From: Magnetococcales bacterium | GTDB lineage: Bacteria > Pseudomonadota > Magnetococcia > Magnetococcales > UBA8363 | Length of the DNA stretch: 47,949 nucleotides | Direction: 5' to 3' | Assembly (NCBI GenBank): GCA_015228815.1 | Contig: JADGCV010000014.1 | Span: forward strand, 42,104 to 90,052 | Shown here: positions 1 to 47,949 of the stretch, piece by piece | How the letters are laid out: the number at the start of each line of letters is the position of its first letter | Numbering within the stretch: the stretch's first letter is position 1 | Translations under genes and position numbers: made by a program | Notes under the pieces: model-generated | Told to the model about the DNA's origin: nothing | What the model saw: the letters and a program-made list of their open reading frames with translations, nothing else | Database searches by the model: none

Positions 1-36
1 GAAGGACGACAGGAGGGACGACAGGAGGGACGACAG
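1..36 (+). repeat. 12-bp in-frame tandem repeat (EGRQ)n, cut by the window edge
   Basis: Three copies of a 12-base unit close to GAAGGACGACAG encode EGRQ. Because the unit is a multiple of three, copy-number change would lengthen or shorten the protein without a frameshift. The array probably continues to the left of the window. Confidence 0.8.
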
Positions 37-198
37 GAAGAAGCCACCTCCATGCTTCTCAATCAGATGCGTCACAAGTTTGGTCAGATACCAGACTGGG
101 TAAACGACAAGGTACGATCGGCAAGTCTGGAACTCATCGGGACATGGAGTAAGAACATCTTGTTCGCAAATTCCGTGGACGAGGTATTCTCGTCATGA
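1..198 (+). CDS. C-terminal end of an Rpn-family/PD-(D/E)XK nuclease-like protein (5' end outside window)
   Basis: Reading frame 1 is open from the first base to a TGA at 196-198, giving 65 residues. It begins with three EGRQ units encoded by a 12-base repeat. It then runs into a short helical tail (MLLNQMRHKFGQIPDW...) that parallels the tails of the two complete Rpn-like proteins at 17645 and 18877, where QRGE repeats are followed by MIEILLDQLQEKFGPVPEW. The shared layout, Gln/Gly-rich repeats then a hydrophobic helix and a G-x-(I/V)-P-(D/E)-W motif, makes this a third, more divergent family member. The nuclease core lies upstream of the window, so activity cannot be judged. The final 40 residues differ from the other two copies, so it is not part of the recent duplication. 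Confidence 0.75.
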   Translation, partial: EGRQEGRQEGRQEEATSMLLNQMRHKFGQIPDWVNDKVRSASLELIGTWSKNILFANSVDEVFSS

Positions 199-357
199 CA
201 CGGACCATCGGACAAAAGCGCACATGCGATTCTTCCTAAAGACATGGCGTTGAAGTCCCCATCAACGGCCATCGCCTTCCAGATTGGAAGTGGAATTGCG
301 CCCCTGCTTAGGACCCGGTGACGCATCCGCCCTGACCCCGAACCGCCGTGAACCAGG

Positions 358-630
358 TCATTGATGGGGGTGGACCCGGCGTTTCCAAAACATGATTTTG
401 CCGCAATGGGCACACTTTTTGACCGTGGCAAGATAGTAAATCAGCCCGATCACGGCAAACATGGGAAACAAAATGCGCACGGCGGCGATCATGGGTCCCA
501 TGCGCACATCCTCGCGGATCAGGTCGGCATAATTGCTCGACAACCCCAGAAGGGTAACCCCCATGATCATCAGTCCTCCAATAAATATGAGAACACGACT
601 CTTGAGCAGGGGTTTGGATTGGTGATTCAT
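358..630 (-). CDS. small two-helix membrane protein with a C-terminal CxxC knuckle
   Basis: The gene encodes 90 residues. Two hydrophobic segments (about 13-31 and 47-67) should span the inner membrane. A short basic tail follows, containing C73-A-H-C76 and several His, Lys and Arg residues. A single CxxC is half of a zinc-ribbon site, so metal binding would need dimerisation or the nearby histidines. An AGAGG ribosome-binding site about 10 bases upstream of the ATG supports the start. The gene stands alone, divergent from comEC, and I do not recognise a named family. It could be a membrane-anchored zinc-ribbon protein of unknown role. The overlapping longer minus-strand frame at 84-431 is treated as a shadow. 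Confidence 0.6.
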   Translation of the reverse strand: MNHQSKPLLKSRVLIFIGGLMIMGVTLLGLSSNYADLIREDVRMGPMIAAVRILFPMFAVIGLIYYLATVKKCAHCGKIMFWKRRVHPHQ

Positions 631-779
631 GGTTGGGCTGCCTCTTCGAGAATAGTTCCAGGGTGGCGGGTCAGGACATCCAAACCGTCTTCATCGGGAT
701 CGTTTTTTTATTGTGTCTTTATCGCACGCCGATCCTCCTTGACGACATGCTAACATGGTTCAATCATGAAGCAAGGAAA

Positions 780-803
780 AAATCATTTTCAGATGAATGA
801 TTT
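780..803. promoter_or_regulatory. 8-bp inverted repeat in the comEC upstream region
   Basis: AAATCATT and AATGATTT flank an 8-base spacer (TTCAGATG). The repeat lies about 25 bases upstream of a TATAAA at 827-832 that could be a -10 element for comEC, though no convincing -35 sits at the right distance. It could be an operator or chance in an AT-rich stretch. The rest of the 631-896 interval shows no gene. Confidence 0.25.
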
Positions 804-896
804 ACCATTATCTTTCTTTCTTGGGGTATAAATGGAACTGCTTGCGGACTCTTTACGAAAACCCTTTCTTTCCTTAAAAAAACAACTCCGCGAACA

Positions 897-3320
897 ATGA
901 ATCGACCCGACATGCGGGCATCGATGACCGACTGGGAAGGGAACGCATCACCCCCTTCAGCAGATCAAAACGCCCCCTCCCGCACCGCAGCGGGTGGAGC
1001 GGCGCTCTTTCTGTGCGGCATGATCACCATTCTATTGTCATGGTTTTTCATTCATGACGAAATCGACGTTCCTCCGGTGGTTGCGAGCGGAGCGTTATCG
1101 TTCTTTTTTCTTTGGACGCAAATTGCAAAAAAAGGTTCCCTTTGGCCCGCCCCCGCCGGAATCGCGGCAGGTTTTTTTGCCATCGGTTTCAATATCACCG
1201 ATCCCGGAGCGCTGCCCGATGAAGCCTATGGACCGATGCTCCGGCTCCGGGGAACGGTTCATGATCGCGTCGATCGTCGGGACTCGGTCGTCCTGGAACT
1301 GACCCGGCTGGAATGCCCCGACCAGGGATGGGCCAGTGATGCCTGGATTCGCCTGACCGGAAAAGTGGAATCCATCGGTCCGGTGGTCCCGGGAGACCGG
1401 ATCGAGGCAGTCGTGCGGCTGCGGCGTCCCGAAGGACACCAGGCCCCCGGGGTTCTGGATTACGGCAAATGGTTGCGCCGTCACGGCCATGTTGCCACCG
1501 GTTGGGTCGGGAAAACTCCGGTCTCGACCATCGCCTGGGACGGCGGCGCCTATTGGAATCGCCAGCGCAACAAAATTTCCCATTGGATCATGGAACGGTT
1601 GCCGGCAGTCAGTGAAGGCCTGGCCGAGGGACTTCTCGTTGGAAAACGGGGGCTGGTCGGAACAGAACTCAACGAAGCCCTTCAGGTCACGGGAACCTAC
1701 CATCTTCTGGCCATATCGGGGCAACACCTGTCGATGGTGGCGGGATGGAGTTTTCTCGTCCTGCGCTGGTTGCTGACCTTCATCATTCCCGCGTCGCGAC
1801 GATGGGACATGAAAAAAATCGCGGCCATTCTTTCCTTCCCGCCGCTCCTGGTCTACAGCCAGTTGGCGGGCTGGTCGGTTTCGACGCAACGGGCCACCCT
1901 GGCCACCGGTCTGGTGTTGCTCGGTTTTCTCGTGTGGCGTCGGAGTCTGGGCGTCAACACCATGATCCTCTCCGCCATCCTGATCCTGTTCTTCTGGCCC
2001 GAGGAATTGTTTGGGGCGGGATTTCATCTGACCTATGTCGCGGTGGTGGCGCTGCTTTTTTTCTTCCATTCCATCCCTTATGGTGGAACCTACCGGCGCC
2101 GGATGTTCTGGATGGCCGCCCTGACCTTGTTCATGAGTCTCGCCACCGCTCCAATCGTCGCCTATCATTTCCATCGGTTCGCCCCCTATGGATTTCCGGC
2201 CAATCTGTTTGCGATCCCCTGGATCGGCTTCGTCTCCCTGCCGCTCGGATTCGCGGCATTGGCGACACAACCGATTCTGCCCTGGTTGTCCAACTGGCTG
2301 CTCGACGGAATGGGATTGAGTCTGGAGGTCTTTGTCCTCTGGATCGAAGGGTTGTCCCGCTTGCCCCACGCCTGGCAACGTCTTCCGGGACCATCACTTT
2401 GGGGAATTTCCCTGAGTTTGGCCCTCCTCGCCGCCTGTTTCATCCTCCCCTGGAAACGTGGACGAAGCGGATTGGCGGCACTGGCGGCACTGGCCTTGTT
2501 CTGGCCCCGAGGCACCCCTCCACCCGGAAGATTGCACGTCGCCTGTCTCGATGTCGGTCAGGCGATGGCGGCGGTGGTCCGCGGACCGGACAACGAATGG
2601 ATGGTCATCGACGCGGGTGGGGTGGACACACCCCGGTTCAACGTGGGCGAGGGGGTGATTTCACCCTATCTTTGGCACCACGGGGTTCATTCCCTCGCAC
2701 GTATCGTGATCAGCCATCCTGAACAGGACCACATGGCGGGCGCCCTCGCCCTGCTGCGTAATTTCCACGTCCGCGAACTTTGGCTCGGCTTTTTTCCCGA
2801 ACAGGAAACAAACCGAATCTTCTACCGCCGCATCATTCGATACGCCGAAAACCATGGCGTCAAACTCCACAGAATCGATTCAGCGCTGGAAAGAAAATCC
2901 CTCATGACCGTGAACGCCGTATCACCCCGCGTCACGGGAACAGGAACAGAGGTCAACGATCGCTCGCTGATCGTCACCATCACCCTTGGCCAACAGCGAT
3001 TCCTCTTTCCGGGAGACATCGAGGCCCGCGGCGAACGATGGTTTCTCGACCAGGACCCCGCCGTCCCGTTCACGGTGGTCGTCGCCCCCCACCATGGCAG
3101 CATCACCTCCAGTTCCCAACGATTTGTCACCACGCTCGCGGCGCAACACGTCGTCTTCAGCAGCGATGCCTCCCGCAACCGGAACATCCCTCATCCACGG
3201 GTCCTCGACCGATGGCAGCGATCAGGCGCCCGCCCGTGGCGCACCGACACGGCGGGAACCATCATCTGGGAAGCGGACGGGGAACAACTCTGGTTTCAAC
3301 CACCCGACCGCGGCGGTTGA
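897..3320 (+). CDS. comEC: ComEC/Rec2-family DNA internalisation protein
   Basis: The 807 residues match the full three-part ComEC layout. An N-terminal membrane and OB-like (DUF4131) region covers about residues 35-230. A polytopic competence domain spans about 240-520 and carries the hallmark HLLAISGQH (H269), close to the usual HLLAISGLH. A C-terminal metallo-beta-lactamase-like domain spans about 545-790, with H607-P-E-Q-D611-H612, FPGDIEARGE and an APHHGS motif (H732, H733). ComEC forms the inner-membrane channel that takes up single-stranded DNA in natural transformation, and the C-terminal domain is thought to act as a nuclease. No ribosome-binding site stands out before 897; in-frame ATGs at 912 and 924 are alternatives. 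No other competence gene is in view. The full length and intact motifs suggest it is functional. Confidence 0.93.
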   Translation: MNRPDMRASMTDWEGNASPPSADQNAPSRTAAGGAALFLCGMITILLSWFFIHDEIDVPPVVASGALSFFFLWTQIAKKGSLWPAPAGIAAGFFAIGFNITDPGALPDEAYGPMLRLRGTVHDRVDRRDSVVLELTRLECPDQGWASDAWIRLTGKVESIGPVVPGDRIEAVVRLRRPEGHQAPGVLDYGKWLRRHGHVATGWVGKTPVSTIAWDGGAYWNRQRNKISHWIMERLPAVSEGLAEGLLVGKRGLVGTELNEALQVTGTYHLLAISGQHLSMVAGWSFLVLRWLLTFIIPASRRWDMKKIAAILSFPPLLVYSQLAGWSVSTQRATLATGLVLLGFLVWRRSLGVNTMILSAILILFFWPEELFGAGFHLTYVAVVALLFFFHSIPYGGTYRRRMFWMAALTLFMSLATAPIVAYHFHRFAPYGFPANLFAIPWIGFVSLPLGFAALATQPILPWLSNWLLDGMGLSLEVFVLWIEGLSRLPHAWQRLPGPSLWGISLSLALLAACFILPWKRGRSGLAALAALALFWPRGTPPPGRLHVACLDVGQAMAAVVRGPDNEWMVIDAGGVDTPRFNVGEGVISPYLWHHGVHSLARIVISHPEQDHMAGALALLRNFHVRELWLGFFPEQETNRIFYRRIIRYAENHGVKLHRIDSALERKSLMTVNAVSPRVTGTGTEVNDRSLIVTITLGQQRFLFPGDIEARGERWFLDQDPAVPFTVVVAPHHGSITSSSQRFVTTLAAQHVVFSSDASRNRNIPHPRVLDRWQRSGARPWRTDTAGTIIWEADGEQLWFQPPDRGG

Positions 3321-3333
3321 ACCTGACAACGGT

Positions 3334-3549
3334 TCAGTGAAAAGAAAGACATCCAGGGACAATCCGCCAGACGCCCGCATCCCGGTCCTCCTCGCGGCAT
3401 ACCGGTTCGGGACGACCACTCCGCGTCAGTTCGTCAAAAATCGTCAGCGCATCCTCCATGCGCCGAATGTCGGAAACCAACTCCTGGGCGTCAATGGCGC
3501 GGGCGATGGCATAGCTGTCTTTCTTGATGAGAATTTGCAGGGGAATCAT
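3334..3549 (-). CDS. small hypothetical protein (71 aa)
   Basis: This short frame converges on comEC, with 13 bases between the two stops, and lies downstream of the chemoreceptor on the same strand. I chose the ATG at 3549 because a GGAG sits 8 bases upstream; an upstream ATG at 3585 lacks one. The product starts MIPLQILIKKDSYAIARAID and has a central segment likely to be helical (LVSDIRRMEDALTIFDEL), then a charged tail with one Cys in each half. There is no signal peptide or membrane segment. I recognise no family. It might be co-transcribed with the chemoreceptor, but a role in chemotaxis is not shown. Confidence 0.5.
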   Translation of the reverse strand: MIPLQILIKKDSYAIARAIDAQELVSDIRRMEDALTIFDELTRSGRPEPVCREEDRDAGVWRIVPGCLSFH

Positions 3550-3673
3550 GGAACAACTCCATTGGTTCGATGGGCCACGGTCCATCGTCGGTCGGTTGGC
3601 GATCTTGATCGAACACTAAAAGTTAAAGCAAAAAACATACCAAACGACCGAAAACCGTATCCCTCCACCAGGA

Positions 3674-5656
3674 TCAAAACCGTTCAAACGAATCCGCCTC
3701 GGCCAGCAACGCCGGTTCGGAACGGGGAGCCACCCCCCCTCTCGTTCCGGAAAGCGCCGTCCCGGCCACACCCGTCCGTCCCGGCGAAATGGCCCCCGAA
3801 GTATGCCCCGTCCTGAAAAAGCGGATGGAATTGGCGAGGATCTCCGCCTGGGAAGACAATTCCTCCGCCGTCGCCGCCATCTCTTCCGAAGACCCGGCAT
3901 TTTGTTGAATCGCCAAATCCAACTGCTGCAACGCCTGGTTGACCTGGGAAATCCCCTGATTCTGCTCCGAACTGGCGGCGGCGATCTCCTGGATCAGTTC
4001 GGCGGTCTTGCCGATGTCCGGAACCAGTTTTTCGATGATTTGCCCCGCCTTCTCGGCAACCTGCACACTCGAAGAGGACAAATGGCTGATTTCCCCCGCC
4101 GCCTGCTGGCTCCGTTCGGCCAGCTTCCGGACCTCGGCCGCAACCACCGCAAATCCCTTGCCATGCTCCCCCGCCCGCGCCGCCTCGATGGCTGCATTCA
4201 ATGCCAGAAGGTTGGTCTGACGTGAAATTTCCTCGATGATGGAAATCTTGCCGGCGATCTCCTTCATCGCCGCCACTGCCTGTTTGACGGCATCCCCACC
4301 TTCCCGGGCATCGTTGGACGCACGAGAGGCCAAGGTATCGGTGGTTTGGGCATTGTCGGTGTTCTGCTGCACATTGGCCCCCATTTCCTCCATGGCCGCG
4401 GAGGTCTCCTCGACCGAGGCCGCCTGTAGGGTGGTTGCTTCGGACAATTTCTGCGCGGCATCCGACATTTCATTGCTCCCCGCCGCCACCTGTTGCGACG
4501 CGGCCATGATTTCCCCAACGACCTTCAACAGATTCATCTTCATCCCCTGAATGGCGTTGGTGATCTGTCCCAGTTCGTCGTTCCGATTCAAGATGCACTC
4601 GACCGTCAAATCGCCCTGACCGATTTCATGAATGTTGCCCTTGCAGGTATGCAGCGGCTGCACGATGTCTTGCGTCAAAAACCAACCCAGAACGATGGAT
4701 ACCAGAAACGCGGCGATCATGGCGACAATCAGGAACGTCGAGGAATCTCCAAACACCTCATCGGCCCGTTTCATCGCCGCGTCCATTTCGCCCGCCACCA
4801 CCTCCTCCAGATGCTCCAGGGCCGAATGGAGCTTGTCCCCCGATGCGTCAAGCTGCTGCATGTTTTCCCGCGCCAGGGACCGGGCCGCCAGGGCCTGGTC
4901 CTTGTTGTCCATGATGGCCAGACTGTCGGTAACGAATTGGACATATCCACTCTGAATCTCGTTTGGCAACCGTTGTTGCAATCCTTCGAAGTCCTCCTTC
5001 AATGTTTGAAATTCCTTGCGCAATTCCCGGGTCCCATCCCCCTGCGTCAGCCCCTGGTATTTCTCGACCAGCCCCTTCTGTTCGAACAGGATCGCCTTGG
5101 ATTCCATGGCGGCGTCAACCCGAGGATCCACGGCAACCTCGCGGGTGATCGACTCCTCATGGCGCAACAACAGATCCCGCATCCGACCGGCCTGGGTATC
5201 GTAGCGGGAAGAAATGGCCGCTCTCGCCGATTCCAGGGTGGCATACCCTTTCTGCGCCACCATCAACCGTTGCGCCATTTCGCTCGATGCAGTCAGGTTT
5301 CCCATCTGCTCCCTGGCCATCCGGGCAATCGTTTCACTCCCCTTCGTCTCCAAAGCGCGCAGATTTTCTCCCAGACCGGTCACCGACGCGCCATGGCTCT
5401 TGGCGATCGCTTCCTGGGCCCCCGGTTCGTCGGCCAACAAAAACTCCCCCATCAGGTCACGCATCGACACCATGTCGATGATCGCCTCCATGGCGGCATC
5501 CGCCAGGGGAACCTTTTCTTCGAAAATCAGGTCCGCCTCCCGCATCAATCCCCCAAGGCTTCGCAACCCAAGCCCCCCCATCAATGCCCCGATGAGGGCC
5601 ACCAGAATGAAACCGGACAACAATTTGGTACCAACCTTGAAATCGGAAAAGCGCAT
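3674..5656 (-). CDS. methyl-accepting chemotaxis protein
   Basis: The 660 residues form a classical transmembrane chemoreceptor. TM1 lies at about 11-31 and is followed by a mostly helical periplasmic sensor of about 275 residues. TM2 is at about 307-327, a HAMP linker at about 328-380 and a cytoplasmic signalling coiled coil at about 400-620. The highly conserved hairpin tip is present ([20 protein letters not shown]), the region that contacts CheA and CheW. The periplasmic part resembles four-helix sensors, but its ligand is unknown. The C-terminus ends SFERF, which fits the x-aromatic-x-x-aromatic pentapeptide used by some receptors to tether CheR or CheB. A strong AGGAGGGGG sits just upstream of the ATG. 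No other che genes are in view, so it is an orphan receptor. Confidence 0.95.
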
Positions 5657-5703
5657 TTCCCCCTCCTGAACAATGATTAATATTTTTTTATATTGTTTTC
5701 GCG

Positions 5704-5733
5704 ATTATCCTGCCGAAGCATTCATTGCGGCAA
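5704..5733 (-). promoter_or_regulatory. candidate sigma-70-type promoter for the chemoreceptor gene
   Basis: Read on the minus strand, TTGCCG is followed by 18 bases and GATAAT, about 50 bases upstream of the chemoreceptor ATG. Both boxes are one mismatch away from good consensus and the spacing is acceptable. It lies in the AT-rich divergent intergenic region. I looked for a flagellar sigma-28 pattern and did not find a convincing one. Confidence 0.35.
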
Positions 5734-5868
5734 GGAACTTTTTCCGTGCGAATCATGTTTACCTTTGACAATTTAAACAATAACTTAGTGTAAAAGCAAT
5801 GCTGAAACAACCATGATTTCATCATTTTTCTTGTATTATATTTTTCATGTATTTTACGAATTACACAA

Positions 5869-5898
5869 TTTACATACTTTGCACATTTATTCTATAGT
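5869..5898 (+). promoter_or_regulatory. candidate sigma-70 promoter for the response regulator and downstream operon
   Basis: TTTACA, an 18-base spacer and TATAGT precede the first ATG of the response-regulator gene by about 26 bases. The surrounding sequence is markedly AT-rich compared with the GC-rich genes on both sides, as expected for a promoter region. This may drive the long plus-strand signalling block. Confidence 0.45.
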
Positions 5899-5924
5899 GA
5901 CAGAGTTCTTTTCCAATCGAACCC

Positions 5925-6578
5925 ATGATCGCAACGATGCAAAAGGACCCGATCCGGGAAATCACGATGGCGTCAATCCTTTCTCCCGAGCCTGAACAGG
6001 TTGTCACGGTCGGCGAGGCGTCGCTCCTCCTCGGCGTATCGCGACGGACGATTCACAATTGGCTCGAACGGAACACACTGAAATTCTGGAGAACGCCCGG
6101 TGGGCATGTCCGTATCGCCCGCGCCTCGGTGAATGATCTCCTCGAAGATCGCCAACGACAGCTCGACCGCCAGGATCAATCGACCCACTGTTGTGTTCTC
6201 GTCGTGGACGACGATCCGACGATTGTGGACTACTATGTTTCAAGCGTGGAACACTGGGGACTGCCGGTCCAGCTGGAGACGGCGGAAAACGGGTTCCAGG
6301 GTTTGATCCAACTGGCCCGGAAACGTCCCGATCTGATATTGACCGACCTGCGCATGCAGGGAATGGATGGTTTCGAACTGATCCGGCATCTCCAGTCCCG
6401 TGACGATTTTCAGGCGTTGCGCATGGTCGTGGTCACCGAACTGAGCCAAGAGACAATCCAGGAACGTGGGGGATTGCCCGAGGGAATCCTGAAACTGGAC
6501 AAGCCCCCCCCCATGGATCGGATCCGGGCGATCATCGAGGAAATCCTGACCTCTCAAAAATCTGGAAAATGTTCGTGA
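5925..6578 (+). CDS. response regulator with N-terminal MerR/excisionase-type HTH and C-terminal receiver
   Basis: The 217-residue product begins with a helix-turn-helix of the MerR/excisionase type (about residues 27-75: TVGEASLLLGVSRRTIHNWL, then a basic wing RTPGGHVRI). After a Gln/Arg/Asp-rich linker, a receiver domain covers about 90-215. The receiver keeps its acidic pocket (D95-D97), phosphoacceptor D141 in LTDLRM, T171 and K193. DNA-binding first and receiver last is the reverse of the usual OmpR/NarL order. The gene heads the plus-strand signalling block, so it is a plausible output for the hybrid kinases downstream. The start is uncertain: ATGs at 5925, 5937 and 5967 are in frame and none has a clear ribosome-binding site. 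Confidence 0.85.
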   Translation: MIATMQKDPIREITMASILSPEPEQVVTVGEASLLLGVSRRTIHNWLERNTLKFWRTPGGHVRIARASVNDLLEDRQRQLDRQDQSTHCCVLVVDDDPTIVDYYVSSVEHWGLPVQLETAENGFQGLIQLARKRPDLILTDLRMQGMDGFELIRHLQSRDDFQALRMVVVTELSQETIQERGGLPEGILKLDKPPPMDRIRAIIEEILTSQKSGKCS

Positions 6579-6647
6579 TGACCGGTTCGTTTCATGGCGG
6601 ACGTCCAATCGGATTCCATCGGGAATCCATCGAGGGGGAGAGCAAAA

Positions 6648-6773
6648 ATGTCGCAGTACCCATCACGCCCAGGGCGCCGGAAAAAAGCAACCTCGAATGC
6701 CCGAACGAATGATCGCGCCACCGGGCCTCGCTTCATCCCGGAATCGATCACCCGGTCCGAGGTGCAATCATGA
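6648..6773 (+). CDS. 41-aa basic small protein, translationally coupled to the kinase downstream
   Basis: An ATG at 6648 is preceded by a very strong GAGGGGGAGAG about 6 bases away. The frame runs 41 residues to a TGA at 6771-6773 that overlaps the ATG of the hybrid kinase (ATGA). The product is rich in Arg and Lys in its N-terminal half ([13 protein letters not shown]) and has no hydrophobic segment. The strong ribosome-binding site and four-base overlap argue that it is translated, at least as a leader that feeds ribosomes to the kinase start. I recognise no family. It could be a purely regulatory leader peptide rather than a functional protein. Confidence 0.55.
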
Positions 6774-9700
6774 TCAGGATCACGGGGCAACGCCTGTCGA
6801 ACGGCATCGGTATCATCTATTTCACGCTGATCGTGATTATGTTTTTGATATTGAACACCTGGTTCACCCTTTCCGATCATCGCAAGGCACTCACGGAAAC
6901 GCATCACCATCACATTCAGGAAGAATTGACACTCATCGGGAACCTTGTTCGGGAAGCCTATGTCCATGGCGACCTGGTCAACGTCAAGAACATCCTGGTT
7001 CGATGGGGCGAAGCCCGCCGGGAAATCGCGTCCATCACTCTCAAATCTCCCGATGGTGTCCCATCGGTCGAATTTCACCGGGAAATCACTCATGACCGGG
7101 TTCTGTACCATCAAGAGACAATCTTGTCGAACGACCGGGTCGTCTTCCAACTGGAAATTGGTCACGATCTCGACATCATGGATCACGACATCGCCCAGAT
7201 GGAGGGAAAGATCGGTCTGTTGACCGTTTTCCTGACGGGGGCGATGGGACTGGCGCTATGGCTGATCCTGCGTATTTTGTCGATGCGCCCCCTGGAACAG
7301 GAAATCCTTCGCCGCGAACTGACGGAACGGACGCTGCTTCAAGCCCAGAAGGATCATCACATCATCTTCGAATCGGTCGGGGCCATGATCTGGTTTCTCG
7401 ATCGTCAACTGCAAATCCGCCAGGTCAACACACTCGCCGCCACCCTCACCGGCAACAAACCGGAGGAGATCATCGGCAAAACCGCCTTCGACCTGTTTCC
7501 CGGAGAGTTTGCCCGCAAATATCATGAAGACAATCAACGAGTCATAGACAGCGCCATTCCCATGCTGGGCATCATCGAGGCCGCTCCCCTCGCCACGGGG
7601 GAAGTGCATTGGTTCCGGACCGACAAGGTTCCCTATCTGGATGAACACAACCAGGTCGTCGGCATCACGGTCATCGCCAAGGACATCACCGACATCAAGG
7701 AAATGGAGGTCCGGTTTCGCAAAAGCGAGGAACGCTACCGGCAACTTTTCGAAAACAGCCCCGATGGTCTCTTGATCGCCGATCATGAAACCGGCCAGAT
7801 CGAGACAGTCAACCTGAAAATGGCCAACATGATGGGGTATGATCGCCATGAAATGCCCGGTCTGCCGGTCCCGGTCCTTTCCATGGACCCCGACGAAACC
7901 CGAAAAGCCCTTCGGGAACTTCCCGAGGCACGTCATCTCCATATTCCCCTGAGGAAGGGACGGCGAAAAAACGGAACGATCCTGCCCCTGGAAATCACCG
8001 TTTGGACATTCCTGGAGGAAAACCGGCTGAAGTTTACCGGAAGTTTTCGCGACATCAGTCGCAAGCTGGCCATCGAGGAGACATTGAAGGACCTGCATTA
8101 CCGCAATGAATTGATTCTCAGCGCCGCGGGTGAAGGCATTCATGGAATGAATGAAAAGGGGGAAACAATTTTCATCAACCCGGCGGGGGCACGAATGCTC
8201 GGGCGACGTCCGGAAGAGGTGATCGGTCGGGAAAGCCACGCCCTGGTGCATCACAGTCACCCCGATGGCACGCCATTCCCCGAAGATCGATGCCCCATTT
8301 ACGCCACCTTCCGCGATGGTCGTCTGCGCCATGTCGAGGAGGATTATTTCTGGCGCGCCGACGGCACCGGTTTTCCGGTGGAATATGTCTCCTCTCCGAT
8401 GATGGACGATGGCCGGATCACCGGCGCGGTCGTGGTGTTTCGCGACATTTCGGAACGGTTGCGGATGGAAAAGGAACTCAAGACCAGCCAGGAACGGTTC
8501 AAACGTCTTTCCGATTCTGCCTTCGAAGGGATTGTCATCATCGAGGATGGCATCATCCGCGATGGCAACGCCGCCTTTGCGAAACTTTTTGGTTGCACAC
8601 TTCAAGAAATGCTTACGACCAGTCCCCTGCAATGGATCGCCGCCGAGGAACAAACACGGGTCGCGGCGTACATGAACGATGGGTTTTCCGAACCCTACGC
8701 CACGGTCGGACTGAAAAAGGACGGATCGGCCATCGATCTGGAAATGCAGGGCAGCACGACCTGCCTCGAAGGAAAAACGATTCGGATCACCGCCGTGCGT
8801 GACATCACTGCCGCCAAACAGGCCGAGATGGAACTGCGACAGGCCCACGAGGCCCTGAGACTGGCCAAAGAGGCGGCGGAAGAGGCCAACCGGGCCAAAA
8901 GCCGATTCTTAGCCACCATGAGCCATGACATCCGCACCCCCATGAACGCGGTCCTGGGCATGGGCGAACTGCTGGCCGACAGCGGCCTGACCGATACCCA
9001 GCAGAGTTATCTCAAAACACTCAACCGCGCCGGGGAAACCCTGCTGGCGCTGATCGAGGATATTCTCGACCTTTCCAAGATCGAAGCCAATCAATTGAAT
9101 CTTGAACTCCAACCCTTCGACCTGCATCACCTGGTCTTGAGCGTTCTGGAACTGTTCCACCTTGGCGCCCATGAAAAAGGACTGGACCTGACGCTGGAAA
9201 TGGATGCGTCGTCCTTGTGGAACGTCCTTGGGGATCAGGACCGGTTGCGTCAGGTTCTGATGAACCTGACCGGAAACGCCATCAAGTTTACCGACCAGGG
9301 GGCCATCAACGTCCTGGTGGCACGAGAAGAAGGAGATTTCGTCCGTTTCGAAGTGTCCGATTCCGGCATCGGCATCCCCGTGAACCGTCTGGAATCAATC
9401 TTCGATCCCTTCTGTCAGGGAGAGGCCTCCATCGCCCGCCGTTATGGCGGTACCGGCCTGGGGTTGACCATCTGCCAACGACTGGTGCATCTGATGGGAG
9501 GGACGATCGAGGTCGAAAGCACCCCTGGCCTTGGCAGTCGGTTTCATTTCACTGCCCGCCTTCCCCCCGTTTCAGCGCCCCTCGCCCGCCACGACGATCC
9601 CCCTGGGCCCCTCGAACCCGCCGTCATGCCCCCCTCCTCGCCCGCCGATGCGCCCGCCAGGGTGACAAGCGCCCCCGTGTCCCCTCCTTGCGTCCGCCGC

Positions 9701-10111
9701 GACCGTCTCAACATTCTCCTCGCCGATGACGCCGAGGACAATCGCATGGTCATCGAGGCGTTTCTTTCGCATACCGACCATCGTCTGACCCTCGTGGAGA
9801 ACGGTCAAATGGCGCTGGAACGGTTTCAGGAGGAATCCTTCGACCTGGTCTTCATGGATATCGAGATGCCGGTGATGGATGGCCTGACGGCAACGCGCAA
9901 CATACGTCTATGGGAAATGATCGAGGGATTGCACCGGGTCCCGGTCGTCGCCCTGACGGCCCACGCCATGAAAGAGGAAACCCGGCGCATCCTCGAAGCG
10001 GGATGTGATCTGCATCTGACCAAGCCGGTACGGAAAAGAAGCATTTTCCGTCTGCTGCAGGCCTTGACCGACGGTACCCCCCTGGAGTTGGAGAACGACG
10101 ATGAATCATGA
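6770..10111 (+). CDS. transmembrane hybrid histidine kinase, four PAS domains and a receiver
   Basis: The 1113-residue protein has TM1 at about 10-30, a periplasmic sensor of about 115 residues and TM2 at about 147-168. Four PAS-like modules follow at roughly 191-317, 317-432, 437-562 and 571-682. After a coiled linker comes the dimerisation/phosphoacceptor box [12 protein letters not shown] (H719) and a HATPase domain with the usual glycine boxes ([18 protein letters not shown]). A Pro/Ala-rich linker leads to a C-terminal receiver with phosphoacceptor D1030 ([10 protein letters not shown]) and the KP lysine. A GAGGTG lies upstream of the ATG at 6770, inside the end of the small gene before it. 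The stop overlaps the next gene start at 10101. The signal is unknown; the binding-protein gene that follows may supply it. Confidence 0.93.
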
Positions 10112-11387
10112 TTCGATGCCATCCGGACCCATGTCGCGGCGGCGTTTTCTCAAGGATGCGGCAACGGCCCTGGCCGGTGGCGCGACATTGATGCATGCTC
10201 CCTTTGTCCATACCGCCCCCCGGCAACCCCTCCGCGTCCTGGGAACGGAGGTCACGCTTCGGGAGGACATCAGGCGCCGCGCCCAGAATGATCTTGGTTT
10301 TCCCATCGTCTTCGAGACCGGCGGCAGCGCCCGGGTCCAGCAGAAGGCCTCCGCCCGGCCCTATTCTTTCGACATCTACGAGCAATGGTCGAACTCGATG
10401 AACATTCTGTGGCGGGGCAACGCCATCAAACCCATCGAGATCGCCCGTCTCAAACTCTGGAACGAGGTCAATCCGCTCACCAAAACCGGACGACTCACCC
10501 CCGAGGCCTCGGTCGGTCTTGGCGATGCCCCCCATAAACTGCTCCATGTCCAACCCAATGGCGAACTCGGGTCCAAGGAAACGGAATGGATCAGTTTTCT
10601 CCCCTACGTCCACAATACCGATTCCTTCGGTTACGATACCCGGACGATTCCCAAAGCCCCCGCCTATCATGGCGAAAGCTGGCGCTGGCTGCTCGATGAA
10701 CGGTGGCATGGCAAGGTGGCGGTCGTGAGTGAACCCACCATCGGCATCTTCGACATGGCGCTGGCCGCCGAAGCGATGGGTTTGATGGTTTTTTCCGACA
10801 TGGGCAACATGACCGAAGCGGAAGTGGATCAGTTGTTCGACATTCTGATCCCGATGAAACGCAAGGGACACTTCCGCGGCTTCTGGAATTCGGTTCCCGA
10901 ATCGAGCGAATACCTGGCCTCGGGACTGGCGGTGGTCGCCAGCATGTTCTCCCCGGCGGTGAGCGACCTGAACGAGCGGGGGATACCGGCGGTCTATGCC
11001 GCCCCCAGGGAAGGCTACCGCGCCTGGCATGGGGTGATGTGCCTGTCCTCCCGTACCACCGGTCGGGTTCAGGACATGGCCTATGAATACATGAACTGGT
11101 GGCTCGACGGCTGGGCCGGGGCTTATGTCGCCCGACAGGGATACTATATCTCGATCCCCGAACGGATCCGTCCCCATGTGACCCAGGCGGAATGGGACTA
11201 CTGGTACGAAGGAAAGCCCGCGGCGGAAGATCTTCGCGGCCCGAACGGACAGGTGTGCGTGCGCCAGGGGTCGATCAGAAACGGTGGTTCCTACTGGCAA
11301 CGGTTTTCCCACGTCGCCGTCTGGAACACCGTCATGGATACCTACGAATACATACTCCCCCGCTGGCATGAATTTCTTTTGGCGTGA
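10101..11387 (+). CDS. Tat-exported periplasmic solute-binding protein (spermidine/putrescine PotD-like superfamily)
   Basis: The 428 residues open with a twin-arginine signal, S12-R-R-R-F-L-K18, a hydrophobic stretch and a likely cleavage near residue 39 (VHTA). The rest resembles the extracellular solute-binding proteins of polyamine/iron-type ABC transporters: an early LRVLG strand, a [20 protein letters not shown] segment and a late [15 protein letters not shown] helix. Such proteins bind a small ligand between two lobes in the periplasm. The gene overlaps the upstream kinase stop by 11 bases and sits 37 bases before another kinase. No ABC permease or ATPase gene is nearby. The context suggests it presents a ligand to a sensor kinase rather than feeding transport, but the ligand cannot be named. 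GGAG about 10 bases upstream supports the 10101 start. Confidence 0.85.
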
Positions 11388-11424
11388 AAACCATGCGTCA
11401 TGACACCATCTGGAGCCACGACCG

Positions 11425-14289
11425 ATGATCCACCTGCCGAACCATTTCAATCCAACCATCGGCGTCCGGATTTTTCTCGGGTTCGGCGTGGTCATGACCC
11501 TGTTTTCCGGCCAGGCCCTGGTCAGCAATCTGGGATTCGACACGGTGGTCAACCATTTTTCCCATTATGGCAAGACCAGCAAGGAGGTGCGGGACATTCT
11601 GGAGATCGAACGCATCGTCCTCGATCTTCAGCGCGCCGTCCTGGGCTTCACCCATTCGGGTTATTCCGGGGTGGCGGACAAAGTGCGCGATCTGCAACAG
11701 GTTCTCTCCCGCCAGATGGCGACGGTCAATCGTACCCTGACCGATCCGATTCGCAGCGACATCATGCGGCGGATGGAAGACCATTTCCAACAATATGCGG
11801 AAAGTTTCGAATCGGCGGTCGAGGAACGCCGCCTGAGGGATCGGATTGCCCTGGAAAAACTCGATGCGATCGGCAACAAGGCTTCCGACCTGTTGGGAGA
11901 AATCCACGAACAACTGCGGCGAAAAGGTGATTTTGGCGGAAGCATGCTGGTCGGAGCGGCGCAAAAGGAATTGTTGCTGACACAGCAGAACGCCCTCCAT
12001 TTCATGATTCAACCCAATGCCCGCCTGGTTCGGGAAAACAAACAACGGTTGACCAGACTCGACGAATCCATGAAACCGCTGATCGAGCATCTGGAACGGG
12101 AAAACAGTCGCGCCGATGTCGAAAGGATCCAACTGCAATCGGGCGAATTCGAACAGGCATTCCTTGAAATGGTGGGGGCGACGCGGGCCTACATGCACCT
12201 GGTCTATGTGGTCCTGGCCAGCGAGGCGGCGGAAATCGCCCGGCTGGCCCGGGAACTCAAGGGGCTGTCCCTGCACGAGCAATCGAAGGTGGAAACCGAC
12301 ATCACCGATTCGATCACCCATTCCCAGTGGATCAGCCAGGGAGTCTCCCTGACAGCCATCCTGATGGGATTTTTCATGGCCTGGAGGATCACCCGCGGTA
12401 CCGCGCAACCCATCCGCGACATGACCCGGACCCTGACCGACCTGGCCCGGGGAAAAAAAGATGCGGAAATCCCCGGACAGGGACGGGGCGATGAAATCGG
12501 GGCCATGGCCATGGCGGCCCATGTCTTCAAGGAAAAGGCCATGGAACTGGAGCACGCGAGCCAGTACAAATCCGAGTTCCTGGCCAACATGTCGCATGAG
12601 CTGCGCACCCCGCTCAACAGCCTGTTGATCCTGGCGCGCCTGCTGTCGGCCAACGAATCGGGCAACCTGACCGACGAACAGGTGGAATCGGCCCGGGTCA
12701 TTCATGAAAGCGGCGCCGATTTGTTGCGACTGATCAACGATATTCTCGACCTTTCCAAGGTCGAGGCGGGACGGATGGACATCGTGGTCGAAAACCGGAC
12801 CTTCTCCGACCTTATCCAGGGACTCCAACGGATGTTCCGCCCCATCGCGGAACAAAGAAACCTGGCGTTCGAAACGAATATTCACCCCGCCATTCCGGAA
12901 GCGCTGTTGACCGACTGGGGCAAGGTGGAACAGATCCTGAGAAATTTTCTGTCCAATGCCTGCAAATTCACCCATGAGGGCAACGTCCGCCTTCTGGTCG
13001 AACCCGCCGGGAAAAACAGGGTGTTCATGAACCAAAATCTCAAGCCGGGCACGACCCTGGCCCTCACCGTCGCCGACACGGGGATCGGAATTCCGGAGGA
13101 CAAGAGAGAACAGATTTTCGAGGCGTTCCGCCAGGCGGACGGCACCACCAGCCGCAAATATGGCGGCACGGGACTGGGATTGTCCATTTCGCGGAAACTC
13201 TGCGACCTGATCGGCGGAGAAATCCAGGTCACAAGCATGGAGGGGGAAGGCTCGGAGTTCAGTCTTTTTTTGCCGATGGAACTTCCGCGACACCTGCAAA
13301 AAGCGGTCATCGGCCAACCGCTCGATGCCACCCCTCTCGACGCGGCGGCGCTGAAACGAGTGGCGGGTTTCCGGGACATGAGCCGCACCCTTCTTCTGGT
13401 CGATGACGACCCACGAAACCTTTTTGCCCTGAAGAAAATCCTGTCCACCCGCGTGGGACGGATCCTGACCGCCACCAACGGTCGGGAAGCCCTTGATACC
13501 CTTTCCGAAGCCATCGAGGTGGATCTGGTGCTCATGGACCTGATGATGCCGGTCATGAATGGTTACGATGCCATTCTGGCGATTCGCAAACAACCCCGGT
13601 TTGCCAATCTGCCGATCATCGCCCTGACCGCCAAGGCAATGCCCGAAGATCGTGACAAATCCCTGGCGGTGGGGGCCAGCGAATTTCTCACCAAACCGGT
13701 CCGCGAGGAAAAACTTGTCCTGGCCCTTTGCGAACAGATGGGCGATCCCCGTCCCGCCCCGTCACCCGCCGCTCCGGCGATCCTTGCGGCAAGCGACTCA
13801 AGCCTCCTGGAAACCAGGGCAACGACGGATGCCACGGAATCGGAGATGCCCCAGGACAACCCGGCGGGTCCCATTGAGAAAAAACCCATCACGGTATTGA
13901 TCGTCGATGACGACATGAAAAACACCTTTTCCCTGACCCGGGTGCTGCAAAAGCGGGTCGAACGGGTATTGATGGCCGGAGACGGACTGGAGGCATTGAA
14001 GAAACTGGAAAAGGACCAGGAGGTCGATATCATCCTCATGGACCTGATGATGCCGATCATGGACGGATACGCGGCCATCCAGGAGATCCGGAAACGCCCC
14101 GCCATTCAGGCCATTCCGATCATTGCCCTCACCGCCCGGACCCTTCCCGAGGATCGAAAACGGTGCCTGGAAGCGGGGGCCAACGATCTGCTGCTCAAAC
14201 CGGTGGAACTGGAAACACTGCTCGACACCATTTTCATTCATGGAGATCCGCGTCGGAACAAAGTGATCCGGGAACGTGCAAAGGCCTGA
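11425..14289 (+). CDS. HAMP-type hybrid histidine kinase with two C-terminal receivers
   Basis: The 954 residues contain TM1 at about 12-33, a long helical periplasmic sensor of about 270 residues, TM2 at about 304-322 and HAMP at about 323-375. The HisKA box NMSHELRTPLN carries H391. A HATPase domain follows ([27 protein letters not shown]). Two receivers come in series: about 654-762 with D705 (LMDLMMPVMNGY) and about 822-940 with D873 (MDLMMPIMDGY). The two receivers share the same MDLMMP core, suggesting duplication. The sensor is rich in charged helices like four-helix or helical bimodular sensors, a fold known to detect small ligands directly or through a binding protein, and such a gene is immediately upstream. 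There is no HPt domain, so phosphate must pass to another protein. Confidence 0.93.
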   Translation: MIHLPNHFNPTIGVRIFLGFGVVMTLFSGQALVSNLGFDTVVNHFSHYGKTSKEVRDILEIERIVLDLQRAVLGFTHSGYSGVADKVRDLQQVLSRQMATVNRTLTDPIRSDIMRRMEDHFQQYAESFESAVEERRLRDRIALEKLDAIGNKASDLLGEIHEQLRRKGDFGGSMLVGAAQKELLLTQQNALHFMIQPNARLVRENKQRLTRLDESMKPLIEHLERENSRADVERIQLQSGEFEQAFLEMVGATRAYMHLVYVVLASEAAEIARLARELKGLSLHEQSKVETDITDSITHSQWISQGVSLTAILMGFFMAWRITRGTAQPIRDMTRTLTDLARGKKDAEIPGQGRGDEIGAMAMAAHVFKEKAMELEHASQYKSEFLANMSHELRTPLNSLLILARLLSANESGNLTDEQVESARVIHESGADLLRLINDILDLSKVEAGRMDIVVENRTFSDLIQGLQRMFRPIAEQRNLAFETNIHPAIPEALLTDWGKVEQILRNFLSNACKFTHEGNVRLLVEPAGKNRVFMNQNLKPGTTLALTVADTGIGIPEDKREQIFEAFRQADGTTSRKYGGTGLGLSISRKLCDLIGGEIQVTSMEGEGSEFSLFLPMELPRHLQKAVIGQPLDATPLDAAALKRVAGFRDMSRTLLLVDDDPRNLFALKKILSTRVGRILTATNGREALDTLSEAIEVDLVLMDLMMPVMNGYDAILAIRKQPRFANLPIIALTAKAMPEDRDKSLAVGASEFLTKPVREEKLVLALCEQMGDPRPAPSPAAPAILAASDSSLLETRATTDATESEMPQDNPAGPIEKKPITVLIVDDDMKNTFSLTRVLQKRVERVLMAGDGLEALKKLEKDQEVDIILMDLMMPIMDGYAAIQEIRKRPAIQAIPIIALTARTLPEDRKRCLEAGANDLLLKPVELETLLDTIFIHGDPRRNKVIRERAKA

Positions 14290-14294
14290 AGGCA

Positions 14295-17200
14295 ATGAAC
14301 ACCAACGAACTGCCCAGAATTCTCATCGTCGATGACACGCCGGCCAACCTGCACGCTTTTTCCCGGTTGCTCTCCCGGTTGCCCGCCGACATCGTGACGG
14401 CGCCCAGCGGCAACGCGGCATTGCGCGAAATTGCCAGGCACTCCATCGCCCTGCTGCTCCTGGACGTGGACATGCCCGAGATGGACGGTTACGAGGTGGC
14501 CCGGATGCTCAAGGAGGTCGATACGACCGCCGACATCCCCATCATTTTCATCACCGCCGCCTACCGTGACGATCAACATCAGTTGCGGGGTTACCACTCC
14601 GGCGGCATCGATTATGTCGAGAAACCCATCAATGACGAAATTCTCCTGGCGAAGGTTTCTGTGTTCCTGGAACTCTTTCGTCAGAGGGATGAAATCAAAC
14701 GATTGAACGCCCAACTCGTGGAACGGGTCGGGGAACTGGAGCGGACACGGAGCCTGCTGCAATTGAGCGAAGAACGTTTCCGTGGCCTGGTCAACAACCT
14801 GCCCGCCATCGTGTTCCGCTGTCAGATGGATCGGGATTGGACGATGATCTACATCAGCGACATGGTGGAAGCGATCACCGGCTATCCCCCGTCCGATTTC
14901 ATCGACAACAGGGTTCGCAGTTTCGCCAGCATCATCCATCCCGACGATACCCAACATGTCGAAGAAACGATCGCTCTGCAAATCCGCCGCCGGCAACCTT
15001 ATGAAATCGAATACCGCCTCATCGATTCATCGGGAAAAATCCATTGGGTTCATGAGCAGGGCCAAGGTATCGATTATGAGGATGGAAAACCCCGGTGGCT
15101 CGACGGGGCGTTGTTTGACACGACGGCCCGCAAGACCGCCGAGCGAGAGCGGATCAAGTTTCAACGAGCGGTCGAGCAGGCCCCGGCCTCGGTGGTCATC
15201 ACCGACCTCGATGGCAAGATCGAATATGTCAATCCCCGGTTTTGCCAGGTCACCGGATACACCCCCGAAGAGGTCATCGGTCAGAATCCTCGCGTGCTTC
15301 AATCGGGCCAGACCGAGAAAAAATTATACGATGATCTGTGGAACAACCTGACCCATAATCAAGAATGGCAGGGAGAATTTCTGAACAAGAAGAAGGATGG
15401 CACCCTCTATTGGGAGCTGGCGACGATCCACCCCGTGCGCATGGACCCCAACGGACCGGTCAGCCATTACATCGGAGTCAAGGAAGACATCACCGCCCGA
15501 AAGGAGGTGGAACGATCCCTGGAAGAAGCCCGACTCAACGCGGAAGGGGCCAATCGGGCCAAAAGTGAATTTCTGGCGGTCATGAGCCATGAAATCCGAA
15601 CCCCCATGAACGCCATCGTCGGCATGGCCGACCAGTTGGCGGAAATGAACCTTCCCCCCGACGGCAAACGTTATCTGGAAATCATCCAGCGCAACAGTCA
15701 CAACCTTTTGGTATTGATCAATGACATTCTCGATCTTTCCCGAATCGAAGCGGGACGAATGCATCTGGAACGTAAACCGTTCGATCTGAAAAAACTCCTG
15801 GACACCGTGATCGAGGAATTTCTCCCCCGGGCGCATCGAAAAAATCTGGATCTGACCTGGATGATCGATTCGCGCCTCATCCCGTATCGCAAAGGTGATC
15901 CCCAAAGGTTGCGCCAGGTACTGGACAACCTGCTGGGCAACGCCATCAAGTTTACCCGGGAGGGAAGAATCGGCCTGTCGGTGACGATGGTACACGAAAG
16001 AGGGGAACGATTGCGCTTTTCCGTGTCCGACACCGGGATTGGCATTCCCAGCGCGCAACAGGAACACATTTTCGCCGCCTTTACCCAGGCCGACAGTTCC
16101 ACCACCCGGGAATTCGGGGGGACCGGACTTGGCTTGGCCATCTGCAAACGGTTGATCGACAAGATGGAAGGAGAATTATCGGTTGAAAGCCGGGTTGGCA
16201 AGGGAAGTCTTTTTTCGTTCATTCTCCCCCTGGAACTCATTGCCCCGGAGGCGTTGGAAGGAAAAGATCATGGGAGCGCCATGCCCCGGGAAAAGGAAGC
16301 GGACCCCAGACCGGTGCGACCGCTGCGCATCCTCCTGGCGGAAGATGTCGAAGACAGTATCGCCATCATCCAATCGTTCGTGGAGCCGACCCCCCATCAA
16401 TTGGAAGTGGTGGAAAACGGCCAACAGGTTGTCCAAAGGGTGCAATCAGGCCGTTTCGACCTGGTGTTGATGGACATTCAACTGCCGCTCATGGACGGAC
16501 TGGAGGCGACCCGCATGATCCGGCGGTGGGAACGGGAAAACAACCGCCGTCCCCTGCCCATCATGGCACTGACGGCCAATGCCTTGATCGGCGAAGCCAA
16601 AAAATCACGTACCGCCGGTTGCGACGCCCATCTGACCAAACCGCTGCGCAAGTCGGAATTCATGGATCTGCTCCTGCGAATCACCAGAAACCTTGAAGAA
16701 GGACACGCCGTGGCGGAGCGCGAATGCGCCGCGACCGGAGAAAGGTCGAATGGTTCGAAACCGCCGCCACGGGAATGCTTCCGCATCAATCGACAGCGTT
16801 GGCAGGTCATGAAGCAGGATATGGGACCCAACATTTCCCGGATGGTTGGACGGTTTCTGCTGCGGTTGCCCGAACGAATCGAAGTCATCGCCCAACACCT
16901 GACGCGAAGACGGTTCGACCAGGTGGCCGAGGAATGCCACAAGCTCAAGGGGGCCTTGGCGACCATGGGAGCGGAACGGATGGAGGACATCTGCGCCAAC
17001 ATGGAACAGATGGCCCGCGAGGAAACGATGAGTTCCCTGGAACCGACGATGGAACGACTGCGGATCGAGGGCAGGGAAACAGCCCGGGAATTGGAACGCC
17101 TGATCGCCGCCGAAACGACCCCATCCACGACTTCCGTCGCCACGACCGATCATGAACCCACCACGACCATGGCCGGACTGCCCGTTTTGTCCGTGGCGCC

Positions 17201-17648
17201 CCAGGATTCGAACCTTCTCGCCGAACCTGTTTCCCCGACCCCATCACCCCCGGATGGCGACGATCTGCCCCTTTTGGTCGTCAACAGTGGCAAACTGGCG
17301 CAACTGAGTCAGGACATGGGAGGTTCTATAGGCATTCTCCTGGAAAAATTTCTGGAAACACTCCCAGGACGAATCGCCGCCATCACCCATGCCCTCCGGG
17401 AACACGATCATCCGAGCCTGACCCTGGAGGCCCACCGGTTGAAAGGAAGCGCCCTCTCCATTGGCGCCGAGTCTCTGGCCCACCTTTGCCTCGGGCTCGA
17501 AAAAATGGGAAGAAACAAGGATACCCCAAAAGACCTGGAGGCCAACCGATGGATCGAAGCGCTCGACAACCGCGCCAAGGCCCTTGCGGAAGTCCTCGAA
17601 TCGGAACGAAAACGATTGGCCGACCAGGAAAAGGGAATGGTGACATGA
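14295..17648 (+). CDS. REC-PAS-PAS hybrid histidine kinase with second receiver and two HPt domains
   Basis: I place the start at the ATG at 14295, five bases after the preceding stop, because residue 6 onward is the first strand of a receiver; a longer frame opening at 14163 would run inside the upstream gene. The 1117-residue protein has no membrane segment. In order it carries a receiver (D57, LLDVDMPEMDGY), two PAS modules (about 157-285 and 289-405), HisKA (VMSHEIRTPMN, H432), HATPase, a second receiver (D727, MDIQLPLMDG) and two histidine phosphotransfer domains (H882 in CHKLKGAL and H1047 in AHRLKGSA). As the only protein here with HPt domains, it could be the hub through which the two upstream hybrid kinases and the response regulators exchange phosphate. 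Its stop overlaps the next gene as ATGA. Confidence 0.93.
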   Translation: MNTNELPRILIVDDTPANLHAFSRLLSRLPADIVTAPSGNAALREIARHSIALLLLDVDMPEMDGYEVARMLKEVDTTADIPIIFITAAYRDDQHQLRGYHSGGIDYVEKPINDEILLAKVSVFLELFRQRDEIKRLNAQLVERVGELERTRSLLQLSEERFRGLVNNLPAIVFRCQMDRDWTMIYISDMVEAITGYPPSDFIDNRVRSFASIIHPDDTQHVEETIALQIRRRQPYEIEYRLIDSSGKIHWVHEQGQGIDYEDGKPRWLDGALFDTTARKTAERERIKFQRAVEQAPASVVITDLDGKIEYVNPRFCQVTGYTPEEVIGQNPRVLQSGQTEKKLYDDLWNNLTHNQEWQGEFLNKKKDGTLYWELATIHPVRMDPNGPVSHYIGVKEDITARKEVERSLEEARLNAEGANRAKSEFLAVMSHEIRTPMNAIVGMADQLAEMNLPPDGKRYLEIIQRNSHNLLVLINDILDLSRIEAGRMHLERKPFDLKKLLDTVIEEFLPRAHRKNLDLTWMIDSRLIPYRKGDPQRLRQVLDNLLGNAIKFTREGRIGLSVTMVHERGERLRFSVSDTGIGIPSAQQEHIFAAFTQADSSTTREFGGTGLGLAICKRLIDKMEGELSVESRVGKGSLFSFILPLELIAPEALEGKDHGSAMPREKEADPRPVRPLRILLAEDVEDSIAIIQSFVEPTPHQLEVVENGQQVVQRVQSGRFDLVLMDIQLPLMDGLEATRMIRRWERENNRRPLPIMALTANALIGEAKKSRTAGCDAHLTKPLRKSEFMDLLLRITRNLEEGHAVAERECAATGERSNGSKPPPRECFRINRQRWQVMKQDMGPNISRMVGRFLLRLPERIEVIAQHLTRRRFDQVAEECHKLKGALATMGAERMEDICANMEQMAREETMSSLEPTMERLRIEGRETARELERLIAAETTPSTTSVATTDHEPTTTMAGLPVLSVAPQDSNLLAEPVSPTPSPPDGDDLPLLVVNSGKLAQLSQDMGGSIGILLEKFLETLPGRIAAITHALREHDHPSLTLEAHRLKGSALSIGAESLAHLCLGLEKMGRNKDTPKDLEANRWIEALDNRAKALAEVLESERKRLADQEKGMVT

Positions 17649-18769
17649 GCTGGAACGCGGGTAAGAACAAATATACGAATACCGATCCCCAGAACATGAT
17701 TTCCCAGGAAAACAATCCGGCCATGCCGGACAATGGCGAAAAAGGTCACCAGGACTCCTTCGATACACCATGGAAGGAGATTCTGGAAACCTGTTTCCAG
17801 GATTTTCTGGCATTTTTTCTGCCGGTCGCGCACGATGGCATCGACTGGACAAAGGGCTATGAATTCCTTGACAAGGAGTTGACGCGAATCACCCGCGAAG
17901 CCCAGACAGGCAATCGATTCATGGATCGATTGGTCAAGGTCTGGCAAAAAGATGGACAGGAGCGTTGGGTCCTGATTCATGTGGAAATCCAGGGAGATCA
18001 GGAAAAAGAATTCCCATCACGGATGTTCACCTATTTTTCCCGTGCCCGCGACCTCAAGCAGTGGCCTGTGGTCGGATTGGCCATCCTGACGGACGAAAAC
18101 AAAAACTGGCGGCCCAGTGAATTTCGTCAGGAACTCTGGGGCTCCCTGGTGATCTACCGATTCAACATTGTGAAATTGCTGGATTATGCGAATGATCTGG
18201 AAACCTTGGAAACATCGGATAATCCCTTTGCCATCGTGACTCTGGCGCACCTGCACGCTAAAATGACCAGAAACCAACCGGAAAAACGCCTGCAAACAAA
18301 ATGGCGGATCATCCGCAGCCTGTACCAACACCGCTTCACCAGACAGCAGATCATCGATCTGTTTCGGTTTATCGACTGGGTGCTCAGCCTGCCAAACGAT
18401 GCCGACCAGCGGTTTTGGAAAGAACTGACCAAATTTGAGGAGACTCGGAACATGCCGTACATCACGAGCGTTGAGAGAATTGGGATGGAAAAGGGCTTCC
18501 AGCAGGGCATCCAACAGGGCATCCAGCAGGGCATCCAGATCGGCGAGCAGCGCGGAGAGCAGCGCGGAGAGCAGCGCGGAGAGCAACGAGGAGAACAACG
18601 AGGAACGTTGAATGGTATGATTGAAATCTTGTTGGACCAACTCCAGGAAAAGTTTGGCCCGGTACCCGAATGGGGGTCTTCCAAACTTGCCGAAGCGGAC
18701 CAGGACACCCTGAAAAGGTGGAGCAAACGGATTCTCGGTGCGGAAAAAATCGAGCAGATTTTCCAGTGA
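17645..18769 (+). CDS. Rpn-family PD-(D/E)XK nuclease/transposase-like protein, tandem copy 1
   Basis: Starting at the ATG that overlaps the kinase stop (17645) gives 374 residues; an AAGGGA lies about 8 bases upstream. The N-terminal 270 residues match the Rpn/transposase_31 family of PD-(D/E)XK enzymes, recombination-promoting nucleases that act on DNA. The core is visible as R-F-M-D94-R-L-V-K-V followed by the E-x-Q signature WVLIHVEIQ (E114, Q116). A helical segment follows, then Gln/Gly repeats (QQGI x3, EQRG x5) and a C-terminal helix. Despite the family name these are not classical transposases; no terminal inverted repeats are seen. The gene is almost identical to the next one. It sits inside a signalling operon, which suggests insertion by duplication or capture. 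Confidence 0.85.
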   Translation: MSWNAGKNKYTNTDPQNMISQENNPAMPDNGEKGHQDSFDTPWKEILETCFQDFLAFFLPVAHDGIDWTKGYEFLDKELTRITREAQTGNRFMDRLVKVWQKDGQERWVLIHVEIQGDQEKEFPSRMFTYFSRARDLKQWPVVGLAILTDENKNWRPSEFRQELWGSLVIYRFNIVKLLDYANDLETLETSDNPFAIVTLAHLHAKMTRNQPEKRLQTKWRIIRSLYQHRFTRQQIIDLFRFIDWVLSLPNDADQRFWKELTKFEETRNMPYITSVERIGMEKGFQQGIQQGIQQGIQIGEQRGEQRGEQRGEQRGEQRGTLNGMIEILLDQLQEKFGPVPEWGSSKLAEADQDTLKRWSKRILGAEKIEQIFQ

Positions 18770-18862
18770 TCCCTGGTGCGACCTGCCGCCGACATCGCGG
18801 CCAGGAACTGTTGATCGGACATGAAAATGGTTTCCGGCCCAGGCGTTGACATGACCTGCCAT
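17696..18862 (+). repeat. direct repeat unit 1 of a 1.2-kb tandem duplication
   Basis: From the ATG at 17696 this stretch matches 18907-20080 almost base for base, at an offset of 1211. In the coding part only a few substitutions were seen after the first 30 bases, mostly silent. Homology continues past the stop codon through about 90 bases of intergenic DNA, with small indels. It ends at the sequence GACATGACCTGCC, which in unit 2 is the start of the phosphatase gene. Here those bases (18848-18860) are followed by unrelated sequence. Confidence 0.9.
18500..18603 (+). repeat. 12-bp in-frame tandem repeats in Rpn copy 1
   Basis: Three units near CAGCAGGGCATC (QQGI) are followed by five units near GAGCAGCGCGGA (EQRG). 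The last two EQRG units use different Gln and Arg codons, so the array has started to diverge. All units are 12 bases and preserve the frame. Confidence 0.9.
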
Positions 18863-18876
18863 CATAGAGCCATCCA

Positions 18877-19980
18877 ATGGAGAGAAACCAGGAAAAACTT
18901 GCGAATATGGTTCCCCAGGAAAACAACCCGACCATGCCGGACAATGGCGAAAAAGGTCACCAGGACTCCTTCGATACACCCTGGAAGGAAATTCTGGAAA
19001 CCTGTTTCCAGGATTTTCTGGCATTTTTTCTGCCGGTCGCGCACGATGGCATCGACTGGACAAAGGGCTATGAATTCCTTGACAAGGAGTTGACGCGAAT
19101 CACCCGCGAAGCCCAGACAGGCAATCGATTCATGGATCGATTGGTCAAGGTCTGGCAAAAAGATGGACAGGAGCGTTGGGTCCTGATTCATGTGGAAATC
19201 CAGGGAGATCAGGAAAAAGAATTCCCATCACGGATGTTCACCTATTTTTCCCGTGCCCGCGACCTCAAGCAGTGGCCTGTGGTCGGATTGGCCATCCTGA
19301 CGGACGAAAACAAAAACTGGCGGCCCAGTGAATTTCGTCAGGAACTCTGGGGCTCCCTGGTGATCTACCGATTCAACATTGTGAAATTGCTGGATTATGC
19401 GAATGATCTGGAAACCTTGGAAACATCGGATAATCCCTTTGCCATCGTGACTCTGGCGCACCTGCACGCTAAAATGACCAGAAACCAACCGGAAAAACGC
19501 CTGCAAACAAAATGGCGGATCATCCGCAGCCTGTACCAACACCGCTTCACCAGACAGCAGATCATCGATCTGTTTCGGTTTATCGACTGGGTGCTCAGCC
19601 TGCCAAACGATGCCGACCAGCGGTTTTGGAAAGAACTGACCAAATTTGAGGAGACTCGGAACATGCCGTACATCACGAGCGTTGAGAGAATTGGGATGGA
19701 AAAGGGCTTCCAGCAGGGCATCCAACAGGGCATCCAGCAGGGCATCCAGATCGGCGAGCAGCGCGGAGAGCAGCGCGGAGAGCAGCGCGGAGAGCAACGA
19801 GGAGAACAACGAGGAACGTTGAAGGGTATGATTGAAATCTTGTTGGACCAACTCCAGGAAAAGTTTGGCCCGGTACCCGAATGGGGGTCTTCCAAACTTG
19901 CCGAAGCGGACCAGGACACCCTGAAAAGGTGGAGCAAACGGATTCTCGGTGCGGAAAAAATCGAGCAGATCTTCCAGTGA
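18877..19980 (+). CDS. Rpn-family PD-(D/E)XK nuclease/transposase-like protein, tandem copy 2
   Basis: The 367-residue product equals copy 1 from PDNGEKG to the end, with a single amino-acid change found (TLKGMIE here, TLNGMIE in copy 1). The catalytic E107-I-Q109 is intact. Only the first 20 or so residues differ (MERNQEKLANMVPQENNPT). No convincing ribosome-binding site precedes the ATG at 18877. The ATG at 18907 is an alternative and lies where homology with copy 1 begins. It is therefore possible that this copy is translated poorly or from the internal start. Family and likely activity are as for copy 1. Keeping both frames intact implies a recent event or selection. Confidence 0.82.
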   Translation: MERNQEKLANMVPQENNPTMPDNGEKGHQDSFDTPWKEILETCFQDFLAFFLPVAHDGIDWTKGYEFLDKELTRITREAQTGNRFMDRLVKVWQKDGQERWVLIHVEIQGDQEKEFPSRMFTYFSRARDLKQWPVVGLAILTDENKNWRPSEFRQELWGSLVIYRFNIVKLLDYANDLETLETSDNPFAIVTLAHLHAKMTRNQPEKRLQTKWRIIRSLYQHRFTRQQIIDLFRFIDWVLSLPNDADQRFWKELTKFEETRNMPYITSVERIGMEKGFQQGIQQGIQQGIQIGEQRGEQRGEQRGEQRGEQRGTLKGMIEILLDQLQEKFGPVPEWGSSKLAEADQDTLKRWSKRILGAEKIEQIFQ

Positions 19981-20080
19981 TCCCTGGTGCGACCTGCCGC
20001 CGACATCGCGGCCAGGGACTGTTGATCGGACCTGGAAATGGTTGCCCGGCCCGGAAAACGGAGCGATGACATGACCTGCC
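18907..20080 (+). repeat. direct repeat unit 2 of the 1.2-kb tandem duplication
   Basis: This is the partner of the unit at 17696-18862. It is the probable original right boundary, because here the shared GACATGACCTGCC continues directly into an intact REC-PAS-PP2C gene. Confidence 0.88.
19711..19814 (+). repeat. 12-bp in-frame tandem repeats in Rpn copy 2
   Basis: The array has the same three QQGI and five EQRG units as copy 1, with the same codon variants in the same order. Neither array has changed length since the duplication. Confidence 0.9.
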
Positions 20081-21579
20081 GCGGCGGGGAAGAAAAAACG
20101 CTGATTCTGGTTGCCGACGATGATGAATTCATGCGGGCGGTCATCAACCAATATCTGACCAATGCCGGCCATGAAGTATTGATGGCCGCGGACGGGGCAG
20201 TGGCGGTAGAACTTTTCCGACACAACCATCCCGACCTTGTCCTGCTGGATGCCGACATGCCGGTGACCGACGGTTTCAGCGCCTGCACCCAGATCCGGCA
20301 AATCGCGGGAGATCGCGACGTGCCGGTGATCATGGTCACTGCCCTGGATGACGATGCCTCGGTCGCCCGCGCTTTTGCCGCCGGCGCCATGGAATATGTC
20401 AATAAACCAATAAAATGGTCTGTATTGAAACAAAGAATTCGACTGCTGGTGCAACAGAGGAAAACCCTCGAAACCCTTCGGGAACGCGAGCGACAGATTC
20501 GCCTGTTCATGCACAAAACCCCGGTTTCGATTGCGATGTTCGATCGGGAAATGCGTTATCTCCAGGTCAGTCATCGGTGGCTGGATGAATTCGGTCTGGT
20601 CAACCGACCGATCCTGAACCTGTGCCACTACGACATTTGCCCTGAGGAATCCCAACATTGGCGCAATATTCATAAACGCTGCCTCGATGGCGCCTGGGAA
20701 CGCCGGGAAGCGGATCCGATCACGGACAGCCAGGGTCATGTGAGCTGGTATCGCTGGGAAGCCTTTCCTTGGCAAAAGAACGATGGCGAAATCGGCGGCA
20801 TCATGATGTTCACCGAGAACATCACCCGGCAGAAGGAGTTGGAAAACGAAATCCGGCAACATCAACTCCGGTTGACCATGGAACGCGATCTGGTCGAGGA
20901 GATCATCACCCGCATGCGTCGGTCGGAAGAATTCGATGCCCGGTATTTGCGTTTTCTCCAGTCACCCGTCGAAAATACCACTGGCGATCTTCTCCTGTCC
21001 GCCTTTCGTCCCGATGGCGCCCAACACCTGTTGCTGGGCGATTTTACCGGCCATGGTCTCCCGGCGGCGATCGGTGGTCCCATGGTGGCAGACATTTTCT
21101 ATTCCATGACGCGCAAAAATCTTCCCCTGTTGGACATCGTCAACGAAACCAACCTGCGCCTCTGCCAAAAGACCCCCGCCGACATGTTCATGGCGGCGGG
21201 TTTTCTGGAAATCGCCCCCGACCGCCGTGGCATGACCGTCTGGAACTGCACCATTCCCGACATGCTTGTCTTCCGTCGGGGACGGCTGATCCATCGGTCG
21301 GTCTCGACCCATTTCGCCCGGGGGATGATCCACCACCCGGTCACTTCAGGGACGTTCCTGGAAGTGGAACCGGGAGATCGTATTTTCGCCTATACCGACG
21401 GATTCATCGAGGAACGCGACAGGGAGGAGCAAATGTTTGGCCAGAAACGGTTCGAAACCCTCCTCCAGCGCATGATTCAAGGCAATGAACCCCTGGAAAC
21501 CCTCCGGGAGACCCTCCGAAGTTATCGGGCCGGTCCATGCCAAAGCGACGACATGACCCTGGTCGAGGTGACCGTTTGA
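20071..21579 (+). CDS. REC-PAS-PP2C (SpoIIE-type) serine phosphatase response regulator
   Basis: The ATG at 20071 has GGAG 7 bases upstream and gives 502 residues; a longer frame from 20038 lacks a good site. A receiver comes first (about 10-130, phosphoacceptor D60 in LLDADMPVTDGF, KP lysine near 111). A PAS-like module covers about 145-265 and a SpoIIE-type PP2C phosphatase about 280-500. The phosphatase metal-binding acids are visible: D324 in GDFTGHG, D443 in YTDGFIE, and D493-D494 before MTLVEV. Proteins of this design dephosphorylate a STAS-domain antagonist, turning a two-component signal into a partner switch. A STAS gene follows directly, which strongly supports that pairing. The first 10 bases of this gene are duplicated at 18851. 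Confidence 0.92.
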   Translation: MTCRGGEEKTLILVADDDEFMRAVINQYLTNAGHEVLMAADGAVAVELFRHNHPDLVLLDADMPVTDGFSACTQIRQIAGDRDVPVIMVTALDDDASVARAFAAGAMEYVNKPIKWSVLKQRIRLLVQQRKTLETLRERERQIRLFMHKTPVSIAMFDREMRYLQVSHRWLDEFGLVNRPILNLCHYDICPEESQHWRNIHKRCLDGAWERREADPITDSQGHVSWYRWEAFPWQKNDGEIGGIMMFTENITRQKELENEIRQHQLRLTMERDLVEEIITRMRRSEEFDARYLRFLQSPVENTTGDLLLSAFRPDGAQHLLLGDFTGHGLPAAIGGPMVADIFYSMTRKNLPLLDIVNETNLRLCQKTPADMFMAAGFLEIAPDRRGMTVWNCTIPDMLVFRRGRLIHRSVSTHFARGMIHHPVTSGTFLEVEPGDRIFAYTDGFIEERDREEQMFGQKRFETLLQRMIQGNEPLETLRETLRSYRAGPCQSDDMTLVEVTV

Positions 21580-21664
21580 ACCGGGTGAACCGGACCGATC
21601 GCATCGGGATGATCGATCCATGAAAAACGACGTACTGTATACACCACGAAATCGGAGCCATTCC

Positions 21665-21961
21665 ATGTATCTCGAAGTCAAAAAGCAATCGAATGAAGTG
21701 ACGATCTTCATCAAAAATACGTTTGACTTCAAGATACGGACCGAATTTCGCAATGCCTATAAAGATGTTCCGCCAAACGTGGCGTATGTCGTCGATTTGC
21801 GCAACGTCGAAGCGCTCGACAGTTCAGGCATCGGCATGCTGATGCTCCTCTGGGAACACGCCGGTTCGGAGAGTTCCAATGTGACATTGGTCAACTGCCG
21901 TCCACGGATCAAACATTTATTTCACGCAGCGCAACTGGATAAGATTTTTCATATTCCCTGA
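21665..21961 (+). CDS. STAS-domain anti-sigma-factor antagonist
   Basis: The 98-residue product is a single STAS domain (MYLEVKKQSNEVTIFIKNTF). It carries the phosphorylation loop ALDSSGIGML, where S53 or S54 is the usual target. I chose 21665 because GGAG lies 8 bases upstream and the protein then has the typical STAS length; an in-frame ATG at 21620 would add 15 residues with no clear site. In partner-switch systems the unphosphorylated form binds and sequesters an anti-sigma or other kinase; a PP2C phosphatase reactivates it. The phosphatase is the adjacent upstream gene. No HATPase-type anti-sigma kinase is seen in the window, so the third partner is encoded elsewhere or replaced by another target. 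Confidence 0.9.
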   Translation: MYLEVKKQSNEVTIFIKNTFDFKIRTEFRNAYKDVPPNVAYVVDLRNVEALDSSGIGMLMLLWEHAGSESSNVTLVNCRPRIKHLFHAAQLDKIFHIP

Positions 21962-22028
21962 TCGTTCCATGGACGGGTCCCCTTGGCAACGATAAGCGAC
22001 AGGTTACGAAAAAATGGAGGAACGAACG

Positions 22029-22223
22029 ATGAACGATAAACCCTTGAGTCAGGCAGAGGACGCGGATGTCCGCCATGTCATGCAAGCCCTGGAACGGACC
22101 AGCCGTCGCGCCAGGGAAATTGCCTTTCAGACGCGCACCGCGCTGGTGGTGGTTCGGGAAGGACGATTGGTTCGGGAATATCCCGTCCATCCGGACATAC
22201 AGGAAGAGGTACAAGGACCATGA
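22029..22223 (+). CDS. 64-aa small charged protein of unknown function
   Basis: The ATG at 22029 has a clear GGAGG 9 bases upstream and is preferred over the in-frame ATG at 22014. The 64 residues have a predicted helical N-terminal half rich in Arg, Glu and Asp (ADVRHVMQALERTSRRAREI). A short strand-like part follows (TALVVVREGRLVREY) and then an acidic tail. There is no signal peptide or membrane segment. The stop overlaps the start of the next small gene (ATGA). It lies between the STAS gene and the giant surface-protein gene. I recognise no family; its position suggests a role linked to one or the other. Confidence 0.65.
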   Translation: MNDKPLSQAEDADVRHVMQALERTSRRAREIAFQTRTALVVVREGRLVREYPVHPDIQEEVQGP

Positions 22224-22318
22224 AGAAGATCACCCCGGATGATCCCTTGAAAAATACCAATGTCACGGTGGTCAAACGACAGCCTCCCCAGGTCGATGTC
22301 GCTGAAGAATCATCTTGA
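22220..22318 (+). CDS. 32-aa small protein overlapping the previous gene
   Basis: An ATG at 22220 overlaps the preceding TGA, and the frame closes at 22316-22318. The product begins MKKITPDDPLKNTNVTVVKR and ends in a short acidic tail. Purine-rich AGGAAGAGG and GGA elements lie just upstream, so translation by coupling is plausible. It is the last gene before the promoter region of the giant protein. A function cannot be assigned. It could be a small regulator, a peptide precursor or a non-functional coupled frame. Confidence 0.45.
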   Translation: MKKITPDDPLKNTNVTVVKRQPPQVDVAEESS

Positions 22319-22399
22319 CTTGGCGGTTATCCTGTTACGATACTGATCCATGGCTGGGTCGCATGGAGAAGGGGCAACTCCGACCAATTCGTGCAATTT

Positions 22400-22430
22400 T
22401 TGAATGTAGATTTTTTTTGAGATATATAAT
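22400..22430 (+). promoter_or_regulatory. candidate promoter for the giant surface-protein gene
   Basis: A perfect TATAAT (22425-22430) lies 19 bases after TTGAAT (22400-22405), inside a strongly AT-rich stretch about 70 bases upstream of the giant gene. The spacer is slightly long for sigma-70. The remaining leader is AT-rich until a GGAGGG ribosome-binding site next to the ATG. This would separate the giant gene from the signalling operon upstream. Confidence 0.4.
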
Positions 22431-22496
22431 TAAAGATTGTTTCTTCTCTATATAGAAAACTTTTGACACTCTTCCGCTCCGGAAGGGGAGGGATCG

Positions 22497-25400
22497 ATGG
22501 CCAAAGACCGTATCCTTGGGAAAAAAAATGGTATCGGACGCGCCTTGAAGTCACTGATCCAAGGGTCGTCGCGACACCGCCGGGTCACGGCCATCCGCCC
22601 GCGCCTGCTGCATGTCGAGGCGATGGAACCCAGGTTTCTCCTCTCCGGAGAAGGGCTGGTCCTCCCGCCGCCGGTCCCCGAACCGGATGAGACTCTTGAA
22701 GCCCCCTTGAACCAAAGCACGGCGGATCGGTGGAATACCAGCGCAGTCGCCGCCGAACATCAAAACGATTCGGTGGGCACCCAGGGGGAAAAGGCCCAGA
22801 CCGAAGGGGCCAATGAAATCATCTTTGTCGATCCCGCCGTCAGGAATCATGAAACACTGCTCGCCTCGGCCCTGCGTTCACGGCCTGGTCAATCCGAACC
22901 GGGACGGGTGGAGGTCGTCGTTCTGGACGCGAACCGGGACGGCATCGAGCAGATGACGATGTGGCTCGATGGCTACCAGAACCTTCAGGCAGTACATGTA
23001 TTGAGCCATGGCGACATGGCAGCGCTGCGCCTTGGAATCACGACCCTGAATCCGACCAACCTTGAACAGTACCGCGATCAACTGGCGGCGTGGAACGTGG
23101 CCATGGCCCCCGGGGCCGACCTGCTTCTCTATGGCTGCGACATCGCCTCCGGGGTCCAGGGAGAGACCTTCGTCGAACAATTGAGCCAATTGACCGGGGT
23201 CGATGTCGCCGCCTCGACCGACGCCAGCGGCAGCGCGGAAAAAGGTGGCGACTGGATGCTGGAAAAGGCGACCGGAACCATCGAAACCACCCCCCTCCAA
23301 GCCAATGACTACAACGACCTGATGGCCGTCGTCACTCCCGTCACGTCAGGGACGACCGCAACGACCATTTCTTCCACCGGGGCCTTCGATGCCGCGGAAA
23401 AACTGGCGTTGCAACTGAACGCATCGAGCGAACTTTCCCCGACGCTCCCTCTGGTCGATCTGTCGTTTGCCTCGCTGATCAAGACCAACGATGGTCGGTC
23501 CCTCGGAGACATCATCAGTTTCAAAACAACTTCGAACACCTCCGTCCTCGATGACTACCTGGCTACGGCTGGCAGCCACACCATGGGCGGATTGATGGAC
23601 CGGCTGGGGGATTATCTCAATGGCATCGGAGACTACAGCCATCTTGAATCCCTGGTGAACAACGCCGCCGGCGCCCCCGCCATCAGCTTTACGGCGACGG
23701 ACGATGTCCTGGACATCAACCTGACCCTGTCCCGGGAATTTTATCAGCGCTTCGGTTTCGGCGATGATTTGAAATCATTGGGGTTTGATTTTCAAACGGG
23801 TCAAGGAATCCCCCTGGTCGCCAACATTCATTATGCCGCGAGCCTTGACTTTGCCGGCGGAACCCTTGAGGTCACCACCCTCGACGCCCAGGTCAAGGCC
23901 AAATCGGCCTCCCTCGATACCGGGGCAATCCTGGGAATTCTTGATGTCACCGCCTCGGGAACGATGGTCTTTGACACGGGAAAAGTCGAGTTTCAACCCA
24001 TTGGCCCGAAAACGGCATTGGAAATCAAGGATCCGAGCGATGAAACCTTCGAAAGCGCCGACAATCTGATCGAGATCAAAACAGGAACGGTCCACAACGT
24101 CAAATCCAATTTTCATTTCGATCTGACCGGAACCGTTGGCTCCACCGCCCTTTCGACGCTTGCCGGGGGGACACCTCATGTGGATATTCTCTTCGGCGAC
24201 GGCACCACCGCCGTTCCCTGGAGTTCCATCCAATCCACCCCCATCACGGTGACGGCCAGCAACTTTACCCAGGTGCAACCCTTCGCCAGTCTGACCTCGA
24301 CGCAACTGGTCAACATGCTTCAGGACCTGGGCACCTATCTCGAACTGCTGCGCGACTCGGGACGGTTCGATGCCCTGATGCCCTTCACCGAACTCAAGGT
24401 CGGCCAGGCCCTTGATTTCAGCAAGGCCATCAACGATGTGATCGACAATCAACTGGCCACGACGCTGGTCTCGGGGTTGACGGCAAGCAAGGCCATCTCG
24501 CCAGTTCTCCCAGGCCAGTTTCCCCTCCCTTCCGGAAACGCCGCCTTCGACCTCTACATCAAACGACCCGGCGACGAACGGGTCTCGACGATCACCATCA
24601 CCATCGACAATGGCGAAACCTCCTCCTTCATCCATATCAACCAACTGGCGGAACTGATCGGTCAGAAGATCGCCACCGCCGTCAACGGACTGCTCGCCTG
24701 GTCCGGAGATCCCTTTGAAATCGAGGAATCGCTCAAAGGTGGCGCCACCATCGTTGGTTCCGACCGGAGCAGCGAGGAACAGACCCTCAAGATTCACGCC
24801 TCCTCCGGGACCTACCAACTGAAATTGGGATCGGGAGGCACGCTGACCGGAGACATTTCAGTATCCGCCTCTCCCATCGAGGTGCAAAACGCCCTGGAAT
24901 CGGTTCTCGGCGCAGGAAATGTCGTGGTGACCGGCAGGCCCAGGCATCTGCACATCGAGTTCGTCCGGTCCCTGGGGGAAACCGACCAATCAAGTCTCGT
25001 GGTGGTTCCGGGAAGTGTCACCGCGGGATCGCTGATCGATGTCTACGCCACCGAGTTCACCCTGGGCGATGATGGCCGCATGTGGGGCAAGCTCAATCTG
25101 GCCGAGGCCAATGTCGGTGACTTCACCATTCTCAGGGTCGCCCCCTCCTCGACCGTCAAGGTCAAACAGCTCACCCCCGGAGACGATGCTTCCGAGGCGA
25201 CACAACGCCTGACCATCGTCCATGGTGGCGGCTCTTCGTTTTATCTCAAGGGGAAAAGGGCGGACAATTCCGATTTTACCACCGCTGCCATCCCCGGTAC
25301 CGCCACCACTTCCGCCATCGCCAGCGCCCTTTCCGCGGTCCTGCCGGGGGTCACCGGATTATCGGTGACCGATGTCGGCGTCGATTATGCCGCCGACAAC

Positions 25401-28400
25401 GCAACAAAGGTCTTCGACATCGGTTTTGGCAAGAAGGATGGGGTCAACTATGGCGCCTATCCCGTGATGACGGTCGATACCACGACCGCCGGGACCTGGA
25501 CCAGTTCGGTCCCGGCCCAGGCGGTCATTTCAACGCACCAACAGGCCGTCCCTGCCGTCGGCGCCACACCGGCGAAGAATGAAATCCAACGCTTCTCCAT
25601 CGGCAATGCCACCGGTGGGCAGTATTCCTTCGGGGTCAGTCTGGGAACCCTCTTTTTCCAGAGCAACGCCATCACTCTGGGCAGCAGCGCCGCGACCATC
25701 GAAGCGGCCCTCGTCGGCATGTTCCAACAGGGTGTCCCAGGCTTTTCCGACAGCGATGTCAACGTCACCGCCGTCGCTGGCAAGGCCAACACCTTCGACA
25801 TCGAGTTCACCGGGATCTGGGCTGCCAAAGACTGCCCGCACCTGCGTCTGAACACCTATGCGCTCACCTCCGTCGCCGGCAGCGCCTACAATCCCCACAC
25901 CCGCCTGGGCTTTCTGGCCGAGGGACAGGATTCGACCGTCAACAAGGTGACCACCTTCGATACCTTCAACGAAATGATGGACCGGTTTCAGCATGCGATC
26001 AATACAACGCTCGCTTCCGGCTCCTTCTCGGTCGCTCCGACCTACGACAGCGCCACCAAAAGTTTGATGTTCAACGTCAAATTCGCCCCATCGGCGGAAA
26101 CCCTGGGGGTCCCTCTGACCTTTTCCAGCAGCATCGGCGACCTGTCGGCCCTGTCCGCCGAAACGACCCTGGACCTGTCCACCCAGACCACCTTTCAAAG
26201 CACCATCGGTTTTGATTTCGCCAACCTCAATACCTTTGGCTTGCGGGCGGGCGGGGCCTACACAGGCACGATCACCGCCAATGCGGCGAACACCGGAATC
26301 GTTCAACTGAGCGCTTCTTTTCCCTTTTCCGCCGATGCCACCTTCACCCTGAATCTTGACGGAGAAAGTTACGATCTCACGGTCGCCGCGAGCAACACCA
26401 CGGCCAATACCACCCGCGACGACCTGATCGCCGACTTTCAGACGGTCCTGAACGGCACGTCGGTCGTTTCCGGGGGACTGCTATCCCGACTCGGGTTTTC
26501 AACCCTGGGCCAGGCGGTCACAATGACGAAGAACGACAGCAATCAACTTCAATTCGTCATCAAAGCCACCGTATCCTCGGTCCAACTCACACCCAGTCCC
26601 TTGAGTTCCATGGTCAGTCTCCTGGGATTCAAGAACATGACTGCCTATCCATCGGCCAAGGCGGTGACGCTGGCAAGCAACGGGCGTCTGAGCGCCGCCG
26701 CCACCTTCAATCTTAAATTTGACCAGACCACCCCGGTCACGGTCACGATGGCCGCCGATGCCAGCAACACCCAGACCAGCGATCTGGTGGATGACTTGAA
26801 CACCGCCTTCGCCGCCACCAACATTGCCGCGCACAGTCATCTCGGCACCGGCGGCAAGGGCTTTTCCAACCTGGGCCAGGTAATCACAGCGATCCTGCGC
26901 AACGGCCAGATCGAGATTGTCACCCTTTCCTCCAAGATCGCCTCGCTGCAAATCCTGATCGACGGCACCAATCCCGCCACCACCGAACTTGGCTTCACTC
27001 CGGGACAGTTCGCCACGACCAACGGCGCCTATGTCTTTCTGAAAGACCCGGTCCTTGGAGGCAGCTACAGCGCCGTGGTTCACGGGCAAAGCGGGGCGAC
27101 CCCCGCGACCCTCCCGACCCCGGGCCAGGCAACACTCGGCATGCTGGACATCACCTTCGATACCCTGGGGGCCGATTATCAGGGAAGCATGAATTTTGAA
27201 TTGCGCAACGGTCTGGCGGGAGTCGCCGGCGACCGCATCAGCCTCAATGCCCTGTTCGACTCCGCCACCGCGCAGGAATCGCTTCTCGGTTTGGGCGGCG
27301 CCTTGCAGACAAGTACCACGGTTGCGGCAACCGGAGTTCCCTACCAGAGCAACGGCGAACTGCTGCGCGATGTCGGACTCACGGTGACCGTCGGCAGTCA
27401 GGAACTGGAGGTGGTGGTTCTCCGTTCGGCGACCCTGGGCAACACCTCGGTCAATGATCTGGCGGCGGATGTCAATGCCGCCATTCACACGGCATTGGTG
27501 GCGACTCTGGGCAGCGATCCCTACGCAGGTCACACCTTCGTCACCATCACCAACACCGGCACCGCCGGCGCCCCCAAGAATGTCCTGACCTTCGCCGCGC
27601 CGACGACCACCCTGACCCTGGCGGCCAATCCAGCCCAGATCTACAACGCCACCACGGGGGTTCTTCTGACCGACCTGCGCCTGTCCGTCACGGTGGCCGG
27701 ACTGGCGCAACCGGTCGATGTCATTGTCCGTACCAGCCGCGCCAGTACCAACACCTCCCTCGACGATCTGGTAAGCGATGTTTCCGAGGCGCTCAAATCG
27801 GCCCTGAATTCCGCCAAGAACAATTCTTCCGACACGACGGTCAAGGCCAACCTTGAAACCTTGATGGCGGCGACCGATCTGGTCACCCGAACCGGCTCGG
27901 TCCTGACCCTCAAGGCGGGAGTGGTCGCTGCCAAAGAGATTACCCTAAACAACTTGGCCATCAAGGGAAGGCTTCTGGAAGGTGATTATGTCACCGATCT
28001 GGTATTTCGCAATCAGGCGGGTACTGTGGGCACCCTTCCGACCGCCAAACTGGAACTTGCGGGCATCGGCATCCGGACTCCAACCGGAGTGAGCGCGACC
28101 GGCTTGAATCCGATCACGAAGATCACCATCGACGTCAGCAACATCGTCGATGCCCTCGCAGGGTCCAACCCCATGACGGCGGTGGTGGTGGTCCCTTCGG
28201 ACGGACTGGGCAATCTGACCCCCTTCAAGGATGTCTCCTGGTCGGAGGTTCGGACCGGCCTGGGTCACCTGGGAAGCCTCCTGGGCGACCTGGGGGCGCT
28301 GGGATCCTTCGGCGAGTTGGGCCGGGCGCTGCCGGTGCTGGGCCAGAGCGTTTCGGAGGTCTTCGATTTTTCGAGCCGATTCAAGAGTGTCAAAACGGAA

Positions 28401-31400
28401 CTTGAAACCCGGGAAGGGATCGGACTCCAGGATCTGAAATCGGCCCTTGCCGCGGGATTTGGCATCTCCGAAGGGGCCATCACCCTGGAAAACGACACGA
28501 CCGCCGGTCAGGAGGCGTTGCGCATCATCATCCCCTATCGGGTGCTCGTCAACGACTCGGTTCCCCTGGATCTGATTTTCAACGATCAGGCATTGTTGGA
28601 TCTCCTTTCGGATGCCGCCAAGGCACAACTGGCGGGATTGATCGGCGCCATCAGGGAACTCAAGGACACCGAGGGAACCGCCAAAGCCCAACTCAACGCC
28701 GACATCACCTTCAACCTGGCGCTGGGAGTCGATCTGGGGAACACCAGTCCCAACAAGGGCAAGCTGTTCCTGTATGATCATGTCGCGGGAGGGTCCGCCG
28801 GGTTTTCGGGAGATACCGGAACCTTTGCCCGGCTTGACGCCTTTTCGCTCAATGCCGCGGGAATGGCCTTTACCTCCAATCAGGGGATCTACAGCCTGGG
28901 AGTGACGGGCGGCAGCGCAAGCCTCTCGCTGGCGGGGACCAGTGGACTGATGCTTGATTCGGACGCGGCGGACGGGGCCAGTGACGGTCGTCTCTATCTC
29001 GATGCGTTTGCCGGACTCGCCACCGCCGACGCCAAGACCCTGAAATCGTCCAACTTCGACATCATCTTCGACGGGTCGGCGGAAGCAGTGCTTCCCCTGA
29101 CCCTGAGCGTCTCCGACGATCTGGGACAACTGGCGATCGAACAGATCGACGGCTTCATCAATCCCCTCCCCCTGGGAATCATGGAGGTGAAGTTCCTCAA
29201 CCTGGGCGATACCTTTGCCAAAATGGGCGGCAAGACCGGATTTACCCTCCAGGAAAGCGCCGAGGGGAGCAACAGTCACACCGTCATTTCAAGCCAGATC
29301 GTTCAGGCAGCCCTGCCGGAGCGGCCCAGTTCCGGCAACGGCACCGCGGTCACGACCCCGGAAGGGGCCCCGGTGGACAACGACAATGAAGCGGCCCTGG
29401 TCGATCCAACGCTCAATCCTTTTTTCTCGTCTTCCGATGGTTCCGGCGCCACGACCACCCCCGGCGGCATCACCACCGGTTCGAGCGGTCTGTTCAGCAC
29501 CACCCCCCAGGCCAACCCGCCCAGTTCCGGTTTCGACATCAGTCTGATCCTTCCCGACATCGAATACTGGCAGTTGGAGTTGACGGTCGTCCTCGAACGC
29601 GCCCTCGGTCCCAACTGCGAGCCCGATGAACCGGTCCATGGACCGCTTCTTTTCCTGTTGCGCGATCCCACCATTGTCGTCAACACCGTGGACAAGGTGC
29701 TGGAGACCATTCAGAAAGGACTCGATGCCTTCAGCGATGTCCTGTCCCTCCCCATCATCGGCGACCAGTTGCGCGATGCGACGCAGTTTGTCACCGATCT
29801 GAGGCGCAATGTCGTCAAAGCGCTCAACGATGCCCTGTCCTCGGCGATCGACACCTATGGCGGACTCGACAACGCCCTGCGCATGTTCATGTTCGACCTG
29901 CTCACCACCGACAGCAACAGCGACTACATCATCCAGTCCTCCGAGGTCAACGCCAATCCGTTCCTCAATTTTCTCCAGGACTACAACGGCGACCTCCAGG
30001 TCACCCCCGACGACATCGTGGTCGAGTACCTTGCCGGAACCGGGACCCCCAAGATCGACCCCGCCCTGGCGGATTATCTGGGCGTCACGCAACCCTCGAT
30101 GATCCCGGCGGTCCTGCCGGGACAACGGACTGCCTGGGTCACCTCGGGCAAGAATGTGCCCAACCTTGACAGCCATGGCGACCCGATCCTCCATGCCGAC
30201 GGCACCCCCTGCTACATCGGCGACGCAGGCGACATCATCATCGATCCAAGCCTGCGCGCCATTCTCGATGACATATCGGGGGCCATCGACAGCATGGAAG
30301 CCACCGCCGGCGATCTTCTCGGATTGATCGAAAGCACCGGGCATGACAAGAGCTTTTTCGATTCCCTGGTCAACATTGTCACCTTCATCGCCGACAAGGT
30401 CGCCCAGGGATACACCTATCAAAGCCTGTTGAAAGATGTCTTCGGCGCCGGGGTCACCGCCTCGGTGTTGACCGATGTCCTGACCGAGTTCGTCCCCTCC
30501 TCGGGGGCCCTGGCGGCGGACGCCGCGGCAACCAAGGTGGCACGGCTCACCAATCCCAACGCCATCGTCGTCAAGGCGAGCCTTGCGGAGCTGAAAGCGG
30601 CAGTCAAGGAAAAAGCGCTCCACGTCGGAACGGAAGTGGCCCTGGCGCAGAGTACCGCCATCCAATTCCGCATGCACCTGGGACAGACCTATACCCCCGC
30701 CATCGATCTCAGTTTTGATATTGGCATCCCCGGACTCCCCTTGAGTCTGGAACTCGATGGCGGCATCGCGCTTGAATTGGACTGGGATCTGTTCTTCGGC
30801 TTCGGCATCGACATCAAGGACGGCTTCTACCTGATCACCAACATGCCCGGCACCGCCGGCATCGGTGAAATCACCACCTACGACCCCGTGGACAAGGGAG
30901 TCGCCACCGGCATCGCCAGCAATCATCATGATGTTCACATCGACAACCTGTGGCTCGTCGGCAAACCGACCTTCACCCCGGCGGTCAAGGAACTGAGCGC
31001 CCAACTCAACGTTTTTCTCGCCCCCGGCGGCGGTAGCGGCCCGGCGCGGTTGAACGCGGAACTGTTCGTGCTGAATGGCACCCTGACGGACAATTGGGAT
31101 GGCTGGATCAAGGACAACGACACCGGCATCTGGGGCAACGGCACCGACTCCATGGGCCGGTTGTCGGGATCGATGTCACCAACCTATGGCCGCAGCGATT
31201 CGCTGTTCGATGGCGATACCGGGGCGGACGGTTCGCGGACCCGGTTGCAGCTCAATCTGGCGGTGGATCTCAAGGACAAGGGATTGTTCGGGATTTCGGC
31301 CCTTTCGTCCCTGACCAACGGTCGTCTGACCTTCAGCGATCTGCGCACCGCCAAGCTCTCCGATCTGGTCGCGGTCGAATGGGATGCCAAGGCCCAGGTC

Positions 31401-34400
31401 AACATGCATATGGAACTCGGCATTTCCCTGGGAGGGGAAGGTTATCTGCCCAAGATCATGGGCGATTTCCACCTGACCTATGAAAACGGCAACAAGAACC
31501 AGTACGTCCAGAAGATCGAAAAATTCTTTTCCACCGGATACGACACCCTGTTCCACGTCGGCGCCCCCAATATATGGATGTCGGACATCTATCTCGATGT
31601 CGGTACCTTCTTCACCAAGTTCATGAATCCGATCGTCGGCTTCATCCAGGATGTGACCGACCCCATCATGCCGGTGATCGACGCCATCACCACCCCGATT
31701 CCGGGCCTTTCCGACCTCATGGGACGCGATTATTCGGCGGTGGACCTGGCGAGCGACATGTCCTCGTTGTTCGGTGGCATTTCCCAGGTCGATTTTCTCA
31801 TCGCCATCGTCAACATGCTCGATGTGATCGACGACCTGCCGACCGACACCGACGGCATGTTGATTCCGGTCTCGCAGGCCTTCGTCGTCAGCGGCACCAA
31901 GGATCGCAAACTTAATCTTTCGGCGCTGCCCTCGATCCCCGGCCTGCCCAACATCGATGTCCCGGTCGATCTTCCCTATGCCCAACTGGCCGACATCGCG
32001 GTCGAAGAGGATGGCTTCGAATTCAGCCTGAACATGGGGGTGGGCTGGCATGACGACACGACACTGCTCAGCATCTTCCGCGCCGAAATGCCGCCGCTCG
32101 CCTTCGATTTCGACCTGAACGCCGATGTCGCGGTTCCGGCCCCCTACATGGATGTCACCCCCTATGATTTTACCATCGATGGCCTCAGCGGCTCGTTCCG
32201 ACTGAACATCAAGGCGGGCTGGCAGGACTTGCACCTGTCAGACATCCTCTCGGGCGATTTTGCGCCGCGCTTCGATGTCACCATCGAGGTCCCCAACGGT
32301 TTCAACATCGATACCCAGGTGTTGCCCGTCCTGAAGGTCCTGTTGCCACGAATGACCTGGTCCATCGGCAGCCACACCTGGGTTTGGGCCTCGGGCGGCG
32401 AATTCGTCATCGACTGGCCCGAGGCTTTGTCGATGTTTGTCGATCCGAGCAATGTAAAGACCATCGACATGACCGGGGCCTCGTTCAACGTCAACCTGGG
32501 AAGCATCGATCCCTTTCTGCCGCAAATCCAGGTTCAATGGCCGACGGTGCGCTGGATCGGCCTCGGAAAGGAATTTGCCTGGGATCAGAGCCAAACGACA
32601 AACCTGGGTTGGTCGAGCATCATTTCCGACAATGGCCTCCTCTCGGCCCTGGTCGATCCCAACTGGACCATCACGGTCCAAATGCCCGATGTCTGGTTGC
32701 CGAGCATCAGCCTGTTCGACCTTCTGCCCGACATCGATTTCGACTTCGACTTTGGCCTGCCCGGACTGCCGTCACTCCCGGACATCAACATCGACCTTCC
32801 CGACATCGACATGCCGGGACAACAGACCGTTTCGCCGAAACAGGCGTTCGACGACTTCAAGAACAAGTTGAAAAAACCGGGCAGCGCCCTTAAATTTCCG
32901 ATTCTTGAGGATCCGGTCGGGTCGGTGATCGCCATGTTGACGGGAGAACATGCCGATCTGGTCACGTTTACCCCGAACAACCTGAATCTGGAAGTCGGTT
33001 TCCGCGTCTCCTATCCGGTCTATCCGCCGTTGTATGTCGGCCTGGGTGGCAGCATCAGCATCGATGTCGCCCTGACCCTGGGTTTTGATACCTACGGCAT
33101 CAGCAAGTTTTTCGACAGTCATAACCTGGTCGATATTCTCGATGGATTCTACGTCAGCGACAACATTGTCAACGGAGTGGACCAACCCGAAATCACGTTG
33201 AACGCCAAACTCTACGCCTTCGCCGAACTCAATGTGTTCGTCGCCCGCGGTGGCGTCGAGGGGGGAATCAAACTGGAAGGGACGCTCGACATCTATGACG
33301 AAAACAAGGACAACAAATACCGTGCCTCCGAACTGATCGCCGCCGTCTCCGAGGATCCTCTGGACGTGGTCGAAATGCACCTGCGCGGCTCAGCCTACAT
33401 CGCCGCCTATGTGGACATCAATGTCATTTTCGACTGGGTCCGGGTGTGGGAATGGACCTTCATGGATGTGACGCTGTTCGAGTGGGAACACGATCCGGGG
33501 GCGAAAAAACCGGTCCTGGGATCGATGGATGGATCGATCCTGACCCTGCACGCCGGTTCCACCATTGGCAGCATCGATGGGGAAGATTCCGTGAACAAGG
33601 GGGCCATCGATCGCAAACGCCGCAGCACCGACGACGGCAACGAATCCTTCACCCTGACCGGAAGTGGCGGTCTGGTCGAGATCAGCGCCATTCTGACCAA
33701 TGGCCAGACCTATACCAAGACCTTCGCCGGAGTGACCCGGGTCAAGGCCTTCGGCGGCGCTGGCGACGACACATTTGACGCCTCGGCCCTCGACCTGCCG
33801 GTGCTGTTCATCGCCGGCGACGGCAACGACACCTTGAAAGGCGGCTCGGGAGATGATGTCCTGATCGGTTCGGATTCAGGGACAGCCATCCTGATCGGCG
33901 GCGGCGGCAACGACCGGCTGATCGCCCGTGGGGGAACGACCGACATGCAGGGTGGGACGGGGGACGATACCTACCGCTTCCTGGAAGGATGGAACAGCGC
34001 CACCATCGACGATGCCAACGGCGACAACATGTTTGACTTCACTGCCCAAGGGAGCGCCGTCACCATCGACGATGCCTACTTCCAGGCCATGGAAGGGGGC
34101 AACCAGGTCACCTGGGACGCGACGACCTCGATCGATGTCATTCAGGGCGGTTCGGGAGATGACCTGATCGATTTTTCGGGGGATGCCGCCAATCTGCTGG
34201 TGACCCTCACCGGCACCAATGAAGGATGGGTCAAGGGAAGCGGCAGCGGCAAGACGCAAACCTCCTTCGACGCCACCACCCATCAGGACATGAAGGACGC
34301 GGGCGACAATGGCGGTCGCGGCTTCAAGTTCGAGGGATTCGAAAACATCATCGGTGGCCAGGGAAGCGATGTGTTCCGCCTCCAGGACGGTGCCTCCCTG

Positions 34401-37400
34401 ACCGGTTCGCTGTATGGCGACACCACCCCGGGCGCCTACCATGACGCCTCGGGCAATGAGGTCGCCAATGCCCGCAACACCATCGATTTTTCCGAATACA
34501 CCAACGCCATCACCCTGGATCTGGAAGGGCAGAGCGCCTTCGGCAGCGCCGGAGCGACGACGATCACCGTCCGCGGCTTTCACAATATTTTCGGCGGATC
34601 ATCGAACGATCGCCTGTCGGGCGATGGCCGCAACAACATGATCGTCGGCAACAACGGTACCGACATCATCGAGGGAAAATCGGCCCATGACCTCCTGGTG
34701 GCGGATACGTTTGTCACCTACAAAAACCTGATCGGCAGCCAGACCCGTCCCGCCGATGCCGATTTAAACAATGTCACCGATTATCTGACCCTCCAGACCG
34801 CCGGGGCCGCGGAATTCGGCGCCGCCTCGCGCAACTGGATCTGGAAGGGACAAACCCTGGAAAACAAGAGCCTTTCGACCGCCGGCAAACAAACCCTCAA
34901 GGGGGGCAGCGGCAACGATGTCATCCTGGGAGCGCTCGGCGGGGATGTCATCAACATCGGCGGCTCCGGCGAAGGCAACGACACCATCATGGCCGACCTG
35001 GGCCAGGTCGCGATCGATTTCAACTTCCGTTCCGCCCTGTCCGCCACGACCTTCGGCAACAAGGGGGGCGGCGGCGACACCATCTATCTGGGAACCGGCA
35101 GCAATCTGGTATTGGCGGGCAGCGGTCGGGACACCATCTACAGCGTCGATACGGCCAACAGTTTCAATATCATCCTGGCCGACAACGGCACCGTGCAATA
35201 CCGCACCACCGAGGTGACGGTTTCCGGACAGACCAAACGGACCTTCGCGGAGGTCTCGGGCCGGAGTCACCTTCTTGATTTCGTCGAAGCCCCGGTGGAC
35301 GAGACGGGAGGACAAGGAAATGACGATACCTTGAGCCTGGGAAGCGCCTCGGCCATCGTCCTGGGAGGGGCCGGAAAGGATGCCATCACCTTTACCGCCG
35401 CCACCTCCACAGGCGCCAACCATCGCTTCATCTCCGGCGATCACGCCCGAATCGATACCGATGCCAACGGCGGGGCGGTCTCTTTCAAGAGCCTCGATCT
35501 TCTCGAATCGACCGGTGACGCGGATGTGATCACGGTTGGCAACCAGAACGATCTTGCGGCGCGTTATCTGGGCAGCAATTACATCATCGCCGGCGCCGGA
35601 GCGGACAAGGTGCTGGTTTCGGCAACACTGGACGCCACCACCGGGGTGATCACCGTGGGGGCAGCCAACAGCACCGATGTCATCCTCGGCGACCACGGCG
35701 AAATCACCCGTTGGGATTCCGTCGCCGCGACGACCTTCAACCAACTCAAACAGGTCAAAAGCACCCAAACCAACCAGGGAGGCGCCGATCTGATCCAGAC
35801 CGCCAATGGCGGCAAGACCATCGTCGGCGGCTATGGTCAGGATTCGGTCACGGTCACCACCACCAGCAACTCGATTCGCCATGTTGTCGGTGACAACGGA
35901 CAACTTGAGTTTAACAGTGTCGGCGGCATGCAGACGATGACCTCCCTGGATACGGTAAGTACCACGGGTGGCAACGACATCATCGTCATCGCCCCCACGG
36001 CATCCACCCAGGACCTGGGACACAATTTTATTATTGCCGGTATGGGGGACGACAAGGTGCTCATTGCCGCCAGCCTTGATCCGGTCAGCGGCGCCATCAC
36101 CGCCAACGCCGCCAACGCCGTCGATGTCCTCCTCGGCGACAACGGCACGATCACCAACTGGGCCGCCTCCCCCGAGGTTCTTCTCCATAACCGCCAACAA
36201 GTCATCAGTACCCAGTTGAGCCTGGGAGGCAATGACGTTATTCATGCCGCTAACGGCGACAAAACCATCATCGGCGGTTTTGGCCAGGATACCGTGACCG
36301 TCACAACGACCAGCACCTCCATTCGCCAGGTCGTCGGTGATAACGGGCAGATTGAGTTTAACAGTGTCGGCGGCATGTTGAGCATGACCTCGCTCGATAC
36401 CGTCACCACCACCGGCGACAACGATGTCATCGTCATCGCCCCCACGGCATCCACTCAGGACCTGGGACATAATTTTGTCATCGCCGGCATGGGCGCCGAC
36501 AAGGTGCTCATTGCCGCCAGCCTCGATCCGGTCAGCGGCGCCATCACCGCCAACGCCGCCACCGCCGTCGATGTCCTCCTCGGCGACAACGGCACGATCA
36601 CCAACTGGGCCGCCACCCCCGAGGTCCTTCTCCATTACCGCCAGCAGGTCATAAGCACCCAGCACGACAAGGGGGGCAATGACCTTGTTCAGGCATCCAA
36701 CGGCGACAAGACCATCATCGGCGGCTACGGCCTGGATACGATCACCGTCACCACCACCAGCGCTTCGATTCGTTATATCGTCGGTGACAATGGCCAGATT
36801 GATTTCAATAGTGTCGGCGGCATGTTGAGCATGACCTCGCTCGATACCGTCACCACCACCGGCGACAACGATGTCATCGTCATCGCCCCGGCCACGACCA
36901 ATGAAAACCTGGGCCATCATTACATCATCGCCGGCATGGGCGCCGACAAGGTGGTCGTCGCCGCCAGTCTGGACCCGGTGAGCGGCGCCATCACCCCGAA
37001 CGGCGCCACCTCGATCGATGTCATTCTTGGCGACAACGGCACGATCACCAACTGGCCGTCTTCCCCCGCCGTGGTGATCAACGAACGGCAGCAGGTGATC
37101 AGCACCCAGTTGGACAAGGGTGGCAACGACCTGATCCAGACCGCCAACGGCGACAAAACCATCGTCGGCGGGTTTGCCCAGGATCGGGTGACGGTGACCA
37201 CCACCAGCACCTCCATCCGTCACATTGCCGGCGACAATGCCCGAATCGACTTCAACAGCGTCGGCGGCATGCTCTTCATGACCTCGCTCGATACCGTGGT
37301 GACCACCGGCGACACCGACATCATCGTCGTCGCCCCGACCGCCACCACCCAAAACCTGGGCGCCAACTATATCATCGCCGGCATGGCGGCGGACGTCGTT

Positions 37401-40400
37401 CTGGTCGCGGCCTCCCTTGACCCCGTCACCTCCGCCATCACCGCCAACGCCGCCACCTCGGTCGATGTCATCATCAGCGACAACGGCTCCATCGAAAACT
37501 GGCCCTCGACGCCCGCAGTCCTCCTCAACGTCCGCAAACAGGTTCTAAGCCTTGAACTGGACAAGGGTGGCAACGACCTCATTCAAACCGCCAATGGCGA
37601 CAAGACCATTATCGGCGGTTATGGGCAGGATGTCGCGATCGTCACCACCACCAGCCAATCGATCCGACACGTCGCCGGCGATAATGCCCGGATCGACTAC
37701 AATACCGCCGGGGGCATGCTCTTCATGACCTCGCTCGATACCGTGGTGACCACCGGCGACACCGATGTCCTCGTCATCGCCCCCACCACCACGACCGAAA
37801 ACCTGGGGACCAACTTTATCATCGGCGGCATGGCGGCGGACAAGATTCTGGTCGCGGCCAGCCTTGATCCGGTCAGTGGCGCCATCACCGCCAATGCCGC
37901 CACCTCGGTCGATGTCATCATCAGCGACAACGGATCGATCACCAACTGGCCTTCCACCCCCGCCGTCGCCCTCAACCTGCGCAAGCAGGTCGTCAGCCTC
38001 CAACTGGACAAAGGGGGCAACGATCTCGTGCAAACCGCCAATGGCGACAAAACCATCATCGGCGGCTACGGCCTGGATACAATCACCGTCACCACGACCA
38101 GCAATTCCATGCGCCTGATCATCGGTGACAACGGTCAGATCGATTTTGACACCGCCGGCGGCATGATCGACATGGTGACCCTCGATACCGTGGTCGAAAC
38201 GGGAGGAAACGATGTCATCAAGGTCGGCCCGACCGCGACCTCGGCCCACACCCTGGGGACCAATTTTATTTTCGGCGGCATGGGAAATGATGAAATCTAC
38301 ATCGCCGGCGCCTACAAGAACCCGGTCACCGGAAAACTGGTTGGCGGGGCCGCGTCGAGCGAAGACGTAGTGATCGGCGACAACGGCGAAGCCCACCGTG
38401 AAGCCTTGACCAATGTCATGTTGAAGGTGTTCACCAAGGTCAACGACAAGGGCGGCAATGACATCATTGCCGGCGGCAACGGCGGCAAGGTGGTCCTGGG
38501 AGGAATCGCCAACGACCAGGTCCTGGCCATCGACGGAACGCATCTGGTCATCGGCGACAATGGTGAATTCGATTATGACCTGGTAGCCAGGAATGGCCTG
38601 TTGCGCGACATGTATGCCACCGACATCACCCTGGGCGGGGCCGATACCATCACGCTCGGGGAAGGTTTTACCGTGGTGATGGGAGGCATCGGCGCCGATG
38701 TCGTGGACATCATCGCCCAAGGGATCGCCGCGGCGACCGGATTGCACCATGTCACCGGCATCCCGACTACGGTCGGGGCCCCCAACAGTGAAAAACCGGG
38801 ACGGACCGGTCGCTTCATCGCCGGCGACAACGCCCGCGCCCGCTTCGATGTCAAGGCGGGACTGACCGACTTTGAAACCATCGATGCCATTTCAGCGACG
38901 GGTGGCGATGACACGATCACCCTGGGCAAGGCGGATGTCGCCGCCGGGACCGATCTGGGATACCAGGTGGTCATGGGTGGCATGGCCGCCGATACCATCC
39001 TGGTGCGGCAGGATTACCGCAGTCAGGATGTAATCCTGGGCGACAACGGCGAACTGCACCGCAAACCCCTGGGATACGCCCATGTTTCCATCGGCAGCCT
39101 GGTGACCAATCTTGGCGGAACCGACGATATCCGCACTGGACGCGGCGACAAGATCATCCTCGGTGGTTTTTCCAGCGATGTCGTCAATGCGCGCACGGTT
39201 CGGGAAAGCGGCAAGGATGAACGGGTGATCGCTTTGGGCGATTCCGGACTTCTTTCCTACGATCTTGGTGGCGGCGGCACCCTTCAAAAGGTCGAAAGTT
39301 TGACCATCCAGTTCGGTGGCGCCGACACGGTCACCATCGGCGATGGTGATGTCACCTTCATCGGCGGTTATGGCAACGATACCCTGGCGGTGGATTCCTC
39401 GGAACTGGCCTTTCGCAGCGTCGCGGGCGACAACGCCCAGATCACCTTTGCCGCAACCGCCGTCGTCGCCGATCAGGCGGCAAGCCAGTTGAGTCTTCTG
39501 ACCCTGGACCTCACCGGGGTGACGGGCGGTGTGGACAACCTGAGAATCGGCCCGGTCGGAGGGATCAGCGGTGACCTGGGCGAGGTGGTCCTGGCGGCGG
39601 GCATGGGATCGGACACGGTCCGGATCTCGGGTGAAACGGTCAAGACGACCTTGCTGGGCGACAATGGCCAGATTCTCCGCGCCTCCGGTGTCGGCGGTGC
39701 CCGTCTTTCGGTCATCAGCCTGTTGCCGGAACAGGGAGCAGGCGATTTGATCGAAACCGTCGGCGGCGACCATGTCCTGGTCGGTGGCGCCGGCGCCGAT
39801 ACGTTGCGCGCCGGCAAGGGGATCGGAGTGGTGTTCGGCGACTCGGGACGCATCACCTATGACGCGGGTGTGATCCGTTCCGCCGCCAGTTCCGGCATTG
39901 CCCAGGGGGGCAACGACATCGTCGAATTGGGCGCGGTGGGAAGCAGCGATGGCCTGCAAATCTTCGTCGGCGGCTTCGGCGCCGATACCCTGAACATGCA
40001 ATCCCAGACCGGCAATGGCATTTCCGCGATGGAACGGGCCGTTGCGGGAGACAATGCCAGCCTCAATTTCGATACCAGCGGTCGTCTGACCGCCTTTGCC
40101 ACCGCCGACTCCGATACCTCCACCGGCGGCGCCGACATCCTGACCGTGATCATGACCGGCACGGCCCCCGCGAACACCCCTTTGACCGATCTCAACATCA
40201 TCGCCGGCGGCATGGGGGCCGATACCATCAATATTTTCGGGGTGACCCGCAGCATCGATGTGGTGGGCGGAGACAATCTTGACTATCGCCGCACCAGTCC
40301 CGACGCCTCCAACCTGTTCGGACAGCATATTTTCTTCGATGTCCTGCAACCGACGACCGGAGGCAACGATTCCATCCGCATCGGATCGGGCGACAAACTG

Positions 40401-43400
40401 GTCGCCGGCGGCGCCGGCGACGACCGCATCGATACCAGCACCCAGGAAGGGGATCGAAACATCATCTTCGGCGATGCCGGCGCCATCGCCTTCGATCCGG
40501 GCGGCAGCGGACGCCTGCAACAGATCGGTACCACCTCGGTCAGTACCGGAGGCCGGGATACCGTGGGCATCGGCGCCGGCGAAACCTACCTGATGGGGGG
40601 CATGGGGAACGATACCCTGACGGTCAGTGGCGCCGACAACGTGGTCCGGGTCGTCGCCGGTGACAACGCCCAGATCAACTTTGAAACCGCGACCGGCAGC
40701 GCCAACCTTGGAAAACCGATCCTGGTGCAAAGCACCGGGAGCGACACCGTCGATGCCTCATTGGTAGTCGATACCCTGACCCTGGGAAGCACCGGAACCA
40801 ACATGGTCCTCGGAGGTCCCGGTGTGGACACCCTATCGGGAAGCCGGGGTACAAGCCATTTCGTGGTCCCCGGAAGTGGTACCATCGATCCGATCAACCG
40901 CATCGTCAGTGTGGTCCTTCTCGGGCAATACAATGAAATGGGAATCACTGACACCACATTGGTCTATCCGCTTGCGTCCTCTGGAGGCTCCGGCGGCTCC
41001 AGTGGTTCGGGCGGCTCCAGCGGTTCGGGAGGAAGTTCCGGAAGCGAGGACACAACCGCCACCGGTACCATCACGGGAGAAGGAACCGTCGCCGAAGACG
41101 GTACGATGAGTGCTTCGGGAAATATTTCCTATCCGGCGCTCGATGGTGGTCTCGCCACGTTCGTCGCTTCCGAAACGGCGGGGACTTTCGGCACTTTAAG
41201 GATGCTGAGCAATGGCAGTTGGACCTATACCCTCGACAATGCTTCGACGGCGGTTCAATCGCTGGATTCTGGAGAAAACCCCGGCGAAATGTTTCTGGTC
41301 ACGACCGCCGACGGCAGCCAGACGACGGTCTCCATCACCGTCACCGGCGCCAATGACACGCCGCAATTTGCCGCCGTGACGGATGGAACCCTGACCGACA
41401 GCAGCGCGGAAGACGGTTTTGCCTCTCTGACACGCACCCTGAGCGCCACCGACGCCGATTCTGGAGACGACCTGGTCTTCGGCATCAGTGGCGGGACGGT
41501 GGTCGATGGATTGGCAACCCTGGCGGGGCTTTACGGCAACCTGAATCTGGATACCCATACCGGAGAACTCACCTATGTCCCCAACGCGACGGCGATCAAC
41601 GCCCTGACCGGCACGACCTCCGAATCGTTCACCCTGAGCGCCAGCGACGGGATCGCAACGGGAACGACGATTTTCACGGTCCATCTGGCGGGAGCGGACG
41701 ATGCCCCGACCCTGGGAGGGGCATTTGCAGGCGAGGTCATGGAAGATGGCGTAGTGACGGCACATGGATCCCTGTCGATTCTCGATGTCGATTCAGGACA
41801 AAGTGGATTCGTCGCCCAGAGTGCCGCCGCCGGAACTTATGGTTTATTCAGTCTGACCTCCAGTGGTGCCTGGACCTACAGTCTTGCCAACGAAAGCGCC
41901 CGGGTACAGGCCTTGGCCGGGGGCGAACGGGTCAACGACAGCTTTACCGTATCCAGCCTTGATGGGACGACCCGAACGGTCACGATCGCCCTCACCGGCG
42001 CGGCGGACACGGCTACCTTTGGCGGAACGGGCAGAGCGACGATGAGCGAAGATGGACCGACCCTGGCCACGGGAACCTTGACCGTCGTCGATGCCGATTC
42101 GGGGAGCGGCTCTTTCGTTGCCCAGAGCGACCGGGCGGGGACCTACGGCGCCTTCAGCGTCGATTCCACGGGAGCATGGCAATATCTCATGGCCAGGGAA
42201 GGTTCCGCAGTCCAGGGACTCGCGGAGGGGCAGACCGTCCAGGATACCTTCACCGTTGCCAGCCTCGATGGCACCACCACCACGGTCACGATCGACATCC
42301 AGGGGGCCAACGATGGCGCGACCATAGCAGGTGATCGTGGCGCCACGATTCTGGAGGATGGCGCCACATCGGCAAACGGGCGGTTGACGATTGCCGACCG
42401 CGACGCAGCCCAGGGGTTTTTCACAACGCAAACGGCAACCATGGGCCGGTTTGGCCAATTCAGCATCGATCGGACGGGAGAATGGAACTATGCCCTTTCC
42501 GGAGACGCCATTCAGGGATTGACGGCAGGGGAAATGGTCGCTGAAGTTTTTCAGGTAGCCAGTATCGATGGAACCACGACCGAGGTCACGGTGACGCTCC
42601 AAGGGGCTGACGATATGGCCATTCTTGGTGGTGAAAACGTGGGTCTGGTCACCGAGGATGCGTCTCCGGTCACCGGTGGTCGATTGACCCTGGTCGATCC
42701 CGATGTGGGACAAGGAGGATTCATTGCCCAGGCTGGAACGGTTGGACATTTTGGTCTGTTCGATCTGAACCCTGATGGAACCTGGGAATACCGTCTGGCC
42801 CTTGATGCCCCACGGGTGCAAGAGCTCAACGCCAGGACCCTGGTCGTCGATCTGTTTACGGTGACGAGCATCGACGGCACCGGTAGTGTCGTCACGATTG
42901 CGGTTGCCGGGAGCGGCGATCCGGCGATGATCGGAGGCGATGCAGGGGGAACAGTCACCGAGGATCGGACGCTTGAGACCTCGGGAACCCTGACCCTCGT
43001 GGATCCCGATCAGGGAGAATCGCGGTTTGAGGTCCAGACCGACACCGAGGGTACCTATGGTACGTTTACCATCGACGCCCTGGGACAGTGGAATTATTCC
43101 CTGGCCAACGATGCGATGACGGTTCAGGGATTGACGGAAAATCAAGCGGTTTCCGAAATTTTCACGGTGCGGAGCGCTGACGGAACGGTCCATGCGGTCA
43201 CCATCACGGTCCTGGGATCGAACGATGCCGCCACTCTGGGAGGGAATGTTCAGGGAACGGTCACCGAGAATCAGGTGATTCGCGCCAAGGGAGATCTGAC
43301 CGTGGACGACCTTGATGCCGGCGAGGCGGTGTTCCTCCCCCAAACCGCGACCCTGGGAACCTACGGTACCTTCAGCGTCGATGCCGATGGCCATTGGACC

Positions 43401-44921
43401 TATGATCTTGACCCGGCCAATGCAGCGGTCGAGGCCATGACGGCGGGAGAAACGGCACGGGACCTGTTCGAGGTGACGAACGCCGCTGGTGATTCTCTGG
43501 AAGTCTCGATCACGATCGCGGGCAGCAACGATCTGGCCATTCTCGGAGGGGCCAATAGCGGTACGGTAACCGAGGACGCAACGACGACCACGACCGGACG
43601 ATTGACCATCATCGATACCGACCATGGCCAGGCGGCCTTCCTGGTGCAGACCCAGACCGCCGGGCTTTACGGAACCTTGTCTTTGGAAAGGGACGGAGCC
43701 TGGAGCTACTCGTTGAACAATGCCGCGGCGACAGTACAAGCGCTGACCACGGGACAACAGGTGACCGACCGGTTTGTCGCCAGCAGCGCCGACGGAGGTT
43801 CCTCACTTGGCATCACGGTCACCATCAACGGTCTTGATGAACCCGTGGTGGTGGTCGAATCGCCCCAGGTTACCGCCGCTGCCGCGGCACAAGCGGCGCA
43901 AACCGCCACTGCCCAGGCGGTGTTGGCCGCATCGGCGTCACAGGCAACCGCGGCGACCACCACGGCGACCACCACGGCGACCACCACCACCATCTTCACG
44001 GGAGGGACCCAGGGCGCCACTGGCGCCAACCCCGGTGGTGGCACGACAGGATTGGTCATCAATACCTCAACCGCTCCGACAGGCGGGACCAACGCGACCG
44101 CACCGACAACGACAACCGGTCCCGGCAATGGAGGAAACACCACTTCCGGCACATCAGGCGGTCAGGCAGGCCGGAACGATTCAGGTCCAACCGGTGGCGG
44201 CATCGGAGTCGGCACCTCCGCCCCGGCCTCGGTGGAACCACCCCCACCCGTCACGTTGACGGTGGGAAACCAGGTTTTCTTCCAATCGCCGACGATCCAG
44301 TTTCCCAATGTGGTCCCAACATCAAGTCCCACGGTCACGTTGACCGAGGGTTTTTCGACAACAAGCGTTGGTATCGCACCCCAGCTGCAACAAGGTGAAC
44401 AGGGAACCGCGGAATTTCAAAATACCGGAGGAACCGGGTTCCAAATGCCGACAACGGTCACCCCAACCGTAGGCGCCACGGGTCCGACCACCACGCAGAC
44501 AGGCACCGAGGGTCCCTTTGGTGACACCAATACCGCCCCAGGAGGCGAACCTCAGGGGACGACCGAACCATTGACCGCGCCTCCCGCGGAAGGACAGCCT
44601 CCAACCACGGGTGAAGCGCCTGCCGAAGGCCAACCCCCTGCCGAGGAGGCGCCTCCCGCGGAGGGACAACCGCAGGCACGAGGACCGGGACAACCCGAAG
44701 GGACCCCGACCGCTGACAACACGGGAACAACGGAAAATCCTGACGCCACTGAGAATTCAGGCGAACCCATCGCCTTCAACGCGGCGACGGGGGCTGTCGT
44801 CGGTGCGATCGTGGCCTCGGGTCAGGGTTCGCGAATCACCTGGGACAAGGCGGCCCCCCCTCCTTCCACCAATACCCGCCGTATCGTTTCGCTCGGAGGA
44901 CGATCAATGCGCATGGGATGA
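22497..44921 (+). CDS. giant (7474 aa) LEPR-XLL/DUF4347/RTX/VCBS-repeat surface protein
   Basis: One uninterrupted frame encodes 7474 residues, with GGAGGG close to the ATG. The basic N-terminus carries the LEPR-XLL motif (VEAMEPRFLLSGEG, 41-53), followed by a DUF4347 domain at about 107-278 (VHVLSHGD, LLLYGCDIA). Residues about 280-2350 are beta-rich modules in several repeat families. Residues about 2350-3700 form a less repetitive, Asp-rich centre with EF-hand-like loops (DSNSDYI, DYNGDLQ, DENKDNKY). From about 3745 to 6110 lie RTX-type GGxGxD/GDN repeats, including a regular 149-residue array. A Ser/Gly linker leads to VCBS and cadherin-like repeats (about 6190-7120), then Ala/Thr- and Pro-rich tails with AEGQPP units. 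These parts are typical of calcium-stabilised exported adhesins. No classical Sec signal is seen. The C-terminal 14 residues are basic and unlike common RTX signals, so the export route is inferred. Confidence 0.93.
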   Translation: MAKDRILGKKNGIGRALKSLIQGSSRHRRVTAIRPRLLHVEAMEPRFLLSGEGLVLPPPVPEPDETLEAPLNQSTADRWNTSAVAAEHQNDSVGTQGEKAQTEGANEIIFVDPAVRNHETLLASALRSRPGQSEPGRVEVVVLDANRDGIEQMTMWLDGYQNLQAVHVLSHGDMAALRLGITTLNPTNLEQYRDQLAAWNVAMAPGADLLLYGCDIASGVQGETFVEQLSQLTGVDVAASTDASGSAEKGGDWMLEKATGTIETTPLQANDYNDLMAVVTPVTSGTTATTISSTGAFDAAEKLALQLNASSELSPTLPLVDLSFASLIKTNDGRSLGDIISFKTTSNTSVLDDYLATAGSHTMGGLMDRLGDYLNGIGDYSHLESLVNNAAGAPAISFTATDDVLDINLTLSREFYQRFGFGDDLKSLGFDFQTGQGIPLVANIHYAASLDFAGGTLEVTTLDAQVKAKSASLDTGAILGILDVTASGTMVFDTGKVEFQPIGPKTALEIKDPSDETFESADNLIEIKTGTVHNVKSNFHFDLTGTVGSTALSTLAGGTPHVDILFGDGTTAVPWSSIQSTPITVTASNFTQVQPFASLTSTQLVNMLQDLGTYLELLRDSGRFDALMPFTELKVGQALDFSKAINDVIDNQLATTLVSGLTASKAISPVLPGQFPLPSGNAAFDLYIKRPGDERVSTITITIDNGETSSFIHINQLAELIGQKIATAVNGLLAWSGDPFEIEESLKGGATIVGSDRSSEEQTLKIHASSGTYQLKLGSGGTLTGDISVSASPIEVQNALESVLGAGNVVVTGRPRHLHIEFVRSLGETDQSSLVVVPGSVTAGSLIDVYATEFTLGDDGRMWGKLNLAEANVGDFTILRVAPSSTVKVKQLTPGDDASEATQRLTIVHGGGSSFYLKGKRADNSDFTTAAIPGTATTSAIASALSAVLPGVTGLSVTDVGVDYAADNATKVFDIGFGKKDGVNYGAYPVMTVDTTTAGTWTSSVPAQAVISTHQQAVPAVGATPAKNEIQRFSIGNATGGQYSFGVSLGTLFFQSNAITLGSSAATIEAALVGMFQQGVPGFSDSDVNVTAVAGKANTFDIEFTGIWAAKDCPHLRLNTYALTSVAGSAYNPHTRLGFLAEGQDSTVNKVTTFDTFNEMMDRFQHAINTTLASGSFSVAPTYDSATKSLMFNVKFAPSAETLGVPLTFSSSIGDLSALSAETTLDLSTQTTFQSTIGFDFANLNTFGLRAGGAYTGTITANAANTGIVQLSASFPFSADATFTLNLDGESYDLTVAASNTTANTTRDDLIADFQTVLNGTSVVSGGLLSRLGFSTLGQAVTMTKNDSNQLQFVIKATVSSVQLTPSPLSSMVSLLGFKNMTAYPSAKAVTLASNGRLSAAATFNLKFDQTTPVTVTMAADASNTQTSDLVDDLNTAFAATNIAAHSHLGTGGKGFSNLGQVITAILRNGQIEIVTLSSKIASLQILIDGTNPATTELGFTPGQFATTNGAYVFLKDPVLGGSYSAVVHGQSGATPATLPTPGQATLGMLDITFDTLGADYQGSMNFELRNGLAGVAGDRISLNALFDSATAQESLLGLGGALQTSTTVAATGVPYQSNGELLRDVGLTVTVGSQELEVVVLRSATLGNTSVNDLAADVNAAIHTALVATLGSDPYAGHTFVTITNTGTAGAPKNVLTFAAPTTTLTLAANPAQIYNATTGVLLTDLRLSVTVAGLAQPVDVIVRTSRASTNTSLDDLVSDVSEALKSALNSAKNNSSDTTVKANLETLMAATDLVTRTGSVLTLKAGVVAAKEITLNNLAIKGRLLEGDYVTDLVFRNQAGTVGTLPTAKLELAGIGIRTPTGVSATGLNPITKITIDVSNIVDALAGSNPMTAVVVVPSDGLGNLTPFKDVSWSEVRTGLGHLGSLLGDLGALGSFGELGRALPVLGQSVSEVFDFSSRFKSVKTELETREGIGLQDLKSALAAGFGISEGAITLENDTTAGQEALRIIIPYRVLVNDSVPLDLIFNDQALLDLLSDAAKAQLAGLIGAIRELKDTEGTAKAQLNADITFNLALGVDLGNTSPNKGKLFLYDHVAGGSAGFSGDTGTFARLDAFSLNAAGMAFTSNQGIYSLGVTGGSASLSLAGTSGLMLDSDAADGASDGRLYLDAFAGLATADAKTLKSSNFDIIFDGSAEAVLPLTLSVSDDLGQLAIEQIDGFINPLPLGIMEVKFLNLGDTFAKMGGKTGFTLQESAEGSNSHTVISSQIVQAALPERPSSGNGTAVTTPEGAPVDNDNEAALVDPTLNPFFSSSDGSGATTTPGGITTGSSGLFSTTPQANPPSSGFDISLILPDIEYWQLELTVVLERALGPNCEPDEPVHGPLLFLLRDPTIVVNTVDKVLETIQKGLDAFSDVLSLPIIGDQLRDATQFVTDLRRNVVKALNDALSSAIDTYGGLDNALRMFMFDLLTTDSNSDYIIQSSEVNANPFLNFLQDYNGDLQVTPDDIVVEYLAGTGTPKIDPALADYLGVTQPSMIPAVLPGQRTAWVTSGKNVPNLDSHGDPILHADGTPCYIGDAGDIIIDPSLRAILDDISGAIDSMEATAGDLLGLIESTGHDKSFFDSLVNIVTFIADKVAQGYTYQSLLKDVFGAGVTASVLTDVLTEFVPSSGALAADAAATKVARLTNPNAIVVKASLAELKAAVKEKALHVGTEVALAQSTAIQFRMHLGQTYTPAIDLSFDIGIPGLPLSLELDGGIALELDWDLFFGFGIDIKDGFYLITNMPGTAGIGEITTYDPVDKGVATGIASNHHDVHIDNLWLVGKPTFTPAVKELSAQLNVFLAPGGGSGPARLNAELFVLNGTLTDNWDGWIKDNDTGIWGNGTDSMGRLSGSMSPTYGRSDSLFDGDTGADGSRTRLQLNLAVDLKDKGLFGISALSSLTNGRLTFSDLRTAKLSDLVAVEWDAKAQVNMHMELGISLGGEGYLPKIMGDFHLTYENGNKNQYVQKIEKFFSTGYDTLFHVGAPNIWMSDIYLDVGTFFTKFMNPIVGFIQDVTDPIMPVIDAITTPIPGLSDLMGRDYSAVDLASDMSSLFGGISQVDFLIAIVNMLDVIDDLPTDTDGMLIPVSQAFVVSGTKDRKLNLSALPSIPGLPNIDVPVDLPYAQLADIAVEEDGFEFSLNMGVGWHDDTTLLSIFRAEMPPLAFDFDLNADVAVPAPYMDVTPYDFTIDGLSGSFRLNIKAGWQDLHLSDILSGDFAPRFDVTIEVPNGFNIDTQVLPVLKVLLPRMTWSIGSHTWVWASGGEFVIDWPEALSMFVDPSNVKTIDMTGASFNVNLGSIDPFLPQIQVQWPTVRWIGLGKEFAWDQSQTTNLGWSSIISDNGLLSALVDPNWTITVQMPDVWLPSISLFDLLPDIDFDFDFGLPGLPSLPDINIDLPDIDMPGQQTVSPKQAFDDFKNKLKKPGSALKFPILEDPVGSVIAMLTGEHADLVTFTPNNLNLEVGFRVSYPVYPPLYVGLGGSISIDVALTLGFDTYGISKFFDSHNLVDILDGFYVSDNIVNGVDQPEITLNAKLYAFAELNVFVARGGVEGGIKLEGTLDIYDENKDNKYRASELIAAVSEDPLDVVEMHLRGSAYIAAYVDINVIFDWVRVWEWTFMDVTLFEWEHDPGAKKPVLGSMDGSILTLHAGSTIGSIDGEDSVNKGAIDRKRRSTDDGNESFTLTGSGGLVEISAILTNGQTYTKTFAGVTRVKAFGGAGDDTFDASALDLPVLFIAGDGNDTLKGGSGDDVLIGSDSGTAILIGGGGNDRLIARGGTTDMQGGTGDDTYRFLEGWNSATIDDANGDNMFDFTAQGSAVTIDDAYFQAMEGGNQVTWDATTSIDVIQGGSGDDLIDFSGDAANLLVTLTGTNEGWVKGSGSGKTQTSFDATTHQDMKDAGDNGGRGFKFEGFENIIGGQGSDVFRLQDGASLTGSLYGDTTPGAYHDASGNEVANARNTIDFSEYTNAITLDLEGQSAFGSAGATTITVRGFHNIFGGSSNDRLSGDGRNNMIVGNNGTDIIEGKSAHDLLVADTFVTYKNLIGSQTRPADADLNNVTDYLTLQTAGAAEFGAASRNWIWKGQTLENKSLSTAGKQTLKGGSGNDVILGALGGDVINIGGSGEGNDTIMADLGQVAIDFNFRSALSATTFGNKGGGGDTIYLGTGSNLVLAGSGRDTIYSVDTANSFNIILADNGTVQYRTTEVTVSGQTKRTFAEVSGRSHLLDFVEAPVDETGGQGNDDTLSLGSASAIVLGGAGKDAITFTAATSTGANHRFISGDHARIDTDANGGAVSFKSLDLLESTGDADVITVGNQNDLAARYLGSNYIIAGAGADKVLVSATLDATTGVITVGAANSTDVILGDHGEITRWDSVAATTFNQLKQVKSTQTNQGGADLIQTANGGKTIVGGYGQDSVTVTTTSNSIRHVVGDNGQLEFNSVGGMQTMTSLDTVSTTGGNDIIVIAPTASTQDLGHNFIIAGMGDDKVLIAASLDPVSGAITANAANAVDVLLGDNGTITNWAASPEVLLHNRQQVISTQLSLGGNDVIHAANGDKTIIGGFGQDTVTVTTTSTSIRQVVGDNGQIEFNSVGGMLSMTSLDTVTTTGDNDVIVIAPTASTQDLGHNFVIAGMGADKVLIAASLDPVSGAITANAATAVDVLLGDNGTITNWAATPEVLLHYRQQVISTQHDKGGNDLVQASNGDKTIIGGYGLDTITVTTTSASIRYIVGDNGQIDFNSVGGMLSMTSLDTVTTTGDNDVIVIAPATTNENLGHHYIIAGMGADKVVVAASLDPVSGAITPNGATSIDVILGDNGTITNWPSSPAVVINERQQVISTQLDKGGNDLIQTANGDKTIVGGFAQDRVTVTTTSTSIRHIAGDNARIDFNSVGGMLFMTSLDTVVTTGDTDIIVVAPTATTQNLGANYIIAGMAADVVLVAASLDPVTSAITANAATSVDVIISDNGSIENWPSTPAVLLNVRKQVLSLELDKGGNDLIQTANGDKTIIGGYGQDVAIVTTTSQSIRHVAGDNARIDYNTAGGMLFMTSLDTVVTTGDTDVLVIAPTTTTENLGTNFIIGGMAADKILVAASLDPVSGAITANAATSVDVIISDNGSITNWPSTPAVALNLRKQVVSLQLDKGGNDLVQTANGDKTIIGGYGLDTITVTTTSNSMRLIIGDNGQIDFDTAGGMIDMVTLDTVVETGGNDVIKVGPTATSAHTLGTNFIFGGMGNDEIYIAGAYKNPVTGKLVGGAASSEDVVIGDNGEAHREALTNVMLKVFTKVNDKGGNDIIAGGNGGKVVLGGIANDQVLAIDGTHLVIGDNGEFDYDLVARNGLLRDMYATDITLGGADTITLGEGFTVVMGGIGADVVDIIAQGIAAATGLHHVTGIPTTVGAPNSEKPGRTGRFIAGDNARARFDVKAGLTDFETIDAISATGGDDTITLGKADVAAGTDLGYQVVMGGMAADTILVRQDYRSQDVILGDNGELHRKPLGYAHVSIGSLVTNLGGTDDIRTGRGDKIILGGFSSDVVNARTVRESGKDERVIALGDSGLLSYDLGGGGTLQKVESLTIQFGGADTVTIGDGDVTFIGGYGNDTLAVDSSELAFRSVAGDNAQITFAATAVVADQAASQLSLLTLDLTGVTGGVDNLRIGPVGGISGDLGEVVLAAGMGSDTVRISGETVKTTLLGDNGQILRASGVGGARLSVISLLPEQGAGDLIETVGGDHVLVGGAGADTLRAGKGIGVVFGDSGRITYDAGVIRSAASSGIAQGGNDIVELGAVGSSDGLQIFVGGFGADTLNMQSQTGNGISAMERAVAGDNASLNFDTSGRLTAFATADSDTSTGGADILTVIMTGTAPANTPLTDLNIIAGGMGADTINIFGVTRSIDVVGGDNLDYRRTSPDASNLFGQHIFFDVLQPTTGGNDSIRIGSGDKLVAGGAGDDRIDTSTQEGDRNIIFGDAGAIAFDPGGSGRLQQIGTTSVSTGGRDTVGIGAGETYLMGGMGNDTLTVSGADNVVRVVAGDNAQINFETATGSANLGKPILVQSTGSDTVDASLVVDTLTLGSTGTNMVLGGPGVDTLSGSRGTSHFVVPGSGTIDPINRIVSVVLLGQYNEMGITDTTLVYPLASSGGSGGSSGSGGSSGSGGSSGSEDTTATGTITGEGTVAEDGTMSASGNISYPALDGGLATFVASETAGTFGTLRMLSNGSWTYTLDNASTAVQSLDSGENPGEMFLVTTADGSQTTVSITVTGANDTPQFAAVTDGTLTDSSAEDGFASLTRTLSATDADSGDDLVFGISGGTVVDGLATLAGLYGNLNLDTHTGELTYVPNATAINALTGTTSESFTLSASDGIATGTTIFTVHLAGADDAPTLGGAFAGEVMEDGVVTAHGSLSILDVDSGQSGFVAQSAAAGTYGLFSLTSSGAWTYSLANESARVQALAGGERVNDSFTVSSLDGTTRTVTIALTGAADTATFGGTGRATMSEDGPTLATGTLTVVDADSGSGSFVAQSDRAGTYGAFSVDSTGAWQYLMAREGSAVQGLAEGQTVQDTFTVASLDGTTTTVTIDIQGANDGATIAGDRGATILEDGATSANGRLTIADRDAAQGFFTTQTATMGRFGQFSIDRTGEWNYALSGDAIQGLTAGEMVAEVFQVASIDGTTTEVTVTLQGADDMAILGGENVGLVTEDASPVTGGRLTLVDPDVGQGGFIAQAGTVGHFGLFDLNPDGTWEYRLALDAPRVQELNARTLVVDLFTVTSIDGTGSVVTIAVAGSGDPAMIGGDAGGTVTEDRTLETSGTLTLVDPDQGESRFEVQTDTEGTYGTFTIDALGQWNYSLANDAMTVQGLTENQAVSEIFTVRSADGTVHAVTITVLGSNDAATLGGNVQGTVTENQVIRAKGDLTVDDLDAGEAVFLPQTATLGTYGTFSVDADGHWTYDLDPANAAVEAMTAGETARDLFEVTNAAGDSLEVSITIAGSNDLAILGGANSGTVTEDATTTTTGRLTIIDTDHGQAAFLVQTQTAGLYGTLSLERDGAWSYSLNNAAATVQALTTGQQVTDRFVASSADGGSSLGITVTINGLDEPVVVVESPQVTAAAAAQAAQTATAQAVLAASASQATAATTTATTTATTTTIFTGGTQGATGANPGGGTTGLVINTSTAPTGGTNATAPTTTTGPGNGGNTTSGTSGGQAGRNDSGPTGGGIGVGTSAPASVEPPPPVTLTVGNQVFFQSPTIQFPNVVPTSSPTVTLTEGFSTTSVGIAPQLQQGEQGTAEFQNTGGTGFQMPTTVTPTVGATGPTTTQTGTEGPFGDTNTAPGGEPQGTTEPLTAPPAEGQPPTTGEAPAEGQPPAEEAPPAEGQPQARGPGQPEGTPTADNTGTTENPDATENSGEPIAFNAATGAVVGAIVASGQGSRITWDKAAPPPSTNTRRIVSLGGRSMRMG
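24778..25900 (+). repeat. three divergent beta modules of the 'Q-x-L-x-I...G-x-Y/F-x-L' type in the giant protein
   Basis: Protein segments at about residues 761-840, 900-1002 and 1024-1130 share one pattern. Each starts near EEQTLKIH, ATQRLTIVH or EIQRFSIGN and continues with a Gly-rich strand. A helix follows (IEVQNALESVLG, SAIASALSAVLPG, ATIEAALVGMFQQ), then a second half with a Val/Asp strand pair. The same sort of module (EVQxLTxxG...GxFxLxF...AALxAL) is common in very large exported proteins of several phyla. The three copies are diverged at DNA level, so they are old. Confidence 0.6.
26280..27950 (+). repeat. second family of diverged modules (T-x-N-x-x-x-DDL-x-x-D-x-N) in the giant protein
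   Basis: At least four segments share a strand pair followed by a conserved turn and helix: ANTTRDDLIADFQTVL, TQTSDLVDDLNTAF, GNTSVNDLAADVNAAI and TNTSLDDLVSDVSEAL. Spacing is roughly 300 to 450 bases and the copies are diverged. They sit between the Q-x-L modules and the central region and are probably stalk-like beta domains. Confidence 0.6.
35568..38252 (+). repeat. six tandem 447-bp (149-aa) RTX-type repeats
   Basis: The start of the conserved LGxNxIIxGMGxDK segment falls at 35568, 36015, 36462, 36909, 37356, 37803 and 38253, giving five intervals of exactly 447 bases and one of 450. Each unit encodes about 149 residues with GGND, GGFGQD and VxGDNG calcium-loop motifs and a conserved GGML-x-MTSLDTV strand. 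Neighbouring units share identical stretches of 60 or more bases (for example around 36377 and 36824). The array therefore grew recently or is kept uniform by recombination. Looser repeats of the same kind extend to about 40830. Confidence 0.92.
40975..41050 (+). repeat. Ser/Gly-rich linker repeat
   Basis: Short repeats of GGSS and GSGG codons give a flexible linker that separates the RTX-type region from the VCBS region of the giant protein. Confidence 0.8.
41070..43845 (+). repeat. eight VCBS repeats plus one cadherin-like domain
   Basis: One VCBS unit (41070-41370) is followed by a cadherin-like domain (about 41370-41690: TLSATDADSGDDLVF, LDTHTGELTYVP) and then seven consecutive VCBS units. 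Their conserved L/F/I-GG positions fall at 41712, 42018, 42324, 42624, 42930, 43236 and 43542, a period of 306 bases (102 residues) with one of 300. Each unit has the pattern VTEDG, GxLTxxDxDxGQ, GTYGxF, GxWxYxL, VQxL, FTVxSxDGT and VTITxxGxND. Unlike the 447-bp array, the units differ substantially in sequence. Confidence 0.92.
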
Positions 44922-45000
44922 TATATTATAAACAAAGAGGGGCCATGGCTATCAAATCGATGCTACGGAATTGGAGTGCAATCCTCCCAGGGATCAGTTC

Positions 45001-45442
45001 ATGTTGCATTCCTTAAGGCTGAAAAATTGCAAGGCTTGGGAAGATACCGGAAACATCTTCTTGAAGCCGGTCACCGTATTGCTTGGCACCAATTCCTCTG
45101 GGAAATCGTCACTTATCCAGGGCTTGTTGCTCCTGAAACAGACGGTTCAATCGCCGGGCCGCACCATTCATCTGAATCTGGGAGGAGACGAGGCGAACGA
45201 TCTGTTCAATTTTGGTACTTTTTCCTCGATCTTGAAGGATGGAGCAAAGGACAGGCAATATTTCCAGGTGGCTCGCGGAAATGAAGGTTGCCGATAAACT
45301 TTATGTTCGTCAAATAGGTCGATCCAGCCGATATGAGGTCATTGTTCAACGCAACGAAGTCGCAGCCAATCTGCACGACGTCGGCATTGGAATTTCCAAG
45401 GTATTACCAGTTGCCATGTCGTTCTGGATTGTGACTGGCTGA
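45001..45442 (+). pseudogene. decayed AAA-family (DUF3696/OLD-like) ATPase gene
   Basis: Frame 1 from the ATG at 45001 encodes an N-terminal P-loop segment: LRLKNCKAWEDTG, then Walker A GTNSSGKSS, then LLLLKQTV. It stops at 45297. A second frame around 45250-45442 encodes the piece normally found near the end of the same family: WLAEMKVADKLYVRQIG, a strand, then DVGIGISKVLPV. The middle of the protein and the Walker B/C-terminal part are missing. The gene therefore carries both an internal deletion and a frameshift. Intact relatives are several hundred residues long. The region is less GC-rich than its neighbours, consistent with acquisition and decay. A TTG at 44971 is a possible upstream start. 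Confidence 0.75.
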
Positions 45443-45567
45443 TTTGTTCAGAGTACGCAAATAAGTTGGATACCGATCAAGATTACGGTTCGAGAATATC
45501 TCTGATCGTGCAGACTGAATTCACAGACCCATCATTTGAAACCTCCAACACTCGAAAGAAGGACCCC

Positions 45568-45873
45568 ATGACCGCATCCGTGGAAGAAGCCAAGATCACT
45601 GCCCCCACCACTTCAACCCCCGCCACCCAAATTGTCTGGGACGATAGCCAGATGCAGACAAGTTATGCCAATGTTTGCAATGTGTTGGGAACACGGGAGG
45701 AAATCATGGTTTTGTTTGGCGCCAACCAGGCCTGGCAGGCGGATCAGAAGGAGGTCAAGGTGATGCTCTCCAACCGGATCGTGCTCAATCCTTATGCGGC
45801 CAAGAGACTCCAGACGCTGTTGGAGATGGGTCTGCGCGAGTATGAATCCCGCTATGGCGTGTTGAAAATCTGA
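45568..45873 (+). CDS. DUF3467 family protein
   Basis: The ATG at 45568 follows GAAGGA by 5 bases and gives 101 residues; the open frame extends upstream to a TTG at 45466 with no site. After a Thr/Pro-rich start the protein shows the DUF3467 pattern: IVWDDSQMQTSYANVCNVLG, EEIMVLFGANQAW, then VKVMLSNRIVLNPYAAKRL and a final LREYESRYG. The family consists of short single-domain cytoplasmic proteins of unknown function. Here the gene lies 18 bases upstream of the GAF-HlyD gene on the same strand, so the two are probably co-transcribed. That arrangement hints at a link with the export machinery. Confidence 0.85.
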   Translation: MTASVEEAKITAPTTSTPATQIVWDDSQMQTSYANVCNVLGTREEIMVLFGANQAWQADQKEVKVMLSNRIVLNPYAAKRLQTLLEMGLREYESRYGVLKI

Positions 45874-45891
45874 TTTTTCGGCACATTTTCA

Positions 45892-47760
45892 GTGACGGAA
45901 CAGGCACTTTCGACGCAACGGGCCGACCCCTGGTTGACCCTGGGCCGGGATGATGACGCTCGTGCCCACGCCACCTGGCTCGAATGTCTGGTGGCGGGGA
46001 TGGGTGGTGGCCTTCAGGAAGCGGTCCTGGTACTTGAGGATCCAGTTTCCAGAGGATTTCACCCGGCGGCGGTGTGGCCTGCCGAAGGGGTGGTCAGTCC
46101 CGATCTGGCACAACTGTCGGAACAGGCGTTGGAAAAGCGGATTCCCCTGACGGCCTATCGTGGACGGGGCTTGATGGCATGGCTCGTCGAATACGACGGC
46201 GCGGTTCGCGGGGTGGTGGCACTGGCCTTTGCCGGAACCGTGCCACGCCATGCCGTTTCCTGGCTGCGCTGGGGTCAGGGCTGGCTGGAACGCGCCTGGC
46301 GCGAAGAAGATGGCCAGGCGGAAGCGGAATTAAGGGAACGCCTTCTCCTGGCGCTGGATCTGACCATGGTTGCCCTGGAAGCGGCCAACGCCGAGGCGGC
46401 GGTGCATGCGGTGGCGACCGAGGCGGCGGCCCGCCTGGAGTGCGATCGGGTATCGGTTGGATTTCTCAAGGGGTCGGAAATCCGGTTTGCCGCCTTGTCC
46501 CACTCGGTGGATGTGGCCCGCCGCATCGATTTGATCCATGCGATCGTCGCCTCGATGAACGAGGCCATGGAACAGGCCACTCCGATTCATGTCGGCCTAT
46601 ATACCCTGCCCGGAAATGCCTCCCACCCGAACGACCCAGGGGAACCGAACAATCCGGGACATTCCGACTGGATCAATATACGCGAACATCAACGTCTGGT
46701 GCGTGATTTTGGATCCGAATCGGTATTGTCGGTCCCCTTTGCCGCGGGAGACAACGACACCCGACGGATGGGGGTTTTTCTGTTCGAGTGGGCACAGGCT
46801 GTTGCCGAGGTCCGACTGCGGCAAGCAGAGACGTTGACACCGATTCTGGGACGGGTTCTGTTGAACCGGCGCCGTGTCGAACGAAGCTTATACGAACGCT
46901 TGTTGGAAGGGACAGAGGAAGAGGGTCAGCAATCGACCGGTCCATCGGGCAGGCGGCGAAAGTTGCTTGCTGCCCTGAGTCTGGCCGTGACCTTGTTTTT
47001 TTCCGTTACCGAGGGAGACTACCGACTGTCGGCGACTGCCAGCCTTGAAGGAGGAATACGTCGCGTCGTCGTCGCCCCGTTCGATGGCTATGTCGCATCG
47101 GCGCGGGTACGGGCAGGACAGGTGGTCCGCAAGGGAGAGGAACTGGCGCGATTGGACGATCGAGATATTCGTCTGGAGATTTCACGTTGGACAAGCCAGC
47201 AGGCGCAATACCAGAAACAGACCGATGACGCCCAGGCACAACACAATCTGGCGCAGATTCAGATTGCCCTGGCCCAGGCACGGCAGGCGGCGGCCCAACG
47301 TGAATTGTCCGAAGCCATGCTTGCCCGTGCCAGGATCATTGCCCCCTTTGACGGGGTTATCGTCAGCGGTGACCTGTCACAACATTTGGGCGGTTCCCTG
47401 ACCAAGGGACAGACACTGTTTGAAATCGCCCCCCTGAATGCCTATCGCGTGGCCCTGCTGGTCGAGGAATTCGACATTGGGCAGGTAGCCGTCGGCCAGA
47501 AAGGAGAATTAATGCTGGCCGCCCTGCCGGGTAGAACGTTTCCATTTCACGTATCCCTGGTCACCCCCGTCGCCACCGTCAGCGACGGACGCAACCAGTT
47601 TCGCGTCGAGGCGACACTCGCGGACGGCGACGAACGGTTGCGCCCGGGAATGGAAGGAGTCGGCAAGATCGATATTGGCCGCGAACTCCTGATCTGGATC
47701 TGGACCCACCGCTTCCTGGAATGGTTGCGGCTGCAAACATGGTCCTTATTGGGCCTTTGA
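45892..47760 (+). CDS. GAF-domain/HlyD fusion, periplasmic adaptor of an export system
   Basis: The 622-residue frame opens with GTG at 45892, without a clear ribosome-binding site; the next in-frame ATG is at 46000. About 355 cytoplasmic residues come first, including a GAF-like module at about 154-320 (LDLTMVALEAANAEAAVHAV, CDRVSVGFL, SVLSVPFAAGDN). One membrane helix follows at about 358-376. A HlyD-type adaptor then starts with a lipoyl-like half (VVVAPFDGYVASARVRAGQV). It continues with a Gln/Ala-rich coiled coil (about 425-490), the second half (ARIIAPFDGVIVSGDLSQ) and a beta barrel. A hydrophobic tail ends the protein. HlyD adaptors bridge inner-membrane exporters and outer-membrane channels. 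The giant surface protein is the obvious candidate cargo, but its dedicated use here is inferred. Confidence 0.88.
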   Translation: MTEQALSTQRADPWLTLGRDDDARAHATWLECLVAGMGGGLQEAVLVLEDPVSRGFHPAAVWPAEGVVSPDLAQLSEQALEKRIPLTAYRGRGLMAWLVEYDGAVRGVVALAFAGTVPRHAVSWLRWGQGWLERAWREEDGQAEAELRERLLLALDLTMVALEAANAEAAVHAVATEAAARLECDRVSVGFLKGSEIRFAALSHSVDVARRIDLIHAIVASMNEAMEQATPIHVGLYTLPGNASHPNDPGEPNNPGHSDWINIREHQRLVRDFGSESVLSVPFAAGDNDTRRMGVFLFEWAQAVAEVRLRQAETLTPILGRVLLNRRRVERSLYERLLEGTEEEGQQSTGPSGRRRKLLAALSLAVTLFFSVTEGDYRLSATASLEGGIRRVVVAPFDGYVASARVRAGQVVRKGEELARLDDRDIRLEISRWTSQQAQYQKQTDDAQAQHNLAQIQIALAQARQAAAQRELSEAMLARARIIAPFDGVIVSGDLSQHLGGSLTKGQTLFEIAPLNAYRVALLVEEFDIGQVAVGQKGELMLAALPGRTFPFHVSLVTPVATVSDGRNQFRVEATLADGDERLRPGMEGVGKIDIGRELLIWIWTHRFLEWLRLQTWSLLGL

Positions 47761-47925
47761 CTGTTTCTTGTTCAGCGCAAATCCGACAAACGACCTGGAA
47801 CACACCGTCCCTGGATCGGGAATTCTAACCCATCTTTCGCGATTCGACCAACTTGAATAGTATAACAAATTGATTTTTAAAGATATGGCATACAAAGGTC
47901 GGCACCACAGAGGATGAATTGGTTC

Positions 47926-47949
47926 AATGAGCCTGGACAGTGTTCAATG
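47926..47949 (+). CDS. possible start of the next gene (MSLDSVQ..., cut by window edge)
   Basis: An ATG at 47926 begins MSLDSVQ and runs off the end. GAGG lies about 13 bases upstream, which is rather far. An overlapping ATG at 47914 in a frame beginning MNWFNEPGQ is an alternative. The preceding 160 bases after the adaptor gene are AT-rich, include TATAAC near 47859, and hold no other gene. In related export loci the adaptor is often followed by a second HlyD/M50-peptidase gene, but eight codons cannot show that. Confidence 0.3.

Follow-up and report, generated by a model that had tools for sequence, protein, structure and literature searches.

We favor the view that the GAF-HlyD protein encoded near the end of the window (the whole 47,949-nucleotide stretch of Magnetococcales DNA analyzed here) is the inner-membrane part of a dedicated, type I-like module, that the cargo of this module is the neighboring LEPR-XLL/DUF4347 giant, and that the GAF pair of the adaptor provides a docking or control surface. 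Judged from the genes themselves, a role as export adaptor for the giant is likely, and the pairing of giant and module is a genomic one. The initial annotation of this DNA had suggested that a ligand- or nucleotide-responsive domain on the adaptor could gate export of the giant, an interpretation that is partly supported as a whole; it missed the published description of the fusion (PMC4452313) as well as the module itself, in which the adaptor works with a protease-like M50/PqqD-HlyD protein, a small HlyD protein and, in many cases, a SecA-like ATPase.

The adaptor reading frame opens with GTG, and its features are collected with those of its neighbors in Table 1. A full-length AlphaFold2 model, built from a 12-sequence alignment (mean pLDDT 78.8; pTM only 0.48), contains two alpha/beta domains (residues 20-138 and 144-331), a membrane helix and a periplasmic adaptor region with a short hairpin; the N-terminal part folded alone reached a pTM of 0.76. 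There are 353 residues before the helix (residues 354-372), in agreement with the approximately 355 first estimated, and their placement in the cytoplasm holds as well, because GRRRK precedes the helix (positive-inside). Since 35 homologues in the alignment, ranging from Magnetococcales to Planctomycetota, keep the same architecture, the joining of GAF (assigned by structure) to HlyD (assigned by Pfam), which had also been claimed at the outset, is not a matter of chance. Conservation climbs along the protein, from 0.36 in GAF1 through 0.44 in GAF2 and 0.59 in the HlyD region to 0.60 in the C-terminal helix.

Table 1. Features of the adaptor gene and its neighbors (window positions)
Feature	Positions	Strand	Basis
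GAF-GAF-TM-HlyD adaptor gene, 622 aa	45892..47760	+	ORF; HlyD_3/HlyD_D23; AF2 model; homologues in 79 loci
Probable GAF-like domain 1, aa 20-138, weakly conserved	45949..46305	+	Model secondary-structure order; tandem GAF Foldseek matches; conservation 0.36
GAF domain 2, aa 144-331; signature S203 H204 M222 E224 Q228 P282 E299	46321..46884	+	Z 15-17 vs solved GAFs; Pfam GAF in relatives; conservation
Inner-membrane helix aa 354-372 (predicted), GRRRK just before	46951..47007	+	Model helix; hydropathy maximum at 358
Periplasmic HlyD/MacA-like part aa 374-599, short alpha hairpin 424-478	47011..47688	+	Pfam; model; fold comparison
C-terminal aromatic helix aa 600-619 (WIWTHRF..W), conserved	47689..47748	+	Invariant W602 and W617 (35 relatives)
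DUF3467 protein, 100 aa, directly upstream of adaptor	45571..45873	+	PF11950 E 5.9e-25; same place in many loci
Probable cargo: giant protein of 7474 aa with DUF4347, an RTX repeat and cadherin-like repeats	22497..44921	+	Pfam DUF4347 1.4e-51; HemolysinCabind; Cadherin_4
LEPR-XLL motif of giant, aa 38-59	22608..22673	+	NF012209 E 3.4e-6; 26.4 bits vs cut-off 17

Because profile searches of the PDB with the N-terminal alignment matched GAF domains weakly, the assignment was made by fold comparison. The window adaptor, a divergent copy, itself has no Pfam match to GAF (PF01590/PF13185) at E<=1 and does not reach the gathering score; several relatives exceed that score, L071 and L077 among them, with values up to 1.6e-15 over two stretches in L071. 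In the full model, residues of about 139-331 superimpose on solved single GAF domains with Z scores of 15-17 (145-160 residues aligned, rmsd 3-4), including 3p01 at Z 16.8 (rmsd 3.8 over 160 residues), 5hl6 at Z 16.1 and 3trc at Z 15.8, and the N-terminal model scores about 12-13 against GAF domains. The GAF-like fold that had been noted is thus borne out, and residues 144-331 are, as modeled, a clear GAF domain. Residues 20-138 probably form a second one: their predicted elements follow a GAF-like order, tandem-GAF proteins are the best Foldseek matches of the N-terminal model, and the pair aligns with structures of PDE5, PDE6 and adenylyl cyclase, so that the single fold first recognized is probably an undercount. 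The adaptor shares two consecutive GAF-like domains with PDE2/5/6 and the cyanobacterial adenylyl cyclase, but it is only about 10-14% identical to them, its output is that of an export adaptor, and it lacks the motif NKXnFX3DE.

The linkage with giant proteins, also anticipated in the initial annotation, is supported. In 51 loci one outer flank or both extend for >=8 kb, and in 43 of these a giant open reading frame (>=1500 aa), or a frame carrying a LEPR-like motif, lies no more than 5 kb from the adaptor, whereas a frame of >=1500 aa occurs in 2 of 20 control stretches (evenly spaced, 20 kb each, all from one genome, the relative G018), and a LEPR-like motif was found in the first 150 residues of none of the 180 control frames. 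Many giants run off the ends of the stretches, and a few cases (L116) may be inflated by antisense frames where the DNA is rich in GC. The opposite outcome, a fusion mostly far from giant genes, was looked for and did not occur. When whole genomes were searched with the LEPR-XLL model, strong matches lay beside GAF-HlyD genes in G000, G005, G006 (two), G018 (two), G025, G029 (four), G031, G040, G041 and G061. In four of four annotated plasmid records the order is giant, GAF-HlyD, M50/PqqD-type gene; two of these giants are annotated LEPR-XLL, the upstream genes of the Pseudosulfitobacter and Pontibrevibacter plasmids (38.8 and 31.8 kb long), and Mesorhizobium and Methylosinus carry giants of 31.6 and 26.5 kb upstream of GAF-HlyD. 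Beside second GAF-HlyD modules on G006:C115, G029:C1 and G018:C1 there are LEPR-XLL frames of about 19,400, 15,400 and 15,250 aa, very large even among bacterial giants.

Across the phylum, a profile of the GAF part detects the family in 36 of 398 genomes, with 23 of 194 and 5 of 197 genomes positive in two orders; the whole adaptor also matches 14 plasmid records, mostly from Alphaproteobacteria, and viral contigs yielded no relative. Of the 79 loci, 74 have an M50/PqqD-HlyD gene adjoining the adaptor and 53 have a SecA-like gene; of the five loci where the M50/PqqD-HlyD gene is missing, two, including the window, are contig ends. As far as the stretches reach, the order in L055-L057 and L064-L069 is giant, (DUF3467), GAF-HlyD, M50/PqqD-HlyD, SecA-like, small HlyD, TpsB, TpsA. 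HExxH is intact in 73 of the 74 M50 partners, and GEGKT and DEAD are preserved in the SecA-like protein; both could therefore be active enzymes. The M50 partner resembles the site-2 protease/PqqD metalloproteases of the daptide or YydH/LiaK type in its PqqD-like N-terminus and its M50 core with HExxH; unlike them, it stays below the NCBIfam cut-offs, has an HlyD-like part fused to it, and is linked with giants, not RiPP peptides.

The SecA-like ATPase appears to be optional in the module. Eleven loci (L118, L124, L167, L175-L182), from nine genomes that are >=94% complete, are accompanied by no secondary SecA anywhere in the genome, where the only SecA matches are the canonical SecA and short, incomplete ones within frames some 700 aa long. 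Most of these loci run GAF-HlyD, M50/PqqD-HlyD, small HlyD, giant, and the giant carries motifs such as VIEALEPRILYSAD or IESLEPRLLMSADP close to its N-terminus. A giant or a LEPR-XLL frame lies within 5 kb in 10 of the 11, and it is therefore the giant, not SecA, that is the more constant companion of the module. The SecA-less order ending in a LEPR-XLL giant can be read in L166, L167, L168, L175, L176, L178, L180, L181 and L118.

In the window the order is giant, decayed ATPase remains, DUF3467, GAF-HlyD adaptor, and the contig ends 192 bases past the adaptor gene. The remains (44971-45442) are those of an AAA-type ATPase gene (MLHSLRLKNCKAWEDTGNIFLKPVTVLLGTNSSGKSSL...) broken across several frames; the relative L053 has an intact counterpart of 429 aa at the same place (7110-8399), and L057 has a similar gene. 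Elsewhere in the window (17486-19980), a neighboring pair of similar genes matches FliH-like and Rpn nuclease/transposase models weakly; sensor kinases and a response regulator enclose the pair. Peptidase_M50-HlyD and secondary SecA_DEAD genes accompany the adaptor in its genome (G000) without adjoining it, although they are adjacent in the close relatives L055-L057: the M50/PqqD-HlyD, SecA-like, small HlyD and TpsB-type outer-membrane protein genes lie together on contig C22:45464-52485 (L018:5465-12486), and the complete set is consequently not one operon here. On C22 the M50 gene is followed by further, different genes, and in the close relative L053 (DCbin4) unrelated genes follow the adaptor, so the split is probably real. 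The DCbin4 adaptor likewise has no partner genes next door, and hence the operon seems to be split in the lineage of the window genome. Three further loci of this genome (L019, L020, L021) pair shorter HlyD proteins (451-474 aa) having no Pfam match to GAF with M50-HlyD proteins, L020 including an OEP outer-membrane efflux protein; these pairs may be related to the GAF-HlyD design in reduced form.

In the arrangement that we envisage, the cytoplasmic GAF pair, which is predicted to be joined through one membrane helix to the periplasmic HlyD region, belongs to one of three HlyD proteins that would together build a single periplasmic conduit. The M50/PqqD protein may recognize, and perhaps cut, the LEPR-XLL leader, and the SecA-like ATPase, where there is one, could push the chain. 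PqqD-like domains bind leader peptides in the RiPP field, and by analogy we infer that such binding might extend to LEPR-XLL. On the cytoplasmic side, the GAF pair would serve the adaptor for docking or control by engaging a partner that every module has, either the M50/PqqD-HlyD protein or the cargo or its leader, and would possibly respond to a putative ligand. Docking as the main task of the pair is a serious possibility to which we commit ourselves only tentatively. Speaking against such a role, conservation of GAF1 is poor, and the signature of GAF2 fades in some SecA-less loci (L124, L177), where the GAF part may therefore be merely structural.

The GAF domains might instead bind a small ligand and so open or close export, which is possible but somewhat doubtful. 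The fold found by structure comparison is compatible with such a gate, and GAF2 has family-specific residues (S203, H204, E224, Q228) that could line a candidate pocket. Among the 35 relatives S203, E224 and P282 are invariant and H204, Q228 and E299 nearly so. A regulatory or sensory role has been suggested before, and the GAF gene is separately expressed in Methylobacterium (both PMC4452313). A GAF fold by itself, however, shows no function, and a regular-expression search for the PDE-type cyclic-nucleotide motif NKXnFX3DE found it in none of the 35 relatives, so that cyclic nucleotides gain no support as the ligand; PDE-type binding was rejected as a candidate.

It is unlikely that the GAF pair serves to dock the SecA-like ATPase. 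The frequency of the SecA-like gene (53 of 79 loci) would suit such a role, as would a GAF signature that is on average weaker in loci without this gene and lost in L124. Against this, the full signature occurs in several SecA-less loci (L166, L167, L168), the genome that holds L167 (G495) having one SecA match in all, and docking of SecA cannot be the sole role of the GAF domains. A tracking of the GAF signature with the SecA-like ATPase looked promising with two loci and failed with more.

Returning to the export adaptor that we prefer, Pfam recognizes HlyD families only (HlyD_3, HlyD_D23; residues 392-587, in the C-terminal half). The protein passes as an HlyD/RND_mfp adaptor (TIGR01730, 102.7 bits vs a cut-off of 94.9; PF13437, 75.1 vs 22.2) and falls below the cut-off for classical type I HlyD (TIGR01843, 54.7 vs 208.65 bits); a recurrent ABC transporter, the mark of a classical type I secretion system, was not found, the recurrent partners being M50/PqqD-HlyD and SecA-like proteins. 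The HlyD part most resembles MacA/AcrA-type adaptors, and the C-terminal half has the barrel-sandwich, alpha hairpin and beta-barrel of MacA/AcrA/EmrA (HlyD/RND_mfp). Unlike these, it is combined with a large cytoplasmic GAF pair and a conserved C-terminal aromatic helix, and M50/PqqD-HlyD and SecA-like partners stand in place of an ABC/RND/MFS pump. That the adaptor serves small-molecule efflux or the neighboring TpsB/TpsA pair, with the giant gene as a bystander, is improbable despite this resemblance and despite the TpsB/TpsA genes that come after the module in Magnetococcales, since RND, MFS and ABC pumps are not recurrent neighbors of the module (read by eye, only L181/L182 have an ABC transporter gene, at a distance of a few kb), TpsB/TpsA profiles matched nothing in the non-Magnetococcales loci examined, and the giant association spans both SecA-plus and SecA-less gene orders.

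The GAF-HlyD fusion, its partners and the idea of a sensory role were already published in 2015, and the window gene is a further member. Kamneva et al. described GAF proteins with HlyD/biotin_lipoyl domains in a conserved locus with an M50-HlyD protein, a secondary SecA_DEAD ATPase and a further HlyD protein, in Proteobacteria and Planctomycetes (e.g., MexAM1_META1p2402 of Methylobacterium extorquens); they proposed the sensory role, noted that some loci have partners elsewhere in the genome, and left the broader biological role of the locus "completely unknown" (PMC4452313). The window adaptor is the same fusion, and Peptidase_M50-HlyD, SecA_DEAD and HlyD are common to both descriptions, an independent recognition of the module that favors our reading; the published locus is a conserved cluster, whereas the partner genes of the window genome are on another contig. 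The earlier locus was anchored on SecA, which puts the SecA-less variant out of sight of that approach, and no cargo was named: the words giant, large protein, adhesin and cadherin are absent from the main text of PMC4452313. The present analysis links the module with a LEPR-XLL giant and suggests that it can do without SecA. Among open-licence PMC papers we found nothing beyond PMC4452313 on LEPR-XLL or DUF4347 with this module, and neither the cargo link nor the SecA-less variant.

A distinct, LEPR-XLL-dedicated secretion system, in which a PqqD/M50-HlyD protein would read and cut the leader, a SecA-like motor would be optional, and a GAF-controlled adaptor would gate export on a cytoplasmic signal, is a bolder proposal and, taken in full, rather unlikely. 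The SecA-like motor can be seen as optional, and GAF residues for mutation are named. The LEPR-XLL giants, whose frames in relatives reach about 19,400 aa, give the locus described in 2015 a concrete, testable cargo.
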